From: Blautia hansenii
GTDB lineage: Bacteria > Bacillota > Clostridia > Lachnospirales > Lachnospiraceae
Assembly (NCBI RefSeq): GCF_013304445.1
Contig: NZ_JAAITA010000003.1
Coordinates: forward strand, 124,001 to 188,000
DNA: 64,000 nucleotides
Reading direction: 5' to 3'
The notes under the pieces were generated by a model. It ran no database searches, was not told the DNA's origin, and was given only the letters and a program-made list of their open reading frames with translations. A program made the position numbers and the translations under genes. The first letter of the stretch is position 1; every line of letters starts with the position of its first letter. Shown one piece after another: positions 1 to 64,000 of this stretch.

Positions 1-2
1 AC

Positions 3-983
3 CTTCCGGTAGGTTCTGTGGCCTACGGAAAGAGCGTCAATGTAAAGAAACTGGAAAAGAAGGATAAGATTATCTATAACGAAGGTTCCAGCACCTACAT
101 TTATGAGATTCAGGATATGGATGCCAGTGCAGGCGTTTATCAGGTAAAAGATGTCTACAGCAAAAGCAGTGACACTGAAAATATCAACTTGAACAAATCT
201 GTTCCTAAAGTTGTGGTAGTGGTTCCCTTTATCGGATATGCAGCTATCGCCCTTCAAAGCAAAGAAGGTTTGATAGTAGTAGGCGTGGGAATTGTTTTCC
301 TGGTGATTCTCTTTATTCTCTCAGAACTGTGGCGAAAAGACAGGGATGATGAGGAGGAAGACGAAGATGAGGACGGCGATACGGACGAGGAAGAAGATGA
401 GGATGAAGACGAAGAAAAACTCAGCTTCGGGGAACGCCGCCGTCTGAGAAAGGAAGAAAAGCGCCGCCGCAAACTGGCGAAGAAAGGACTTCTGGATGAG
501 GAGGAGGACGAAGAACTTCCGCCGGCTTCCGCAGAGAAAGAAAGTCCGGAACTTCAGGGCTTTGATGATGCCATGAAGGATGCGATGTCTTCCATTGCTA
601 TGGGTGTTGCAGCGGTCAGTGAACCGGAGCAGACACCAGATGCTACCATAGTTATGCCGAATGCAGAAGAACTGGAAAAGGCAGCACAGGAAGCGGCAGC
701 AGAGCCGATGGAAAAAACTGTGCAGAGCAGCACGGAAACAGAGCAGCCGGAAATTCCTGTTGAACCGGAGACAGAAATTTCTGATTCTGAGAACTATAAT
801 AATATAGAAGAAACAGAATCTGAAGAGGCCGAAGAGGAGATTCCGGTTGATGTAAATGCGGTACCGAAAAGTCCAAGCGTACAGGAACTTCTCGCCAAAG
901 CACAGGCAGCAGGAGAAACTCCGGAAGTCAAGACCGACGAAGAAAATAAAGTTACATTGCTGGATTACTCAGATATTGTATAA
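3..983 (+). CDS. 3' part of a membrane protein gene with a long acidic tail, possibly signal-peptidase-like
   Basis: The frame is already open at the window edge (reads L-P-V-G-S-V from base 3), so the true start lies upstream. The visible part has a short soluble stretch, two hydrophobic segments (around VPKVVVVVPFIGYAAIAL and GLIVVGVGIVFLVILFILS), and then about 210 residues dominated by Glu/Asp with Lys/Arg patches. A polar domain followed by a C-terminal membrane anchor recalls S26-type signal peptidases of Clostridia, but the catalytic Ser and Lys would lie outside the window. That identification is an inference. The acidic tail is probably cytoplasmic. Confidence 0.55.
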   Translation, partial: LPVGSVAYGKSVNVKKLEKKDKIIYNEGSSTYIYEIQDMDASAGVYQVKDVYSKSSDTENINLNKSVPKVVVVVPFIGYAAIALQSKEGLIVVGVGIVFLVILFILSELWRKDRDDEEEDEDEDGDTDEEEDEDEDEEKLSFGERRRLRKEEKRRRKLAKKGLLDEEEDEELPPASAEKESPELQGFDDAMKDAMSSIAMGVAAVSEPEQTPDATIVMPNAEELEKAAQEAAAEPMEKTVQSSTETEQPEIPVEPETEISDSENYNNIEETESEEAEEEIPVDVNAVPKSPSVQELLAKAQAAGETPEVKTDEENKVTLLDYSDIV

Positions 984-989
984 GAAGAG

Positions 990-1058
990 AAAACTGTCCT
1001 ATGGAACAGCCGTCAGGAATACAACAAATTCCTGATGTGCGTTACTGGGGCAGTTTTT
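990..1058 (+). terminator. terminator after the acidic-tail membrane protein gene
   Basis: AAAACTG at 990-996 pairs with CAGTTTT at 1051-1057 and is followed by a T run. Inside is a second perfect hairpin, CAGGAAT (1014-1020) with ATTCCTG (1028-1034). Confidence 0.65.
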
Positions 1059-1129
1059 TATGGTTCGGACAGCTCTTTGTTATGTATGGGAAAAAATACA
1101 AAAAAATATAAAAACTCTTGAAAAAAAGC

Positions 1130-1158
1130 TTGCATTTTGGAAAAACTTCCATTATACT
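1130..1158 (+). promoter_or_regulatory. sigma-A promoter of the S10-spc operon
   Basis: TTGCAT (1130-1135), a 17-bp spacer and TATACT (1153-1158) lie in AT-rich DNA about 230 bp before rpsJ. No other equally good pair is seen ahead of the ribosomal genes. Confidence 0.75.
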
Positions 1159-1386
1159 AACAAGTGCTGTGACATGATAGCTATGAAGCGCGAGGTTGCT
1201 GTCAAAGACAGGTTTTCCGTGGAGCGAATGTCAAGTTAGGAAACTGACGACAAGTCACTGTATTACATCTAAAGACTTACCACTAAGGTGGGAGTGTGTG
1301 TAGAAATCAAGATGACACACACGGGAATGTGTACAGTCGCCGCTTGTCGTACTAATTAAAAGTGCGAAAAGGAGGAGACTTTTTTT
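1159..1386 (+). promoter_or_regulatory. structured 5' leader of the S10 operon
   Basis: A 228-nt untranslated leader. ACGACAAG (1247-1254) pairs perfectly with CTTGTCGT (1343-1350). Inside that helix are CCAC(1280-1283)/GTGG(1288-1291) with a four-base loop and GTGTGTGT(1294-1301)/ACACACAC(1315-1322). Before it is CTGTC(1199-1203)/GACAG(1207-1211). This looks like a multibranched regulatory RNA. Ribosomal protein autoregulation, as L4 exerts on S10 operons of other bacteria, is the likely role but is inferred. Confidence 0.6.
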
Positions 1387-1704
1387 ATGGCAAGTCAAGT
1401 AATGAGAATCACTTTAAAAGCTTATGACCATCAGTTAGTAGATGCGTCAGCAGGCAAAATTATCGAAACTGTTAAGAAGAATGGAGCAACTGTTAGCGGA
1501 CCGGTACCGCTTCCTACAAAGAAAGAAGTAGTAACAATCCTGCGTGCAGTTCACAAATACAAAGATTCCAGAGAACAGTTCGAGCAGAGAACTCATAAAA
1601 GACTGATTGATATCATTGCACCGACACAGAAAACAGTTGACGCTCTGGCAAGACTGGAAATGCCGGCTGGTGTTTACATTGATATCAAAATGAAACAGAA
1701 ATAA
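1387..1704 (+). CDS. rpsJ: 30S ribosomal protein S10
   Basis: 105 residues, the normal family length, with the conserved HKRLIDI segment. S10 binds in the 30S head and, as NusE, joins the antitermination complex. It is the first gene of the operon and starts at an ATG 12 bases after a strong AAAAGGAGGAG ribosome site. A 141-base spacer separates it from rplC. Confidence 0.97.
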
Positions 1705-1845
1705 TTCTGTTTAAGGTTAAGAGAGATTATCCTTACAAGGTTGATATAGAAGCAATGCTTTAAGCATCCACTTATGTTGACTGTTTGTCTAGGATGATTG
1801 CACATCACAGTGTAATCCGCTGTAGATTCACAGGAGGTAAAAAGA
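1705..1845 (+). other. rpsJ-rplC spacer with small hairpins
   Basis: 141 bases with no ORF. ATGCT-TTA-AGCAT forms a small hairpin near 1754-1766. A weak TTGACT-like box lies near 1777. The spacer ends in the strong AGGAGG of rplC. It may be an RNA control site or a processing site, but nothing decisive is visible. Confidence 0.35.
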
Positions 1846-2475
1846 ATGAAGAAAGCAATCTTAGCTACTAAAGTCGGAATGACTCAAATCTTCAACGAAG
1901 ACGGAGTATTAACTCCAGTAACTGTATTGCAGGCTGGTCCTTGTGTGGTAACACAGGTTAAGACCATGGACAATGACGGTTACGAAGCAGTACAGGTTGG
2001 TTTTGCTGACAAGAGAGAAAATCTTGTAAACAAACCAATGAAAGGACACTTTGATAAAGCTGGTGTTTCCTGCAAGAGATTCGTCAGAGAATTAAAATTA
2101 GAAGGCGAATACACATTAGGACAGGAAATCAAAGCGGACATCTTTGCGGCAGGCGACAAAATCGACGCAACTGCAATCAGCAAAGGTAAAGGATTCCAGG
2201 GCGCTATCAAGAGACACGGACAGTCCAGAGGACCTATGGCTCACGGTTCTAAATATCACCGTCATGCAGGTTCCAACGGTGCTTGTTCTGACCCGTCCAA
2301 AGTATTCAAAGGAAAAAGAATGCCAGGACACATGGGACATGTAAAAGTAACTGTTCAGAATCTGGAAGTTGTAAGAGTTGACGCTGAAAACAACTTGCTG
2401 TTAGTAAAAGGCGCAGTTCCGGGACCTAAGAAATCCTTAGTTACAATCAAAGAAACTGTAAAATGCGGTAAATAA
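1846..2475 (+). CDS. rplC: 50S ribosomal protein L3
   Basis: 209 residues, typical length, starting [16 protein letters not shown]. The [12 protein letters not shown] and [12 protein letters not shown] blocks are the family signatures, and the extended loop between them reaches toward the peptidyl transferase centre. L3 is an early 50S assembly protein. ATG preceded by CAGGAGGT. Confidence 0.97.
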
Positions 2476-2504
2476 GTTTTCGTTGGAAAGGAGGACCACA
2501 TAAA

Positions 2505-3125
2505 ATGGCAAACGTATCTGTTTATAATATGGAAGGCAAAGAAGTTGGAACAATGGAATTAAACGATGCAGTGTTCGGTGTTGAAGTCAACGACCACTTA
2601 GTGCATTTAGCAGTTGTTCGCCAGCTTGCAAATAATCGTCAGGGAACACAGAAAGCAAAAACACGTTCTGAAGTTTCCGGAGGCGGAAGAAAACCTTGGA
2701 GACAGAAAGGAACTGGTCATGCAAGACAGGGTTCAACAAGATCTCCACAGTGGACAGGCGGCGGAGTTGTATTCGCTCCTACACCAAGAGACTATTCCGT
2801 TAAGATGAATAAGAAAGAAAGAAGATTAGCTCTTAAATCCGCTCTGACAAGCAGAGTTCAGGAAAACAAGCTTATCGTTCTTGATGAACTGAAATTAGAT
2901 GAAGTAAAAACAAAAGCAATGCAGAATGTTTTAAATAACTTAAATGTTTCTAAAGCAATGGTTGTTTTAGCTGACAACGATGCAAACGTAGTATTATCTG
3001 CAAGAAACATTCCTGATGTTATCACAGCACTGCCAAACACAATCAACGTATATGACGTGCTGAAATACAACACAGTAATCTTAACAAAAGCTTCTGCAGC
3101 AGCAATCGAGGAGGTATACGCATAA
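2505..3125 (+). CDS. rplD: 50S ribosomal protein L4
   Basis: 206 residues. The basic, glycine-rich loop around residues 45-90 ([19 protein letters not shown]) is the part of L4 that lines the exit-tunnel constriction. In other bacteria L4 also represses the S10 operon through its leader, and a structured leader is present here at 1159-1386. Strong AAAGGAGG ribosome site. The stop TAA shares a base with the rplW start. Confidence 0.97.
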
Positions 3126-3424
3126 TGGCAAACGTAAAGTATTATGATGTAATCCTGAAACCAGTTGTGACTGAAAAAAGTATGGCTGCTATGGGCGAGA
3201 AAAAATATACTTTCTTAGTTCACACAGATGCAAACAAAACAATGATTAAAGAAGCTGTTGAGAAAATGTTCGAAGGAACAAAAGTAAAATCTGTCAACAC
3301 AATGAACTTAGACGGAAAGAACAAAAGACGCGGTATGACTTTTGGAAAAACTGCTAAGACAAAAAAAGCTATCGTTACATTGACAGAAGACAGCAAAGAT
3401 ATTGAAATCTTTGAAGGACTTTAA
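3125..3424 (+). CDS. rplW: 50S ribosomal protein L23
   Basis: 99 residues, starting [19 protein letters not shown]. It sits at the tunnel exit and docks SRP, trigger factor and SecYEG. It overlaps rplD by one base, so the two are translationally coupled. The ribosome site GAGGT lies inside the end of rplD. Confidence 0.96.
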
Positions 3425-3552
3425 TTTAAGTCTTTCGGTTACGAAAATATAGACAAGCAGTCGAGAAAAAATAATCCGATATTTGGCTGCGGCAAAGAAA
3501 CACCAGGGCATGTTGAAAGCCCGATGGTGCAGTTATGAAAGGAGAGACAGTA
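3425..3552 (+). promoter_or_regulatory. structured spacer before rplB
   Basis: 128 bases, unusually long for this operon. CACCA-GGGC (3501-3509) pairs with GCCC..TGGTG (3519-3529, small bulge), placing a hairpin just ahead of the rplB ribosome site AAAGGAG. A possible autoregulatory site for L2, by inference only. Confidence 0.4.
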
Positions 3553-4398
3553 ATGGGAATTAAAACATACAGCCCATATACACCTTCCAGAAGACACATG
3601 ACAGGTTCTGATTTCTCTGAAATCACAACTTCTACACCAGAGAAATCTCTGGTAGTGTCCTTAAAGAAAAATGCTGGACGTAATAATCAGGGTAAAATTA
3701 CAGTTAGACACCGCGGAGGCGGAAACAGAAGAAAATACAGACTCATCGACTTCAAGAGAAGAAAAGATGATATCCCTGCAACAGTTAAAACCATCGAATA
3801 CGACCCGAACAGAACAGCTAACATTGCTCTTATCTCATACGCTGACGGTGAGAAAGCATATATCTTAGCTCCAGAAGGTTTAAAAGTTGGTATGAAGATT
3901 ATGAATGGTGCTAATGCCGAAGTAAGAGTTGGTAACTGCTTACCATTATCTGAAATTCCGGTTGGTACTATGATTCACAATATCGAGCTGTATCCGGGAA
4001 AAGGCGGACAGTTGGTTCGTTCCGCTGGTAACGGAGCACAGTTAATGGCAAAAGAAGGCAAATATGCAACACTTCGTCTGCCATCAGGTGAAATGAGAAT
4101 GGTTCCATTAAACTGCCGCGCTTCTATCGGCGTTGTAGGAAATGGCGAGCACAGCCTTATCAACATTGGTAAAGCAGGACGTAAACGTCACATGGGTATC
4201 AGACCTACAGTTCGCGGTTCCGTTATGAACCCGAATGACCATCCACACGGTGGTGGTGAAGGTAAGACTGGTATCGGACGCCCAGGTCCATGTACACCAT
4301 GGGGCAAACCGGCTCTTGGCTTGAAGACAAGAAAGAAAAAGAAACAGTCTAACAAGTTAATCGTAAGAAGAAGAGATGGTAAAACATTAGCTAAATAG
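3553..4398 (+). CDS. rplB: 50S ribosomal protein L2
   Basis: 281 residues from the ATG at 3553 ([14 protein letters not shown]). An in-frame ATG at 3535 is rejected because the AAAGGAG ribosome site lies between the two. The C-terminal [15 protein letters not shown] block holds the conserved histidine near the peptidyl transferase centre. L2 is required for subunit joining. Confidence 0.96.
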
Positions 4399-4412
4399 TA
4401 GGAGGTAAGACA

Positions 4413-4694
4413 ATGGCTCGTTCATTAAAAAAAGGACCGTTCGCAGATGAAAGCTTACTGAAAAAAGTAGACGCTATGAATGCTGCTGGCGATAAGACAG
4501 TTATCAAAACATGGTCACGTCGTTCCACAATTTTCCCTTCCTTCGTTGGACATACAATCGCTGTTCATGACGGAAGAAAACATGTGCCGGTGTATGTAAC
4601 AGAAGATATGGTTGGTCACAAACTCGGTGAGTTCGTTGCAACCAGAACATACAGAGGACATGGAAAAGACGAGAAAAAATCAGGTGTTCGCTAA
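4413..4694 (+). CDS. rpsS: 30S ribosomal protein S19
   Basis: 93 residues, typical, starting [13 protein letters not shown], with the [16 protein letters not shown] block. It forms a head complex with S13 near the A site. Fourteen bases after rplB, with a TAGGAGGT ribosome site. Confidence 0.97.
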
Positions 4695-4716
4695 TATTTG
4701 AAAGGAGGCTTTTATC

Positions 4717-5103
4717 ATGGCAAAAGGACATAGAAGTCAGATTAAAAGAGCAAGAAATGCTAATAAAGATACAAGACCGTCTGCAAAATTATCCTACGCA
4801 AGAATGTCCGTACAGAAAGCTTGCTATGTACTGGATGTAATTCGTGGTAAAGATGTTCAGACAGCACTGGGTATCTTAACATACAACCCAAGATACGCTT
4901 CCAGCGTAATCAAAAAATTACTGGAATCAGCAATCGCAAACGCTGAAAACAACAACGGTATGAATCCGGAAAATCTTTACATTGCAGAGTGCTACGCTAA
5001 CAAAGCACCGACAATGAAGAGAATTAAACCGAGAGCTCAGGGTAGAGCTTACAGAATCGAAAAGAGAAACTGCCATATTACTGTTGTGTTAGATGAGAGA
5101 TAA
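4717..5103 (+). CDS. rplV: 50S ribosomal protein L22
   Basis: 128 residues. The beta-hairpin near the C terminus ([18 protein letters not shown]) is the loop that reaches into the exit tunnel and is a known macrolide-resistance site. No loop insertion is evident by eye. Ribosome site AAAGGAGG. Confidence 0.97.
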
Positions 5104-5114
5104 GGAGGAGTATC

Positions 5115-5771
5115 ATGGGACAGAAAGTTAACCCACACGGACTCAGAGTCGGAGTTATCAAAGACTGGGATTCCAAATGGTATGCTGAAGGCGATTTCGC
5201 TGATAACTTAGTAGAAGACTACAACATCAGAACATACCTGAAAAAGAAATTATACAGCGCAGGTGTTTCCAAGATTGAAATCGAAAGAGCATCTGACAGA
5301 GTAAAAATCATTATCTACACTGCAAAACCGGGTGTTGTTATCGGTAAAGGCGGTGCAGAAATCGAAAAAGTAAAAGTTGAATTACAGAAATTCACAGATA
5401 AAAAAGTAGTTGTTGATATCAAAGAAGTAAAAAGACCGGACAAAGATGCGCAGTTAGTAGCTGAAAACATTGCATTACAGCTGGAAAACCGTATTTCTTT
5501 CCGTCGTGCTATGAAATCTACAATGTCCAGAACAATGAAAGCCGGAGCAAAAGGTATTAAAACTTCCGTATCCGGACGTCTTGGCGGTGCTGATATGGCT
5601 CGTACAGAGTTCTACAGCGAAGGAACTATTCCGCTTCAGACATTAAGAGCAGATATCGACTATGGTTTCGCTGAAGCAGATACCACTTACGGCAAAGTTG
5701 GCGTAAAAGCATGGGTCTACAATGGCGAAGTACTTCCAACAAAAGGAACTAAGGAAGGGAGCGATAAATAA
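5115..5771 (+). CDS. rpsC: 30S ribosomal protein S3
   Basis: 218 residues. The KH-domain GxxG motif is visible ([12 protein letters not shown], about residue 75), followed by the S3 C-terminal domain ending in a basic tail. It lines the mRNA entry channel. Two bases separate its stop from the rplP start. Confidence 0.97.
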
Positions 5772-5773
5772 TT

Positions 5774-6211
5774 ATGTTAATGCCAAAAAGAGTTAAACGT
5801 CGTAAACAGTTTCGCGGTTCCATGAAAGGAAAAGCATTAAGAGGAAATAAAATCAATTACGGTGAATTCGGTTTAGTTGCAACAGAACCATGCTGGATTC
5901 GTTCCAACCAGATTGAAGCAGCCCGTGTTGCCATGACTCGTTACATCAAACGTGGTGGTAAAGTATGGATTAAAATTTTCCCAGATAAACCAGTAACAGC
6001 AAAACCAGCAGAAACACGTATGGGTTCCGGTAAAGGTGCCTTAGAATACTGGGTAGCAGTTGTAAAGCCAGGCAGAGTAATGTTTGAAATCGCAGGCGTT
6101 CCGGAAGAAACAGCTCGTGAAGCGTTACGTCTTGCGATGCACAAGTTACCATGTAAATGTAAAATCGTTTCTCGTGCAGACTTAGAAGGCGGTGATAACA
6201 GTGAAAATTAA
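5774..6211 (+). CDS. rplP: 50S ribosomal protein L16
   Basis: 145 residues, starting [15 protein letters not shown] as in the family. [27 protein letters not shown] matches the L16/L10e core. A late-binding protein near the A-site tRNA elbow. Its 3' end overlaps rpmC by 11 bases. Confidence 0.96.
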
Positions 6212-6404
6212 AAATTATGTAGAAGATTTAAAAACAAAATCAGCTGCAGAATTACAGGAAGAATTAGTAGCTGCTAAAAAGGAACTCTTTAACTTGAGAT
6301 TTCAGAATGCAACAAATCAGCTGGACAACACAAGCAGAATTAAAGAAGTTCGTAAGAACATCGCTAGAATCCAGACTCTGATTGCTCAGAAAGCAAACGC
6401 ATAA
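6201..6404 (+). CDS. rpmC: 50S ribosomal protein L29
   Basis: 67 residues from the GTG at 6201, chosen over the GTG at 6192 because AAGGCGGTGA just upstream is a good ribosome site with normal spacing. The gene starts inside rplP, which suggests translational coupling. Small two-helix protein at the tunnel exit beside L23. Confidence 0.9.
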
Positions 6405-6442
6405 GGAATTTATTCCTAGAAATAGAAAGGAGCAGCATAATC

Positions 6443-6697
6443 GTGGAAAGAAATCTTAGAAAAACACGTGTTGGTAAAGTTGTAAGTGACAAAATGGATA
6501 AGACCATTGTTGTAGCTATCGAAGACCACGTTAAACATCCTCTTTACGGAAAAATCGTAAAGAGAACATATAAATTAAAAGCGCATGATGAAGAAAACAC
6601 ATGCAATATCGGTGATACTGTAAAAGTTATGGAAACAAGACCATTATCCAAAGATAAAAGATGGAGACTTGTTGAAGTAGTAGAAAGAGCAAAATAA
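6443..6697 (+). CDS. rpsQ: 30S ribosomal protein S17
   Basis: 84 residues with a GTG start, preceded by GAAAGGAGC. The N-terminal [22 protein letters not shown] is the S17 signature. OB-fold protein that binds 16S rRNA early in assembly. Confidence 0.96.
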
Positions 6698-6718
6698 TTT
6701 GTAAGGAGGAATCTAAGC

Positions 6719-7087
6719 ATGATTCAACAGGAAAGTAGACTTAGAGTCGCTGACAATACAGGTGCAAAAGAAATCCTCTGCATCCGTGTTATGGGTGGTT
6801 CTACTAGAAGATATGCTAACATCGGTGATGTAATCGTTGCTACCGTTAAAGATGCAACACCAGGCGGTGTTGTGAAAAAAGGTGACGTTGTGAAGGCCGT
6901 TGTTGTTCGTACTGTAAAAGGTGTTCGTCGTAAAGATGGTTCTTACATCAAATTCGATGAAAACGCTGCTGTTATTATCAAAGATGACAAGACACCGAAA
7001 GGAACTCGTATTTTTGGACCAGTAGCCAGAGAGCTTCGTGACAAACAGTTTATGAAAATTGTTTCCTTAGCTCCGGAAGTATTATAG
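6719..7087 (+). CDS. rplN: 50S ribosomal protein L14
   Basis: 122 residues, exact family length, starting [31 protein letters not shown] near the C terminus is conserved. It contacts L19 and the bridge to 16S rRNA, and is the docking site of the silencing factor RsfS. Confidence 0.98.
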
Positions 7088-7099
7088 GAGGTAAGCCTG

Positions 7100-7405
7100 A
7101 TGTTTAAGATTAAAAAAGGTGATACTGTTAAAGTTATCGCTGGTAAAGATAAAGACAAAGAAGGAAAAGTAATCTCTGTTAATCCGAAAAAAGGCGCTGT
7201 TCTGGTTGAAGGCGTAAACATGATAACAAAGCACACAAAACCTTCCATGGCTAATCAGCAGGGCGGTATTGTGAACAAAGAAGCTTGGATTGATGCATCT
7301 AACGTAATGGTTATGCATGAAGGAAAAGCTACCAGAGTAGGCTTTAAAGTTGAAGATGGTAAAAAAGTGCGTTTCGCTAAAACTACAGGAAAAGTAATCG
7401 ATTAA
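7100..7405 (+). CDS. rplX: 50S ribosomal protein L24
   Basis: 101 residues with an N-terminal KOW motif ([19 protein letters not shown]). Assembly initiator that binds the 5' domain of 23S rRNA. Ribosome site TAGGAGGT overlaps the end of rplN. Confidence 0.97.
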
Positions 7406-7425
7406 TAAGAGAGGAGGCCAATATA

Positions 7426-7965
7426 GTGAGCAGACTGAAAGAAACTTACAAAAATGAAATCGTAGATGCTATGATTAAAAAGTTTGGTTATAAGAATATC
7501 ATGGAAGTGCCGAAACTCGATAAAATCGTTGTAAACATGGGTGTAGGCGAAGCCAAAGATAATGCTAAACTGTTAGACGCAGCAGTAGCTGATATGGAAT
7601 TAATCACAGGTCAGAAAGCTGTTACAACAAAAGCGAAAAATTCCGTTGCGAACTTCAAAATTCGTGAAGGTATGCCAATCGGCTGTAAAGTAACATTAAG
7701 AGGCGAGAAAATGTATGAATTTGCTGACCGTCTCATCAACTTAGCACTGCCTCGAGTACGTGACTTCCGCGGCGTTAACCCAAATGCTTTTGACGGCAGA
7801 GGAAACTACGCTCTGGGAATCAAAGAGCAGTTAATTTTCCCTGAAGTGGAATATGATAAAGTCGATAAAGTAAGAGGTATGGATATTATTTTCGTAACTA
7901 CTGCTAAAACAGACGAAGAAGCTCGTGAATTATTGACATTATTCAACATGCCATTTGCAAAGTAA
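7426..7965 (+). CDS. rplE: 50S ribosomal protein L5
   Basis: 179 residues, GTG start after GAGGAGG. NMGVGEA and [21 protein letters not shown] are family motifs. It binds 5S rRNA together with L18 in the central protuberance. Confidence 0.97.
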
Positions 7966-7987
7966 GATAAATTAGGAGGGAAAATTC

Positions 7988-8173
7988 ATGGCTAAGACAG
8001 CAATGAAAGTTAAACAGCAGCGCAAACAGAAATTCTCTACAAGAGAATACAGCCGTTGCCGTATCTGTGGACGTCCACATGCTTACTTGAGAAAATACGG
8101 TATCTGCCGTGTTTGCTTCCGTGAATTAGCATACAAAGGCCAGATTCCGGGAGTTAAAAAAGCAAGCTGGTAG
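7988..8173 (+). CDS. rpsN: 30S ribosomal protein S14, zinc-binding short form
   Basis: 61 residues, the short type Z form (rpsZ). It keeps both CxxC pairs (CRICG and CRVCF) that bind zinc. The stop codon begins a repeat-rich 294-base spacer whose first 20 bases recur after rpsH. Confidence 0.97.
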
Positions 8174-8415
8174 GCCGAAAGCAACTTGGTGAAAGCAAGC
8201 CGCAAGGCGCGGCTTGAACCTTAGTGCGAGGCCGTTCCCGAACCTGGCTGTGAACACTTAGTGAGGCAAAGCCGAATTTAGTGTGAACGCTCATCTCGAA
8301 CCTTAGCGAAAACGTAGTTTGAGCTTAGTTGAGAGATGTTTCCGCCAGAGTTGAGGGAACATACCCCTTCTTTAGGTGTTGGGGAGAGAATCTCCCTTAT
8401 ACCTGTCGGGGATTT
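8168..8415 (+). repeat. variable-stem palindromic repeats between rpsN and rpsH
   Basis: No ORF. A perfect hairpin joins CAAGCCGC (8196-8203) and GCGGCTTG (8209-8216). Two nested units follow, both with a GAACC(T)T-like left body and a TTGAG right body but different terminal stems: GTTCCC (8234-8239)/GGGAAC (8355-8360) and CATCTC (8292-8297)/GAGATG (8333-8338). GGGAGA (8382-8387)/TCTCCC (8391-8396) then forms a weak terminator-like hairpin. The first 20 bases (8168-8187) are identical to 8864-8883. Confidence 0.7.
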
Positions 8416-8467
8416 TAAATAAAAAAATAATTAACATGAAAAGTCTAAATTATAGGAGGAAACTATC

Positions 8468-8869
8468 ATGACAATGAGCGATCCAATCGCAGATATGCTT
8501 ACAAGAATCCGTAACGCAAACACTGCAAAACACGATACAGTAGATGTACCAGCATCTAAAATGAAACTTGCTATTGCTGACATTCTGTTAAAAGAAGGTT
8601 ACATTGCAAAATACGACGTTTTAGAAGACGGAGTATTCAAAACCATCCGCATCACATTAAAATACGGTGCAGACAAAAATGAAAAAATCATTACAGGTCT
8701 GAAGAGAATTTCCAAACCAGGTCTTCGTATTTACGCTGGAAGCCAGGAAATTCCAAGAGTATTAGGTGGATTAGGTATTGCAATCCTTTCTACAAACCAG
8801 GGAGTTATCACAGATAAAGAAGCTAGAAAACTTCATGTAGGTGGAGAAGTTCTGGCATTTGTTTGGTAG
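8468..8869 (+). CDS. rpsH: 30S ribosomal protein S8
   Basis: 133 residues, starting [17 protein letters not shown]. The C-terminal [14 protein letters not shown] and GGEVLAFVW are conserved. In E. coli S8 represses the spc operon by binding mRNA. Here the gene is isolated by long repeat-bearing spacers on both sides, unlike its neighbours. ATG after TAGGAGG. Confidence 0.97.
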
Positions 8870-9121
8870 GCCGAAAGCAACTTAGTGCGAGGTCATTCAT
8901 GAACCTTAACGAAACCGAGCCAAAGGCGAGAGTTGAGTTTAGTTGAGTGAACATACTTCCAAAAATCTGACAAACATCAGAATGTGTCCAAGCGAGTTTT
9001 TATTATGTCCAAGCGAGAGGATAACAGGACTTTGTCCTTTATCATAGATAAATAGTAATACTGAAAACAGAAGGGAACCATAATCGGCCCTTCCGAAAAT
9101 CTAAGTAAGGAGGAAATTGGT
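8864..9121 (+). repeat. second variable-stem repeat and direct repeats after rpsH
   Basis: Starts with the same 20 bases as the rpsN-rpsH spacer and has the same GAACCTTA left body and GTTGAG right body, but a different terminal stem: TTCAT (8896-8900)/GTGAA (8947-8951, one G-T pair). Downstream, TGTCCAAGCGAG occurs twice within 40 bases (near 8986 and 9006), and GAAGGG/CCCTTC flank the region before rplF. No ORF. Confidence 0.65.
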
Positions 9122-9661
9122 ATGTCACGAATTGGAAGACTGCCTGTAGCTGTTCCGGCAGGAGTAGAAGTTAAAATTGCTGAGAACAACGTAGTGACTG
9201 TAAAAGGTCCTAAAGGAACACTTGAAAAAGCGTTGCCTGTTGAAATGTCAATTAAGTTAGAAGATGGTCATGTTGTTGTTACTAGACCAAACGACTTAAA
9301 GAAAATGAAATCTTTACACGGTTTAACAAGAACACTTATCCAGAATATGGTAACAGGTGTTAGCCAGGGATACGAAAAAACTCTGGAAGTAAACGGTGTA
9401 GGTTATAAAGCAGCAAAACAGGGTAAGAAACTGGTATTGAGCTTAGGATATTCTCACCCGGTTGAGATGGAAGACCCAGAAGGTCTGGAATCCAAAGTAG
9501 ACGGAAACAAAATCGTTGTATCCGGTATTGATAAAGAAAAAGTTGGCCAGTACGCTGCTGAAATCAGAGATAAGAGAAGACCTGAACCATACAAAGGTAA
9601 AGGTATTAAATATGCTGATGAAGTTATCAGACGTAAAGTTGGTAAAACTGGTAAGAAATAA
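9122..9661 (+). CDS. rplF: 50S ribosomal protein L6
   Basis: 179 residues, starting [43 protein letters not shown] is the C-terminal signature of the second L6 repeat. It sits near the factor-binding site. Strong AAGGAGG ribosome site. Confidence 0.98.
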
Positions 9662-9678
9662 GTAAGGAGAGTGTAAAA

Positions 9679-10047
9679 ATGGTTAGTAAAGTATCAAGAG
9701 CGAAAGTTCGCGCAAAAAAACATAGAAGATTACGTAATCATCTCAGCGGTACAACTGCTACACCTCGTTTAGCAGTATTCCGCAGCAATAATCATATGTA
9801 TGCTCAAATTATTGACGATACAGTTGGAAAAACTCTTGTTTCTGCTTCTACAACACAGAAAGAAGTAAAAGCTGAGTTAGAAAAAACCAATAACGTTGAT
9901 GCTGCAGCATACTTAGGTACAGTAATTGGCAAAAGAGCAGTAGAAGCTGGTATTAAAGAAGTTGTATTCGACAGAGGCGGCTTCATTTACCACGGAAAAG
10001 TTAAAGCATTAGCAGACGCAGCAAGAGAAGCTGGGTTAGAATTCTAA
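9679..10047 (+). CDS. rplR: 50S ribosomal protein L18
   Basis: 122 residues. The basic N terminus ([13 protein letters not shown]) and [26 protein letters not shown] are characteristic. A 5S rRNA-binding partner of L5. Confidence 0.97.
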
Positions 10048-10066
10048 TAAGGGAGGAAATGAACAC

Positions 10067-10576
10067 ATGAAACGTTCTATCATTGATGCTAGTCAGTTTG
10101 AATTAGAAGAAAAAGTAGTGTCAATCAAGCGTGTAACAAAGGTTGTTAAAGGTGGTCGTAACTTCCGTTTCACAGCTTTAGTTGTTGTTGGTGACGGCAA
10201 CGGACACGTTGGCGCTGGTTTAGGTAAAGCAACTGAAATTCCGGAAGCTATCCGCAAAGGAAAAGAAGATGCTATGAAAAAATTAGTTAGTGTAGCAAGA
10301 GACGAAAACGGAAGTATTACACATGACTATGTTGGAAAATTCGGAAGTGCAGAAATGCTCTTAAAGAAAGCTCCAGAAGGTACAGGTGTTATTGCCGGAG
10401 GTCCAGCTCGTGCGGTTATTGAACTTGCAGGTATTAAGAACATTCGTACAAAATGTATGGGTTCCCGTAACAAACAGAACGTAGTTCTGGCTACAATCGC
10501 AGGTTTAAGCCAGTTAAAGACTCCGGAAGAAGTTGCAAAACTTCGCGGAAAATCTGTAGATGAGATTTTTGCATAA
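10067..10576 (+). CDS. rpsE: 30S ribosomal protein S5
   Basis: 169 residues. The N-terminal double-stranded RNA-binding-like domain ([21 protein letters not shown]) is followed by the C-terminal domain with [19 protein letters not shown]. It acts in decoding fidelity at the 30S neck. AGGGAGG ribosome site. Confidence 0.98.
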
Positions 10577-10589
10577 GGAGGATTAAAAA

Positions 10590-10772
10590 ATGGCAGATAA
10601 ATTAAAAATCACTCTGGTGAAATCTACAATCGGTGCTGTTCCGAAACATAAAAAAACAGTGGAAGCATTAGGTTTAAGAAAACTGAACAAAACAGTGGAA
10701 ATGCCGGACAATGCTGCAGTTCGCGGTATGATTCAGCAGGTAAGACACTTAGTTAAAGTTGAAGAAATCTAA
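10590..10772 (+). CDS. rpmD: 50S ribosomal protein L30
   Basis: 60 residues, the normal bacterial short form, with [24 protein letters not shown]. Fourteen bases after rpsE with ribosome site AAGGAGG. Confidence 0.97.
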
Positions 10773-10797
10773 TTAATATAAAGAAGGAGGTGCCATC

Positions 10798-11238
10798 ATG
10801 GAATTATCAAATTTAAGACCAGCTGAAGGTTCTAAACAGAGCGATAACTTCAGAAGAGGCCGTGGACACGGTTCAGGTAATGGTAAGACAGCAGGTAAAG
10901 GCCACAAAGGTCAGAAAGCACGTTCCGGTGCAAAGAGACCAGGTTTTGAAGGTGGTCAGATGCCTTTATATAGAAGACTTCCTAAGAGAGGCTTCAAGTG
11001 CAGAAACTCTAAGGAAATCATCGCAGTAAACGTTGATATCTTAAACAGATTTGAAGACGGTACTGAAGTGACACCAGCAGCTTTATTAGCTTCCGGTGCT
11101 ATCTCCAAGTTAGGAGACGGTGTAAAACTTCTTGGTAACGGAGAACTTACTAAGAAATTAAATGTAAAAGTAAACGCTGTAAGCGAAAGCGCAAAAGCCA
11201 AAATCGAAGCCGCAGGTGGAACAGTTGAGGTGATCTAA
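10798..11238 (+). CDS. rplO: 50S ribosomal protein L15
   Basis: 146 residues. The glycine- and arginine-rich N-terminal extension ([22 protein letters not shown]) threads through 23S rRNA. Its stop TAA shares a base with the secY ATG, so secretion is coupled to ribosome synthesis as in many bacteria. Confidence 0.97.
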
Positions 11239-12554
11239 TGCTCAAGACTCTTAAGAATGCCTTTAAGATAAAGGATATAAGACGTCGAATTTTCTATGTA
11301 TTCCTGATGTTGATTGTGATTCGTATTGGTTCACAGTTGCCGATTCCGGGAGTAAATAGTGATTATTTTAAAGAATGGTTTGCGAGCCAGTCCAGTGATG
11401 CGTTCAATTTTTTTGACGCCTTCACCGGCGGTTCCTTTACCGAAATGTCAATTTTTGCATTAAATATCACCCCATATATTACTTCTTCTATCATCATTCA
11501 GCTTTTGACCATTGCAATTCCAAAGCTGGAAGAAATGCAGCGTGATGGAGAAGAGGGCAGGAAGAAAATGACTGCAATCACCCGTTATCTGACTATCGGT
11601 CTTTCTTTATTCCAGTCTGTTGCCATGACAATCGGATTTGGTAATAAAGGTCTGATTCCAGATATGAATTTCGGCAAAGCAGTCGTTGTAGTAACCTGTC
11701 TGACAGCAGGCTCGGCATTATTAATGTGGATTGGTGAGCAGATTACTGACAAGGGTGTGGGAAACGGTATCTCTATTGTTTTGATGATTAATATCGTCTC
11801 CAGAATCCCAAGCGATATGGTGACTCTTTTTGACCAGTTTGTCAAAGGAAAGACCTATGCAAAGGGTGCTTTGGCAGCCGTAATTATTGCAGCTGTTATC
11901 CTGGTTGTTGTCGTTTTAGTATTAATCTTAAACGGCGGTATCAGAAGAATCCCTGTACAGTATTCTAAAAAGATGGTCGGCAGAAAAGTAATGGGCGGTC
12001 AGTCCAGTTCCATTCCTTTAAAGGTAAACACAGCAGGTGTTATTCCGATTATCTTTGCCTCTTCTTTGATGTCTTTCCCGGTTCTGATTGCAAGCTTCAT
12101 GGGAAAAACGGGGGGAACAGGCGTCGGAAGCCAGATTCTGAAAGGACTTACTTCCAGCAACTGGTTTAATCCGAGTGAACCCATATATTCTATTGGTTTG
12201 GTCGTATACATTGTATTAGTTATCTTCTTTGCATATTTTTATACATCTATCACTTTCAACCCTATGGAAGTGGCAGATGATATGAAAAAGCGCGGTGGAT
12301 TTATCCCGGGTATCCGTCCCGGAAAACCAACACAGGAATATCTGGAAAAAATCTTGAGTTATTTAATCTTCATCGGTGCTGCAGGTCTTGTAATCGTTGC
12401 AGTCATCCCGTTCTTCTTTAACGGTGTGTTCGGCGCGAATGTTTCCTTCGGAGGAACTTCACTTATCATCGTGGTAGGCGTTGTTCTGGAAACATTGAAA
12501 CAGATTGAATCCCGCATGTTGGTTCGTAACTATAAAGGTTTTTTAAGTGAATAA
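11238..12554 (+). CDS. secY: preprotein translocase subunit SecY
   Basis: 438 residues with about ten hydrophobic segments, starting [20 protein letters not shown]. The first-helix RIGSQLPIPGVN motif and plug-region FDAFTGGSF are typical. It forms the membrane channel with SecE and SecG. GGTSLIIVVGVVLETLKQIESRM near the C terminus is conserved. Confidence 0.97.
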   Translation: MLKTLKNAFKIKDIRRRIFYVFLMLIVIRIGSQLPIPGVNSDYFKEWFASQSSDAFNFFDAFTGGSFTEMSIFALNITPYITSSIIIQLLTIAIPKLEEMQRDGEEGRKKMTAITRYLTIGLSLFQSVAMTIGFGNKGLIPDMNFGKAVVVVTCLTAGSALLMWIGEQITDKGVGNGISIVLMINIVSRIPSDMVTLFDQFVKGKTYAKGALAAVIIAAVILVVVVLVLILNGGIRRIPVQYSKKMVGRKVMGGQSSSIPLKVNTAGVIPIIFASSLMSFPVLIASFMGKTGGTGVGSQILKGLTSSNWFNPSEPIYSIGLVVYIVLVIFFAYFYTSITFNPMEVADDMKKRGGFIPGIRPGKPTQEYLEKILSYLIFIGAAGLVIVAVIPFFFNGVFGANVSFGGTSLIIVVGVVLETLKQIESRMLVRNYKGFLSE

Positions 12555-12571
12555 AAGATAAGTTTAGGAAG

Positions 12572-12657
12572 AAACCGTCGCAGAGAAAGCAGTTTGACTG
12601 CTTTACAGGGCAAGAGAGGAGTCACAAGACTGTGGTTCTTCGTTGCTGCGGCGGTTT
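12572..12657 (+). terminator. large hairpin between secY and adk, terminator or attenuator
   Basis: AAACCGTCGCAG (12572-12583) pairs, with one G-T, to CTGCGGCGGTTT (12646-12657), followed by TT. A second perfect hairpin, AAAGCAG (12586-12592)/CTGCTTT (12598-12604), lies inside. It separates the ribosomal-secY part from adk, map and infA and could set their relative levels. Confidence 0.6.
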
Positions 12658-12702
12658 TTGCCATATTCGAAAGCGAAGTATCTTTTTGAAAGGGGTAAGG
12701 GT

Positions 12703-13347
12703 ATGAAAATTATTATGTTAGGCGCTCCGGGAGCAGGAAAAGGTACACAGGCAAAGAAAATTGCCAAAAAGTATGAAATTCCTCATATCTCTACAGGAGA
12801 TATTTTCAGAGCCAACATTAAGAACAATACAGAATTAGGGAAAAAAGCAAAAACTTACATGGATAAGGGGCTTTTGGTTCCGGATGAACTGACTGTGGAT
12901 TTGGTCATTGACCGTGTACAGCAGGAAGACTGCAAAAATGGATACATTCTGGATGGTTTTCCAAGAACCATTCCGCAGGCAGAGAGTCTGGATGCAGCAC
13001 TGGCAAAAATGGGAGAAAAAGTGGATTTTGCCATTAACGTAGAAGTTCCTGATGAAAATATTGTAAACCGTATGTCAGGACGCAGAGCCTGCGTAGGCTG
13101 CGGCGCAACTTATCATATCAAATACAATGCGCCGAAAACAGAAGATATCTGTGATGTCTGCGGCGAAAAGCTGGTGCTTAGAGAAGATGACCAGCCAGAG
13201 ACAGTACTGAAACGTCTGGGAGTATACCATGACCAGACACAGCCTTTGATTGAATATTATGCAAAGGCCGGCGTGCTGAAAGAAGTAGACGGCACCGTTG
13301 ATATGGAAGATGTTTTTCAGGCGATTGTCAGCGTGTTAGGAGAGTAA
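12703..13347 (+). CDS. adk: adenylate kinase
   Basis: 214 residues from the ATG at 12703 ([16 protein letters not shown]). A GTG 60 bases upstream lies inside the terminator hairpin and is rejected. The P-loop [10 protein letters not shown] is at residues 7-16. The LID domain has four cysteines (CVGC and CDVC), the zinc-binding Gram-positive form. It catalyses AMP + ATP to 2 ADP. Confidence 0.96.
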
Positions 13348-13350
13348 AAG

Positions 13351-14106
13351 ATGTCAGTAACAATAAAAACTGCCAGAGAGATAGAATTAATGAGAGAAGC
13401 CGGAAGACTTCTGGAAAAAGTGCACGATGAACTGGGCGCTTTTATTAAGCCGGGAATCAGTACTCTGGATATTGACCGGCTTGGAGAAAAATTAATCCGA
13501 AGTCTGGGCTGTACCCCTAACTTTTTAAATTATAATGGATACCCTGCTTCCATCTGTGTATCTGTCAATGATGAGGTTGTACATGGAATCCCGAAAAAGA
13601 ACCGGATTCTGCAGGAAGGAGATATTGTAAGTCTGGATGCAGGTCTGATTTACAAAGGATACCATTCTGATGCAGCCCGTACCCATGCAGTGGGACAGAT
13701 TTCACCGGAAGCGCAGAAGCTGATGGATGTGACGAAGCAGAGCTTTTTCGAGGGCATGAAATATGCGAAAGCCGGAAATCATTTGAATGATATCTCTTCT
13801 GCTATCGGCGGTTATGCAGAAAAATTCGGCTATGGTGTAGTTCGCGACCTGGTAGGACACGGAATCGGAACTCATCTTCATGAAGATCCTCAGATTCCTA
13901 ATTTTCCCCAGAGACGCAGAGGAATCCGTCTGGTTCCGGGAATGACTCTGGCGATTGAGCCTATGATTAATCAGGGCAGAGCCGATGTAGAGTGGCTGGA
14001 TGATGACTGGACCGTAGTAACCGAGGACGGTTCTTTATCCGCACATTACGAGAACACCATTCTCATTACCGAAGGTGAACCTGAAATTCTCACCCTGAGT
14101 AAATAA
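13351..14106 (+). CDS. map: methionine aminopeptidase type I
   Basis: 251 residues. Metal ligands appear in order: Asp in SLDAGL, Asp in YHSDAAR, His in VGHGIGTHLHEDP, Glu in AIEPM, and Glu in the YENTIL stretch. It removes the initiator Met from nascent proteins. Three bases after adk, so co-transcribed. Confidence 0.96.
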   Translation: MSVTIKTAREIELMREAGRLLEKVHDELGAFIKPGISTLDIDRLGEKLIRSLGCTPNFLNYNGYPASICVSVNDEVVHGIPKKNRILQEGDIVSLDAGLIYKGYHSDAARTHAVGQISPEAQKLMDVTKQSFFEGMKYAKAGNHLNDISSAIGGYAEKFGYGVVRDLVGHGIGTHLHEDPQIPNFPQRRRGIRLVPGMTLAIEPMINQGRADVEWLDDDWTVVTEDGSLSAHYENTILITEGEPEILTLSK

Positions 14107-14116
14107 GGGAGGTTCT

Positions 14117-14395
14117 ATGAGAGCATTTGTAAAAGGCATGCTGGCCCGTTCCAAGGCAGGGCACGATACCGGAAAACTGTTTGTAGTTATGCAGGCAGAG
14201 GAAGAGTTTGTGTATCTGGCAGACGGCCGGTGCCGGACCCTGGATAAGCAGAAAAAAAAGAGAAGAAAGCACATTCAGATTATTTACAGAATACCCGCCC
14301 TTCTTCAGGAAAAAATGGAAAAAGGCGAAGAACTGCGGGATGAAGATATCAGAAAAGCCATTAAAGATTATGAAAAGAATCAGCAGGAGGTTTAA
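14117..14395 (+). CDS. KOW-domain RNA-binding protein
   Basis: 92 residues: an N-terminal KOW-like segment (AFVKGMLARSKAGHDTGKLFVV), then a basic stretch KQKKKRRKH. Small proteins of this type lie between map and infA in many Clostridia and are often annotated as L14e-like. A role on the ribosome is likely from the fold and location but is unproven. ATG after GGGAGGT, 3 bases before infA. Confidence 0.8.
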   Translation: MRAFVKGMLARSKAGHDTGKLFVVMQAEEEFVYLADGRCRTLDKQKKKRRKHIQIIYRIPALLQEKMEKGEELRDEDIRKAIKDYEKNQQEV

Positions 14396-14398
14396 TTT

Positions 14399-14617
14399 AT
14401 GTCAAAGGCAGACGTTATTGAAGTAGAAGGAACTGTGTTAGAAAAATTACCTAACGCTATGTTCAAAGTAGAGCTGGAAAACAAACATGTGATTTTAGCA
14501 CACATCAGCGGAAAGCTGAGAATGAATTTTATCCGTATTCTTCCGGGAGATAAGGTGACCATTGAGATGTCCCCATACGATTTGAGCAAAGGAAGAATTA
14601 TCTGGAGAGATAAATAA
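14399..14617 (+). CDS. infA: translation initiation factor IF-1
   Basis: 72 residues, exact family length, OB-fold. [23 protein letters not shown] and [19 protein letters not shown] are signatures. It binds the 30S A site during initiation. The last gene of the operon here; a strong terminator follows instead of rpmJ-rpsM. Confidence 0.98.
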
Positions 14618-14633
14618 AAACGAAAAAAGAGGG

Positions 14634-14692
14634 GGCGGCGCTTTTGGCTGCAGACACAATTTCTGTGCTGCAGGCAGAAGCGCCGCCTTTTG
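14634..14692. terminator. bidirectional terminator between infA and the PsiE-like gene
   Basis: GGCGGCGCTT (14634-14643) pairs perfectly with AAGCGCCGCC (14678-14687), followed by TTTT on the plus strand. An A-rich run before it gives a T run on the minus strand. It serves both converging units. Confidence 0.85.
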
Positions 14693-14705
14693 CTGTTTCA
14701 TGGAC

Positions 14706-15110
14706 TTATAGTTTGTCGTACATCTTTTCTGCACTGTCACTGGTTTTCAGCAATAAGAATTTGCGTATGGAAAAAATAACGGCAATGGCCACAACGCCTA
14801 TAAGGGTTTCCGTCATATTCAGATGTTCCACAACCATCTGCCTGGCGATAGCAAACATCAGAACTTCCAGCAGGTTTTCTGCCGTGTGTTTGGCCAGCAT
14901 TTTTACGAACTCCACACCGATAAGAAGTGTAAGCGCATCGCCAAGAAATGCGGTAAACTGCTCAGCAGTGATTTCCAGAAGAGGAATTGTGATAAAATTA
15001 TGTACCATGGGAATGATAAGTATCACAATTACAAGCAGTATGACTGCAGACAACAGAATTTCCGTATAGCGGGAAACCGTATAGATGATTTCATTCAGTT
15101 TTCGTTTCAT
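14706..15110 (-). CDS. PsiE-like integral membrane protein
   Basis: 134 residues with about four hydrophobic helices: one around residues 17-38, one around 52-72, and two in the C-terminal half. The arrangement and the LIGVEFVKMLAKHT...ENLLEVLMFAIARQMVV stretch recall the phosphate-starvation-inducible PsiE family, whose function is not well known. It converges on infA. The ribosome site is weak: the only AAAGGAG lies some 16 bases before the ATG. Confidence 0.65.
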   Translation of the reverse strand: MKRKLNEIIYTVSRYTEILLSAVILLVIVILIIPMVHNFITIPLLEITAEQFTAFLGDALTLLIGVEFVKMLAKHTAENLLEVLMFAIARQMVVEHLNMTETLIGVVAIAVIFSIRKFLLLKTSDSAEKMYDKL

Positions 15111-15376
15111 ATCCGAGGCAAAAGCTCTCCTTTCTGATAGTTTTGAGTTGAAATGAATTTGTAATAATTGATAGATTTATCATACCATAAGAAAGAGAGA
15201 AAACGAAGAAAAATATGAAAAGTTGGGAAAATTTCCGGCAGAAGTTCCGTAGATTCTTCCGTGAAAACCGTAAAAACACAGGAAAAGCAGAAAAAAATCA
15301 GAGTTTAAGAAATGGAAAAAGATGGTAAAATAGCGGATTATCTGTAACAAAAACTTAAAAAAATCCAAGTTTTTAC
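15111..15376. other. intergenic region between the PsiE-like gene and the P60 gene
   Basis: AT-rich, divergent promoter space between two outward-reading genes. No RNA gene or repeat was recognised. The promoter of the P60 gene lies at its right edge (15377-15405). Confidence 0.5.
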
Positions 15377-15405
15377 TTGCAAAACACCCGTTTCTATGAT
15401 ATTAT
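15377..15405 (+). promoter_or_regulatory. promoter of the NlpC/P60 hydrolase gene
   Basis: TTGCAA (15377-15382), 17-bp spacer, TATTAT (15400-15405). The untranslated leader to the ATG at 15491 would be about 80 bases. Confidence 0.6.
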
Positions 15406-15490
15406 ATACAGGAAGTTTGAAAAATGTTTCGAAAATGTTACAGAATTTTGACGGAGTGTAAAAATTAATTTTGGAGAGGTACATAAAAGT

Positions 15491-16870
15491 ATGAAAAAAA
15501 GATTATTATGTCTGTCACTGATTTTTGCTATGACAGCGGCACAGGTGATGCCTGTATCAGCTGCAAGAAAAGATGATTTACAGGCCGAGAAGTCTGCAAC
15601 ACAGAGTAAATTGTCAGAGGCTGAGTCAAAGGCAAGTAGTTTGGAAAGCAAAAAGAATGCATTAATGGGACAGATTGATTCCACTCAGCAGGAATTGGTA
15701 AGTGTTATTTCACAGATTGAAATTCTTGATGAGGATATTAAAGAAAAAGAAGCTGACATTGAAAAAACAAAAGAAGACCTTAAGAAGGCAGAAGCTGACC
15801 GTGACGAACAGTACGAAGCTATGAAGCTGAGAATTCAGTACATGTATGAAAACGGCGGCAATGATACATGGGCACAGATTTTATTAGAGTCTGACAGTAT
15901 TGCGTCTATGCTGGCGAAAGCAGAAAATACAGAGAAGATGTATGCTTACGACAGAGATGAATTACAGAAAATGAAAGATATTGTTCAGGAAGTGACTGAC
16001 CTGGAAGAAAAGCTGGAAGGCGAGAAAGCAGAATTGGAAACTGCTAAAAATGAGCAGGAAGGCATGAAAGCTTCTCTTCAGACGAAAGTGGACAACTTAA
16101 AAGCAAACGCAGAAGATTATGAAGCACAGATTGCGTCTGCAAGAGCACAGGCTCAGGAATACAAAAACTTGATTGAACAGCAGAACGCAGAACTGAAGAA
16201 AATTCAGGAACAGGAAGCGGCAGCAGCAAAAGCAGCACAGGAAGCGGCTAAGAAGAAAACACAGCAGAGCAACACAAATACAGGAAATGCTGTTACAGGC
16301 GGTACTACAACAAACAACAATGGTGGTACAAGCAACAATAATAATAACAATAACAATACATCTTCTACAGATGACAGCAGCAACGATAGCAGTGAAAACA
16401 CAAACAGTGGAAATACCAATACAGATACAACACCGGATACAGATGCAGGAAGCAGTAACAGCGGAAGCACACAGGAAGATAACTCTTCTTCTGCACCGTC
16501 CTATGACAGCAGCACAGGCGCAGCGGTTGTAGCTTATGCAAAACAGTTTATCGGTAATCCGTATGTATACGGCGGAAACAGTCTGACAAACGGTATTGAC
16601 TGTTCCGGATTTACACAGCAGATATTTGCGCACTTCGGATACAGCCTTCCGCGTACAAGTGATGCACAGGCAAATTCTGGTGTAGGAATTGATTATTCTG
16701 AATCTCGTGCAGGTGATATTATTGTATATCCTGGACATGTGGCAATCCTTACAGGAGATGGCGGAATCGTACATGCTTCCAACAGCGCTCCGTATCCAAA
16801 GGGTGGTATTAAATATACAGCGAACGCGTTATATCGTTCTTATATCGCAGTTAGACGTATTGTGCAGTAA
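15491..16870 (+). CDS. secreted NlpC/P60 peptidoglycan hydrolase with coiled coil
   Basis: 459 residues: a signal peptide (about 1-25, ending VMPVSAA), a long Glu/Lys/Ala-rich coiled coil (about 30-250), an Asn/Thr/Ser/Gly linker (about 255-345), and a C-terminal NlpC/P60 domain with Cys371 (DCSGF), His416 and His428 as the likely catalytic triad. The layout matches the CwlO/PcsB-like hydrolases that cut peptide stems and are controlled by FtsEX through the coiled coil. That control is inferred from the family. Monocistronic, with its own promoter and terminator. Confidence 0.93.
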   Translation: MKKRLLCLSLIFAMTAAQVMPVSAARKDDLQAEKSATQSKLSEAESKASSLESKKNALMGQIDSTQQELVSVISQIEILDEDIKEKEADIEKTKEDLKKAEADRDEQYEAMKLRIQYMYENGGNDTWAQILLESDSIASMLAKAENTEKMYAYDRDELQKMKDIVQEVTDLEEKLEGEKAELETAKNEQEGMKASLQTKVDNLKANAEDYEAQIASARAQAQEYKNLIEQQNAELKKIQEQEAAAAKAAQEAAKKKTQQSNTNTGNAVTGGTTTNNNGGTSNNNNNNNNTSSTDDSSNDSSENTNSGNTNTDTTPDTDAGSSNSGSTQEDNSSSAPSYDSSTGAAVVAYAKQFIGNPYVYGGNSLTNGIDCSGFTQQIFAHFGYSLPRTSDAQANSGVGIDYSESRAGDIIVYPGHVAILTGDGGIVHASNSAPYPKGGIKYTANALYRSYIAVRRIVQ

Positions 16871-16904
16871 TTAGAAGATAGAAGAAAAGAATACATAAAA
16901 ATAG

Positions 16905-16948
16905 AGAGCAGTTCTTTTGTTGAATTCAACACGGGAATTGCTCTTTTT
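16905..16948 (+). terminator. terminator of the P60 gene
   Basis: AGAGCAGTTC (16905-16914) pairs with GAATTGCTCT (16934-16943, one G-T pair), followed by a run of T. A GTTGAATTCAAC palindrome forms the loop. Confidence 0.8.
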
Positions 16949-16968
16949 TTGAAAGAAAGAGGTAAAAT

Positions 16969-18219
16969 ATGGGATTTTCTTTAGATGTCAGTGTGCCGGT
17001 TTTCACGGTGTTTCTGCAAGGACTTATCAGCTTTTTCTCTCCCTGTATTCTTCCCCTGATTCCCCTGTATATCGGCTATTTGTCAGGTGGAACAGGCACC
17101 ATGGGCGAAGACGGGAAAATGCATTATAAAAAGAGCAAGGTGATGCTGCATACCTTTTGTTTTGTAATCGGCGTCAGTTTTGCCTTTTTTCTTCTGGGGC
17201 TGGGATTTTCTGCTATGGGAGAATTTTTTAAGAGCAACCAGGCTTTGTTTGCCAGAATCGGCGGGATTCTGGTAGTGTTTCTGGGGCTGTATCAGTTAGG
17301 GGTATTTGGGAGCAGCAAGATTCTGGGAAATGAGCGAAGGCTGCCTCTGAAGCTGAACGTATTGGCCATGTCCCCCATAACGGCGCTGCTTATGGGATTT
17401 ACCTTCAGCTTTGCCTGGACGCCCTGTGTGGGACCGGCGCTTACCAGTGTTTTGCTTATGGCAGCTTCTGCCAGTACCCGTGGCATGGGATTTCTGCTTA
17501 TTGGTGTGTACACAGTAGGATTTGTACTTCCGTTTCTGGCTGTGGGACTTTTCACCTCCACAGTCCTGGAATTTTTTAAAAGTCACGGGAAGGCCGTGCG
17601 CTATACTGTGAAAGCGGGCGGTGTTTTGATGGTTCTCATGGGAGTTTTGATGTTTACCGGAAAGATGAATTCCGTTACCGGATATTTGTCCGGAGTGCCG
17701 GCAGATACGGTTCAGGAAAAAGAGGAGAGTAAGACAGAAGAAGAGAATACATCTGCAGGTACAGAAGAAACTGTTACACCGGCTGTAGATTTTACGCTGA
17801 AAGACCAGTATGGCAATACCCACACCCTTTCAGAATATAAAGGGAAAACCGTGTTTTTGAATTTCTGGGCAACCTGGTGTCCCCCCTGTAAAGCGGAAAT
17901 GCCTGATATTCAGAAAATTTATGAGGAATATCAGGAAAAAGGAGATGACAGCCTGGTGATTCTGGGAATCGCGGCGCCAAACTGGGGGCAGGAGCAGTCC
18001 CAGGAGGGCATAACAGCCTTTTTGGAGGAAATGGGATATACTTACCCGGTAGTTATGGATACCACGGGAGAAATGTTTATGGCTTATGGAATCAGTTCTT
18101 TTCCTACGACGTTTATGATTGACAAGGAGGGAAACGTGTTCGGATATGCCAGCGGACAGTTAAGCGAGGATATGATGCGAAGCATTATCCGGCAGACGGT
18201 GGAAGGGAAAAGAGAATAG
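16969..18219 (+). CDS. CcdA-type membrane electron carrier fused to a TlpA-like thioredoxin
   Basis: 416 residues. Residues 1-235 hold about six membrane helices with the CcdA/DsbD cysteine motifs (FSPCILPLIPLYIGY and WTPCVGP). A Glu/Thr-rich linker follows, then a periplasm-facing thioredoxin domain (about 262-416) with W-A-T-W-C-P-P-C at Cys304/Cys307. Such fusions carry reducing equivalents from cytoplasmic thioredoxin across the membrane to reduce extracytoplasmic disulfides. The thioredoxin pair at 26846-28108 could be the electron source, by inference. Confidence 0.9.
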   Translation: MGFSLDVSVPVFTVFLQGLISFFSPCILPLIPLYIGYLSGGTGTMGEDGKMHYKKSKVMLHTFCFVIGVSFAFFLLGLGFSAMGEFFKSNQALFARIGGILVVFLGLYQLGVFGSSKILGNERRLPLKLNVLAMSPITALLMGFTFSFAWTPCVGPALTSVLLMAASASTRGMGFLLIGVYTVGFVLPFLAVGLFTSTVLEFFKSHGKAVRYTVKAGGVLMVLMGVLMFTGKMNSVTGYLSGVPADTVQEKEESKTEEENTSAGTEETVTPAVDFTLKDQYGNTHTLSEYKGKTVFLNFWATWCPPCKAEMPDIQKIYEEYQEKGDDSLVILGIAAPNWGQEQSQEGITAFLEEMGYTYPVVMDTTGEMFMAYGISSFPTTFMIDKEGNVFGYASGQLSEDMMRSIIRQTVEGKRE

Positions 18220-18274
18220 AGAAGTTTTGCAGAAAAAATTCCATTGTTATGGTTTGGTTATTTTTCTGTGTTAG

Positions 18275-18322
18275 AATCCTTTCTGTAAATAGGAAATAAA
18301 GCTATTTACAGAAAGGATTTTA
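18275..18322 (+). promoter_or_regulatory. perfect 18-bp inverted repeat covering the LanF-like ribosome site
   Basis: 18275-18292 and 18302-18319 are exact reverse complements with a 9-base loop, followed by TTTTAT. The right arm contains AGAAAGGAT, the only ribosome site for the ABC gene starting at 18327. It may be the terminator of the CcdA-TlpA gene, an attenuator, or a switch that hides the ribosome site. Confidence 0.7.
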
Positions 18323-18326
18323 TATT

Positions 18327-19040
18327 ATGAAGGATTGGATTTTGGAGACCAGACATTTAACAAAAAGTTATAAAGGACAGCAGGCTGTCAGCGATATTTC
18401 TTTGAAGATTCCAAGAAATGGTGTTTATGGACTTTTGGGGCCGAATGGGGCCGGAAAGTCTACAACACTCAAAATGCTTACTGGGATTCTGAGGCCAGAC
18501 AGTGGAGCGGTGATTTTTGACGGAAAGATATGGAAAAGAGAAATGCTTTCTGAGATTGGGGCTCTGATAGAAGCACCAGCACTTTATGGAAATCTGACGG
18601 CAAGAGAGAATCTTGGGATACATGCGACTTTAATGGGGCTGCCAAAGGAACGGATAGAGGAAGCGCTTGAGATTGTGGATTTAAAAGATACAGGGAAAAA
18701 GAGAACTGCCCAGTTTTCTATGGGGATGAAGCAGCGTATGGGGATAGCAATTGCTTTGTTAAATCATCCCAGATTGTTGATTTTGGATGAGCCCACCAAT
18801 GGACTTGACCCTTTTGGCATACAGGAACTGCGGGAAATGATAGCTTCTTTCGGACGGCAGGGAATCACGGTGATTCTGTCCAGCCATATTTTATCTGAGG
18901 TATCTCAAGTCGTGGATGAAATTGGTATTATCAGCCAGGGACGCTTATTGTTTCAAGGTGTGCCGGATACGCAGGAGAATCTGGAACAGTTTTTTAACGA
19001 AGTCATTTTAAAAGGGGGAAAGAACCATGAAAGAGCTTAA
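18327..19040 (+). CDS. lantibiotic-immunity-type ABC transporter ATPase (LanF-like)
   Basis: 237 residues. Walker A GPNGAGKST (about 39-47), the signature FSMGMKQRMGIA in place of LSGGQ (common in bacitracin/lantibiotic exporters) and Walker B LLILDEPTNGLD. First gene of a five-gene unit with two permeases and a two-component system. Likely expels cationic lantibiotics from the membrane. No lantibiotic precursor or modification gene is nearby, so it would give immunity or resistance only. Confidence 0.85.
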   Translation: MKDWILETRHLTKSYKGQQAVSDISLKIPRNGVYGLLGPNGAGKSTTLKMLTGILRPDSGAVIFDGKIWKREMLSEIGALIEAPALYGNLTARENLGIHATLMGLPKERIEEALEIVDLKDTGKKRTAQFSMGMKQRMGIAIALLNHPRLLILDEPTNGLDPFGIQELREMIASFGRQGITVILSSHILSEVSQVVDEIGIISQGRLLFQGVPDTQENLEQFFNEVILKGGKNHERA

Positions 19041-19806
19041 AGCAGAACTTTTAAAATATCGCAGAACATTTACCGGAAAACTAATTGTGTGGATTCCTTT
19101 GTTCTTTGCTGTTTATGCCTTTGTCATTGGCATGATTATGGAAAATAGTTCACAGGCCCAGAAAATGGCATATACAGGAACAAGCTGGGCTGTGTTTTTG
19201 GCACTGGTTTTCAACTGGTGGTCTTTTCTGTTTATGCCCCTTGGTATGGGACTTTTTGGAACATTAGTGGCCTGGCAGGAAAAGCGGGCCGGAAACTGGC
19301 GCGTGCTGCAGATTCACGCAAACCCACCAAGACGGCAGTGGATCGCGAAAATCGGCGGAATGGCGGTTTATTCTCTGTTTTCTTCCCTGGTGCTCATATT
19401 GGTGACGGTGGTGACAGGATTTTTCACAGCGCAGGGAATTATGCCTTTTGCACGTATTGTGGCGGGCGCTCTTCTTTGCTGGCTGACTTCTCTCGCGCTG
19501 ATTCCCATACAGCTTTGGGCAGCGGCAGCAGGTGGAATGTCCGTAAGCCTTGGTATGGGATTTGCGGGAATGTTTGCGGGGGTGTTTTTGGCACCTGAAA
19601 AATACTGGGTATTTTGTCCGTGGAGCTGGCCTGTGAGACTTATGTGCCCGATTATTGGGGTACATCCCAATGGCGTGCTGCTTTCGCCGGATAGTCCCCT
19701 GCGAAATGCTTCTGTTATTTGGGCAGGAACCGTCCTTTCTTTGGGAATATTTTTGGTACTTACACTTCTTACGGGAATTTGGTTTGAGAGGAGGGAGGTG
19801 GCATGA
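19027..19806 (+). CDS. lantibiotic-immunity-type ABC permease (LanE/MutE-like)
   Basis: 259 residues with six hydrophobic segments and the family-typical N terminus KAELLKYRRTFTGKLIVWIP (basic cytoplasmic start, then helix). FNWWSFLFMPLGMGLFGTL and WQEKRAGNWR in the first loop are typical of LanE/LanG permeases. Overlaps the ATPase gene by 14 bases and the next permease by 4. Confidence 0.82.
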   Translation: MKELKAELLKYRRTFTGKLIVWIPLFFAVYAFVIGMIMENSSQAQKMAYTGTSWAVFLALVFNWWSFLFMPLGMGLFGTLVAWQEKRAGNWRVLQIHANPPRRQWIAKIGGMAVYSLFSSLVLILVTVVTGFFTAQGIMPFARIVAGALLCWLTSLALIPIQLWAAAAGGMSVSLGMGFAGMFAGVFLAPEKYWVFCPWSWPVRLMCPIIGVHPNGVLLSPDSPLRNASVIWAGTVLSLGIFLVLTLLTGIWFERREVA

Positions 19807-20564
19807 GAATCTTTGTAGCTGAATGGATGAAAACCAGACACACCATCCTTCACAGGCTGGTACTTCTGATACCTTTGTTTTGCTCTTTGGCAGTTCTGGG
19901 ATATGCGGCCTACAGGAAAAACAGTTTTTCGCTGGCCTTTTTTTACCAGGGATTTTTTCTTATATGGTCGGCGGTGCTTCTCCCATTAGGTGTGGGAATT
20001 TTGACAGGTATTCTGGTTCATGAGGAGGAAGAGGCAGGAAATTTTTATGGATTGCTGCAGTGCAGTAGAAAGAGAAGCAGTTTATATCTGGGAAAATTTT
20101 CAGCAGCATTGGTTTTCTTGACAGGCAGTACCTTTTTGACTACACTGATAATCAGTACAGGGCTGTGTTTTCTTTTGCAGAAGGAAAGGGGAGTGGGGCT
20201 GTTTTTGACGGCTGCTTGTTTGGCCGTATGTGGAGTGCTCCCCGTTTTAGCAGTTCATTTGTGGATAAGTTTCGCATTTGGCATGGGAGCTTCTGTGGGA
20301 GTTGGGATTTGCGGCTTACTGCTGGCAGTTCTTCTGGGGAGCACATCTTTGGGAGACCATATCTGGTATGCGGTTCCGTGGACTTATCCGGTGAAAATGG
20401 CGATGTTTCCTATGGCCTTTTCTATGTTTCCGGAGAATATGCGCACAGAAGCAGAAAAACCCTTTGTACTGGCCTTTGCATTGAGTCTCGTGCTTAGTGT
20501 GCTTATTCTGGCAGGGAGCATGCTCTGGTTTGAAAAATGGGAAGGACGAGGTGGAAACCGTTGA
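19803..20564 (+). CDS. lantibiotic-immunity-type ABC permease (LanG/MutG-like)
   Basis: 253 residues, six hydrophobic segments, paralogous in layout to the preceding gene (basic start MRIFVAEWMKTRHTILHRLV, HEEEEAGNFYGLL after the second helix). Starts in an ATGA overlap. Together with the upstream ATPase it would form one FEG transporter. Confidence 0.82.
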   Translation: MRIFVAEWMKTRHTILHRLVLLIPLFCSLAVLGYAAYRKNSFSLAFFYQGFFLIWSAVLLPLGVGILTGILVHEEEEAGNFYGLLQCSRKRSSLYLGKFSAALVFLTGSTFLTTLIISTGLCFLLQKERGVGLFLTAACLAVCGVLPVLAVHLWISFAFGMGASVGVGICGLLLAVLLGSTSLGDHIWYAVPWTYPVKMAMFPMAFSMFPENMRTEAEKPFVLAFALSLVLSVLILAGSMLWFEKWEGRGGNR

Positions 20565-21247
20565 GTAGAATTTTGATAATTGATGATGAGAAAGATTTAG
20601 TTTCTCTTCTGGATAAAAAATTGAAGAAAAACGGTCATGAGGTTTTGACGGCTAAGGATGGTGAAGAAGGTATGAAATTGGCGGCACATTTTCCGGATTT
20701 GATTCTTTTGGATATCATGATGCCCAAAATGAATGGATTTGAAGTATGCCGCAGTATCCGGGAACGGGTGTATTGTCCCATTCTGTTTCTGAGTGCAAGG
20801 CAGTCGGAGTCAGATAAACTCAAAGGTTTTGCCCTTGGGGGAGATGATTATATTACGAAACCCTTTGGTATACGGGAATTGATGGCAAAAATCGAGGCAA
20901 ATCTACGCAGGGAACAACGTATGCAGTGTATACAGGTAGAAAGAAAGCGCACCAGACTGTACTTCGGAAATCTCACGCTGGATATGCAGGGGAGGAGTGT
21001 TCGGATTGGAGAAAAAGAAATTCCTCTTACCAGAACCGAGTATGACATTGTGGAATTTCTGGCCCTTCATGCAGGGCAGGTATTCACCAAAGAACAGATA
21101 TACGAATGCGTATGGGGATATGATGGAACCGGAGATAATACAACGGTGGTAGAACGGATTAAAAAAATCCGGGGAAAATTTGCTGAAGCGGAATCCGGAA
21201 TACAGTATATTTCCACAGTATGGGGGATTGGATATAAATGGAACTGA
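20561..21247 (+). CDS. OmpR-family response regulator
   Basis: 228 residues from a TTG at 20561 that overlaps the stop of the permease gene. AGGTGG seven bases upstream supports it over the GTG/ATG-type start 24 bases earlier. The receiver has IIDDEKD, phospho-acceptor Asp in LILLDIMMPKMNG and Lys in ITKPFG. The C-terminal winged helix has EYDIVEFLALHAGQVFTKEQI. Probably activates its own FEG operon in response to the sensor kinase that follows. Confidence 0.88.
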   Translation: MSRILIIDDEKDLVSLLDKKLKKNGHEVLTAKDGEEGMKLAAHFPDLILLDIMMPKMNGFEVCRSIRERVYCPILFLSARQSESDKLKGFALGGDDYITKPFGIRELMAKIEANLRREQRMQCIQVERKRTRLYFGNLTLDMQGRSVRIGEKEIPLTRTEYDIVEFLALHAGQVFTKEQIYECVWGYDGTGDNTTVVERIKKIRGKFAEAESGIQYISTVWGIGYKWN

Positions 21248-22671
21248 AAAAAATGTCGATTGTTGCTCAATTTCGTATGAATCTTGTGAAAATTCTTGTC
21301 TCTACGATTTTGACTTCGGTTTTGACGTATGTGCTGGCCGTTTTTGTGTTTTTGTTTGCAGAGGGAACAGGCAGTATTTATCCGGAAAATTATTATGAAC
21401 AGCAGATACCTGAGATTGAGGAGTATCTGCAAAGACAGCAAAAGAGCGGAATGTCGGCGGTGCAGCAAGAGGAACTGAATAAACTGGTGCAGGGAGAAGA
21501 CTTTTTTTATCAGGCAGTAGACCGTCAGGGCAAGTTTTTGTATGGCACTTATGAAGAAACGATTTTTTTTTCGGAAGAAGAGATGTATGAGAAAATAAAT
21601 ACAACGGCAAAAGTGGGAAATCATTATGTGTATATTGTGCCTGTGATTGACAGCGCCGGAAAAATCGATGGTGCGGTAGCGCTTGTTTATGGCTTGCGTC
21701 TGTCTGTAGTAAACAGTGGGAAAGCCTGGATAAGTATAGCGCTGTTTTGCGTTTTGAGCTGTCCTTTTTTCTATATGATTTTGTTTACCGCACTCTTTTC
21801 CAGAAGATTTGCAGGGAATCTGACGAAGCCATTGCGTATGCTGGAAGAAGGAGCCCGGCAGATAGAGCGGAAAAATCTGAATTTCGAGATTTCCTATGCA
21901 GCAGACAATGAATTGGGGCAATTATGCAGAGCCTTCTCTTCCATGCAGGAGGAATTAAAAAAATCTCTGTCCCGTCAATGGAAGATGGAGCAGGAGCGGA
22001 CAGAGACGGTAGAAGCGCTGGCCCATGATTTGAAATCGCCCCTCTCTATTATTAAGGCTTATACAGAAGCTATGGAAGATGATACGGAGATAGATCAGGA
22101 GCAGAGCGCATACCTTTCAGTCATTGAAGAAAACATAGAAAAGAGTATTTCTTTGGTGAAACAAATGCAGTATACTTCGGAGATTACCTCTCCCGACATT
22201 CACATAGACCAAAATCAGGTGGACTTGCGGGAGTTCCTCTGGAAAAAACAAAAAGACTATGAAATACAGGCAAGGGAGAAACAAATTTCCATACAGCTTG
22301 TTTTTTCAGAGACTTTGCCAGCGCGGATAGAAACAGATAAAAAGAAACTGGAAAGGATTCTGGACAATGTGGTGTCCAACAGCATCGCGTATACGCCTTT
22401 GGGAGGACGGATTGAAATAAGGGCAGAGGCAGATGAGGAATGTATTTTTTATTTTATTGAAGATACGGGAAAAGGATTTACCTTGAAGGATATGGAAAAA
22501 GCCATGGAAAAATTTTATCGCGGAGATGAAGCACGTTCCAGCGAAGGGGCACATTCCGGTTTGGGGTTGTATATTGTTTGGCGGCTTTCTCAGGTGCTGG
22601 GCGGTTCGGTGGAAATTGGGAACAGAGAGAGCGGAGGTGCCTGGGTGAAAGTCTGGCACAGGTGGAAGTAG
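21238..22671 (+). CDS. membrane sensor histidine kinase
   Basis: 477 residues. Two membrane segments (about 14-38 and 162-185) flank an extracellular sensor of about 125 residues. Then come HAMP, HisKA with His263 in ALAHDLKSPLS, and the ATPase N, G1 and G2 boxes (NVVSNSIAYTP, DTGKGF, HSGLGLYIV). Overlaps the regulator gene by 10 bases. The long sensor resembles LanK/NisK-type kinases rather than the short-loop BceS type. The ligand is unknown. Confidence 0.87.
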   Translation: MELKKMSIVAQFRMNLVKILVSTILTSVLTYVLAVFVFLFAEGTGSIYPENYYEQQIPEIEEYLQRQQKSGMSAVQQEELNKLVQGEDFFYQAVDRQGKFLYGTYEETIFFSEEEMYEKINTTAKVGNHYVYIVPVIDSAGKIDGAVALVYGLRLSVVNSGKAWISIALFCVLSCPFFYMILFTALFSRRFAGNLTKPLRMLEEGARQIERKNLNFEISYAADNELGQLCRAFSSMQEELKKSLSRQWKMEQERTETVEALAHDLKSPLSIIKAYTEAMEDDTEIDQEQSAYLSVIEENIEKSISLVKQMQYTSEITSPDIHIDQNQVDLREFLWKKQKDYEIQAREKQISIQLVFSETLPARIETDKKKLERILDNVVSNSIAYTPLGGRIEIRAEADEECIFYFIEDTGKGFTLKDMEKAMEKFYRGDEARSSEGAHSGLGLYIVWRLSQVLGGSVEIGNRESGGAWVKVWHRWK

Positions 22672-22687
22672 CTGCTTTTTCATAAAT

Positions 22688-22741
22688 GAAAAAACCGGTC
22701 ATAGGAAATTTGTTCCAATGACCGGTTTTTAAGAAATAAAA
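22688..22741. terminator. bidirectional terminator between the kinase gene and the tRNA genes
   Basis: AAAACCGGTCAT (22691-22702) pairs perfectly with ATGACCGGTTTT (22728-22739), flanked by A and T runs. Serves the kinase operon on plus and the tRNA-Gly pair on minus. Confidence 0.85.
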
Positions 22742-22743
22742 AA

Positions 22744-22816
22744 AGCGCGAGACGGGACTCGAACCCGCGGCCTCGACCTTGGCAAGGTCGCGCTCCACCA
22801 ACTGAGCCACTCGCGC
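22744..22816 (-). tRNA. tRNA-Gly (GCC)
   Basis: 73-nt cloverleaf on the minus strand: acceptor GCGCGAG/CTCGCGC, D-stem GCTC/GAGC, anticodon stem CGACC/GGTCG with loop TTGCCAA (anticodon GCC), T-loop TTCGAGT. CCA is not encoded. Confidence 0.96.
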
Positions 22817-22819
22817 ATA

Positions 22820-22890
22820 AGCGGGTGATGGGAATCGAACCCACATATCCAGCTTGGAAGGCTGGTGTTCTACCACTGAACTACACCCGC
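22820..22890 (-). tRNA. tRNA-Gly (UCC)
   Basis: 71-nt cloverleaf on the minus strand: acceptor GCGGGTG/CACCCGC, anticodon stem CCAGC/GCTGG with loop CTTCCAA (anticodon TCC), T-loop TTCGATT. It is read first, 3 bases before tRNA-Gly(GCC), from the same promoter. CCA is not encoded. Confidence 0.95.
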
Positions 22891-22930
22891 AGGTTATTTT
22901 GTTTTTGTCTTGCTCGCTTAAGACTTGTTT

Positions 22931-22959
22931 ATCATACACCAGGAAGAAACAAATGTCAA
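22931..22959 (-). promoter_or_regulatory. promoter of the tRNA-Gly pair
   Basis: On the minus strand: TTGACA (22959-22954), 17-bp spacer, TATGAT (22936-22931), about 40 bases before the first tRNA. Confidence 0.85.
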
Positions 22960-23020
22960 CACTTTTTTGAAAAAAATTTTTGAATTTTTCAAAAAGTGTA
23001 TATAATACATATAATTTAAA

Positions 23021-23059
23021 AAACAGACGGCCTCTCGGAGGAAGAATGCCGCCTGTTTT
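23021..23059 (-). terminator. terminator after the MurT-GatD operon
   Basis: AAACAGACGGC (23021-23031) faces GCCGCCTGTTT (23048-23058) with one mismatch. On the minus strand the hairpin is followed by TTTAAATTA. It lies 40 bases past the GatD stop. Confidence 0.65.
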
Positions 23060-23097
23060 CCGTATATGATTTTTTATTTTACAGGACTCAGCATAAA

Positions 23098-23820
23098 TTA
23101 CGGTTGCTTTACAAACCGTTCATAGATATAGCGGTTAGCCGCTTCCTCCTGGCTGTCATCCAGAGGAGACAGTTCTGCAGTTCCGTATTTCCGTTTCAGT
23201 GCATTGGAAAGCAGGTAATCGCACAGATGGGGATTTTTTGGCAGAAGGGGGCCATGGAGATAAGTTCCCACGACGTTTTTGTAGAGAACGCCTTCACAGC
23301 CGTCTTCTCCGTTATTTCCGTGTCCGTAGAGCACGTTTCCAAGAGGTTTGTTGTCTCCGATGTATGTCCGTCCTCCATGATTTTCAAAGCCCACAATGGG
23401 AAGGGCGAAATCCGGATTTTCCAGAACAATGTTGTCAATGAGTCTTGGGCTGCCCTGTTCTGTGTACAAATCCACAAGGGCAAGTCCTTCAATGGTACCT
23501 TCCTCGGTTTTGTAATAATGCCCAAGAAGCTGATAGCCGCCACAGACAGCCAGAACACTGCCGCCGTCTTCGACATAGGATTTAAAATTTTCCTGAATAC
23601 TTCGCAGTTTACTGCACACAATCATCTGCTCCCGGTCAGAACCACCGCCCAGCAGCACAATGTCCAGGGAAGAGAAATTTACAGAATCCTCCAGGGCGAA
23701 TTCTATGGTTTCCGCTTCAATGCCTCTCCACTCACAGCGTTTCATCATGCACTGAATGTTTCCACGGTCTCCGTACAGATTCAGAAGGTCAGGATATAGA
23801 TGCCCGATAGTAAGTTTCAT
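23098..23820 (-). CDS. gatD: lipid II isoglutaminyl synthase, glutamine amidotransferase subunit GatD
   Basis: 240 residues, starting MKLTIGHLYPDLLNLYGDRGN. The nucleophile is Cys93 in LAVCGGYQLLG, and a conserved His follows in VVGTYLHGPLLPKNP. GatD supplies ammonia from glutamine to MurT, amidating the D-Glu of lipid II to D-isoglutamine, a step needed for normal cross-linking and for resistance to some cell-wall attacks. Overlaps MurT by 4 bases. Confidence 0.92.
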   Translation of the reverse strand: MKLTIGHLYPDLLNLYGDRGNIQCMMKRCEWRGIEAETIEFALEDSVNFSSLDIVLLGGGSDREQMIVCSKLRSIQENFKSYVEDGGSVLAVCGGYQLLGHYYKTEEGTIEGLALVDLYTEQGSPRLIDNIVLENPDFALPIVGFENHGGRTYIGDNKPLGNVLYGHGNNGEDGCEGVLYKNVVGTYLHGPLLPKNPHLCDYLLSNALKRKYGTAELSPLDDSQEEAANRYIYERFVKQP

Positions 23821-25163
23821 GATTTTCTGCCCTCCATTTTCTTCAAAATATTGTGTGTGGTGTAAAGTCCCGTATAGTTTACCAGAACGTATAAATTTTT
23901 CACACCGTTTTCGATTTTGGCGGAAATGGCTTTTTCAATGTCCGATTCTGCCTCGCAGGGAATGTCCACATATTTCAAACGAAGCTGCATGTCCCGGAAA
24001 CGGATACCGCAGACCGTGATAGAAGCCGCATGGGTATCTTTTAATCGGTCAAAGTCCACATCCCAGAGCCAGGAAACGTCTGTGCCGTCCTGACTGTTGT
24101 CGTTAATGAGAATGATAATGTCTTTTGGTGTTTGGTCTGTCATCACTGCGGAAATGTTCTGGTTAAAACCTGCCGGATTTTTTGCCAGATTCAGCATGAC
24201 CTTGGTTCCTCTAATCTGGAACAATTCGTTTCTGCCGAACTGTGGGGTGTAGTCCCCCAGAATTTTATTAAAATTGTCCAGAGGAATGCCTGCCACAGAA
24301 GCAGCAGCATATACTGCCAGAATATTGTATACATTATAAAAGCCCCGGTAATTGGTTTTAATATGAAAATCCTTTACATCAAAGGCAATGCCATTGGAAA
24401 GAGAAATGTTTTCTCCATCGTAATCCGGTATGGGGCGTTTAAAGCCGCATTTGGAACAGTAGTAATCGCCCAGCTGGCTGTAGTGATAAAAGTTGTACTG
24501 CATTTTCGCTCCGCAGCATTTGCAGAACTGTCCCTCCCGTATTTCCCGGCTGTTTTCTTCTGCAAGCACCGGGCGGCTGATGCCATAGGATACCCGGGCG
24601 TTTTCGTTTTCCAGAGCCAGGTAGGAGGAGAGAGAATCGTCTGCATTAAATAAAAGCTTCATTTTTGGGGCCATTTTCATGGCTTTTGACAACAGATTCA
24701 TGGTAATGTCAATTTCCCCGTACCGGTCCAGCTGATCCCGAAACAGGTTGGTGAGCACCATGTAGTCCGGCTGAAAATGAGGGAATACGCGTACTGTAGA
24801 GGCTTCGTCAATTTCAATACAGGCATAATCCGCTTTTAAATGTCCCGTAAATCCTGCATTTAGCACAAAGGCAGAAACTACCCCGTTTAACATATTGGAA
24901 CCTGTGCGGTTGCAGACCACTTTTTTGCCATTGGCTTCCAAAACAGAGGACAGAAGGTTGTTAGTGGTTGTCTTTCCATTGGTGCCGCAGACTACAAAGA
25001 TTTCCTGCTTTACTTCTTTGGCCAGTTCTTTGAGAATAGGCGGATAAATGGCAAGAGCCGCTTTTCCGGCCAGCGTCACTCCCTGCTTTCCTGTGAGCCG
25101 GCAGGCGGTTTTGATGATGTGGGCGCTCCACACCGCGAAAAGTCTTCGTATATTCATAGTCAA
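23817..25163 (-). CDS. murT: lipid II isoglutaminyl synthase, Mur-ligase-like subunit MurT
   Basis: 448 residues from a TTG at 25163 with AAAAGG five or six bases upstream; the in-frame ATG at 25157 is an alternative. ATP loop VCGTNGKTTTNN (about residue 58), a Cys4 zinc knuckle inserted in the central domain (CKCCG and CSKCG), and the C-terminal DUF1727 domain with INDNSQDGTDVSWLWDVDFD. It activates the D-Glu carboxylate of lipid II and accepts ammonia from GatD. Confidence 0.92.
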   Translation of the reverse strand: MTMNIRRLFAVWSAHIIKTACRLTGKQGVTLAGKAALAIYPPILKELAKEVKQEIFVVCGTNGKTTTNNLLSSVLEANGKKVVCNRTGSNMLNGVVSAFVLNAGFTGHLKADYACIEIDEASTVRVFPHFQPDYMVLTNLFRDQLDRYGEIDITMNLLSKAMKMAPKMKLLFNADDSLSSYLALENENARVSYGISRPVLAEENSREIREGQFCKCCGAKMQYNFYHYSQLGDYYCSKCGFKRPIPDYDGENISLSNGIAFDVKDFHIKTNYRGFYNVYNILAVYAAASVAGIPLDNFNKILGDYTPQFGRNELFQIRGTKVMLNLAKNPAGFNQNISAVMTDQTPKDIIILINDNSQDGTDVSWLWDVDFDRLKDTHAASITVCGIRFRDMQLRLKYVDIPCEAESDIEKAISAKIENGVKNLYVLVNYTGLYTTHNILKKMEGRKS

Positions 25164-25339
25164 TTCATTCCTTTTGCTTTTTCACAACATAAATTGTGAG
25201 AATAGTATTGTGGTTTTTCATGATTCATTATACATAAACTGGAGAGAGAGTACAACTAAAATCAATGCCAGCAGATAGGGGAAAAAACGATCCCTTGAAA
25301 AAACTCCGCAAAAAAGAACGGAAAAATGAGAAAAAATGG

Positions 25340-25368
25340 TTGAAATTTCCCGGCGCATATGATAAGAT
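25340..25368 (+). promoter_or_regulatory. promoter of tRNA-Phe
   Basis: TTGAAA (25340-25345), 17-bp spacer, TAAGAT (25363-25368), 34 bases before the tRNA. Confidence 0.55.
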
Positions 25369-25402
25369 TGCTTTGTTGCTGTAAGACAGCAATATACGAA
25401 AA

Positions 25403-25475
<73 letters not shown>

Positions 25476-25560
25476 TTTTTTTATAACCAAAATGTCTTTG
25501 TGTAGAAGACAAATATCTTTGGTATAAAGAATGATAAAGCAGAAAGGAAGGATGGAAACG

Positions 25561-26799
25561 ATGTATTCATTGGAAGAAATCAGAAACACAGACCCTGAAA
25601 TTGCAGATTGTATCTGCAAAGAGGTAGAGCGTCAGAATTCGCATATTGAGCTGATTGCCTCAGAAAACTGGGTGAGTAAAGCCGTGATGGCTGCTATGGG
25701 AAGCCCTCTCACCAACAAATATGCAGAAGGCTATCCGGGAAAGCGGTATTATGGAGGCTGTGAGTGTGTAGATGAGATAGAGCAGCTTGCCATGGAAAGA
25801 GCAAAAGAACTGTTTGGGTGCGAGTATGTCAATGTGCAGCCCCATTCCGGTGCACAGGCCAATATGGCAGTTTTCTTTGCTATGCTGAAACCAGGTGACA
25901 CGGTGATGGGGATGAATCTGGCTCACGGCGGTCATCTTTCCCATGGAAGTCCGGCCAATTTTTCCGGTGCATATTTTAACATTGTTCCTTATGGAGTTAA
26001 CGAAGAGGGTGTCATTGATTATGAAGAGGTACGAAAAATTGCCATGGAAGCAAAGCCGAAGATGATTGTTGCAGGGGCAAGCGCTTACTGCAGAATCATT
26101 GACTTCAAGAAATTCCGGGAAATCGCAGACGAGGTTGGCGCTTATCTTATGGTAGATATTGCTCATATTGCCGGTCTGGTGGCAGCAGGTCTGCATCCGA
26201 GTCCCATTCCCTATGCCCATGTGACCACTACGACTACGCACAAAACGCTGCGGGGACCAAGAGGCGGTATGATTATGAGCAGCAATGAGGTGGCAAAGCA
26301 GTTTAATTTCAATAAAGCAGTGTTTCCTGGTATTCAGGGAGGCCCCCTGATGCATGTCATTGCCGCGAAAGCCGTTTGTTTTAAAGAAGCTCTGCAGCCA
26401 GAGTACAAAGAATATCAGCAGGGAATTGTGAAGAATGCAAAGGCGCTGTGTGAGGGACTTTTAAAGAGAGGTATTCAGATTGTGTCCGGCAAGACAGAAA
26501 ATCATCTCATGCTGGTGGATTTAAGAGGAACAGGCGTTACAGGAAAAGAGATGGAACATCTTTTAGATGAGGCGAATATTACCTGCAACAAAAATGCCAT
26601 TCCCAATGACCCGGAGTCTCCTTTCGTAACCAGCGGTGTCCGTCTGGGCACCGCAGCCGTAACCTCAAGAGGTATGAACGAAGAGGATATGGATAAGATT
26701 GCAGAAGCTATTGCCATTATGGTAAAAGACAGAAGCCGTAAAGAGGAAGCAAAGAAAATCGTAAAAGAACTGACCGATAAATATCCATTGAATGCATAA
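25561..26799 (+). CDS. glyA: serine hydroxymethyltransferase
   Basis: 412 residues from the ATG at 25561, with AAGGAAGG about nine bases upstream; two earlier in-frame ATGs leave no room for a ribosome site. Conserved [21 protein letters not shown] and the PLP-lysine motif [16 protein letters not shown] are present. Interconverts serine and glycine and feeds one-carbon units to tetrahydrofolate. Confidence 0.95.
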
Positions 26800-26845
26800 A
26801 ACCAATTGTGTGTGAAGTTTTGAAAACGGTCTTTGCAAAGCATGC

Positions 26846-27772
26846 TCAGTGGTTGGTCAGTTTGATTTTGTGAAAAGCGTCCTGCGCCGCAACGGCTCCG
26901 TCATTGGCAGCGGTTACCACCTGCCGCAGCACTTTTTGGCATACATCGCCGGCCCCGTAAAGCAGGGGAACGGAAGTTTCCATAGATTCATCGACCAGCA
27001 TATAGCCCTGTTCATCCAGCACTCCCAGAGGTTTTAAGAAATCAGTTACCGGGTCTGCACCAATATAAGGAAAAATACCGGAAACAGGCAATATTTTTTC
27101 TTCCTGGGAAGAGATATCTGCAATTTTCAGACCGCTGACTTTTCCGTTTTCTGAAAGAACCTCTTTAGGAACAGCCTTTTGGATAATTTCAATTTTTGCA
27201 TTTTCTTTTGCGGCATCTACGGCGATTTTGTCTGCTCGAAAGACGTCTCTGCGCATGATAAGATAGACTTTAGAAGCAAACTGTGTCAGATAAACCGCTT
27301 CTTCAAGGGCTGAGTTTCCGCCGCCGATGACAGCTACTTCCCGGTCACGGAAGAAAGCGCCGTCACAGACAGCACAGTAGGAAACACCGCGTCCGATATG
27401 TTCCTGTTCGCCGGGAATGTTCATGAGGCGTTCTTTCGTTCCCGTAGCCACAAGGACTGCCGGGGCTGCGAAAATAGTTCCGTCTTCGCAGACTACTTGT
27501 TTTTTTTCACCGTCCGTGATGGAAACCACTTTTCCGTATTCGTATACAGCTCCGAAGCTGGTGGAATGTGTGAACATATCCATGGCAAGCTGAGAGCCGG
27601 GTTCCTGCAGGATGCCGGGCCAGTTGCTGATTTCATTGGTTTTCAGCAGCTTGCCTCCCGGCGCACCGCTCTCTAAAAGAGCGGTTTTCAGTCCTGCCCG
27701 GGAAGCGTAGACGGCGGCGGTCATGCCTGCCGGTCCCGCCCCGATGATGATGAAATCGTATTCTTTTGTCAT
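26846..27772 (-). CDS. trxB: thioredoxin reductase
   Basis: 308 residues from the second of two close ATGs (27772). The first, at 27778, lies only 3 bases after AGAAAGG. FAD motif GAGPAG near the N terminus, redox pair CAVC (SYCAVCDGAFF), NADPH motif GGGNSALEEA. Some positions of the NADPH pocket look unusual (RRDVFRADK), so the electron donor could differ. Read from the trxA promoter, 21 bases after trxA. Confidence 0.92.
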   Translation of the reverse strand: MTKEYDFIIIGAGPAGMTAAVYASRAGLKTALLESGAPGGKLLKTNEISNWPGILQEPGSQLAMDMFTHSTSFGAVYEYGKVVSITDGEKKQVVCEDGTIFAAPAVLVATGTKERLMNIPGEQEHIGRGVSYCAVCDGAFFRDREVAVIGGGNSALEEAVYLTQFASKVYLIMRRDVFRADKIAVDAAKENAKIEIIQKAVPKEVLSENGKVSGLKIADISSQEEKILPVSGIFPYIGADPVTDFLKPLGVLDEQGYMLVDESMETSVPLLYGAGDVCQKVLRQVVTAANDGAVAAQDAFHKIKLTNH

Positions 27773-27793
27773 AGTCATTCGCCTTTCTCTTTT

Positions 27794-28108
27794 TTATAAA
27801 GCCTTTAATTTCTGCTCCAGAACGGGTTTCGGGAGAAAACCGATAGCGGAATCCTTCACTTCTCCGTCCTTTAAGAAAAACAGTGACGGTACGGTTGTGA
27901 CATTCCAGGTTCTGGTAAGCTCCGGATTTTCGTCGATGTCTACTTTCACAATTTTATAGTCTGTCTGCTCTTCCTGAAGCTGTTCCAGTACCTGTCCCAG
28001 CATTTTGCAAGGGCCGCACCAGGTTGCAAAAAAATCTAAGAGCACCGGTTTTTCGGATTTTAGTACTTCTTTTTCAAATTCCTGTTCGTTTATGTGTAAA
28101 ATTGCCAT
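27794..28108 (-). CDS. trxA: thioredoxin
   Basis: 104 residues, standard length. Active site WCGPCK, then the cis-proline in TTVPSLFFLKDG. Substrate of the reductase that follows in the same operon. ATG after AAGGAGAT. Confidence 0.95.
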   Translation of the reverse strand: MAILHINEQEFEKEVLKSEKPVLLDFFATWCGPCKMLGQVLEQLQEEQTDYKIVKVDIDENPELTRTWNVTTVPSLFFLKDGEVKDSAIGFLPKPVLEQKLKAL

Positions 28109-28164
28109 AATCTTAATCTCCTTTATGATTTATTTTTAAATTTGTGTTTGTTTTCTATGTTTGC

Positions 28165-28206
28165 AGTATAAAATAAATATTGATGTTAGTCTGTGACAAA
28201 GTCACA
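28165..28206 (-). promoter_or_regulatory. trxA-trxB promoter with a Crp/Fnr-like palindrome
   Basis: On the minus strand TATACT (28170-28165) is a likely -10, with no good -35. Instead a perfect palindrome TGTGAC-AAA-GTCACA (28192-28206) is centred at about -41 from the expected start, the usual place for a class II activator of the Crp/Fnr family. Rex-type operators look similar, so the bound factor is uncertain. Confidence 0.5.
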
Positions 28207-28247
28207 CTTTTATGTAAAAGAAAATCATCGATTTTAGTGAAAAAACA

Positions 28248-28276
28248 TTTACGAAGACCGTGGAAATTGATATAAT
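28248..28276 (+). promoter_or_regulatory. promoter of the RelA/SpoT-domain gene
   Basis: TTTACG (28248-28253), 17-bp spacer, TATAAT (28271-28276), about 70 bases before the ATG. Confidence 0.6.
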
Positions 28277-28348
28277 GAAGAGAATCTAATGTTTAAGTCA
28301 GAGAAACTCTGTAATTGCCGACAGGTTTTCAGCAAAAGAGGAGAGTTT

Positions 28349-29323
28349 ATGAAAGAAATAGAAGAGTTGTCCGGACTTTTGGACCGGGAAGGAATCCAAA
28401 ACCTGGGAAAAGAGCTGGGACATGCCATACAGAAAAAATTAGAAAAAAGCGGAATTTATTTTCGGATTTTTGCCAGAGTAAAGGAGGCGGGTTCTGTCTG
28501 GCACAAGCTGGAGTGGAAGAAGCAGGAGTATCTGGAACGGGATAAGAAGCTGCAGGATATCGCGGGAATTCGGATTGTGCTGTATTATATGGACGATATT
28601 CCCATCTGTAAGGAACTGTTGAAAAGCACCTATTCTGTCATCGAAAAGGACTCCCACGAAGACATTCCAAAGGTAAATGAATTTAATCCCCTGCGTATGA
28701 ACTATGTGTGCCATATGCCGGAAGAATTTGTAAAGCGATTCCCGGAGGAGCTTTTTACCAATTACCGCATTGACAAGACCTTTGAAGTGCAGATTCGCAC
28801 CACCTTTTCCGAGGGTTGGCATGAGGTAGACCATGACGTGCGGTATAAGCACAAGGAAGAGTGGGCGCAGCACTATGAATTTTCCAGAGAACTGAATGGA
28901 ATTTATGCTACGCTGGAGGTATGTGACCGGAGTATGGTGAATCTTCTGGAGCGTTTGGCTTATCAGAATTATAAAAACAGGCAGATAGAAGCCATGATAC
29001 GGAATAAGTACCGCCTGCGTTTTGAGAATCCAAGGATTTCGGTGCCACTGCTGGAATTTCTTCAGAAGGATACGGAACTGGTGAAGCGAATCTACCGTTC
29101 TCCAAGGGAAATTCCCATGCGTTTCTTTGCCAGCAGTCTGTCCGAGGGGATTCCCCTGACGGTGGACAATCTGGTGCTTGTGTGCAATGAATTGTGCCTG
29201 GGACAAAAAGACCTCGAAGACCGCACTCCCATGCTCATACGGGAAAGAACAGGACAATGGCAGGAAAAGCAAAAAATTTCTATTAATATGAAGAAATCTG
29301 TTGACACAGAGTTCTACTTATAA
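28349..29323 (+). CDS. RelA/SpoT synthetase-domain protein
   Basis: 324 residues from the ATG at 28349 (GAGGAGAG upstream). Residues about 45-190 are a nucleotidyltransferase domain of the RelA/SpoT synthetase family, with RVKEAGSVWHK, DIAGIRIVLYY and the end motif FEVQIRTTFSEGWHEVDHDVRYKHK. There is no HD hydrolase, TGS or ACT domain, and about 120 C-terminal residues are unassigned. Longer than typical small alarmone synthetases (about 210-260). It may make (p)ppGpp or another pyrophosphorylated nucleotide. Its last codons carry the rplM promoter. Confidence 0.8.
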   Translation: MKEIEELSGLLDREGIQNLGKELGHAIQKKLEKSGIYFRIFARVKEAGSVWHKLEWKKQEYLERDKKLQDIAGIRIVLYYMDDIPICKELLKSTYSVIEKDSHEDIPKVNEFNPLRMNYVCHMPEEFVKRFPEELFTNYRIDKTFEVQIRTTFSEGWHEVDHDVRYKHKEEWAQHYEFSRELNGIYATLEVCDRSMVNLLERLAYQNYKNRQIEAMIRNKYRLRFENPRISVPLLEFLQKDTELVKRIYRSPREIPMRFFASSLSEGIPLTVDNLVLVCNELCLGQKDLEDRTPMLIRERTGQWQEKQKISINMKKSVDTEFYL

Positions 29324-29329
29324 TATAAT
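29301..29329 (+). promoter_or_regulatory. perfect consensus promoter of rplM-rpsI
   Basis: TTGACA (29301-29306), exactly 17 bases, TATAAT (29324-29329). The -35 and spacer lie in the last codons of the RelA/SpoT-domain gene, whose stop is 29321-29323. Confidence 0.88.
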
Positions 29330-29456
29330 AAACCAATGTGACGTGGATTGGAAATGCCTAGCCAAAAGCCCCGGTATGGTATGTTCAAAGGCGTCCTGTT
29401 TAATTGATTTATGATGATGAAAATATTCTATATTGTTGATAATAGGAGGTAAAACC
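29330..29456 (+). promoter_or_regulatory. rplM leader
   Basis: About 120 untranslated bases containing GCC/GGC-rich short complements (GCCTAGCCAAAAGCCCCGG, then GGCGTCC). Firmicutes commonly have an L13 leader RNA here. I cannot confirm a match to that family by eye. Confidence 0.35.
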
Positions 29457-29885
29457 ATGAACACTTATATGGCTAATCCGGATAAGATTGAAAGAAAATG
29501 GTATGTTGTTGATGCTGATGGACAGACATTAGGACGTCTTGCATCTGAAATTGCTAAAGTTTTAAGAGGAAAAAACAAACCTGTTTTCACACCTCACGTT
29601 GACACAGGTGATTATGTAATCGTAGTAAACGCTGAGAAAGTAAAAGTTACAGGCAAGAAGATGGATCAGAAGATTTACTACAACCACTCTGAATATGTTG
29701 GCGGTATGAAAGAAACAACATTAAAAGAGATGATGGATAAAAAACCTGAAAAAGTTATTGAGCTTGCTGTTAAAGGTATGCTTCCAAAAGGACCATTAGG
29801 AAGATCCATGATTAAAAAATTACATGTATACGCTGGACCAGAGCACAAAAATGCAGCTCAGAAACCAGAAGTATTAACATTTTAA
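29457..29885 (+). CDS. rplM: 50S ribosomal protein L13
   Basis: 142 residues from the ATG at 29457 after [35 protein letters not shown] and [12 protein letters not shown] are family signatures. An early 50S assembly protein. Co-transcribed with rpsI, 16 bases apart. Confidence 0.97.
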
Positions 29886-29901
29886 TAGGAGGTAAATCAC
29901 A

Positions 29902-30294
29902 GTGGCTAGTACAAAATTCTATGGAACAGGAAGAAGAAAATCATCTGTAGCTCGTGTATACTTAGTACCAGGTACAGGTAAAATCACAATCAACAAAAGA
30001 GATATTGATGAATATTTTGGATTAGAAACATTAAAAGTTGTTGTTCGTCAGCCATTAACACTGACAGAAACAGCTGACAAATTCGATGTTTTAGTAAACG
30101 TTCATGGTGGTGGATTCACAGGACAGGCTGGTGCAATTCGTCATGGTATCTCCAGAGCATTACTGGAAGCTGACAGCGAATACAGACCTGCTTTAAAAGC
30201 AGCTGGATTCTTAACTCGTGACCCACGTATGAAAGAAAGAAAGAAATACGGTCTCAAGGCAGCTCGTCGCGCGCCTCAGTTCAGCAAGAGATAA
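29902..30294 (+). CDS. rpsI: 30S ribosomal protein S9
   Basis: 130 residues, GTG start after [42 protein letters not shown] and the universal C terminus QFSKR are present; the terminal Arg contacts P-site tRNA. The last 20 bases plus stop (30276-30295) act as the attachment site for a series of mobile elements downstream, each of which leaves this end of the gene intact. Confidence 0.97.
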
Positions 30295-30295
30295 T
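30284..30295 (+). repeat. left attachment core of element A (rpsI 3' end)
   Basis: GCAAGAGATAAT, the end and stop of rpsI, recurs exactly at 42638-42649 and 55413-55424, and with two changes at 54054-54065. Direct repetition around an integrase-bearing segment is the mark of site-specific integration. Confidence 0.75.
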
Positions 30296-30331
30296 TATTA
30301 TATCAAGAGAACATACAAAGAGAAGACTTAC

Positions 30332-30368
30332 AAACCCCGAAAAATCAAGGTTTTTCGGGGGTTTCTTT
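30332..30368 (+). terminator. rpsI terminator supplied by element A
   Basis: AAACCCCGAAAAA, six-base loop, TTTTTCGGGG then GTTTCTTTAT. It lies inside the element, yet has the same form as the hairpin at 42682-42713 that ended rpsI before element A arrived. Confidence 0.85.
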
Positions 30369-30419
30369 ATGTTTTAATAAATGTATAATTCTTGTGAAAA
30401 AGTACAAATTTCTATGCGT

Positions 30420-30451
30420 AGCCAACAAGCAGGAAACAGGCAACCAACAAT
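30420..30451. repeat. integrase arm-type sites, left end of element A
   Basis: Two copies of a CCAACAA motif (GCCAACAAG at 30421 and ACCAACAAT near 30443). The same pair occurs near the right end at 42580-42600. The stretch 30420-30438 is repeated exactly, inverted, at 32849-32867. Probable arm-binding sites of the tyrosine recombinase. Confidence 0.55.
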
Positions 30452-30495
30452 TCGGATTGAATAAAGAAAGGGTTTTCTGCAAGTGTTCCGTAACA

Positions 30496-30524
30496 CAGAA
30501 AAAAGAAGGTCATCACTGACCTTC
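30496..30524 (-). terminator. terminator of the leftward integrase operon
   Basis: GAAGGTCA (30505-30512) and TGACCTTC (30517-30524) form a perfect hairpin that overlaps the end of the RHH gene. On the minus strand a T run follows. Confidence 0.75.
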
Positions 30525-31079
30525 CTTCATATCTTTCCACATATGTCTTAATTCATTGACTGATTTGAATTCCCATACCTGACCATTCTTGAAGATGATT
30601 TTGTGGTCATCTATCCCTGCAATATCCTTGAAGTAGCACCTGCACACTTGCCACTTCAGAAGTTGTTCATATGTTTTTGAATCAAACCCACACATTTCTT
30701 CAGCTGTCCTGATGGGATGTGTTAATTGCATGATATGCCTTAATTCCTTTGTTGTCCTACATAGGATTTCATCAGAACCATCAGAATCATTGATGAATCC
30801 TTTCTTCAGTTTGATGTAATATCCTGTTGTTGGAAGATAGGATGCATTTTGAATCATAGGATGATATTTTTCTTTGACTTCCCATCTTTTCAACATTGAC
30901 ACCATATCATCTGATTTATGTTCTTTTTCAATGTCTGCCCTGATAAGTCTTGCAACATATTCATTCACACTGATTCCAATGATGGAACTGACTTTTTTCA
31001 ATCTGTCCTTTGTTCCAAGTGGAAGTGCTAATTCTAGCCTATCATATTTTGTGATTCTGTTCTTCTTTGTCTTTTCCAT
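30513..31079 (-). CDS. RHH-type DNA-binding protein of element A
   Basis: 188 residues. Residues about 12-60 look like a ribbon-helix-helix or Arc-like region (LELALPLGTKDRLKKVSSIIGISVNEYVARLI). The rest is unrecognised and ends WKDMKEGQ. It follows the integrase by 13 bases in the same unit, so it may regulate integration or excision. That role is inferred from position only. Confidence 0.65.
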   Translation of the reverse strand: MEKTKKNRITKYDRLELALPLGTKDRLKKVSSIIGISVNEYVARLIRADIEKEHKSDDMVSMLKRWEVKEKYHPMIQNASYLPTTGYYIKLKKGFINDSDGSDEILCRTTKELRHIMQLTHPIRTAEEMCGFDSKTYEQLLKWQVCRCYFKDIAGIDDHKIIFKNGQVWEFKSVNELRHMWKDMKEGQ

Positions 31080-31092
31080 TTATACCACCTTA

Positions 31093-32154
31093 TCAAATTT
31101 TGTTGATTGCATCAAGTAATTCTTCAATTTCAAAATGCGTATATACAGTTTCTGTGACACCTTGTCCTTTATGACCAACAATCTTCTTGATGATTCTTTC
31201 ATCAACCTTTTCAGAAGAAAGAAGACTGATGCAGGTGTGTCTTGTTTCATGTGGTGTATGCTTCATTCCCATCTGTTCCATCATTGGTGACCAATATGAA
31301 TCATAATAATTTCTATATGTGAAGTGTTTTCCTTCAGGTGTAGAAATTAAGTATTCACAATCATTCATATCCATCCATTCTTGAAAGAATGGAAGAACCT
31401 TGTCAGCAATAGGAACAGTTCTGATTCCTGCTTCAGTTTTTGCCTGAACTACTTTGAACCATTTTTCTTCAAGGTTTACATTTTCTTTCTTCAGGTCAAG
31501 CAGTTCCCCTATTCTGACACCTGTGTATATCATTATAAGGATGACTTTGATATATGGTGAAGAATCTTTCCACTTCCAAACTGTTTTGACTTGTGCCTTT
31601 GTGAATGGTTTCCTGTTGAATGAATTTGGATTTCCTGCCTGTGTAATATCAACATATCTGACCATGTCCCTTTTGTCCTGTGTGACTATTTCATGCATAA
31701 CAGCATAGTCATACATCAATCCCCATAGTATTTTTAATTTCTTCAGTGTTGGGGTGTTTTTGCCTGATTCATCAACAATCATTTGAAGATGGTCAAGTTT
31801 GATGTCTGTGACCTTCATGTGTTCAATTTTTCCACAAAGTCTGTATGATGCTTTATAACCTTTTACGTTAGAATCACTGACCTTTGGAAAATGAACATCA
31901 GACCATTTATCATATAATTCTGCAAAAGTCATTCTATCAAGATTTAGGTCATAAGGGTTTCTATTATAATCTGCAAGTGCAAGCATTGCTTCTTTTTGTG
32001 TTGCATATGTACCAACAACCTTTCTTTTCTGAATGACTTTTCCTGATTGCAAGTCAATGTCCCAACCTTCAGTGATTCTGACACACCAAGGTTTTCTTCT
32101 CTTTCCTGATAATTTATAAACTGAACCGTATCCATTTGGTTGACGCATAATCAT
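31093..32154 (-). CDS. tyrosine recombinase (integrase) of element A
   Basis: 353 residues from the ATG at 32154, preceded by AAAGGAAAGG; an upstream in-frame extension to 32223 is rejected. An N-terminal AP2-like arm-binding region (GYGSVYKLSGKRRKPWCVRI) and a SAM-like core-binding domain come first. The catalytic domain has Arg in YTGVRIGELL, Lys in AKTEAGIRTVP, HETRHT, GHKGQG and Tyr in VYTHF. Probably recombines the rpsI 3' end with the element's own core. Confidence 0.93.
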   Translation of the reverse strand: MIMRQPNGYGSVYKLSGKRRKPWCVRITEGWDIDLQSGKVIQKRKVVGTYATQKEAMLALADYNRNPYDLNLDRMTFAELYDKWSDVHFPKVSDSNVKGYKASYRLCGKIEHMKVTDIKLDHLQMIVDESGKNTPTLKKLKILWGLMYDYAVMHEIVTQDKRDMVRYVDITQAGNPNSFNRKPFTKAQVKTVWKWKDSSPYIKVILIMIYTGVRIGELLDLKKENVNLEEKWFKVVQAKTEAGIRTVPIADKVLPFFQEWMDMNDCEYLISTPEGKHFTYRNYYDSYWSPMMEQMGMKHTPHETRHTCISLLSSEKVDERIIKKIVGHKGQGVTETVYTHFEIEELLDAINKI

Positions 32155-32276
32155 TACCTTTCCTTTCTTGTGTAAAATAAAAGGTATGTGATATAATAAT
32201 CTTGTTAAAGGGGAATATATCACATTCCTTATTCAAGACCATGATGGATGGCAGTCCATTGTGGTCTTATTTCATA

Positions 32277-32759
32277 TTAGTTCCATTTTCCATTGACACC
32301 TGCAATTTCATCTAAAGCAGAATGAATTCTGCATATAGTACGAAATCTTGGTTTCTTGGTCAATCCCCTTCTCAGGTCGTTGACGGTGGATTTTCCAAGA
32401 CCTGCACATCTAGCAATAGTTTTATCAGTGACACCCAATTCTTTCTTTCTGTTGTTCAAATAGGTGTTGTCGTAGTTTAGGAAGAATCCCTGTCTGTCTG
32501 CATATACATTGAAAACATTTTTTACAATCTGAATGAAGTCTGCATAACCATTGAAGTTATGGCAATCAACACCTGTTTCAAGATGGTCAAGCCAATCCCT
32601 AACCATTGCAAGGTTTATTGAATCAGTAATTGTCACCTGAATCTGTTCCATATCATCAGTCATGATAAAGAATGTTGGTTTCATTTCCTTATCAGGTTTT
32701 ACACCCATATCAACAATAAGTCCTTTGTAGTTCCATAATGCTTTGAATCCTGTCTTCAT
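32277..32759 (-). CDS. HTH protein of element A
   Basis: 160 residues from the ATG at 32759 (AAAGGA ten bases upstream); in-frame ATGs further up (32843) are possible. The C-terminal region about 100-150 reads as a helix-turn-helix (LGVTDKTIARCAGLGKSTVNDLRRG). The N-terminal part is unassigned. Lies between the integrase and the repressor in the leftward unit. Confidence 0.65.
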   Translation of the reverse strand: MKTGFKALWNYKGLIVDMGVKPDKEMKPTFFIMTDDMEQIQVTITDSINLAMVRDWLDHLETGVDCHNFNGYADFIQIVKNVFNVYADRQGFFLNYDNTYLNNRKKELGVTDKTIARCAGLGKSTVNDLRRGLTKKPRFRTICRIHSALDEIAGVNGKWN

Positions 32760-32848
32760 AATAATTTCATCCTTTCTTGTTTTGAGTAACCACAGTTCTG
32801 AATCAGTTAGTTCCTGACCCTTGGATTTCCAAGGAAAAACCATGATTT

Positions 32849-32867
32849 TGTTTCCTGCTTGTTGGCT
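32849..32867 (-). repeat. inverted 19-bp copy of the left-end arm site
   Basis: The reverse complement of this stretch is identical to 30420-30438. It lies just upstream of the HTH gene's start, so the integrase might also bind here. Confidence 0.6.
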
Positions 32868-32885
32868 GTTGTTGTTAAAAAATAA

Positions 32886-32935
32886 AATAGACACCCATTC
32901 ATGCAGGTTCTATCTGCTTTGAATGGGTGTCTATT
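32886..32935 (-). terminator. terminator of the element A repressor gene
   Basis: 32886-32900 and 32921-32935 are a perfect 15-bp inverted repeat with an inner GCAG/CTGC stem. The minus strand continues into a T-rich run. It overlaps the stop codon of the repressor. Confidence 0.8.
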
Positions 32936-33308
32936 TATCTTTGTACTTCAGCATCAGCAAATCAATATATTCTGATGCTTTTTGTTTTCCATCAGGATTC
33001 AGGGAAAGGAAACTTCTGAAAATGTCAATGTCATCTTCATTATAGTCAGGAAGACTGTCCCACACTTGAACTTCGTTTGACAGTGACTCTGTATCAATGT
33101 AATCATCCCAGTTTAAATCAGGATTGATGATTGTTGGTGATACATTAAGACATTTAGCTATTTTCAAAACAGTTCCAACTCTAGGTTGTGTTTTTCCATA
33201 TTCAATGTCCTGAAGTCCTCTGACAGTCATTTCAATGTATGATGCAAGGTCTTTCTGTTTTATTCCTTTTTTCTTTCTGATGGTTTTGATATTGTCACCT
33301 ACTGTCAT
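32931..33308 (-). CDS. XRE-family repressor of element A
   Basis: 125 residues from the ATG at 33308. N-terminal HTH (NIKTIRKKKGIKQKDLASYIEMTVRGLQDIEYGKTQPRVGTVLKIA) typical of phage and island repressors. The acidic C-terminal half is short, with no peptidase Ser/Lys pair, so release would be by a partner protein rather than self-cleavage, as with PICI Stl. Divergent from the Cro-like gene. Confidence 0.82.
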   Translation of the reverse strand: MTVGDNIKTIRKKKGIKQKDLASYIEMTVRGLQDIEYGKTQPRVGTVLKIAKCLNVSPTIINPDLNWDDYIDTESLSNEVQVWDSLPDYNEDDIDIFRSFLSLNPDGKQKASEYIDLLMLKYKDK

Positions 33309-33446
33309 GTTATCACCACCATGTTCCCATTCTAACATATGCAGTGATAACTGTGAAGTATTTCTTCAGCAAGAATCTTTGATGCAGTCATGTTTTAGAA
33401 GTATATTGCTAACGAAGTGCGAAATAAATTCACAGTGCAATATCTA

Positions 33447-33475
33447 TTGAAAAACGAAGTAAAACGTGTTAAACT
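33447..33475 (+). promoter_or_regulatory. rightward promoter and operator region of element A
   Basis: TTGAAA (33447-33452), 17-bp spacer, TAAACT (33470-33475). The spacer and flanks are full of related boxes (ACGAAGT near 33414 and 33455, AACGTGTT, ACACGAATT, AACGTA, CACGTTGAAGTTCGTG), probably repressor sites. Confidence 0.55.
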
Positions 33476-33585
33476 ATAAAAAACACGAATTAAAACGTAT
33501 TTTCATTATTAGAATAGCACGTTGAAGTTCGTGTGTCAACTATTTAAGCTAAATTATTTAATTAAAAAGGAAAGGGTGAACAATT

Positions 33586-33795
33586 ATGAGAATTGACACA
33601 GAAAAACTTGATGTTTTGATTGCGAATAAGGGATTGATGTTGAAGGATGTTGCATCTGCTTCAGGAATCACAGAAAATTGCTTCAGAAATATCAGAACAG
33701 GGAAAGCAGTACCAAGACTTAGAACAATAGGAAGAATTGCTTCAGCACTTAATGTTAGTGTAAAGGATTTGATTATCAAGGATGGTGAAGACTAA
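33586..33795 (+). CDS. Cro-like small HTH protein of element A
   Basis: 69 residues, a single XRE helix-turn-helix (IANKGLMLKDVASASGITENCFRNIRTGKAVPRLRTIGRIASAL). First gene of the rightward unit, opposite the repressor. Its TAA shares a base with the next start. Ribosome site AAAGGAAAGGGTG. Confidence 0.82.
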   Translation: MRIDTEKLDVLIANKGLMLKDVASASGITENCFRNIRTGKAVPRLRTIGRIASALNVSVKDLIIKDGED

Positions 33796-35732
33796 TGGGT
33801 TGGAAAGGTAATAAAGAAGTATTCAAAGGATATGCAACAGGTGATGGAAAGAATCCAACCATGAAGGTCAAGGATGCAAAACTTCTTTCATGGGAACAGA
33901 TTGAAGGAAATCATTCCTTTGGTGCAATCCTGAACAAAGATTATGTGGACATTAGTTTTGACAGTGATGAACTGTCACAGAAGTTTTGGGATATGGCAGA
34001 ACAGAACAATTGGAATTGTCTGATTCTTGAAAACCCAAACAATGGACATATTCACAGTTATTGGAAAGACACCCATCACAGAATTGAAAAGGGTGGAAAG
34101 GACAAGAAACTTGCAGTTGGATTGATTGCTGACATTCATTCAGGTTCAACATACATTCCTTTGAAGGTGGATGGTGTGGACAGATTTCCACCATCCTTTG
34201 AACCTTCACAGGTGGATGAAGTCCCTGATGAACTTCTTCCTGTGAATACACAGATTGACCTGATGGACTTGTCAGAAGGTGATGGAAGGAATGACAGCTT
34301 GTTCAGATATATCTTGGTGCTTCAGGGTGCAGGGATGGAAGAAGATACCATCAGAAGGGTATTGAAAAATGCAAATGAATTTATTCTGTCGGATGCACTT
34401 AGTCAGGATGAATTAGATGTCATCTTGCGTGATGAAGCATTTGAAAAACCTGTGTTTTATAATGGAAAGACTTTCATGCATGACAAGTTTGGTGATTATA
34501 TGATGAAAAAACATTATATAAAAAGAATCAATGGTCAACTTCATTGTTATAGAGATGGAATTTATATGACAGGTGGAAAGTATATTGAAAATTTGATGAC
34601 TGATGAAATAAGAAATATTAAAGCTAACCAAAGGACAGAAGTTTTGAAATATATAGAAGTCAGAATTCCTGACAGTGAAGATGTTCTGATGCAGGAAAAT
34701 TTAATTGCATTCAGAAATGGAATTTTAAATATTAAGACAGATGAACTTCTTCCCTTCAGTCCTGAATACATTGTCACCAATAAAATTCCTTGGGACTACA
34801 ATCCTGAAGCATACAGTGAACTGTGTGATAAGACATTGGACAAAATCAGTTGCAATGATAAAGAAATCAGGGCATTGCTTGAAGAATGTGCAGGATATTG
34901 TCTGTATAGGAAGAATAAATTGCAAAAATCCTTTATTTTAACAGGTTCAGGAAGCAATGGTAAATCAACTTACTTGGAAGCATTGAAATGTATGCTTGGA
35001 AGACAGAACTATTCAGCACTTGACCTTGCTGAATTAGATGATAAGTTCAGCACTGTCATGTTGGCAGGAAAACTTGCAAACATTGGTGATGATATCAGTG
35101 ATGAATTCCTGAAGGGGAAAACACTTTCAGTATTTAAAAAAATTGTCAGTGCAAACGATATCAAAGCAGAAAACAAAGGTCAGGATGCATTTACATTCAA
35201 GCCATACACAAAACTGTTATTCAGTGCAAACAATATTCCAAGAATAAAAGTGCAAGGATTTGAAGCAATCAAAAGAAGAATTTTAATCATACCATTCAAT
35301 GCAAAGTTCAGCAAGGATGATGATGACTATAATCCTGATATTGAAGACGATTTAAAAACTTCATCATCAATGGAATATTTAATTTCCATTGCATTGAAGG
35401 GATTGAAAAGAGCATTGTATAACAAACAATTCACTGAAGCATCTAAGGTGAAGAATGAAGTGGAACAGTTTGAAAAAGACAATAATCCTATTCTTGGATG
35501 GTTGGAATCATTGGAAGAATCTGAAGATGATTTGATTTCTTATCTATGTAGAAATTCAGTTGCAGAATTGTATTTGCAATTTGAAATATTTTGTCAAAAT
35601 AATGGATTTGAAGTTGTAAAGAAAAAAACATTTTTGAATGATTTAAAGAAAAGATTCAATTTATACAGTGACAGAATGAAGACAATGGTGAATGGTCAAA
35701 GACCTACTATGTTATATCCTATTGCCATGTAA
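33795..35732 (+). CDS. P4-type primase/superfamily 3 helicase of element A
   Basis: 645 residues. The N-terminal about 230 residues resemble the primase-associated or bifunctional region of phage replication proteins. The C-terminal half is a D5-type helicase with Walker A ILTGSGSNGKST (about residue 385), an acidic B region GKLANIGDDIS, and the SF3 motif C area YTKLLFSANNIP, then RRILIIPF. Drives replication of the excised element, acting with the candidate origin directly downstream. Confidence 0.88.
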   Translation: MGWKGNKEVFKGYATGDGKNPTMKVKDAKLLSWEQIEGNHSFGAILNKDYVDISFDSDELSQKFWDMAEQNNWNCLILENPNNGHIHSYWKDTHHRIEKGGKDKKLAVGLIADIHSGSTYIPLKVDGVDRFPPSFEPSQVDEVPDELLPVNTQIDLMDLSEGDGRNDSLFRYILVLQGAGMEEDTIRRVLKNANEFILSDALSQDELDVILRDEAFEKPVFYNGKTFMHDKFGDYMMKKHYIKRINGQLHCYRDGIYMTGGKYIENLMTDEIRNIKANQRTEVLKYIEVRIPDSEDVLMQENLIAFRNGILNIKTDELLPFSPEYIVTNKIPWDYNPEAYSELCDKTLDKISCNDKEIRALLEECAGYCLYRKNKLQKSFILTGSGSNGKSTYLEALKCMLGRQNYSALDLAELDDKFSTVMLAGKLANIGDDISDEFLKGKTLSVFKKIVSANDIKAENKGQDAFTFKPYTKLLFSANNIPRIKVQGFEAIKRRILIIPFNAKFSKDDDDYNPDIEDDLKTSSSMEYLISIALKGLKRALYNKQFTEASKVKNEVEQFEKDNNPILGWLESLEESEDDLISYLCRNSVAELYLQFEIFCQNNGFEVVKKKTFLNDLKKRFNLYSDRMKTMVNGQRPTMLYPIAM

Positions 35733-35734
35733 TT

Positions 35735-35965
35735 ATGACACATGACACGACATGACACAAAAAGTATTTATATTACAACAATAAATAAGTATATATATAT
35801 ACATGAAATATTTATACTACTTTTTATATTATATAAAATATAAAAAGTAAGGAAATTTCTTGTCATGTGTCATATCGTGTCCTGATATATGAAAAACCTT
35901 GTAAAATCAAGGGTTTCAGAAGGACATGAAAAAGGACATAGGACAGGACACGAAAAAGGACATGA
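35735..35965. other. candidate replication origin of element A
   Basis: About 250 bases without a gene directly after the helicase gene. GACAYGA-type boxes recur at both ends. TGACACATGACA (35736-35747) is inverted at 35861-35872. An AT-only core holds the perfect 13-bp inverted repeat 35818-35830/35837-35849. On the right, (G)GACAYGAAAAA repeats run up to 35965. Iteron-like boxes around an AT-rich core next to the initiator gene fit an origin. Confidence 0.55.
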
Positions 35966-35985
35966 AGAATAGAAAGGGAAAAGTT

Positions 35986-36369
35986 ATGAATTTTTATGAA
36001 GATATTAAAACAATTATGCAGATGAAAGATTTGAAATCAGTTGCTTGGAAAGTCACAGGTGAAAATCCTGCATTTGAATGTGAAAGAGTGCAAGTAAGAT
36101 TTGAAGATGTGGAAGGGTCTGTATATGAATTAGTTATTCATGATGAAAGAACCATGTATAAAAAGTATAGAAATCAAGAAGAAGTGATTTTAAATGTTGC
36201 ATTTTGTCATTTTGGAATCATTCCATCAGGTGAATGGATAGGCATAACAACAGAGATTGAAACAATGGTGAATATGTGCAGGGAAAAAGCAAAATATGAT
36301 GGAACATTCTTTGTGAATGAAGAAAGATGCATTTGGAATGAATTTGAAGTTCCTGTTCATGTATTTTGA
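35986..36369 (+). CDS. hypothetical protein of element A
   Basis: 127 residues from the ATG at 35986, chosen because AAAGGG lies seven bases upstream; an ATG at 35926 would put the origin-like repeats inside the protein. Mostly polar, no motif recognised. Follows the helicase and origin region, so a replication accessory role is possible. Confidence 0.65.
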   Translation: MNFYEDIKTIMQMKDLKSVAWKVTGENPAFECERVQVRFEDVEGSVYELVIHDERTMYKKYRNQEEVILNVAFCHFGIIPSGEWIGITTEIETMVNMCREKAKYDGTFFVNEERCIWNEFEVPVHVF

Positions 36370-36426
36370 TTTACCATGCAGATTCATGATATTTAGGGTT
36401 TTTGACTATATAAGGAAGGGAAAGAA

Positions 36427-37062
36427 ATGTATTGTATAGATGAATCGGTTTTGAAGATGATTCCTTCAGATTCAATGTCATGCAATTTCAAGGTGGAAGG
36501 AAGAAGACACACTGTGATGCTTGAAGTGGTAAAAGTTGGATATGGGGACAGAAGATATTTTGTCTGTCCCTGCTGTGGAAAGAAAAGAACTATCCTATAT
36601 TATATCAACCATGGATTCAAGTGCAGGGATTGTGGTCACTTCAATCCATACAAGAAGATACAGAATGGAACAAAGGGTGGAAGTTCTGAAATTCAATACA
36701 GAATGGAAAGGTATGCGAAAAAGAATAATATTGAAATTGTCAGATTTCCATTCAATTATATGGACTACATTCAGGATGAAAGACTGATGAAGAAAGGAAA
36801 GGATTCATTCCGAATGAAGTTGAAGGTCTTGCAGGCATTGGAAAACATGAGATTCCAAACCATTATGATGAAGAAGACATTCAGCAATCAAGCAATTAGG
36901 AAAGTAATCAGTGAAAAGCATCCAATACTTCAGAAAGTATCATTGAAGGATATGACCATGATTTGGTATGATTGGGAATCTGATTCAGGGAAAGGATTCA
37001 CCATTCCTGCATCACATAATAGGGTCAGTCAATTGACAAAAGATGCAATGAAAGGGATATAA
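36427..37062 (+). CDS. zinc-ribbon hypothetical protein of element A
   Basis: 211 residues. A Cys4 knuckle (CPCCGKK near residue 48 and CRDCGHF near residue 71) suggests zinc and perhaps nucleic acid binding. The basic C-terminal half is unassigned. Similar small zinc proteins are common in phage early regions. Function unknown. Confidence 0.7.
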   Translation: MYCIDESVLKMIPSDSMSCNFKVEGRRHTVMLEVVKVGYGDRRYFVCPCCGKKRTILYYINHGFKCRDCGHFNPYKKIQNGTKGGSSEIQYRMERYAKKNNIEIVRFPFNYMDYIQDERLMKKGKDSFRMKLKVLQALENMRFQTIMMKKTFSNQAIRKVISEKHPILQKVSLKDMTMIWYDWESDSGKGFTIPASHNRVSQLTKDAMKGI

Positions 37063-37100
37063 CCAACACACAGAATATAAAATAGGAAGGAAATAATAAG

Positions 37101-37319
37101 ATGAAAGAATTCAAATATGAAATCAAGAAACACATTGCAACAGTTAGCAAATCAAATGATGGACAGATTGCATTGGAAGTCAATCTGATAAGTTATAATG
37201 ATGCACCTGCAAAGGTGGATGTTAGAACATGGAACAAAGAAACAGGAAAGATGTATAAAGGAATCACCCTGACACATGAAGAAGCTGAAAACCTAGGTCA
37301 GATTCTTCTTGGAATGTAA
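37101..37319 (+). CDS. PC4/YdbC-like single-stranded DNA-binding protein
   Basis: 72 residues. VSKSNDGQIALEVNLISYND, KVDVRTWN and KGITLTHEEAENLGQIL match the YdbC/PC4 fold, a small dimeric ssDNA-binding and transcription cofactor domain. Probably aids replication or transcription of the element. Confidence 0.72.
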   Translation: MKEFKYEIKKHIATVSKSNDGQIALEVNLISYNDAPAKVDVRTWNKETGKMYKGITLTHEEAENLGQILLGM

Positions 37320-37339
37320 TGCAGGAAAGGACAGTGTAG

Positions 37340-37588
37340 ATGTCAAAGAACAGGAAGTCATTGGAAGTTATGAGAAATCTTCTTGGTGAAGAACTGTTTC
37401 AGGTTATTACAGAAACTTTTGCAGGGGAAAAGATAAAGTTTCCAAAGAACGTGGAATCATTAGACAGGGAAGGAAGAAACAAGAAGATTCAGGATGATTT
37501 TGAAAAAGGTGAGAAAGTCACAGCCTTGATGAAACAATATGAACTTTCAGAATCACAGATATATAAAATTATTGGAAGGATGTCTTGA
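37340..37588 (+). CDS. Mor-like transcription activator
   Basis: 82 residues. The C-terminal helix-turn-helix (KIQDDFEKGEKVTALMKQYELSESQIYKIIGRM) and FAGEKIKFPK resemble the Mor/C activator family of Mu-like phages. Mor proteins turn on middle genes. Here it precedes the element's own sigma factor. Confidence 0.65.
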   Translation: MSKNRKSLEVMRNLLGEELFQVITETFAGEKIKFPKNVESLDREGRNKKIQDDFEKGEKVTALMKQYELSESQIYKIIGRMS

Positions 37589-37618
37589 TGACTTCCTTCT
37601 TTTTTTATTTGGTCAATT

Positions 37619-37918
37619 AAGAACAGTAACTATTGATAATGAACCTTGGTTTGTAGGTAAGAGGTAGTAACATTCAAGGATATTGATACCGTACATAAAA
37701 GACCTGATGGGACTGCAAGACGAAACTTTAATCAGAATCGACAGCGGTTTATCAGCGGTGTTGACTTCTTCAAAGTTTGTGCGGATGAAATTCGTACACA
37801 CAAAATTGCCGAAATTTCACCAAAATCCAACGAACCTTTAACTCTTATCACAGAAACAGGTTACCTGATGTTAGTGAAGTCCTTCACAGATGATTTTCTC
37901 ACAAGTGACCATGAATGA
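37619..37918 (+). pseudogene. phage antirepressor (ORF6N-type) remnant
   Basis: Reading the plus strand gives TVTIDNEPWFVGK then a stop, and in a continuing frame DIDTVHKRPDGTARRNFNQ, RFISGVDFFKV and LITETGYLMLVKSFTDDF. These are the Bro/ORF6N antirepressor blocks joined out of order, with an early stop and a lost C terminus. Codon use (CGG, CGT) differs from the element's other genes, pointing to a separate source. Confidence 0.7.
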
Positions 37919-37984
37919 AAGTATGAATCCATTTTGTATAGTGATATAATTATAATAGAACAGATATAACAAATGAAGGGTAAA

Positions 37985-38614
37985 ATGACTGATAAAGATA
38001 AGTATTTTGAACAGGCAACACAAAAGACAGGAATCCTGTCAGATGTGGTTAAAGTTCTGAATAGATTTGTGGAAGATTATGATTTTGCTAAATTGAATAT
38101 GAAACAGAGAATAACAGAACTGAAGAACAGTCCTGTTCCTGAACAGAATCAGATGGAAATATTTGATGATTTCAATGCAAGAATTGAATATATCAGAAAT
38201 GATTCTGTCAGAAGTATTCAGGACATTGTAAAGCAGGTGAAGACGGAAATATCAAGAATTATTGCTTCAAACCTTCCTGATGGTGCAATGGATGATATTC
38301 AAAGTATTGAAAGGATGGAAGGTCATCTGACAGATGAAGATGTGAAAGCATACTTGAATAAATATAGGAAATGTTATCTTGTTACCAAAACACTGTTCAA
38401 ATCAATGGATACAGTGCAGGCAAAAAGACTTGGTATTGATTTCATCAGTGCTGATGACATCATTGAAAGTCTTGAATCCATTGAAAATGTTTCTGTCAAT
38501 CTCATCAAGAAATACAATGGTTTTGTCCCTTATGAATTTGCCACCATGCTTGATGGGAAACCTATTCAAACTGTGAATGATGCCTTCAATTCATTTGCAA
38601 AATTCTTCATGTAA
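37985..38614 (+). CDS. hypothetical protein of element A
   Basis: 209 residues from the ATG at 37985 (GAAGGG four bases upstream; an ATG 12 bases earlier overlaps that ribosome site). Mainly helical and charged, with no known motif. The C-terminal phrase LDGKPIQTVNDAFNSFAKFFM resembles in style the end of the protein at 39895, so the two may be distant paralogues. Confidence 0.65.
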   Translation: MTDKDKYFEQATQKTGILSDVVKVLNRFVEDYDFAKLNMKQRITELKNSPVPEQNQMEIFDDFNARIEYIRNDSVRSIQDIVKQVKTEISRIIASNLPDGAMDDIQSIERMEGHLTDEDVKAYLNKYRKCYLVTKTLFKSMDTVQAKRLGIDFISADDIIESLESIENVSVNLIKKYNGFVPYEFATMLDGKPIQTVNDAFNSFAKFFM

Positions 38615-38688
38615 CAATTTTATACAGTAGGTGAATTTCCTTTCTCTGTTTTGATAACAGCTTTCTGTTTCATCTGTTGTGAAAAATT

Positions 38689-38730
38689 GTAATAGGGATA
38701 ATCTTCATGAGTGTCCCTTATTTTTTAGAA
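38689..38730 (+). terminator. probable terminator ahead of the sigma factor gene
   Basis: AATAGGGA and TCCCTTATT pair with one bulge, followed by TTTTTT. If it works, the sigma factor gene would be read from its own promoter or by read-through. Confidence 0.5.
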
Positions 38731-38768
38731 AGGTGGGATGTTCTGATGGTAAAAAATACAAAAATAGG

Positions 38769-39728
38769 ATGTCAATGGATTTGTTTATGACCAATGAAGA
38801 ACTTGTTGAACAGATTCAAAATGGTATCAATGTTCAGGAAAACATGGGAATTCTTTATGAGCAGAATGAAGTTTTCATCAGAAGGATTGTAAAACCTTAT
38901 ACTGCATATGCAGATATAGATGACCTGATGCAAGAAGCATATATTGGACTGCATGATGCTGTTGAAAAATTTGATTCTTCCAAAGGATTTTTATTTCTTA
39001 CATATGCACCATATCAAATAAAAAATCGTTGTATAAACTTCATTAATCATTCAAGAGATAACATAGTTCCTACTTACATGATTTCAAGAATTTCAAAGTA
39101 TAAGAAACTTGTTGCAGAACACAATGGTTCTGTGAATGGGGAAATGGTTAAAAAAGAATTAGGACTCACAACACATCAATATAAGGAATTAATAAAAACA
39201 ATGCATCAAATGTCAACAATTAGTATTGATGTGACAATGAAAACAGATTCAGATGATAATATGACCATTGGTGAATTGATTCCTGATGATGGTGTGGATA
39301 TTGAAACGGATGCAATTGAAAATGATTGTAAGATGAGACTATGGAATATAGTTGATTCTATTTTAGATGACAAACAAAAGGATATAGTCATCAGATATTA
39401 TATTAATCAAGAATCATTAATAGATATGGCTATGGAAATGGGATGCTCACGTCAAAATATTTCAGTGATTAAGAGAAAAGCAGAATCTATATTGAAGAAC
39501 ATAACAGAAATTCAAGAACTTGCAGAATTTTGGGGTTATGATTCCATGATGGCATATTCAGGAAAGAATTCAGTTGAAGATATAGTAATCAGACGTATTG
39601 AATATGAAGAAAAGGAACACAAGATGATGGACATGTTGGAAAAGACCTTCAGAAAACTATATGAAGAAAGGAAGATTGAAAATGATAACACAGGAACAGA
39701 AAGACAGATACAAGTATCAACAGACTGA
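38769..39728 (+). CDS. sigma-70-family RNA polymerase sigma factor carried by element A
   Basis: 319 residues from the ATG at 38769 (38775 also possible, with AATAGG six bases before). Region 2: DIDDLMQEAYIGLHDAVEKFD and FLFLTYAPYQIKNRCINFI. Region 3-like part to about residue 170. Region 4 HTH: NQESLIDMAMEMGCSRQNISVIKRKAE. About 75 C-terminal residues form an extra charged helix region. Probably directs host polymerase to the element's late promoters, or to a helper phage's. That is inference. Confidence 0.82.
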   Translation: MSMDLFMTNEELVEQIQNGINVQENMGILYEQNEVFIRRIVKPYTAYADIDDLMQEAYIGLHDAVEKFDSSKGFLFLTYAPYQIKNRCINFINHSRDNIVPTYMISRISKYKKLVAEHNGSVNGEMVKKELGLTTHQYKELIKTMHQMSTISIDVTMKTDSDDNMTIGELIPDDGVDIETDAIENDCKMRLWNIVDSILDDKQKDIVIRYYINQESLIDMAMEMGCSRQNISVIKRKAESILKNITEIQELAEFWGYDSMMAYSGKNSVEDIVIRRIEYEEKEHKMMDMLEKTFRKLYEERKIENDNTGTERQIQVSTD

Positions 39729-39879
39729 ATCAGGGAAACAGGTGATTCAGTTGTTGGAAAAGATGAAAAATCAATACAATGATAAATTAAGTATTCATAA
39801 AAGTGCAATCAAAACAGGAAGATTGTCACCGCTTGTCAATGGTAACACAGGTGAAGTTGATAGATTTATAGAATATTAG
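39682..39879 (+). CDS. small hypothetical protein of element A
   Basis: 65 residues, starting inside the end of the sigma factor gene (ATG after AAGGAAG). Rich in Lys and Gln. No motif seen. The position suggests translational coupling to the sigma factor. Confidence 0.55.
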   Translation: MITQEQKDRYKYQQTESGKQVIQLLEKMKNQYNDKLSIHKSAIKTGRLSPLVNGNTGEVDRFIEY

Positions 39880-39894
39880 GAAGGATGATACAAA

Positions 39895-40479
39895 ATGAAA
39901 AATACAAACAGAGCAATTAAGGAATATAGTGAAGCAGTGAAACAGGCAAAAAGTGTTTATAATCAGGCAGTAAAACACATTGAAGGGAATTATATCAAAG
40001 GTAGTTCAGTCTATAAGGATGCAATGAAAACAGCCAAGGAAACCTTTGAAAATACAGTTAGAGAAATGAAAAGTGTGTTTGTGAAACAGGTTGAAAAGGA
40101 TTTTGAAGAAACAAGAACGTCAATCAAAAACATTGTAGTGACTGCACCATCTGAAGAACTTCTTGGACTTCTTCCAATGATTAAGAATGGAATGATGACA
40201 GAAACAGAAATTCAGATGTTTTCTGATAAATTTGTAGGAAATTACATGGATGAAAAATTGCTTGCTGATGCAAAGGGTGAACAGTTTAAAACTATTGAAT
40301 GGATGATGGATGATTTGAATAATCTTGAATCTAAAGTAAATGATTTCTTTGACAATTACAAAGGTGATGACCTTGCAAAGATTTCAATTCATACAGCCAC
40401 AATGATGAATGGTTCGCCAGTTGAACTGATGAATAAAACTGTTGATGAATTCCTGACAAGATATGCAGGTCAGGAATAA
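39895..40479 (+). CDS. helical hypothetical protein of element A
   Basis: 194 residues. The N-terminal about 80 residues are Lys/Glu/Ala-rich and likely coiled coil; the remainder is acidic. Located where tailed phages have small structural or chaperone genes, just before the tape-measure gene, but nothing in the sequence fixes a function. Confidence 0.65.
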   Translation: MKNTNRAIKEYSEAVKQAKSVYNQAVKHIEGNYIKGSSVYKDAMKTAKETFENTVREMKSVFVKQVEKDFEETRTSIKNIVVTAPSEELLGLLPMIKNGMMTETEIQMFSDKFVGNYMDEKLLADAKGEQFKTIEWMMDDLNNLESKVNDFFDNYKGDDLAKISIHTATMMNGSPVELMNKTVDEFLTRYAGQE

Positions 40480-40496
40480 TGAAAGGGGGTGAGAAT

Positions 40497-40841
40497 ATGT
40501 GGAAAATCGTAGATAAGACAAAAACATCATATGATGATTCGTTTGAACACGTTGCATTCACAAATGATGCAACTGTTGCTAAAGCATTCAAGGAATCAAA
40601 TGACTATGAAGTCACAAAGGTAAATTTCAATAGTGATGCAATGGGTATTGAAGTGTATTCAAGACATACATGGTTTGAAGTGAGAGTTCCAAACACACAG
40701 AATGAGTATGTGACATTTAGACTTGTTGGATATTTTAGTAATTACGAAGAAGCAATGCAGTCTGTTGGTGGTCATTATACATTCAGAACAATTCACAAAG
40801 AATCAGACCTGATTATTGGTAGAGCATCTGAATTGTATTAA
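40497..40841 (+). CDS. hypothetical protein of element A
   Basis: 114 residues from the ATG at 40497, chosen for the strong AAAGGGGGTGAG just upstream. Mixed alpha/beta look, no known motif. Confidence 0.6.
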   Translation: MWKIVDKTKTSYDDSFEHVAFTNDATVAKAFKESNDYEVTKVNFNSDAMGIEVYSRHTWFEVRVPNTQNEYVTFRLVGYFSNYEEAMQSVGGHYTFRTIHKESDLIIGRASELY

Positions 40842-40881
40842 AAATTTGAATAAATAATGAATGAAAGGGGGTTGATGAATC

Positions 40882-41967
40882 TTGAATATATTTAAACTTG
40901 TCGGTTCAATCTTCATAAAGAATGACAAAGCAAATGAAGACATTGACAAGACATCAAAGAAAGCAGAAAGCATGGCTGAAAAAGTCGGTTCTGCATTTCA
41001 TAAAGCAGGTCAAAAAATCACAAGTGTTGGTAAAGCAATAGCACCTGTCAGTGCAGGTATGGCAACAGCACTTGGTGCATCTGTAAAATCTGCATCAGAT
41101 TTTACTAATGGAATGGCTAAAATGTCAACACTGTTTGATACTCAAAAAGTTTCAGTCAGTGACTTGTCAAAACAGTTCATCAACCTTTCAAATAAAACAG
41201 GACTTGCATCAACTGAATTAGCTGAAGCAGGCTATCAGGCATTATCAGCAGGTGTTGATGTCAACAATGCAGTTTCCTTTGTGGAAACAGCAGGAAATCT
41301 TGCAAAAGCAGGTTTCACATCCACAGCAACAGCAGTGGATGTTCTTACAACAGCAATAAATGCCTATGGAGAACAAGCAGGAACTGCTGAAGAAATATCA
41401 AATAAATTAGTTAGAACACAGAACCTTGGTAAAACCACAGTTGATGAATTAGCGTCTGCAATGGGTAAAGTTATCCCAACAGCATCTGCAATGGGGGTCA
41501 ACATTGACAACCTGACATCAGGCTATGTTGCACTTACTAAACAGGGTATTGCGACAGCAGAAGCCACCACATACATGAATAGTATGATGAATGAACTTGG
41601 TGATTCAGGAACTAAACTTGGTGGTGTAATCAAGGAAAAGACAGGAATGTCATTCCAAGAATGTATGCAGTCAGGAATGTCACTTGCTGATGTCCTTCAG
41701 GTCACAAAGCAATATGCTGACGAAAATGGAATTGCATACAATGAACTTTGGTCATCTGCTGAAGCAGGACAGGCAGTCAGAAATGATTGTCTGTTCTTTT
41801 TTCTGTCTTGGTGGTATGATAAGGATGAAGGAAGGTGTGTGTTATGCTGTCAGGTGAATTCTTGTCATTGTTTTGGAAGTATCTTCAATTTAATACTGAA
41901 GGTGATATCACAGGGATTTCTGAAGATGCACCTGATGAAGCAAAGAAAGCATTCAGGCACTTCATGA
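40882..41967 (+). pseudogene. phage tail tape-measure protein, truncated
   Basis: The first about 305 residues are a clear tape-measure N terminus: SKKAESMAEKVGSAFHKAG, the Ala/Thr-rich TM-like repeat with GLASTELAEAGYQALSAGVD, TTAINAYGEQAGTAEEISNKL, and ELASAMGKVIPTASAMGVN. At about 41793 the reading changes abruptly to Cys/Phe/Trp-rich nonsense (LFFFLSWWYDK) that overlaps another small gene in a different frame. The full protein should be two or more times longer, so this is a deletion product. The N-terminal part might still be translated. Confidence 0.75.
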
Positions 41968-41999
41968 AACTGATGCAAGACCCACACAGGCATTATTAG
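41844..41999 (+). CDS. small acidic/basic hypothetical protein of element A
   Basis: 51 residues (MLSGEFLSLFWKYLQF...DPHRHY), ATG preceded by GAAGGAAGGTG. Too short for most ORF lists. It lies in another frame within the garbled end of the tape-measure frame, just right of the deletion joint, and is probably the true gene there. Confidence 0.6.
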   Translation: MLSGEFLSLFWKYLQFNTEGDITGISEDAPDEAKKAFRHFMKLMQDPHRHY

Positions 42000-42054
42000 A
42001 AGGTTATTGATAATTTCTTGGGGTTATTATATAAAAGGTCAGGAAAGTGATAAT

Positions 42055-42228
42055 ATGACAAAGTTAGAAAAAGCATTACAATCATATATGAATGCATTTG
42101 ATAAAAGTTATCCTTTGGTTGCATCAATGGAAATGTCAGATGATGAAATCATTGATGATATTGAACAGTGCATTCAGTCAGGGACACCTGCTGAACCACC
42201 AACGCTTGAAGACGATATTGATTATTAG
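42055..42228 (+). CDS. small acidic hypothetical protein of element A
   Basis: 57 residues from the ATG at 42055, preceded by AGGAAAGTG. The acidic end is SDDEIIDDIEQ. No motif recognised. Part of the run of three small genes at the right end of the element. Confidence 0.6.
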   Translation: MTKLEKALQSYMNAFDKSYPLVASMEMSDDEIIDDIEQCIQSGTPAEPPTLEDDIDY

Positions 42229-42251
42229 CCTATGGAAGGATGTTGATAATA

Positions 42252-42458
42252 ATGATGTGGTATAAGAACAATCCTAATGACAAGGTATGGTGGAAAGATA
42301 CATCTGAAAAGTGCATTGGTGAATTTGTGTTTTCTTTTGATAAGAAGAAAGAATTCAACATGTTCAGAGATTATCCACATGAACTGACAGAAGAACAAAA
42401 ACAAATATTTGATGAAGAGAATCCATATTGGAAGGAATTCTTCAAAGATAGAAACTAA
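42252..42458 (+). CDS. small hypothetical protein, last gene of element A
   Basis: 68 residues (MMWYKNNPNDKVWWKD..., FSFDKKKEFNMFRDYPHELTEEQKQIFDEENPYWKEFFKDR). The Trp- and Asp-rich pattern looks like a conserved small domain of unknown function often found alone in Firmicutes, so it may be cargo. Start after GGAAGGA. Confidence 0.6.
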   Translation: MMWYKNNPNDKVWWKDTSEKCIGEFVFSFDKKKEFNMFRDYPHELTEEQKQIFDEENPYWKEFFKDRN

Positions 42459-42576
42459 AAATATGGATTTTTGCAGGAAAATAATATAAAATTAGTGGAA
42501 AAGTAGACAAAAAGACATGATTTTTGTATTAAAATGTAAGAAAAATAATTGGTTTTGTTGATGTCAAGATATATCC

Positions 42577-42600
42577 ATAGCCAACAAGTAACCAACAAAG
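42577..42600. repeat. integrase arm-type sites, right end of element A
   Basis: TAGCCAACAAG and ACCAACAAAG side by side, matching the left-end pair at 30419-30451, about 40-60 bases before the right core. Confidence 0.55.
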
Positions 42601-42637
42601 CCTTTGAAAACCTTGATTTTTCGGATGTCGGAACTAT

Positions 42638-42682
42638 GCAAGAGATAATCTGCTGTTCAAACCGTATCAAAATGGTTCAAAA
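42638..42682 (+). repeat. right attachment core of element A and left end of element B
   Basis: Starts with GCAAGAGATAAT. The whole 45-base stretch is repeated exactly at 55413-55457, so the flank right of the core is a shared element left end (type 1). Confidence 0.75.
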
Positions 42683-42716
42683 ACCCCGGAAAATCAAGGC
42701 CTTCCGGGGTTTTACT
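42682..42716 (+). terminator. former rpsI terminator carried by element B
   Basis: AACCCCGGAA and TTCCGGGGTT around AATCAAGGCC, then TTTACT. Nearly the same design as 30332-30368. Confidence 0.8.
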
Positions 42717-42734
42717 ATATCTAAAAGGGCTGAT

Positions 42735-42951
42735 ATAGTTTGACTAAATTTGGCTAAACGAGAGCCATTTTCACCCAATTTTTAGTGGTCCGCAAGTGGT
42801 TAACCGGCCAAAAAGAGGGCAAAAAGAGGGGCGAGTGGTTCCCAAAGTGGTTAACCGAGAGCCGATTTTGGGGGTGTTTTGGGGGGCGCTTTTCAGCCCT
42901 ATTTCCCCTCGTTTTTGGCTGTGGCAGTTTGGCATAGTTTGACCTAATTTG
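42735..42951. repeat. direct-repeat region at the left end of element B
   Basis: Three pairs of direct repeats: 42735-42752 with 42934-42951 (two mismatches), AAGTGGTTAACCG at 42794 and 42845, and TAAMCGAGAGCC at about 42756 and 42852. No gene. Placed ahead of parA, they may be partition, replication or relaxase-related sites. Function unknown. Confidence 0.5.
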
Positions 42952-42976
42952 AATAATTGAATATGAATTTGATACA

Positions 42977-43006
42977 GCACTCAGTATAATGACTGGGTGC
43001 TTTTTT
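42977..43006 (+). terminator. terminator left of parA
   Basis: GCACTCAGT and ACTGGGTGC (one G-T) around ATAATG-like loop, then TTTTTT. Confidence 0.75.
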
Positions 43007-43040
43007 CGTTTCAGGAATTAGCATTCCGGCGATAGAAAGA

Positions 43041-43079
43041 GCCGTCACTTCATTTTTCATTTTGGAGTGGCGGCTTTTT
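43041..43079 (+). terminator. second terminator or attenuator before parA
   Basis: GCCGTCACT (43041-43049) pairs with AGTGGCGGC (43066-43074, one G-T), followed by TTTTT. Two terminators in 100 bases before parA could act as attenuators or insulate the element. Confidence 0.7.
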
Positions 43080-43124
43080 CTATTTTCAGAAGCAACAGCA
43101 ACAATCAGAAATGAGGTGAAGTCA

Positions 43125-43565
43125 ATGAACACGCAAATCATCGCCATCTCCAATCAGAAGGGCGGCGTTGGCAAAACCACCACCTGTGCCAATCTTGGAA
43201 TCGGTTTGGCACAGGCCGGAAAGAAAGTCCTGCTGATCGACGGAGACCCACAAGGGAGCCTAACCATCAGCCTGGGCAATCCCCAACCGGACAAGCTGCC
43301 CTTTACGCTGTCGGACGCTATGGGGCGTATCCTGATGGATGAGCCGCTTCGTCCCGGTGAGGGTATCCTGCACCACCCGGAGGGTGTAGACCTGATGCCT
43401 GCGGACATCCAGTTATCCGGTATGGAAGTATCTCTGGTAAATGCCATGAGCCGTGAGACTATCTTGCGGCAATATCTGGACACGCTGAAGGGGCAATACT
43501 CCCATATCCTCATGAAATCTATCACTGGTGCTATTTTACTTTCTCTTGAAAATGGGATATACTAA
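43125..43565 (+). pseudogene. ParA-family ATPase, 3' truncated
   Basis: Starts [20 protein letters not shown] (deviant Walker A) and continues as a ParA/Soj protein to about residue 130 ([12 protein letters not shown]), where Walker A' and the catalytic Asp region (normally D-C-x-P) should follow. Instead the frame runs into unrelated [16 protein letters not shown] and stops. 146 residues against about 250-270 normal. Left over from the element's partition or transfer module. Confidence 0.82.
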
Positions 43566-43625
43566 TAACTATGAAAATATATTCTGCCACTGAGTGTGGA
43601 CAGTTTTTAGATAAGGAGGACGTGT

Positions 43626-44666
43626 ATGAAAAATCAATTAACGCCAAGCAGTTCCATGATTCTGGAAATTCGAGAGTTGCTGGAAAATTCCAGAAAAAAT
43701 GTTGCCCAACAGGTTAATACGCAGCTACTGACAACCTACTGGAATATTGGACGGATTATTGTGGAATATGAACAGCAAAACCAGGTTCGTGCAGATTATG
43801 GAAAGTAAACCTTAAAGGAACTTTCTAAAGAGCTGACACAGGAATTTGGAAAAGGTTTTTCACGATCCAATCTGCAAAATATGCGGGCATTTTATCTTGC
43901 TTATGAAAAATGCCAGACGGTGTCTGGCAAATTATCTTGGTCCCATTACTGTGAGCTTTTAAGCATTTCCGATGATAACAAGCGTAGCTTTTATGAAAAA
44001 GAGGCTGTCAATTCCGGCTGGTCAGTCCGGGAATTAAAACGACAGATTGGCAGTTCGTTGTATGAACGACTGCTTTTATCTGATGGAGATGCCAACAAGG
44101 AAAAGGTTCTTTCGCTGGCACAGAATGGAATTGAAATCAGACAGCCATCTGACATTATCCGTGACCCCTATGTGTTTGAATTTTTGGGTGTGCCTGAAAA
44201 TAAGCCCATGTTAGAAAGCGATTTGGAAAAAGCGCTTGTCGCACAAATTGAAAAATTTCTTTTGGAGCTTGGGCGCGGTTTTATGTTTGTTGGAACTCAG
44301 CAGCGTGTGACTTTGAACAATACCCACTACTATGTAGACATGGTATTTTATAACAAAATTCTTCGTGCTTATGTGCTAATCGAACTGAAAACAAAAAAGC
44401 TCACACCAGAAGCCGCAGGTCAACTTAATATGTACTTAAACTACTATGCTGCGGAAGTCAATGATCCAGATGATAACCCTCCTATCGGCATTATCCTCTG
44501 TACGGAAAAAGACAGTATTGCGGCAGAATATGCTTTGGGTGGCTTGTCAAACAACATCTTTGCATCCCGTTATGTTCTCTATATGCCCAATAAGGAGCAG
44601 TTGATTGCTCAGGTGGAAGCTGTTTTGAAAAGCTGGAACGAAAAGAAAGACAACGACCATGAATGA
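43626..44666 (+). pseudogene. DUF1016 (YhcG-type) PDDEXK nuclease gene with one in-frame stop
   Basis: Frame 43626-44666 gives a full-length DUF1016 protein: the N-terminal helical domain (LENSRKNVAQQVNTQLLTTYWNIGRIIVEYEQ), then SWSHYCELLSI, WSVRELKRQI and a C-terminal PDDEXK nuclease domain (FLLELGRGFMFVGTQQR, YYVDMVFYN, VLIELKTKK). A single TAA at 43806-43808 replaces one sense codon after YGK; the frame continues unbroken, and an ATG at 43881 could give a shorter product. Family members are linked to DNA processing and phage defence loci. The stop makes it a recent pseudogene or a case of restart. Confidence 0.8.
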
Positions 44667-45087
44667 TAAAGAACTGATTGGGAAAGTACATTCATCTGTT
44701 TATCACCAATGCCAGCAGCGCGGCTATGCAGCTCCAGTGGATGTGTTGATGGAAATTGGCGTTCTGCCAAAACAAAAATATGAGGACTGGCGGTTCGGGC
44801 GGGTAGATTACCTGGAACGGGTCTGTACCGTCAATCTGCGCAAGCTCTCGTTTATTATGCACCAGATGCGGGTGTATGCACAGAAAACCGGCTTAAAGCC
44901 ATCATTCTGCTATTACAAACAGTGGGGCGTAAAAAAGAAAAATGGTCAGGGTCACAAGCCGGTGATTCCGCTGCGATTCAGCAAAATCGGAAATCCTGAA
45001 ATTGAAAAATGGTACGCCACTCATTTTGTGGATACCAAACGGATTGTAGCTCTAAAAGCACAACAGAATATTGAAATTTCAGATTGA
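44659..45087 (+). CDS. conserved mobile-element protein of unknown function
   Basis: 142 residues. QCQQRGYAAPVDVLMEIGVLPKQKYEDWRFGRVDYLERVCTVNL resembles a hypothetical protein common beside relaxases in Clostridial elements. Overlaps the DUF1016 frame by 8 bases. No catalytic motif visible. Confidence 0.65.
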   Translation: MNDKELIGKVHSSVYHQCQQRGYAAPVDVLMEIGVLPKQKYEDWRFGRVDYLERVCTVNLRKLSFIMHQMRVYAQKTGLKPSFCYYKQWGVKKKNGQGHKPVIPLRFSKIGNPEIEKWYATHFVDTKRIVALKAQQNIEISD

Positions 45088-45094
45088 TCAAAGG

Positions 45095-45121
45095 ACAGCT
45101 CTCACACAGCTGTTCTTTTCT
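45095..45121 (+). terminator. small terminator-like hairpin before the relaxase
   Basis: ACAGCT (45095-45100) and AGCTGT (45108-45113), then TCTTTTCTTTT. Confidence 0.5.
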
Positions 45122-45144
45122 TTTGGGGAAAGGAGGTATGACTT

Positions 45145-46063
45145 ATGGCAACCACAAGAATCATGCCGCTTCATGTCGGCAAAGGCCGCACAGAAAGTCG
45201 GGCAATCAGTGACATCATCGACTATGTGGCCAACCCACAAAAAACAGATAACGGCAGGCTTATCACCGGTTATGCGTGTGACAGCCGAACTGCTGATGCA
45301 GAGTTTCTTCTGGCAAAGCGGCAGTATATTGCCGCTACCGGACGAGTGCGCGGTGCTGGCTGGGAAAAAGCAGCATACCTCACGAAAGAAAATGGTCGCA
45401 CATACAGAGCCGCCGAAGGTCAACTTGCTGGTGGATATTCAGGCAAAATTGCAGGCAGGAAAAAGTGCTGGTTATGCTCGTTGGGCCAAAGTTTTCAATC
45501 TGAAGCAAATGGCGCAGACCATGAATTACCTGTCGGAGCATAACTTGCTGGAGTACGCGGTTTTGGAAGAAAAGGCTGCGGCTGCTACGGTACATCACAA
45601 TGAGGTTTCAGCGCAGATCAAAGCTGCTGAAAAAAGCATGGCAGAGATTGCCGTTTTGCGTACCCATATCGTAAATTATACCAAGACCTGTGAGGTTTAT
45701 GTGGCATACCGCAAGGCAGGCTACTCTAAGAAATTCCGGGAGGAACATGAGGAAAAAATTCTGCTCCACCAGGCTGCCAAGAATGCCTTTGATAAGATGG
45801 GCGTCAAGAAACTGCCCAAGGTCAAAGAGTTGCAGACGGAGTATGCGAAATTGCTGGAAGAAAAGAAAAAAATCTATGCCGAGTACCGGCGTTCCCGCGA
45901 GGAAATGCGGGAGCTTTTAACGGCAAAGGCCAATGTGGCTCGGGTACGGAAAATGGAGGTAGAACAGGATGTTGAAAAAGACCACGGTCAGCTGGTCCTG
46001 TTCAAAAGCGTTCGCAGAACGCGCAGCCACAGAATGAAATTCTGTGTTCAAAGGGGCTTGTAG
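45145..46063 (+). pseudogene. MobP-type relaxase with internal deletion and frameshift
   Basis: The N-terminal part (MATTRIMPLHVGKGRTESRAISDIIDYVANPQKTDNGRLITGY...AEFLLAKRQY) is a relaxase start but stops in nonsense by 45543. From about 45400 another frame gives the C-terminal coiled half (LLVDIQAKLQAGKSAGYARWAKVFNLKQMAQT... to QLVLFKSV). The catalytic core, including the HUH histidines, is deleted between. Not functional for transfer. Confidence 0.8.
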
Positions 46064-46230
46064 GCGCTACCCCTTTTTACCCGAAAATGAAAGGAGCCAG
46101 TGAGGAAACAGTCAAATTTCACTCACCTTAAGTATATTCTATCGTGCCGATTTGCACAAAGGAATAACCTTATTATGCCGGTTGATAGGATTGATTATGC
46201 TGATTTTTTGAGGATGATATTTCTACACAC

Positions 46231-46259
46231 TTGTATTGTTCGAGAAAGGGAACTATAAT
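46231..46259 (+). promoter_or_regulatory. promoter of the element B resistance-type operon
   Basis: TTGTAT (46231-46236), 17-bp spacer, TATAAT (46254-46259), 20 bases before the HTH gene start. Confidence 0.7.
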
Positions 46260-46279
46260 ACATCCTGTGGAGGTGCGAA

Positions 46280-46468
46280 ATGGATTATATGACATTGAAA
46301 GAGGCCGCCGAAAAATGGGGCGTGACATCTCGTAGGGTAAATTATTATTGCTCTGGTGGGCGTATCCCCGGCGCTGTGAAGATGGCTGGCGTCTGGCTGA
46401 TTCCTAAAACTGCGGAGAAGCCGATTGATGGTCGGACAAAACAAGGAAAGGAGCAAAAGCATGAGTAA
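46280..46468 (+). CDS. small MerR/excisionase-like HTH protein
   Basis: 62 residues, one helix-turn-helix of the Xis/MerR type (MTLKEAAEKWGVTSRRVNYYCSGGRIPGAVKMAGVWLIP). Overlaps the start of the regulator gene by a few bases and shares its promoter. Could regulate the operon or be a former excisionase. Confidence 0.75.
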   Translation: MDYMTLKEAAEKWGVTSRRVNYYCSGGRIPGAVKMAGVWLIPKTAEKPIDGRTKQGKEQKHE

Positions 46469-47147
46469 CATATTACTTCTTGAAGATGATCTGAGCCTGA
46501 TTAACGGGCTTTCTTTTGCGTTCAAAAAACAGGGATTTGAATTAGTTGTTGCCAGAACTCTCAAAGAAGCAGATAGTTTGTGGACGGATGGAAAATACGA
46601 TTTGCTGGTGCTTGATGTATCCCTGCCAGATGGCACCGGATTTGAATTTTGCAAAAAAGTGCGGCAAGTTTCCAAAGTTCCCATCATTTTTTTGACAGCG
46701 GCAGATGAAGAAATGAACATTATCATGGGATTGGACATTGGCGGAGATGATTATATTACAAAACCGTTTAAGCTGGGAGTGTTAGTATCCAGAGTAAATG
46801 CGCTGCTTCGTCGGGCAAAAGATTTCAGCTCCGCAGATACACAGCTGGAATCCAACGGAATGAAAGTGCTTTTGCTGCAAGGGCAGGTGTTTAAGAATGA
46901 AAAGCTATTGGATTTGACTGCCGCAGAATATAAGCTGCTATGTCTGTTTATGAGAAACCCGAACATGGTACTTACCAAAGAACAAATTTTAGATAAGCTA
47001 TGGGACTGTGATGGGAATTATATTGACAGCAGTACCCTTACCGTATATATGAGGCGGCTGCGTATAAAGATCGAGGATAATCCGAGTGAACCGCAAATGC
47101 TCCTGACAGTTCGGGGAATGGGGTACAAATGGAATGTGACCCGGTGA
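46461..47147 (+). CDS. OmpR-family response regulator of element B
   Basis: 228 residues from the ATG at 46461 (AAAGGAG upstream). Receiver LLEDDLSL, Asp in LLVLDVSLPDG, Lys in YITKPFKLG; winged helix LTAAEYKLLCLFMRNPNMVLTKEQILDKLWD. BceR/VanR-like. Partner of the kinase that follows. Confidence 0.9.
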   Translation: MSNILLLEDDLSLINGLSFAFKKQGFELVVARTLKEADSLWTDGKYDLLVLDVSLPDGTGFEFCKKVRQVSKVPIIFLTAADEEMNIIMGLDIGGDDYITKPFKLGVLVSRVNALLRRAKDFSSADTQLESNGMKVLLLQGQVFKNEKLLDLTAAEYKLLCLFMRNPNMVLTKEQILDKLWDCDGNYIDSSTLTVYMRRLRIKIEDNPSEPQMLLTVRGMGYKWNVTR

Positions 47148-47155
47148 GGTGGCCT

Positions 47156-48193
47156 ATGAAAATATTTGCAAACAAAGAAATCAAAAAATTGTCTTTTGCA
47201 GTATCCGTTATTTGGGTAGCCTCCCTTCTGTTGACACAAGGGTTCTTATGGTTGTTCTATCAGCGGTTTTCTTTGTTCCTATTGCTAGTTTTCGTATTGG
47301 CAGGAGGAGCGATATTGGCGGTGGGTTGTTCTTATTTCAAAAAGCAAAATCAAGTCATGGAACAGGCAGTATCACAGATTCATGCGTATCTTGACGGCAA
47401 TCACAATGCCCGTATTGAATGTGATGATGAGGGCGAACTATATCGGTTGTTTCATACCGTTAATTCTCTGGCGGCTGTCTTAAATGCTCACGCAGATAAC
47501 GAACTCCGGGAAAAGGAGTTTTTGAAAAATACAATCTCGGATATTTCCCACCAACTGAAAACACCGCTGGCTGCTTTGAATATTTATAATGGTCTGCTTC
47601 AGGACGGGGATATGGAATTGAGTGCGGTAAAAGAATTTGCTGATTTATCCGAACAGGAACTTGACCGCATTGAAACGCTGGTGCAAAACCTGCTCAAGAT
47701 TACAAAACTGGATGCCGGTGCCATTGTGTTGGAAAAGACCACAGAGAATGTGGCGGATATGATGCGGGATATTGAACTGCATTTTGCATATAGAGCCAGA
47801 CAGGAAAAGAAGAAAATCATTCTGTCTGGCTCGGATCATCTTTCTCTTTTCTGTGATCGTGATTGGCTGTCTGAGGCAATCGACAATATTGTGAAAAATG
47901 CGTTTGACCATACGGAAAGTGGTGCTGTCATTGGCATTACATGGAAGGCGTTGCCATCAGGTGTTCAAATTGTGGTAAAGGACAATGGATGTGGCATCCA
48001 CCCGGAAGATATACACCATATTTTCAAACGGTTTTATCGCAGCCGTTTTTCAAAAGATACACAGGGTATCGGTCTGGGCCTTCCACTTGCGAAAGCAGTA
48101 ATTGAAGCACATGGAGGAGCAATCGAGGTAGACAGTGAGTTGGGCAGAGGGACAAGTTTCACGATAAATTTTCTGATTCCTACAAAATTGTAG
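47156..48193 (+). CDS. sensor histidine kinase of element B
   Basis: 345 residues from the ATG at 47156 (AGGTGG upstream). Two membrane helices in the first 70 residues with almost no extracellular loop, as in intramembrane-sensing BceS kinases. HisKA with His in SDISHQLKTPLAAL, N box NIVKNAFDH, G boxes DNGCGI and TQGIGLGL. Probably sensed together with its ABC transporter, as in Bce modules. Confidence 0.9.
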   Translation: MKIFANKEIKKLSFAVSVIWVASLLLTQGFLWLFYQRFSLFLLLVFVLAGGAILAVGCSYFKKQNQVMEQAVSQIHAYLDGNHNARIECDDEGELYRLFHTVNSLAAVLNAHADNELREKEFLKNTISDISHQLKTPLAALNIYNGLLQDGDMELSAVKEFADLSEQELDRIETLVQNLLKITKLDAGAIVLEKTTENVADMMRDIELHFAYRARQEKKKIILSGSDHLSLFCDRDWLSEAIDNIVKNAFDHTESGAVIGITWKALPSGVQIVVKDNGCGIHPEDIHHIFKRFYRSRFSKDTQGIGLGLPLAKAVIEAHGGAIEVDSELGRGTSFTINFLIPTKL

Positions 48194-48302
48194 GCTGATT
48201 GTAGGGTTACAGTAATATTTCAGTGCTATTCTTTCAATCGCAGACAGGAAAGGAAGCCTACCTGTCTGCATCGCAAGAACATAAGAAAGAGGTGTTTGCA
48301 CT

Positions 48303-48986
48303 ATGAATTTATTAGAGGTCAAGAATATTTGTAAGATCTATGGCAGCGGTGAAACCGCTGTAAAGGCGCTGAGAGATGTCAGCTTTTCTGTTCCCAAAGG
48401 AGAATATGTGGCAATCGTTGGAGAATCCGGCTCCGGTAAAAGCACACTGCTGAATATGATCGGTGCTTTGGATCTGCCGACTTCGGGAAAGGTGCTAATT
48501 GATGGCAAGGACATTTTTTCCATGAATGACCGAAAACTGACGGTATTCCGCCGCAGGAATATCGGCTTTATCTTCCAGGCGTTTAATCTGATTCCGGAGC
48601 TGACGGTGGAACAGAATATGATTTTTCCGCTGTTGCTGGATTATCAAAAGCCGGACAAGAGAGATTTGGAGGAACTGCTGACGGTTTTGAATTTGAAAGA
48701 TCGTCGTAATCATTTACCCAGTCAGCTTTCCGGCGGTCAACAACAGAGAGTGGCGATTGGCCGCGCATTGATTACCCGTCCTTCTCTGATTCTGGCAGAT
48801 GAGCCAACAGGAAATTTGGATTCACAAAACAGCAGTGAGGTCATAGCATTGCTCAAAGAAACATCAAAAAGATACGAGCAGACCATCATTATGATTACCC
48901 ACAACCGCAGTATTGCGCAAACGGCAGACCGGGTATTACAGGTATCGGATGGCACTTTGACTGATTTTGGGAGGTGCCGTGAATGA
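48303..48986 (+). CDS. MacB/BceA-like ABC ATPase of element B
   Basis: 227 residues. Walker A GESGSGKST, signature LSGGQQQRVAIGRAL, Walker B LILADEPTGNLDSQN. The LolD/MacB/BceA subfamily pairs with a large FtsX-fold permease, here the next gene, overlapping by 4 bases. Confidence 0.93.
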   Translation: MNLLEVKNICKIYGSGETAVKALRDVSFSVPKGEYVAIVGESGSGKSTLLNMIGALDLPTSGKVLIDGKDIFSMNDRKLTVFRRRNIGFIFQAFNLIPELTVEQNMIFPLLLDYQKPDKRDLEELLTVLNLKDRRNHLPSQLSGGQQQRVAIGRALITRPSLILADEPTGNLDSQNSSEVIALLKETSKRYEQTIIMITHNRSIAQTADRVLQVSDGTLTDFGRCRE

Positions 48987-51316
48987 AAAGCTATCTTAGT
49001 CTCATTCCGATTTCTGCAAAGGTACGCAAGCGGCAAAATCGTATGACTGTCTTGTGTATTATCATTTCGGTGTTTCTTGTCACAGCTATTTTCAGTGTTG
49101 CTGACATGATGATACGAACAGAAAGCGATTTTATGATAAGTAATCACGGAAACTGGCACATTGCAATAAAAAATATTTCACAGAACAATGCGAATGAAAT
49201 CAGTAATCGTTCAGATGTTACAGCAGTTGGTGTAGCCTCTCAATTTAATTTTGAAGGAGAACAACCGTACCGAGTCAACGAAAAACGAACTGTTTTGTAT
49301 GGCACCGATGAAGTCTATATTACTCAGATTTCAAATGGAATTGTAGAAGGAACATTTCCGGCGAACGATGAGGAAGTTATGCTTACACCTAATTCTGTAA
49401 CTGCTTTAGGAGTACAGCTTGGGGATAGCGTAACCTTGCATACCCCTGCTGGAGATCGGACATTTACAATCTCCGGCTTTGGTACAGATGATGAAAGCTA
49501 TTATAGCAATCAGACTTACTTGATAGGCTCTTATCTGACGCAAAGTGCATTTACTTCTGTTATGGCACAAAACGGAGTAACAAACAATGAGTTGACCTAT
49601 TATGTGCAGTTTGAAAGTGCAGCGAAAGCGGCAAATGCAATAACAGAACTACAGACACAGTATCAATTATCCGATGGGAGTATTTCTGAAAATACCGGCG
49701 TTATGGGCATGGCTGGGCAAAGCAACAATACAGCGATGCAGAGTATGTACGGATTGGCAGCAATTCTATTTGCTTTAGTGTTGCTGGCAGGAATATTGAT
49801 GATTTCTGGCAGTATGAATAGCATCATTGCGCAACGAACTCAATTTTTTGGAATGTTGCGTTGCATTGGTGCAAGTCGTCAACAAATTATCCGTTTTGTC
49901 TGTTTGGAGGCATTGAACTGGTGTAAAACCGCGGTACCTATTGGAGTGGTTTTTGGAACAATAATTAGTTGGATTATTTGTGCCACACTTCATTATGGAA
50001 TTGGTGGAGAATTTTCTACAACGCCAGTCTTTCAGATCAGCCCTGTTGGACTTATCAGTGGCGTAGTTGTTGGAGTGGTAACAGTATTTTTAGCAGCACA
50101 ATCCCCAGCAAAGCGGGCTGCTAAAGTTTCACCCATATCTGCGGTTTCTGGCAATGTAGGTAATAAATCTTCTGTTAAACACGCTATCAAGTTTAGCCTA
50201 GGAAAAATTGATAATTCACTTGGCATACATCATGCGGTTGAAAAAAAGAAAAACTGGTTTCTGATGACGGCTTCCTTTGCACTGACTATTATATTGGTTT
50301 TTTCTTTTTCTGTAATTTTAGATTTTGCAAAGCAACTTGTTCCATCGTTAAGTGTCACATCAGCCGATATATCATTATCCAGTTATGCAAATAAAATGGA
50401 TATTGAGCGCAGCTTGGTCGATGAAATCAAAAAAATAGATGGGGTTGCAAATGCTTATGGAAGTAGCTATGTAGAAAACATTCCTGCAACATCTTCAAGG
50501 GCAGGAATAGACCATATCAATATTGTTTCTTATGATGATACACTTCTGGATTACTCAAAAGGTAGTATTGCGCAGGGAGCATTAGATGCAGTTTACGGGG
50601 ACAGTAATAAAGTGGCAACCGTATTTAATAGAAACAATTCCTTGCGCATCGGTGATACCATCCAGTTTGCAGGTGAAGAAGTCGAGATTACCTGCGCTCT
50701 GTCACAAGGGCTATTCGGAGATGATTTGATTATTATTTGTTCGCAGGAAACATTTGACCGTATCATGGGCGATACAAAGTATGGTCTTATTGGAATTCAG
50801 TTAGATTCAAACGCAACTGAAGAAACGATAGTAGAAATTAGAAGCCTTGAAAACGATGATATTATCATTACAGATCAGCGTGAAGGCAATAGACAAAATA
50901 ATGCGACCTATTGGGCTGCACGAATTGTTTGTTATGGTTTTTTAGCTATTATCGGAGTTATCTCGCTGTTTAATATCGTCAATAGCATCTCTATGAGTGT
51001 ATCTGCGCGGATTAAGCAGTATGGTGCAATGCGAGCTGTTGGTATGGATAATAGGCAGCTTAAACGAATGATTTCTGCGGAAGCGTACACCTATGCAATT
51101 TCTGGTTTGATGGTTGGATGTGGCATTGGACTTCCTCTTAGCCGATTTTTATATAATCGCCTAATTACACATTATTTTGGAATTGAGTGGAGATTTCCTA
51201 TCCTATGGTTTGGAATTGTCGTTGCCTTTATCTTTATAGCTGCTATTGTGTCTGTCTATGCTCCTGCAAAGAGAATTCGCAATATGCCAATTACTGCAAC
51301 CATCAATGAATTATAG
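48983..51316 (+). CDS. large FtsX-fold ABC permease of element B
   Basis: 777 residues with a helix near 25-45, a long extracellular domain (about 60-250), three helices around 255-370, one near 430-450, a second large extracellular domain (about 460-645), and three final helices (about 646-670, 700-735, 739-765). The duplicated MacB_PCD/FtsX layout is typical of antimicrobial-peptide or macrolide-type resistance transporters on Clostridial elements. Substrate unknown. Intact, unlike the transfer genes around it. Confidence 0.88.
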   Translation: MKSYLSLIPISAKVRKRQNRMTVLCIIISVFLVTAIFSVADMMIRTESDFMISNHGNWHIAIKNISQNNANEISNRSDVTAVGVASQFNFEGEQPYRVNEKRTVLYGTDEVYITQISNGIVEGTFPANDEEVMLTPNSVTALGVQLGDSVTLHTPAGDRTFTISGFGTDDESYYSNQTYLIGSYLTQSAFTSVMAQNGVTNNELTYYVQFESAAKAANAITELQTQYQLSDGSISENTGVMGMAGQSNNTAMQSMYGLAAILFALVLLAGILMISGSMNSIIAQRTQFFGMLRCIGASRQQIIRFVCLEALNWCKTAVPIGVVFGTIISWIICATLHYGIGGEFSTTPVFQISPVGLISGVVVGVVTVFLAAQSPAKRAAKVSPISAVSGNVGNKSSVKHAIKFSLGKIDNSLGIHHAVEKKKNWFLMTASFALTIILVFSFSVILDFAKQLVPSLSVTSADISLSSYANKMDIERSLVDEIKKIDGVANAYGSSYVENIPATSSRAGIDHINIVSYDDTLLDYSKGSIAQGALDAVYGDSNKVATVFNRNNSLRIGDTIQFAGEEVEITCALSQGLFGDDLIIICSQETFDRIMGDTKYGLIGIQLDSNATEETIVEIRSLENDDIIITDQREGNRQNNATYWAARIVCYGFLAIIGVISLFNIVNSISMSVSARIKQYGAMRAVGMDNRQLKRMISAEAYTYAISGLMVGCGIGLPLSRFLYNRLITHYFGIEWRFPILWFGIVVAFIFIAAIVSVYAPAKRIRNMPITATINEL

Positions 51317-51614
51317 TTTTATGTTTTAATCTGCCGCACGACGGCAAAAGAAAAAAAGCCGTCGTAAAGCAGAAACCCGACGACCCTCATGCAATCAGCA
51401 GGGGCGGCATTTTAGGAGGATGCTATATCGGCATTATCAAGCCTTGTAAACCAGTATAATCATAGGTTTTCTTGTCGCGCCAGTATCCCTTTGTGGGGAG
51501 CTGGAGTTTTTGCTTGCCGTTTTTTAGATAGACGAGCGGTTTGTTACCGCTGCCGTTCCCCGCCTTCGTTTGGTTCACCCGTCAACTGCCCGTGAATCGA
51601 AATGGAGGTACATA
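51317..51614 (+). other. element B spacer with hairpins
   Basis: 298 bases without a gene. GCCGCACGACGGC and GCCGTCGT..ACGAC form overlapping hairpins close after the permease stop and may end that operon. The right half leads to the ribosome site of the next gene. Confidence 0.45.
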
Positions 51615-51974
51615 ATGAAGAAAGTCAATCTTAGGGACTTATATCCCGATGTTTATAAAACCGATTACTTTGTAGAAGTAACAGAAGATGTGCTGGAGAC
51701 AATCCGAGCCTCTGAGCGTGCGGAAGCTGCTTATGACCGGAGGATGTATCGCTATAAGGCGTACTACTCCCTGGATTGCGACAATGGCATTGAAAATGCA
51801 ATCTTGCTGAAGCCCGCAACGCCGGAAATGCTTCTGGAGGAAAAGCAGCTGTGGGAGCAGATCTATGCCCGGTATTACTTAGGTATGCGCGTGAGCGAGA
51901 TCGCCGCAGCAGAGAGTGTAGATCCAAGCCGTGTCTGTGACAGTATCCGGCGCGAGGACTGCACGGGGGCTTAA
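51615..51974 (+). CDS. sigma-like helix-turn-helix protein of element B, perhaps truncated
   Basis: 119 residues from the ATG at 51615 (ATGGAGGT upstream). MKKVNLRDLYPDVYKTDYFVEVTEDV and the HTH-like YLGMRVSEIAAAESVDPSRVCDSIRR match the small region-4-like regulators of Tn916-type elements. The last residues (EDCTGA) depart from the usual basic end, and the +1 frame stays open, so a frameshift near 51950 is possible. Confidence 0.7.
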   Translation: MKKVNLRDLYPDVYKTDYFVEVTEDVLETIRASERAEAAYDRRMYRYKAYYSLDCDNGIENAILLKPATPEMLLEEKQLWEQIYARYYLGMRVSEIAAAESVDPSRVCDSIRREDCTGA

Positions 51975-52125
51975 AGATACTTCTTCACGGCCGCCTAAAG
52001 ACTTGGGGGGAATCCTGCGGCGCACAAGTAAAACGACGCTGCGGAGTTATGACAACCGCGCTAGCGTATTCATGTGATTTTGAAAGCACGATGATAACCT
52101 TGACAGATTGGAGGGAATATGGTCT

Positions 52126-52356
52126 ATGGAAAAACTCATTACACGAAAAGAAGCTGCTGAAATCTTAGGAATCAGCATCGCAACGCTGGATGCCGCCCGT
52201 AACAACGGCTTGATTTCTTATGTGCAGTATGTTCAGAATGACTGTGTGTATTTTACTGCGGCAGGTCTCCAGGAGTATATCGCAAAATGTACGCACAGGG
52301 CAAAGCCTGCTGAGAGAAGCGAAAGAAAACTCCATATCAGATTATGTGATTGCTGA
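52126..52356 (+). pseudogene. excisionase-like HTH gene joined to integrase remnant
   Basis: Starts MEKLITRKEAAEILGISIATLDAARNNG, a Xis-type helix-turn-helix, and runs to YIAKCTHRAKPAERS at about 52315, after which it enters integrase DNA in the wrong frame and stops. A deletion has removed the end of xis and the first two thirds of int. Confidence 0.72.
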
Positions 52357-52735
52357 CAGTAAAGGAAAACCGTTAGCTGCTTCACAATTTCAAAGGGTAT
52401 GGCAGTATGTAGTTGTCCGATCCACTAAGCCACGGAATTACTATAAGTATGTAAATGGGGAGAGTATCAAATATACGGTTACTCCAACGCTGGGCATGAC
52501 CCAGAAGAATCAACCCAAAATCAAATATACTCTGGACTTTGATGTGATACCACATCAGCTACGGCACACTTACATCACCAATCTTCTCTATGCAGGAGTG
52601 GACCCTAAGACGGTTCAGTACCTTGCAGGACGTGAAAACAGTAAAACAACTATGGACATCTACGCAAAGGTAAAGTACAATAAACCTGAAGAACTTTTTG
52701 GTGTAGTGAATCAGGCGTTTATACATGATAAATAA
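52318..52735 (+). pseudogene. C-terminal third of a tyrosine recombinase
   Basis: Only the end of the catalytic domain remains: HQLRHTYITNLLYAGVDPKTVQYLAGRENSKTTMDIYAK holds the HxxR, the second His position (here Ala-Gly-Arg) and the Tyr nucleophile of Tn916-type integrases. No start codon or N-terminal domains. The recombinase that brought element B to rpsI, now dead. Confidence 0.82.
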
Positions 52736-52820
52736 TATATTTGAAATTCCAGTTTGGCCTATCAAGTTTTAAACAGGAATTGTCGCACACAGTATCTTGG
52801 TACGGATATGAGGGATGGAT

Positions 52821-53888
52821 ATGGATAAATTAATAGAAGTGGATGCTCAATATAGAGAGTGGATTTCCGAAGTGAGTAAACGCTTTCATCAAAGCCAGAT
52901 TAAGGCTGCGGTGAAAGTGAATGATGAGATGCTTCGATTTTACTGGCAGTTAGGAAAAGAACTTCATGATAGAAAAGATACGTTCTCTTATGGACAGAGC
53001 TTTTACAAAACAATCAGTCGTGATCTGCGTAGGGAACTGCCGGATGTAAAGTCATTTTCGGAGACAAACTTACGATATATGCAGAAATTTGCAGAACTAT
53101 ATAGCGAAGTTTCAAATTTTCCCCAACTTGGGGAAGATTTCAGAAACGAAGAAATTGAGCCGCTTTTTGCAATTCCGTGGGGACATCATAAGATTATTAT
53201 TGATAAGTGTAATGGAAATCCGAAAAAAGCAGTGTTCTTTGTAAATCAAGTGATTCAAAATAATTGGTCGCGCGCCGTATTGCTGAATTTTTTAGATACA
53301 GATCTTTATGAGCGGCAGGGAAAGGCAATCACAAATTTTAATCTGACACTTCCGGCCATACAGAGCGATTTGGCACAGGAAATCACAAAAGACCCATATA
53401 AGTTTGATTTCATTACCTTGACCCAAAGCTATAACGAAAAGGAACTGAAGGATGCACTGATGGATAATATTCAGAAGTTTCTTTTGGAACTGGGTAATGG
53501 ATTTGCTTTTGTGGGACGGGAATATCGAATTGAAATTGGTTCAACAGAGAACTTCATTGATATGTTGTTTTACCATATTCGCCTACATTGCTATGTAGTA
53601 GTTGAGGTAAAGGTCACGGAATTTGAATCATCCTATGCTGGCCAGCTGGGAACCTATGTAGTGGCGGTTAATCATCAGCTAAAAACAGAGAAAGATGAAC
53701 CGACGCTTGGCTTGTTAGTGTGTAAATCCAAGGATGATATAAAAGCACAGTACGCACTGGAAGCAAGCAGTCAGCCTCTGGGCGTGTCAGCATATGAATT
53801 GTCAAAACTGATACCGGAGAATTTTAAAGGTTCGTTGCCTTCGATTGATGAGATTGAAAGTGAACTGCGGAAAGATACGGAAGGCTGA
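52821..53888 (+). CDS. DUF1016 (YhcG-type) PDDEXK nuclease-family protein, intact
   Basis: 355 residues from the ATG at 52821 (GAGGG six bases upstream; the ATG at 52815 is too close). N-terminal helical domain FHQSQIKAAVKVNDEMLRFYWQLGKEL, then IPWGHHKIIIDKC, NNWSRAVLLNFL, and nuclease domain FLLELGNGFAFVGREYR, FIDMLFYH, VVVEVKVTEF, GQLGTYV. Family members are suspected endonucleases in mobile and defence loci. Only full-length copy of three in this region. Confidence 0.87.
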   Translation: MDKLIEVDAQYREWISEVSKRFHQSQIKAAVKVNDEMLRFYWQLGKELHDRKDTFSYGQSFYKTISRDLRRELPDVKSFSETNLRYMQKFAELYSEVSNFPQLGEDFRNEEIEPLFAIPWGHHKIIIDKCNGNPKKAVFFVNQVIQNNWSRAVLLNFLDTDLYERQGKAITNFNLTLPAIQSDLAQEITKDPYKFDFITLTQSYNEKELKDALMDNIQKFLLELGNGFAFVGREYRIEIGSTENFIDMLFYHIRLHCYVVVEVKVTEFESSYAGQLGTYVVAVNHQLKTEKDEPTLGLLVCKSKDDIKAQYALEASSQPLGVSAYELSKLIPENFKGSLPSIDEIESELRKDTEG

Positions 53889-54016
53889 CAATAAAGGTGC
53901 CTAGCTATTCATAAAGAATCGGAACAATTTTGGTGGTTCGCACACCGGATAACTGAGAAGCAGAAAGCCGGAAAAGCCCGGAATGTCAAGGAAAAACAGC
54001 TCAAAAACTCGCGCAA

Positions 54017-54065
54017 TACGGTCTCAAGGTAGCTTGTCGTGCGCTTCAGTTCAGCAAACGATAAT
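54017..54065 (+). repeat. divergent copy of the rpsI 3' end, right end of element B
   Basis: 49 bases aligned to 30247-30295 with 43 identities. Four of six changes are C in rpsI to T here. It still reads YGLKVACRALQFSKR then stop, so it looks like the tail of rpsI from another host carried on the element. Confidence 0.8.
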
Positions 54066-54136
54066 CATACGTTTCAGAATGTACAATTTCAAAAAGAATT
54101 TCAACCTCTCAGGATTTCGGTCTTGGGAGGTTTTTT
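54056..54136 (+). repeat. type 2 flank, first copy, with terminator
   Basis: Closely matches 55765-55846. Ends in an rpsI-terminator-like hairpin (AACCTCTCAGGA...TCTTGGGAGGTT then T6). Confidence 0.65.
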
Positions 54137-54183
54137 GTATGTATTTTAAACAAAGATAGTGGTATAATCTATATAGTTCTAGC

Positions 54184-54412
54184 TTGTTATTATTGCAACA
54201 GATTTTCTTGGGTGCAGGAAAATCATTAAATGAACAATATGAATTTGTGTCCGCATTGCTGACACAAATTAGTTGGACGAATCATTTGACAATTATGTCA
54301 AAAGCAAAAACTGTAGAAGAAAAACATTTTTATCTAACTCTTTGCATAAAAGAATCCTATTCTGACAGATCGGATAAAAGGATTGAAAGATAATCCATTT
54401 TTAGATTCGTAC
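54184..54412 (+). pseudogene. DUF1016 fragment
   Basis: GAGKSLNEQYEFVSALLTQISWTNHLTIMSKAKTVEEKHFYLTLCIKESYS matches the middle of the DUF1016 N-terminal domain. After ESYS the reading is lost, and a few residues further (DNPFLDSYIIEFLE) in another frame match the later DUF1016 segment. Both ends and the nuclease domain are deleted. Confidence 0.7.
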
Positions 54413-54467
54413 ATCATAGAATTTCTTGAATAGGAAAGAACTGTAATAAGTGATTGGAGGGAAAGTT

Positions 54468-55208
54468 ATGGGGACTCAAACAAAAGGCTTTTGCAAATAT
54501 TGTGGAAAAGAATATACAAGAAGCGGAATGCTACGTCATTTGGAAGCGTGTAAAGAACGAAAAAGTAAACTAGCAATGGAAACATATAAGAGAAAATGCA
54601 GATATTTTCAAATTGTCATTTCTGGTAAATATGCGAAAGCATATTGGTTAATTGTCGAAGTAAGTGAGAATACTACATTAAAGGAACTGGATCAGTTTAT
54701 CCGTGATATTTGGGTGGAATGCTGTGGTCATCTCAGCGCTTTTACAATTCATGGGACGCAATATGAGAGCTGCCCGGTTACAGACAGATTTTGGGGAGAG
54801 CCATCTAAAAATATGAATTACCGATTAAAAGATGTTGTGAATGTTGGAGATTCTATTTCTTACGAATATGATTTTGGTTCAACAACGGAATTGATGCTGA
54901 GCATACATAGCTGTCGTGAGGGAGAGAAAAAGAAGAGAGAAATTATAATATTATCTCGAAATAATCCGCCGAAAATTCTTTGCAGCAATTGTGAACAAAA
55001 TGAGGCAAAGTGGGTTAATCCTGAAGGGTATTGTGAAGGTGTACCTTTTTGGTGTGATAAATGCTTAGGTGCAGAAAATGAGGGTGAAGAGGAAGAGGGT
55101 TGCGAGCGGCAATTTTTGGTACCGATTTGTAATTCTCCCAGAATGGGTGTATGTGGATATGCAGGAAGTGATAGATATCCAGATTTATTCGAGCCGGATA
55201 AACGGTAA
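54468..55208 (+). CDS. plasmid pRiA4b ORF-3-like protein with zinc finger
   Basis: 246 residues from the ATG at 54468 (TGGAGGG upstream). N-terminal C2HC finger (CKYCGKEYTRSGMLRHLEAC), then the IS1096/pRiA4b ORF-3 domain (YWLIVEVSENTTLKELDQFIRDIWVECCGHLSAF, YEYDFGSTTELMLSI) and a second Cys-rich zinc region (CSNCEQNEAKW and WCDKC) near the C terminus. Found on many mobile elements. Function unknown. Confidence 0.78.
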   Translation: MGTQTKGFCKYCGKEYTRSGMLRHLEACKERKSKLAMETYKRKCRYFQIVISGKYAKAYWLIVEVSENTTLKELDQFIRDIWVECCGHLSAFTIHGTQYESCPVTDRFWGEPSKNMNYRLKDVVNVGDSISYEYDFGSTTELMLSIHSCREGEKKKREIIILSRNNPPKILCSNCEQNEAKWVNPEGYCEGVPFWCDKCLGAENEGEEEEGCERQFLVPICNSPRMGVCGYAGSDRYPDLFEPDKR

Positions 55209-55404
55209 ATGAGCGGAGATGAATTGATTGTGGGTCGTGTAATGAATGTTTTGGGGATTCCACATGTGATATACCAATTGATACATACACAAATTATTCT
55301 AGATGGCTAGGAAGATTGAACAGATGTAGTCGTTGAGGTGTTCTGAGAATGAGAAGTCCTGCGTTTGTAACGTGTTTGCAACACCCTCTCTCTAAACGTT
55401 AATT
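55209..55404. other. non-coding tail of segment C
   Basis: About 200 bases with no supported gene, RNA or repeat before the next rpsI-end copy. Confidence 0.45.
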
Positions 55405-55457
55405 TCAGTTCAGCAAGAGATAATCTGCTGTTCAAACCGTATCAAAATGGTTCAAAA
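55405..55457 (+). repeat. rpsI-end copy plus type 1 flank, second copy
   Basis: 55405-55424 is identical to the last 20 bases of rpsI (30276-30295), and 55413-55457 is identical to 42638-42682. Confidence 0.8.
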
Positions 55458-55764
55458 GGCCCGGGAAATCAACGTTTGTCGGTTATAAGGAAGTATATTT
55501 TTCAATTTGGCGGTAGAGCCCCATTCAAGGGCTATGCCGTCTTTTCCTGTTTATTGGCTCTTTCTTTGATTTTGGTTTTGTACAGAGAGCCAAAATCTGT
55601 TCAGATACCGCTGAAGGTGCAGAATCTTCGCTGCCACTTTTCAGCAGATAAATCAGATTTCCCTCGTATTCTTTATCATCCAAACCAAAGGAAATATAAT
55701 CGGATGGCTCAAAAAAGCTTCCATTACGCCGTCTGCCTTGGAAATACAAGGGTGTAAATCATCT
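55425..55764. mobile_element. segment D: 340-bp remnant of an element like B
   Basis: Begins with the same left end as element B (type 1 flank) and ends at the AAACG-TAATCAT core-like sequence at 55765. Only a minus-strand gene scrap is left inside. Confidence 0.5.
55525..55749 (-). pseudogene. possible gene fragment in segment D
   Basis: 74 residues (YFQGRRRNGSFFEPSDYISFGLDDKEYEGNLIYLLKSG, then a basic end). Composition looks protein-like, and the plus-strand alternative does not. No family recognised, no ribosome site. Confidence 0.35.
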
Positions 55765-55846
55765 AAACGGTAATCATACGTTTTTGGAATTACAATTTCA
55801 GAAAAGAATTTCAACCTTTCAGGACTTCGGTCTTGGGGAATTTTTT
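55765..55846 (+). repeat. type 2 flank, second copy, backbone side
   Basis: Matches 54056-54136, including the terminator hairpin before TTTTTT. This copy touches the backbone regulator gene region and is probably the original downstream flank of rpsI. Confidence 0.65.
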
Positions 55847-55910
55847 ATCAAATATTGACTGAGTGGTCAATATTTGATATCATCCATTTATAGACTATAT
55901 GGTCTATAAA
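55847..55910. promoter_or_regulatory. twin palindromic operators before the TetR gene
   Basis: Palindrome 1: 55847-55859 and 55866-55878, 13-bp perfect arms, 6-bp gap. Palindrome 2: 55887-55895 and 55902-55910, 9-bp perfect arms, 6-bp gap. Both have GAC-N6-GTC at the centre; the centres are 36 bp apart. Likely the TetR protein's own sites. Confidence 0.75.
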
Positions 55911-55966
55911 AGATTTCTTAGCGGATTTGCAGGGGAAATCGAGAAGGGAAAATAGGAGGCAGAGAC

Positions 55967-56587
55967 ATGCGAAAAGAAGAAAAGACAAAGCTTACTTATG
56001 AGAGAATTTTGTCAGCAGCAATGGAAGAATTTGGAACGAAGAGCTATGACAGCGCTTCCCTGACAACACTCTGTAATGAAAAACGAATTTCAAAGGGACT
56101 GGTATATCATAATTTTAAAAATAAGGACGAACTGTATTTAAAGTGTGTGGAAGAGTGTTTTAAGGAAATGACCGCATACTTTCAGAGTAAGGAATACAAG
56201 GCAGAGCATGTACAGAAAAGTCTGCATAACCTTTTTCAAATGCGGCAGCAGTTTTTTAAGGAAAATCCGTATCATTGCAATCTCTTTTTTTATACGGTTT
56301 TGCAGCCTCCAAAGCATTTGCGGGAGGAAATACACACACTTCGGCAGCCATATGATGAATTTTATGTAAACTGCTTTCGGGAATTGTTGCAGCAGCTGCA
56401 GCTGCGTGACGGGATAACCATAGAAGCAGCTATGGAGTATTTCATGATTTTTCTGGAAATGTATAATGGATATTTTCAAAGCAAGTCCGGAGAAAAAGAG
56501 GATATTCCTGCTTTGATAGAAGACCATGAAGTAAATCTTTCTAAAATTTTAGATATTATGTTATATGGTGTCGCAAAAAGCGAATAA
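55967..56587 (+). CDS. TetR-family regulator
   Basis: 206 residues. N-terminal HTH (ERILSAAMEEFGTKSYDSASLTTLCNEKRISKGLVYHNFKNKDELY) is classic TetR. The C-terminal ligand domain is unassigned. Likely represses itself and the downstream antiporter and exporter through the palindromes at 55847-55910. ATG after ATAGGAGG. Confidence 0.9.
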   Translation: MRKEEKTKLTYERILSAAMEEFGTKSYDSASLTTLCNEKRISKGLVYHNFKNKDELYLKCVEECFKEMTAYFQSKEYKAEHVQKSLHNLFQMRQQFFKENPYHCNLFFYTVLQPPKHLREEIHTLRQPYDEFYVNCFRELLQQLQLRDGITIEAAMEYFMIFLEMYNGYFQSKSGEKEDIPALIEDHEVNLSKILDIMLYGVAKSE

Positions 56588-56617
56588 TATTATGAAAAAA
56601 CATGGAGGAGGAGACAG

Positions 56618-57880
56618 ATGATATCTCTGATAATAAGACTATTAGCAGCTGTTGTACTTGCATTTTGGGCAGGAAAGCTGATATCAAAAATCAAATTGCC
56701 GTCCATATTGGGCTGGCTGATAGCGGGAATGATTTTAGGACCCCATGCGGTTTCCCTGATGAATCAGCAAATTTTAGACGCCCGGTGGTATCAGACAATG
56801 GTGCATATTTTAGAATGTGCCGTTGGTCTGATGATTGGTACAGAACTCGTGTGGAATAAAATCAAACGTTCCGGTAAAGCGATTGTGATTACAACATTTA
56901 CACAGTCGGTTGGAACATTTTTATTTGTATCCCTTGTTTTCGGAATTGTATTTTATTTTCAGGAGATTCCTCTGTACCTGGCCTTTTTATTTGGCGGAAT
57001 TGCCCTGGCTACAGCCCCTGCCCCTGCCTTATCCATTATGCGGGAATTTAAGACAAGCGGTCCGGTCACCAACACGCTGATTCCTATGGCAGCACTGGAT
57101 GATATTGTGGGCTGTGTGATCTTCTTTACCACGATTGCTATTGTAGCAGGAAATCTTTCTGCAGGACAACTTCCGGCCTATATAATTGCGCTGGTTGTAA
57201 TTCTTCCCTTGGTGATAGGGGCAGTCACGGGAATTCTAGCCGGCCTTATGTTAAAAAAAGAGAGAAGTTCTTCGGCTACCCTGGTTATCTTAATAGGTAA
57301 TATTTTGCTTACATCAGGCGTTGGATTTTTCTTTAACAACGTGGTAATGCCGAAACCGGTTTTAAATTTTATGTTGATTGGTATGGCGTTTTCTGCCGCC
57401 TTTTCCAATATGATTACCGAGAAACGACTGGAACAGATTATGCAGGCTTTCAATCCATTCCTGGGAATTGCAATGATTCTTGTAATTCTGAATCTGGGTG
57501 CGCCGCTGGATTATCATTTGATTATGGGTGCGGGAATGTTTACGGCCATTTATATTGCCGCGAGAGCCCTTGGTAAATATTTCGGCGCTTATTTCGGTGC
57601 AAGCATTACAAAATCGCCGCAAACGGTTAAGAAATATCTGGGATTTACGCTTTTGCCTCACTCCGGAGTGTCGCTGGTGTTTACGGGAATTGCAGTTTCT
57701 GTGCTGAGCGGCCCTGCGCCGGAATGCGCTCAGATTATTCAGGGAACTATTGCGGCTGCGGCTGTTATCAATGAAATCATTGCCGTGATTGCTGCGAAAA
57801 AAGGGTTTGAATGGGCAGGCGAATTTGGGAATGGTGCTGCAGCGGTAAGAGAACCAGAAGAGGGGATTTGTCACGAATAA
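56618..57880 (+). CDS. CPA2-type cation:proton antiporter-like membrane protein
   Basis: 420 residues, about 12 hydrophobic segments. LPSILGWLIAGMILGPHAVSLM, GGIALATAPAPALSIMREF and the later LDDIVGCVIFFTTIAIV (Asp in the ion-binding helix) match KefB/NhaS-type antiporters. No TrkA-N nucleotide-binding domain. Probably exchanges Na+ or K+ for H+. 30 bases after the TetR gene and likely under its control. Confidence 0.85.
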   Translation: MISLIIRLLAAVVLAFWAGKLISKIKLPSILGWLIAGMILGPHAVSLMNQQILDARWYQTMVHILECAVGLMIGTELVWNKIKRSGKAIVITTFTQSVGTFLFVSLVFGIVFYFQEIPLYLAFLFGGIALATAPAPALSIMREFKTSGPVTNTLIPMAALDDIVGCVIFFTTIAIVAGNLSAGQLPAYIIALVVILPLVIGAVTGILAGLMLKKERSSSATLVILIGNILLTSGVGFFFNNVVMPKPVLNFMLIGMAFSAAFSNMITEKRLEQIMQAFNPFLGIAMILVILNLGAPLDYHLIMGAGMFTAIYIAARALGKYFGAYFGASITKSPQTVKKYLGFTLLPHSGVSLVFTGIAVSVLSGPAPECAQIIQGTIAAAAVINEIIAVIAAKKGFEWAGEFGNGAAAVREPEEGICHE

Positions 57881-57930
57881 TTCAGCGCATATGGAATGGA
57901 AAGTTAAGGAATGACCAGAGTGAAACATCA

Positions 57931-57959
57931 TTGCCAAACCCGTATACCTGCCGTATACT
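57931..57959 (+). promoter_or_regulatory. promoter of the ABC exporter gene
   Basis: TTGCCA (57931-57936), 17-bp spacer, TATACT (57954-57959), 41 bases before the ATG. Confidence 0.7.
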
Positions 57960-57999
57960 AAAGAATGTACAGCAAAATTTTTACAAAGGAGACATAACC

Positions 58000-59733
58000 A
58001 TGACAAAAACATTAAAACGTCTGGCAGGATATTACAAGCCCTATAAAGGACTTTTCTTTTCCGACCTGTTCTTTGCCATTCTGGGGGCCGGAATTACTCT
58101 GGTGATTCCGTTGATTGTGCGTTACATCACCAGCACCATTGTTCATCTTCCGGCAGAGACAGCCACAGGTATGATTGTAAAACTGGGAATTTTTATGATC
58201 GTGCTGGTGCTGATAGAAGCGTTCTGTAACTTTTATATTGCTTATTACGGTCACATTATGGGAGCGAGTATTGAGCGCGATATGAGAAATGAGATTTTCA
58301 GCCACTATCAGAAACTCTCTTTCGCCTTTTATGACAACCAGAAAGTAGGCCACCTGTTATCAAGAATCACTGCAGATTTATTCGATATCAGCGAACTGCT
58401 CCACCACGGCCCCGAAGATTTGGTGATTTCCATTATTAAATTTGTGGGGGCCTTTGCCATTCTGGTGTTTATCAATGTGCGTCTGGCCCTGGCAGCCTTT
58501 TTCTTTGTTCCATTTTTGATTCTTTACGCTATTTATTTCAATAAAAAGATGAAAAAAGCCTTTCGGGAAAACAGAGCCAGAATCGCAGATATTAACACCC
58601 AGATTGAAGATAGTCTTTCCGGTATCCGTGTGGTAAAATCGTTTGCAAATGAGAAGGTGGAGATGAAGAAATTCCGGCAGGGAAATGAAAGGTTCGTTAA
58701 TTCCAAGAAACTCAGCTACAAATACATGGGAACTTACAACAGCGGTATGGGGGCTTTTACCACACTGATTACGATTTCTGTGCTTCTGACCGGGGCTTTC
58801 TATCTTACCAAAGGAGCCATGCCGGTGGAAGATTTGGTAACGGTACTTTTGTATATCAGTAACTTTACGGACCCGGTGAAAAAGCTGATTACTTTTACCG
58901 AGCAGTTCCAGAACGGATATAGCGGTTACTCCCGTTTCCTGGAAATTATGGCAGTGGCTCCGGATATTCAGGACGCGCCGGAGGCAAAAGAGGTCAATGA
59001 CGTAAAAGGCGCTATTGATTTTGAAAATGTCTCTTTTGCCTATGAAGGAACGCAGGAAAAGGTATTAAGTCATGTAAACCTCAAGGTAAAAGCAGGGGAG
59101 TATGTGGCCCTGGTAGGAAGTTCCGGCGCAGGAAAAACTACACTTTGCAGTTTGATTCCCAGATTTTATGATGTGACGGAGGGAAGCGTGCTGCTGGACG
59201 GTGAGGATATACGGAATCTGAAACTGCAGAGTCTGAGAAACCAGATAGGAATTGTACAGCAGGATGTGTATTTGTTTGCAGGAACCGTTATGGAAAATAT
59301 CCGGTACGGAAAACCGGACGCTACAGATGAAGAAGTCATTCGCGCCGCAAAGGCAGCCAATGCCCATGAATTTATTACAGAACTGGAACAGGGTTATGAC
59401 ACGGATATCGGACAGCGGGGTGTGAAACTCTCCGGAGGACAGAAACAGAGACTTTCCATTGCCAGAGTTTTTCTGAAAAACCCGCCTATTCTGATTTTTG
59501 ATGAAGCCACCTCTGCGCTGGATAACGAAAGTGAAAAAATTGTGCAGCAGTCTTTGGAAAATCTGGCAAAGGACAGGACCACGTTTGTCATTGCCCACCG
59601 GCTTTCCACTATTCGCAAGGCTCAGAGAATTCTGGTGCTTACGGAGGACGGTATTGCCGAGGAAGGAACTCATGAAGAACTGATGAAAAAAGAGGGAATT
59701 TACAGCAGCCTGTATCAGCTGTCTTTTGCCTGA
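58000..59733 (+). CDS. ABC exporter, membrane and ATPase domains fused
   Basis: 577 residues from the ATG at 58000 (AAAGGAG upstream; upstream frame extension rejected). Six membrane helices to about residue 310, then the ATPase domain with VGSSGAGKTT, KLSGGQKQRLSIARVFLKNPP and LIFDEATSALD. MsbA/LmrA half-transporter; works as a dimer. Substrate unknown. Confidence 0.92.
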   Translation: MTKTLKRLAGYYKPYKGLFFSDLFFAILGAGITLVIPLIVRYITSTIVHLPAETATGMIVKLGIFMIVLVLIEAFCNFYIAYYGHIMGASIERDMRNEIFSHYQKLSFAFYDNQKVGHLLSRITADLFDISELLHHGPEDLVISIIKFVGAFAILVFINVRLALAAFFFVPFLILYAIYFNKKMKKAFRENRARIADINTQIEDSLSGIRVVKSFANEKVEMKKFRQGNERFVNSKKLSYKYMGTYNSGMGAFTTLITISVLLTGAFYLTKGAMPVEDLVTVLLYISNFTDPVKKLITFTEQFQNGYSGYSRFLEIMAVAPDIQDAPEAKEVNDVKGAIDFENVSFAYEGTQEKVLSHVNLKVKAGEYVALVGSSGAGKTTLCSLIPRFYDVTEGSVLLDGEDIRNLKLQSLRNQIGIVQQDVYLFAGTVMENIRYGKPDATDEEVIRAAKAANAHEFITELEQGYDTDIGQRGVKLSGGQKQRLSIARVFLKNPPILIFDEATSALDNESEKIVQQSLENLAKDRTTFVIAHRLSTIRKAQRILVLTEDGIAEEGTHEELMKKEGIYSSLYQLSFA

Positions 59734-59770
59734 AGAATCAAAAAATTGTGCATTGCATCACATTAAAACG

Positions 59771-59799
59771 TTGATGATGGAAAGGAAAAGGCGTATAAT
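59771..59799 (+). promoter_or_regulatory. promoter of the aminotransferase gene
   Basis: TTGATG (59771-59776), 17-bp spacer, TATAAT (59794-59799). Confidence 0.7.
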
Positions 59800-59832
59800 G
59801 GAGGATAAAACACAGGGAAAGGAAGCAATGCC

Positions 59833-61014
59833 ATGATAGCAGATAAAATGAGAGAACTTGTAAAGAACAGTTCCGCCATTCGTGCCATGTTTGAAGAAGG
59901 AAAGAAAATGGCAAAGGAATACGGTGCAGAGAATGTCTATGATTTCAGCCTGGGGAATCCCAATGTTCCGGCGCCGCCACAGGTAAAGGAAGCCATTTTA
60001 AAAGAACTGGAGGAGGCAGACTCTCTGATGCTCCACGGATATATGAGCAACAGTGGGTACGAAGATGTAAGAGAGGCGGTTGCCCGTTCTTTAAACCAAC
60101 GGTTTGAAACTGCCTTTGCCCAGAATAACATTGTGATGACCGTAGGAGCAGCAGGCGGATTAAACGTCATACTGAAAACTCTTTTGAATCCCGGGGACGA
60201 GGTGCTGGTCATTGCCCCTTATTTCGGAGAATACAATTCTTATGTGGCAAATTATGACGGAAAAGTAGTGGTTGTAAGCCCCAATACAGAGACTTTTCAG
60301 CCTAATCTGAAGGAGTTGGAAGAAAAGATTACAGAGAAAACAAAGGCTGTGATTGTAAACTCCCCCAACAATCCCACCGGAGTAGTGTATTCCGAGGAAA
60401 CCATCAAGCAGATGACAGCAATTCTGGACAGAAAGCAGAAGGAATTGAAAACAGACATCTATCTGATTTCAGACGAACCTTATCGGGAATTGGCCTATGA
60501 TGGTGTGAATGTGCCATATTTGACGAAATATTACGCCAATACCATTGTGGCCTATTCTTTCAGTAAGTCCCTCTCCCTTCCCGGAGAACGCATTGGATAT
60601 CTGGTGATTCCGGATCAGGCGGCCGACGGGAAAGAGATTCAGGCTGCCGCCAATGCAGCTACCAGAATCCTGGGCTATGTCAATGCTCCGTCTTTAATGC
60701 AGCGGGCCGTGGCCAGATGTCTGGATGCAAGAGCAGACGTGCCTTATTACAACAGAAACCGGGAAGTCCTTTACAATGGATTAAAAGAACTGGGATTCGA
60801 CTGTATTAAGCCTCAGGGGGCATTTTACCTGTTTGTAAAATCTCCGGTGGAAGATGAAAAGATGTTCTGCGAAGCTGCGAAAAAGCACCGTATTCTGCTG
60901 GTGCCGGGCGCGTCCTTTGCCTGCCCGGGCTATGTGCGGATTGCTTACTGCGTGTCCTATGAGACCATTGTGAACGCCATGCCTGCTTTTCGGAAGCTGG
61001 CCGAAGAATTTTAG
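59833..61014 (+). CDS. class I/II pyridoxal-phosphate aminotransferase
   Basis: 393 residues. NSPNNPTGVVYS, ISDEPYRELAYDG and the PLP-lysine motif SFSKSLSLPGERIGY are present. The LGNPNVPAPPQVKEAI start resembles aspartate-type aminotransferases of Clostridia. Substrate not fixed by sequence alone. Confidence 0.9.
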   Translation: MIADKMRELVKNSSAIRAMFEEGKKMAKEYGAENVYDFSLGNPNVPAPPQVKEAILKELEEADSLMLHGYMSNSGYEDVREAVARSLNQRFETAFAQNNIVMTVGAAGGLNVILKTLLNPGDEVLVIAPYFGEYNSYVANYDGKVVVVSPNTETFQPNLKELEEKITEKTKAVIVNSPNNPTGVVYSEETIKQMTAILDRKQKELKTDIYLISDEPYRELAYDGVNVPYLTKYYANTIVAYSFSKSLSLPGERIGYLVIPDQAADGKEIQAAANAATRILGYVNAPSLMQRAVARCLDARADVPYYNRNREVLYNGLKELGFDCIKPQGAFYLFVKSPVEDEKMFCEAAKKHRILLVPGASFACPGYVRIAYCVSYETIVNAMPAFRKLAEEF

Positions 61015-61114
61015 AAAAGTTTTTAGAAAAGTTCATTGTTTTTAAGGGAAACTATGATAAGATGATTCTGTAGAGGGATATTGTAAAGGTATAACGAATA
61101 AGAGGATTGATGTT

Positions 61115-61555
61115 ATGAATAAACAGGAATTTTTAAAAATACTCAGAGACACTCTGCAGAGTCAGCTGTCTTCCCGGGAGACAGAAAATCATGTGGAATA
61201 TTATCGGACTTATATAGAGGAACAAATGCGGGAGGGAAAGACAGAAATAGAGATTCTGGATGTGCTGGGAGACCCCAGGCTGATTGCCAGGACCATTCTG
61301 GAAACCTCTTCTGCAGGAAATGCTTATCAGAAGCAGGAATACACTTATCAGGAAGAACCAAAAGAAACGGCAGGAGGAAATCGTGATGCCGGCAAACTCA
61401 CTGAGCGGTACAGACATACCCTGCGTATCCTTGCCGGAGTGTTTATTGCTCTCCTGGTGCTTATTCTGGTAGTGCGGGTAGTAACGTTTCTTTTACCTGC
61501 AGTTCTGGCTGTGGCGGCAGTCCTTTTTGTCCTCTCATACTTTAAAAAGAGATAG
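61115..61555 (+). CDS. DUF1700-like membrane protein
   Basis: 146 residues. The N-terminal about 70 residues (FLKILRDTLQSQLSSRETENHVEYYRTYIEEQMREGKTEIEILDVLGDPRLIARTIL) match the HAAS/DUF1700 signalling domain. A linker and two closely spaced C-terminal membrane helices follow. Such proteins usually pair with a PadR regulator, but none is adjacent. Confidence 0.75.
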   Translation: MNKQEFLKILRDTLQSQLSSRETENHVEYYRTYIEEQMREGKTEIEILDVLGDPRLIARTILETSSAGNAYQKQEYTYQEEPKETAGGNRDAGKLTERYRHTLRILAGVFIALLVLILVVRVVTFLLPAVLAVAAVLFVLSYFKKR

Positions 61556-61781
61556 GGAAGAGCGTTTTCAGACAAAGAGAAACGCCCGACAGGGGAGCTG
61601 CCGGACGTTTCGAGGGGAGTATAAATAATTAAATAAGGGGTTATAATGTAAAAAAAATTTTTGAAGGGTAAATTCTTTTTACAACCCATATTATAATATA
61701 AAAGGAAAAAAAATGCAATAATATTATTTTTTTCTTATAAAATTGTTAAAAAATAGGAAATATAATTGTGAAGGATTCGCC
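61556..61781. other. intergenic region before the Asn/Lys-rich gene
   Basis: About 225 bases, AT-rich in the second half. GAAACG/CGTTTC flank a GC-rich hairpin near 61577-61610 but no T run follows. No gene is seen. Confidence 0.4.
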
Positions 61782-61810
61782 GCATATTTTTTGTGATTAC
61801 AGGGATACTA
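61782..61810 (+). promoter_or_regulatory. sigma-G/F-like forespore promoter
   Basis: GCATA (61782-61786), 17 bases, GATACTA (61804-61810). The sigma-G consensus of Bacillus is GHATR and CATWMTA with about 18 bases between, so 11 of 12 positions agree. It precedes the small Asn/Lys-rich gene by 40 bases. Confidence 0.5.
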
Positions 61811-61849
61811 AGACTGTAATCAAAAAAATAAACCAGGAGGTAAGAACGA

Positions 61850-62002
61850 ATGGCTAAGAATTCTAACAACACAAATAAAAACAAAGCAGGTGCTTCCAAC
61901 ACGAAAAATACCTATGCACAGAACAACGGAAGTCAGAACTGCCATACTTCTGATAAGGCATCTGACAAAAACGCTGCAGACAATATGAACAGAAGCAAAT
62001 AA
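61850..62002 (+). CDS. small Asn/Lys-rich protein, possibly spore-associated
   Basis: 50 residues, rich in Asn, Lys, Ala, Ser and Thr with one Cys, no hydrophobic core, so probably unfolded alone. Excellent AGGAGG ribosome site. Resembles gamma-type small acid-soluble spore proteins in composition, and sits behind a sigma-G-like promoter. No clear sequence match is recalled, so spore function is inference. Confidence 0.7.
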   Translation: MAKNSNNTNKNKAGASNTKNTYAQNNGSQNCHTSDKASDKNAADNMNRSK

Positions 62003-62028
62003 AGAAGCGTAACACCCCTTTTGAGACG

Positions 62029-62108
62029 AGAATGCCGCATAAAGCAGTTAGGGGGAATATGGATACTTTTTCATATTCTCCCCAGCCCTTGGTGCGGCAT
62101 TCTTCTCT
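62029..62108 (+). terminator. large terminator of the Asn/Lys-rich gene
   Basis: AGAATGCCGCA (62029-62039) pairs perfectly with TGCGGCATTCT (62093-62103), then TCTCTTTTT. An inner hairpin GGGGAATATG...CATATTCTCCCC adds to it. Confidence 0.85.
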
Positions 62109-62126
62109 TTTTATAAGCGAAATGCT

Positions 62127-62153
62127 TTTTTACTACATATGATATAGTAAAAA
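62127..62153. promoter_or_regulatory. inverted repeat before the rhodanese gene
   Basis: TTTTTACTA (62127-62135) and TAGTAAAAA (62145-62153), 9-bp perfect arms 17 bases before the start codon. A possible operator, or chance in AT-rich DNA. Confidence 0.35.
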
Positions 62154-62170
62154 TAAAAGGAAGTAAACAT

Positions 62171-62503
62171 ATGCTTAGTATTGATACCATTGCGGCGCAG
62201 GAATTGGATATATATGTAAATAGAAGCGATACCATAATTATAGATTTAAGGGAGCGCGACGTCTATGACAAAAGCCATTTTCGCACAGCGGTAAATGTGC
62301 CCTATGAGGAACTGGAAATCTGCAGGAAATTTCCCAGACAAAAGCTGCTGATTGTATACTGTGAACGAGGAAGCACCAGTCTGTTTGCAGCCAGAGCACT
62401 GATGAAAATGGGATTTCGGGTAAAGTCCGTGGTAGGTGGAATTCGATGTTACCAAGGTTCTAACTTGTATTTTTCCACAGAGCATAGTAGAATAAAAAAA
62501 TAA
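62171..62503 (+). CDS. rhodanese-domain protein
   Basis: 110 residues, a single rhodanese domain: IIDLRERDVYDKSHFRTAVNVPYEEL, active-site Cys in LIVYCERGSTSLFAARALMKMGFRVKSVVGGI. Likely a sulfur-transfer enzyme or carrier; the true acceptor is unknown. Confidence 0.88.
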   Translation: MLSIDTIAAQELDIYVNRSDTIIIDLRERDVYDKSHFRTAVNVPYEELEICRKFPRQKLLIVYCERGSTSLFAARALMKMGFRVKSVVGGIRCYQGSNLYFSTEHSRIKK

Positions 62504-62548
62504 ACAGGGACCGGTTTTAGCCGGTCCGGGACAAAGGAGAAAAAAGAT

Positions 62549-63091
62549 ATGAAATATATGTTTGCGTCAGATATTCACGGGTCACAGTATTATTGCAAAA
62601 AAATGCTGGACGCTTATAAACAGGAAAAGGCAGACCGTCTGGTGCTGTTGGGAGATTTGCTTTACCATGGACCGAGAAATGACTTGCCAAAGGACTATGC
62701 TCCCAAGCAGGTGATTGCCATGCTGAATGAAGTGAAGGAAGAGCTTTATGTTGTCCGGGGCAACTGTGATGCAGAAGTAGACCAGATGGTGCTGCAGTTC
62801 CCCATTATGGCAGATTACTGCATTATTATGGATAATGAAAGAACCATTTATGCCAGCCATGGACATGTATATAATGAAGACAACCTTCCGCCAATGAAAA
62901 AAGGCGACATTTTTGTGCATGGACATACCCATGTGCTGAGAGCCGAAAAAAAGGAAAATTACACAATTTTAAATCCGGGCTCTGTTTCCATACCTAAGGA
63001 AGGAAATATTCCTACCTACGCTGTGTTGGAGGACGGCCTGTTCAGTATCCGTGGATTTGACGGAGAAGTAGTGAAGGAGTTAAAGCTTTGA
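62549..63091 (+). CDS. yfcE: YfcE/MJ0936-type phosphodiesterase
   Basis: 180 residues, metallophosphoesterase fold: FASDIHGSQYYC, LLGDLLYHGPRND, VRGNCDAEVDQM and the two His motifs ASHGHVYN and VHGHTHVL. Dinuclear-metal enzyme acting on phosphodiesters in vitro; the physiological substrate is unknown. Its TGA shares a base with the next start. Confidence 0.92.
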   Translation: MKYMFASDIHGSQYYCKKMLDAYKQEKADRLVLLGDLLYHGPRNDLPKDYAPKQVIAMLNEVKEELYVVRGNCDAEVDQMVLQFPIMADYCIIMDNERTIYASHGHVYNEDNLPPMKKGDIFVHGHTHVLRAEKKENYTILNPGSVSIPKEGNIPTYAVLEDGLFSIRGFDGEVVKELKL

Positions 63092-64000
63092 TGAAAACGT
63101 TTGAATTGATTGCACCCTGCCATTTCGGGCTGGAGGCGGTTTTAAAGAGAGAAATTCAGGATTTGGGCTATGAAATCAGCGAGGTGGAGGACGGAAAGGT
63201 GACTTTCTGGGGAGATGCCGACGCCATTGTAAGGGCCAATGTATTTCTGCGCACAACAGAGAGAATCCTTTTGAAAGTGGCAAAGGTAAAAGCTGTAACC
63301 TTTGAGGAACTGTTTGATAAAACCAAAGCCCTGCCCTGGGAAGACTATATTCCCGTAAACGGGAAATTCTGGGTGGCTAAGGCCAATTCGGTAAAGAGCA
63401 AGCTGTTTAGTCCTTCGGATATTCAGTCTATTATGAAAAAAGCCATGGTGGAACGTTTGAAATCTGTCTATCATGTGGAATGGTTTGAAGAGGACGGGCC
63501 TTCCTATCCTGTGCGTGTGGCCTTTATGAAAGACGTGGCAACCATTGGCATTGATACCACAGGGCTTTCTCTGCATAAGCGGGGATACCGCCAGCTTACC
63601 AGTAAAGCGCCGATTACGGAAACTCTGGCGGCGGCTCTTTTGAAGCTGACCCCGTGGAATAAAGAACGAATTTTAGTAGACCCTTTCTGCGGCAGCGGTA
63701 CGTTTCCTATTGAGGCAGCTATGATGGCGGCTAATATTGCGCCGGGAATGAATCGAAGCTTTTTATCTGAAGACTGGAAGAATCTGATTTCCAGAAAATA
63801 CTGGTACAATGTCCATGACGAAGCCAGAGATTTGATGAATGTCAATATCGAGACTGATATTCAGGGCTATGATCTGGACGGAGAGATTGTAAAAGCGGCC
63901 AGAGAAAATGCCAAAAGAGCCGGAGTGGAACATTTGATTCATTTTCAGCAAAGAGATGTAAAAGATTTAAGTCATCCGAAGAAATACGGTTTTCTGGTGA
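63091..64000 (+). CDS. THUMP-domain RNA methyltransferase (RlmL/YpsC-like), 5' part
   Basis: Open to the right edge, so about 303 residues of about 380 are seen. N-terminal THUMP-type domain (APCHFGLEAVLKREIQDLGYEISEVEDGKVTFWG), then the methyltransferase core (ILVDPFCGSGTFPIEAAMMAANIAPG, GYDLDGEIVKAARENAKRAGV). Methylates a guanine in 23S rRNA in homologues. The target here is inferred. ATG overlaps the stop of the previous gene. Confidence 0.9.
   Translation, partial: MKTFELIAPCHFGLEAVLKREIQDLGYEISEVEDGKVTFWGDADAIVRANVFLRTTERILLKVAKVKAVTFEELFDKTKALPWEDYIPVNGKFWVAKANSVKSKLFSPSDIQSIMKKAMVERLKSVYHVEWFEEDGPSYPVRVAFMKDVATIGIDTTGLSLHKRGYRQLTSKAPITETLAAALLKLTPWNKERILVDPFCGSGTFPIEAAMMAANIAPGMNRSFLSEDWKNLISRKYWYNVHDEARDLMNVNIETDIQGYDLDGEIVKAARENAKRAGVEHLIHFQQRDVKDLSHPKKYGFLV

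Follow-up and report, generated by a model that had tools for sequence, protein, structure and literature searches.

Element A, a 12.35-kb island bounded by the 12-bp direct repeat GCAAGAGATAAT in the chromosome of Blautia hansenii, is probably a largely intact satellite of the phage-inducible chromosomal island (PICI) type, inserted at the 3' end of rpsI and belonging to a family whose members encode a sigma factor. The best reading of its gene content is that of a helper-dependent element from an apparently undescribed sigma-encoding family. The first-pass annotation of the window, the 64,000-nucleotide stretch analyzed here (contig NZ_JAAITA010000003.1, positions 124,001 to 188,000), knew of no described island with this combination of genes; our literature searches agree, having yielded no description of its relatives and little on satellites in Clostridia, although relatives do exist as sequences.

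The limits proposed in that annotation, 30284..42649, coincide exactly with the outer edges of the two repeats, and the G+C content is 0.32-0.37 inside the island versus about 0.44 outside. Two genomes of the same genus, which by sequence comparison are empty sites for the attachment repeat, carry immediately downstream of rpsI a sequence resembling the right flank of Element A (L200 and L201; 78% over 55 nt, E 5e-5). Element A is followed without a gap by a second island, Element B, whose end lies close to a further rpsI-like repeat (about 55402-55424). That Element B occupies the same attachment site and, by eye, contains mobilisation-like reading frames could suggest that Element A spreads by conjugation as an integrative mobilizable element; this is highly improbable, considering that no relaxase or transfer family was found among its 18 scanned proteins and that its primase, Mor, and tape measure protein (TMP) are of phage type.

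The scan of these 18 proteins against Pfam and PHROGs (Table 1) confirmed the parts listed earlier (integrase, repressor, Cro, D5 primase, PC4, Mor, and sigma-70 factor), while a TMP fragment (40882-41775) had been overlooked. The same scan detected no large terminase (TerL), portal, capsid, or lysis family, including the capsid and terminase genes named beforehand as marks of a full prophage, and small terminase (TerS) is also absent from Element A. According to the available part of one account (PMC6092414), PICIs combine a conserved integrase, a replication module, and a master regulator within about 12-15 kb, use a unique attachment site never occupied by prophages, lack phage structural or lytic genes, are induced by a phage, are specifically packaged in phage-like particles, and interfere with the helper. 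Compared with that account, Element A possesses the integrase, the replication module, and the master regulator, and measures about 12.35 kb between its repeats. The PICI assignment made from the sequence at first is well supported by this size, the layout with an integrase and a divergent repressor, the attachment repeat, the primase with an adjacent iteron-like candidate origin, the lack of any TerL, portal, or capsid found, and the presence of TerS in 11 of 20 sister loci, all features shared with PICIs of the Gram-positive type. In contrast to these, Element A encodes a sigma factor, a Mor activator, and TMP cargo, and no TerS. Few genomes of the family encode its type of primase (5 of 299 at E 1e-100), and a ribbon-helix-helix-like gene similar to that beside its integrase adjoins int in six other loci (L112, L120, L123, L124, L128, and L162).

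Table 1. Features of Element A (positions in the window)
Feature	Position	Strand	Basis or remark
Left attachment repeat GCAAGAGATAAT, 3' end and stop of rpsI	30284..30295	+	sequence
Ribbon-helix-helix-like protein, 188 aa	30513..31079	-	phrog_13890 1.4e-8
Tyrosine integrase	31093..32223	-	PF00589 2.7e-21; phrog_1 1.9e-58
205-aa protein, weak C-terminal XRE-like HTH	32277..32894	-	phrog_6223 3.6e-4
XRE repressor	32931..33338	-	HTH_3 4.9e-14
Cro-like HTH	33586..33795	+	HTH_26 5e-10; 74% identity in L025
D5 primase-helicase	33795..35732	+	phrog_864 5.4e-151; D5_N 4.5e-15; DUF5906 1.1e-20
Candidate origin, iteron-like GACAC/TGTCATGTGTCAT repeats flanking an AT-rich stretch	35734..35965	+	by eye; inferred
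147-aa protein, no assigned function	35926..36369	+	homologues in L026, L060/L129
211-aa protein, zinc-ribbon-like segment	36427..37062	+	weak Pfam matches; homologues in L110, L145, L176
PC4-like ssDNA-binding protein	37101..37319	+	PF02229 3.8e-7
Mor-family activator	37340..37588	+	PF08765 3e-13; late activator phrog_532 4.9e-14
Putative Mor-dependent promoter: GTGACCATGAATGAAAGTATGAATC, 15 nt, TATAAT	37905..37950	+	box kept in L025
Helical protein g11, paralogue of g14	37973..38614	+	homology comparison
Sigma-70 family factor, 313 aa	38787..39728	+	Sigma70_r2 6.2e-13; phrog_351 3.4e-41
Conserved ORF g13, 72 aa	39661..39879	+	7 members among loci examined
Helical protein g14	39895..40479	+	AlphaFold2 mean pLDDT 90.7, helical
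120-aa protein, no assigned function	40479..40841	+	no profile homologue in loci examined
TMP N-terminal fragment, 298 residues, TTG start	40882..41775	+	PhageMin_Tail 1.2e-30; phrog_991 4.4e-56
Terminator-like block, endpoint of TMP fragment	41761..41867	+	91% identical to L025 11449-11553
Small conserved ORF, DAPxExKxxFxxYM type	41843..42000	+	similar ORFs in L051, L052, L128, by eye
ORF g17, 73 aa	42007..42228	+	homologues in L114, L060, L162, L049
DUF7675 protein g18	42240..42458	+	PF24723 1.2e-31; also in phage contigs, e.g. L066
Right attachment repeat GCAAGAGATAAT	42638..42649	+	sequence

Relatives in public contigs follow a common plan of integrase, repressor, cro, primase, Mor, and sigma operon. 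The nearest, L025 (12.2 kb), has the shared genes in identical order, with identities to Element A of 36% (integrase), 74% (Cro), 75% (primase), 56% (Mor), and 59% (sigma). Ten of 78 sigma loci, Element A included, adjoin rpsI; seven of the nine sisters at this site (L114, L116, L120, L123, L124, L128, and L133) have at their far side a repeat of the rpsI end of at least 12 nt, which gives island sizes of about 7.5-14 kb, and no such repeat was found in the other two (L112 and L113). Judged by record title, several sister islands derive from animal gut samples; Tepidibacillus belongs to the Bacilli. Among 20 sigma loci of at least 7 kb with an Element A-type primase, an integrase occurs in 15, Mor in 13, TerS in 11, TMP in nine, and rpsI in eight; this tally considers closed frames only, omits shorter loci and those identical in the last 200 sigma residues, and may include other sigma factors among its weakest matches (about 50-80 bits). 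Two of the nine TMPs are partial: the fragment in Element A and, in L120, a remnant of 70 aa. Mor occurs in one of 20 primase loci (at least 15 kb) lacking sigma.

The late operons of the sisters vary in cargo, encoding a small terminase, a full TMP, or head-tail joining genes. Across 150 ORFs from 18 loci (of 161 ORFs, 11 probably spurious or repressor-side frames were dropped, and an antisense frame was swapped for the TerS frame), Pfam matches comprised TMP_3 (7), TerS (6), DUF2577 (2), and PhageMin_Tail, HK97-gp10, and Phage_Mu_F (1 each), with no TerL, portal, or major capsid among the 25 of 31 families listed; the NCBIfam and PHROGs tallies (25 of 62 and 25 of 144 families listed) were kept out of claims of absence. 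The single Phage_Mu_F frame matches a minor head family. TerL was detected in two of 23 tested sigma-bearing viral contigs, drawn from about 42 and many of them fragments, versus 3/3 phage controls, all matching phrog_2, which we take to be the large terminase. Both positives are long contigs (L175 and L196) and carry sigma as well; related sigma factors therefore also occur outside satellites. In 24 host genomes, no TerL match lay less than 88 kb from the sigma gene on its contig. The B. hansenii genome yielded no convincing TerL and no second PhageMin_Tail protein, thus no resident helper prophage, and mitomycin treatment of the strain carrying Element A may therefore do nothing.

The large terminase, portal, and major capsid of a complete prophage were not found in Element A. 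A rival reading is that of a decaying prophage, derived from a temperate phage of the L030/L033 type by loss of the head and tail genes, with int, primase, and a TMP stump left behind. Temperate phage contigs in IMG/VR indeed encode a related integrase (54-60%) and primase (56-64%; L030 and L033), a TMP with 74% identity (L068, the same contig as L033), and a TerS resembling that of the sister islands. However, these 37-kb contigs carry TerL, and no sigma domain or Mor was found in the parts examined, their short sigma matches being limited to residues 299-359 of the L025 protein, which form an additional C-terminal segment. In its genes and their order, the Mor-g11-sigma-g13-g14 block agrees with L025 and not with these phages. 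Moreover, 16 of 20 Mor matches lie in sigma-bearing loci and one in a shorter stretch of such a contig (the other three, in L049, L054, and L058, are without sigma in the part examined), and g11/g14 matches are distributed similarly, 11 of 13 in sigma-bearing loci and two in fragments without sigma (L035 and L058). The TMP piece itself abuts a terminator common to L025, which has no TMP beside it, as a capture would predict. Prophage decay is thus unlikely, and we retain the satellite reading.

The putative promoter at 37.9 kb, downstream of mor, consists of an upstream box and a -10 element without a good -35 element, a layout read against that of Mor promoters in phage Mu, and is likely Mor-dependent. 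Its box is identical between Element A and L025 at 25/25 nt, a match equalled in 0/200 shuffles of the L025 stretch, and is absent from all 16 other mor loci examined. Several of these 16 loci have, by eye, a TATAAT-like site after mor. The suggestion that the island brings its own transcription programme gains indirect support from the co-occurrence of mor and sigma in relatives and from the identity of the sigma-operon box in L025.

The presence of the sigma gene, already recognized, is supported, but its start is probably ATG 38787, favoured by the alignment with relatives, and not GTG 38679 as first annotated. The protein has regions 2 and 4 of the SigA type; profile matches to SigA structures extend over regions 2 to 4 (best 3.5e-32), and its Sigma70_r4 match (0.001) lies under the Pfam gathering score. 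Particular residues of sigma factors have known roles in reading the -10 element, and in Element A residues of the helix concerned are altered and vary among relatives. We rejected the number of family genomes with a sigma match (147/200) as an island frequency; most matches, around 1e-17, lie in long frames and are taken to be housekeeping SigA. A promoter before a 187-aa gene, kept in all seven distinct aligned upstream regions with a different spacer in L124, was likewise rejected as a sigma target, since its features resemble those of a housekeeping promoter accompanied by an operator.

These data are consistent with the following cycle. A phage event would relieve the XRE repressor, and Int would excise the island between the 12-bp repeats. 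The rightward early operon would then supply Cro, the primase-helicase, starting replication at the adjacent iterons, PC4, and Mor, which may bind and activate the 37.9-kb promoter, whose box is conserved. The resulting late operon would produce sigma, the helical g11 and g14 proteins, and morphogenesis cargo, and sigma could recruit host RNA polymerase to late promoters of the satellite or the helper, at the expense of the latter. Sister islands might divert helper assembly through a small terminase, a TMP with a probable chaperone, or head-tail joining genes, whereas Element A appears to have captured only an N-terminal TMP fragment. It is quite possible, if not favoured, that sigma serves mainly the satellite's own genes and no helper promoters, Mor and sigma forming an internal cascade similar to the early-middle-late order of Mu. 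The sigma gene indeed sits behind the putative Mor promoter, and its -10-reading helix differs among relatives as if fitted to private promoters; however, no second conserved promoter assignable to sigma was recognized in Element A among the matches listed, and in sister islands the conserved promoters resemble those of the housekeeping or extended -10 type.

The TMP fragment, whose best TMP match is 80% over residues 1-298, may be a decoy or a relic. An active role, either as a decoy poisoning tail assembly of the helper or a rival or as a nucleus for chimeric tails, is rather doubtful. Full-length TMP recurs in sister islands, preceded by a conserved gene, chimeric tails with satellite TMP and a putative chaperone gene are described for PLE satellites in the accessible part of PMC12987554, and the fragment retains 298 codons without a stop and low dN/dS (0.138-0.195 against 12 phage copies). 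Nevertheless, only the N-terminal part is present, it begins with TTG, and its frame stays open past 41775, across the terminator, to 41967. The divergence may also predate capture, several dS values being near saturation, which weakens the argument for selection after capture; for the branch count, only L064 and L067 were useful sisters, L065 and L066 being near-identical to each other. Given the truncation of the TMP and its TTG start, the Element A copy may be partly decayed. The idea that satellite TMPs shorten tails was rejected, since the lengths of complete satellite TMPs (about 640-1070 aa) lie within the range of phage TMPs.

Among known satellites, cf-PICIs possess their own capsid and packaging module; Element A resembles them as a satellite with some morphogenesis genes and differs in that no capsid or large terminase was found. 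Putative tmp genes occur in some cf-PICIs, according to the legend of Extended Data Fig. 10 (PMC12987554). PLEs are marked by the PLE gene set, dependence on ICP1, and a Vibrio host. In the literature comparison, PLE satellites of Vibrio cholerae resemble the Element A family in carrying tape measure genes of their own together with probable tail chaperone genes, but belong to another host, are described without mention of sigma in the accessible part of that source (PMC12987554), and contrast with the mere TMP fragment of Element A.

We tentatively hypothesize that these islands belong to a widespread, undescribed Clostridial lineage in which a Mor-then-sigma programme commandeers host RNA polymerase while the helper grows, and which swaps in its own starters of tail assembly or packaging. 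If true, tail piracy would have a second origin in addition to that in PLEs, and use of a sigma factor by satellites would be known for the first time. Interference by known satellites is directed at the helper's late transcription, packaging, or capsid size, and a lineage equipped with a sigma factor would seize the polymerase directly, so that the timing and diversion of late expression become testable with a single gene. Recurrence of TMP, the probable chaperone, the small terminase, and joining genes in sister islands would suggest that diversion of tail or head-tail assembly is a common tactic and not Vibrio-specific. Regarding the helical late proteins, the confident g14 model matched two viral proteins of no known role at below 1e-3 and no PDB entry, so g14 was assigned no function, whereas the L086-type protein gave a poor model (pLDDT 67); the link between these two helical families (hhalign probability 86%) is suggestive only.

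Element A is best read as a satellite resembling phage-inducible chromosomal islands (PICIs), from a sigma-encoding family apparently not described before. The layout proposed in the first-pass annotation, with integrase, repressor, Cro, primase, PC4, Mor, and sigma, was recovered in full, and an AT-rich stretch 3′ of the primase gene has iteron-like repeats on either side. Sequence directly 3′ of rpsI in two same-genus genomes (L200, L201) resembles the right flank, so the sequence to the right of the terminal repeat looks native.

Features of Element A and the adjoining Element B (window positions)
Feature	Position	Description
Element A	30284-42649	Copies of GCAAGAGATAAT (final codons plus stop of rpsI) mark both ends
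Leftward genes		Ribbon-helix-helix-like protein, integrase, 205-aa HTH protein, XRE repressor
Rightward genes, first half		Cro, D5 primase, two unknowns, PC4, Mor, helical g11
Rightward genes, second half		Sigma, g13, helical g14, g15, TMP fragment, small ORFs including DUF7675
Tape measure protein (TMP) fragment	40882-41775	Residues 1-298; open frame
Terminator-like hairpin	30332-30364	Left end, in place of rpsI's own terminator; 85% like the displaced rpsI terminator at 42681
Element B	42638-55472	In tandem with Element A, same site
Element B flanking repeat	42638-42697; 55413-55472	60 bp, 95% identical

Capsid or terminase genes would, according to the first-pass annotation, have pointed to a full prophage; no large terminase (TerL), portal, capsid, or lysis families were found among 18 scanned Element A proteins. 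TerL was detected in 2 of 23 tested sigma-bearing viral contigs (of ~42 found; phage controls, 3/3), namely L175 (52.6 kb) and L196 (29.7 kb), and some phages may therefore use similar sigma factors. Genomes of 24 named islands gave a TerL match at ≤0.001 in 23 cases, below 1e-10 in 15, and none of the 24 had one within ~88 kb of the island's sigma gene where both shared a contig; these matches may represent helper prophages located elsewhere in the same genomes. The genome carrying Element A yielded four weak matches to the TerL profile (best 1.1e-5), all in long frames and read as other ATPases; a search of it for a second PhageMin_Tail protein found none. Phages with a related integrase, primase, or tape measure are present in IMG/VR and are candidate helpers by sequence relatedness only.

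Relatives were found by searching with the primase, sigma, and TMP. In the nearest one found, L025, the genes shared with Element A are arranged identically, from integrase through DUF7675. Genomes labelled Lachnospiraceae, Oscillospiraceae, other Clostridia, and Tepidibacillus also contain related islands. The fetched loci together yielded 78 distinct sigma loci with a length of ≥7 kb, 20 of them with an Element A-type primase; these 20 carried Int (15), Mor (13), small terminase TerS (11), TMP (9), g11/g14 (9), rpsI (8), and gp10-like (5) genes, counts that are not population frequencies, the set having been picked by sigma, primase, or TMP and including many contig fragments. In 20 primase loci that were ≥15 kb long and lacked sigma, Mor was present once (L049) and TerS six times. 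Pfam matches were tallied for 150 frames drawn from 18 loci. The 25 of 31 families listed included TMP_3 (7), TerS (6), DUF2577 (2), PhageMin_Tail (1), gp10-like (1), and Phage_Mu_F (1), the last a minor head protein match (6.5e-18) in one sister-island frame; the commonest PHROGs tape measure family among those listed comprised nine frames. Five sister islands (L086, 12414-14791; L111; L115; L120; L122) terminate with a 187-aa gene and the gene of a large protein, probably located at the surface; the first has a conserved promoter and an inverted repeat resembling an operator (CTATT N7 AATAG), the second a separate conserved motif upstream.

A 25-nt box 3′ of mor is identical in Element A and L025, was absent from 16 other mor loci, and was equalled by none of 200 shuffles of the L025 stretch. 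In both islands it lies 15 nt before TATAAT with no good -35 by eye, and g11 and sigma follow downstream. Mu-type Mor activators work on promoters of this kind, with an upstream box, a -10, and a poor -35. The sigma factor matches SigA across regions 2 to 4 (best 7l7b, 3.5e-32); SigA TYATWWIRQAI, in the -10-reading helix, is replaced in Element A by TYAPYQIKNRC. The stretch varies further among relatives, suggesting that promoter choice has changed.

The first-pass annotation named the genes present but overlooked the TMP fragment, which is 47-80% identical to 22 related viral loci. Its upstream edge, ribosome site included, resembles phage sequence (L065, L066), and its downstream edge lies within a block that resembles a terminator and matches L025 at 91% identity, although L025 has no TMP gene at that point; the fragment thus looks like a captured gene piece. 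Against 12 of the related phage copies, dN/dS was 0.138-0.195, with several dS values >1. Changes unique to one copy numbered 25.8 silent and 32.2 replacement in Element A versus 12.3 and 21.7 in L064, and, in a separate comparison, 26.2 and 35.8 versus 10.8 and 20.2 in L067; replacements were no richer among the Element A changes. This substitution pattern argues against old decay, while function after capture cannot be read from it. Among the nine TMPs of the 20 sigma loci with an Element A-type primase, two were partial, that of Element A and a 70-aa remnant in L120. In sister islands TMP is preceded by a gene of ~120-160 aa, by position probably a tail chaperone.

Titles and abstract openings of the papers retrieved from the open-licence literature, including PMC12987554, PMC11364771, PMC10884400, PMC6092414, and PMC13376191, contained no description of a sigma-encoding phage satellite, in line with the earlier remark that no described island with this exact combination was known. 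No paper there was found that linked a satellite to a Mor transcription activator, or that brought satellites, sigma factors, prophages, and Lachnospiraceae together, and the sigma-Mor programme appears new in a satellite. Satellite tape measure genes are not, since PMC12987554 describes Vibrio cholerae PLEs building chimeric tails with their own TMP, mentions putative tmp genes in capsid-forming PICIs, and states that no satellite other than PLE had been reported to encode TMP; Element A, in contrast to PLE, has only the fragment.

rpsI adjoins 10 sigma loci, Element A included. Seven of the other nine (L114, L116, L120, L123, L124, L128, L133) have an rpsI-end repeat of at least 12 nt at the far side, bounding islands of ~7.5 to 14 kb; none was found in L112 or L113. 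L114 and L116 have rpsI at the end distal to int, which places these islands in opposite orientation. The L133 island (628-14546, Anaerosporobacter faecicola) lies directly 3′ of rpsI, with its repeat at 14533, and its right part includes proteins that may be defence cargo. By eye, Element B has frames resembling ParA and mobilisation genes, a two-component system accompanied by an ABC transporter, and a pair of similar DUF1016-type, nuclease-like proteins; several frames appear broken.
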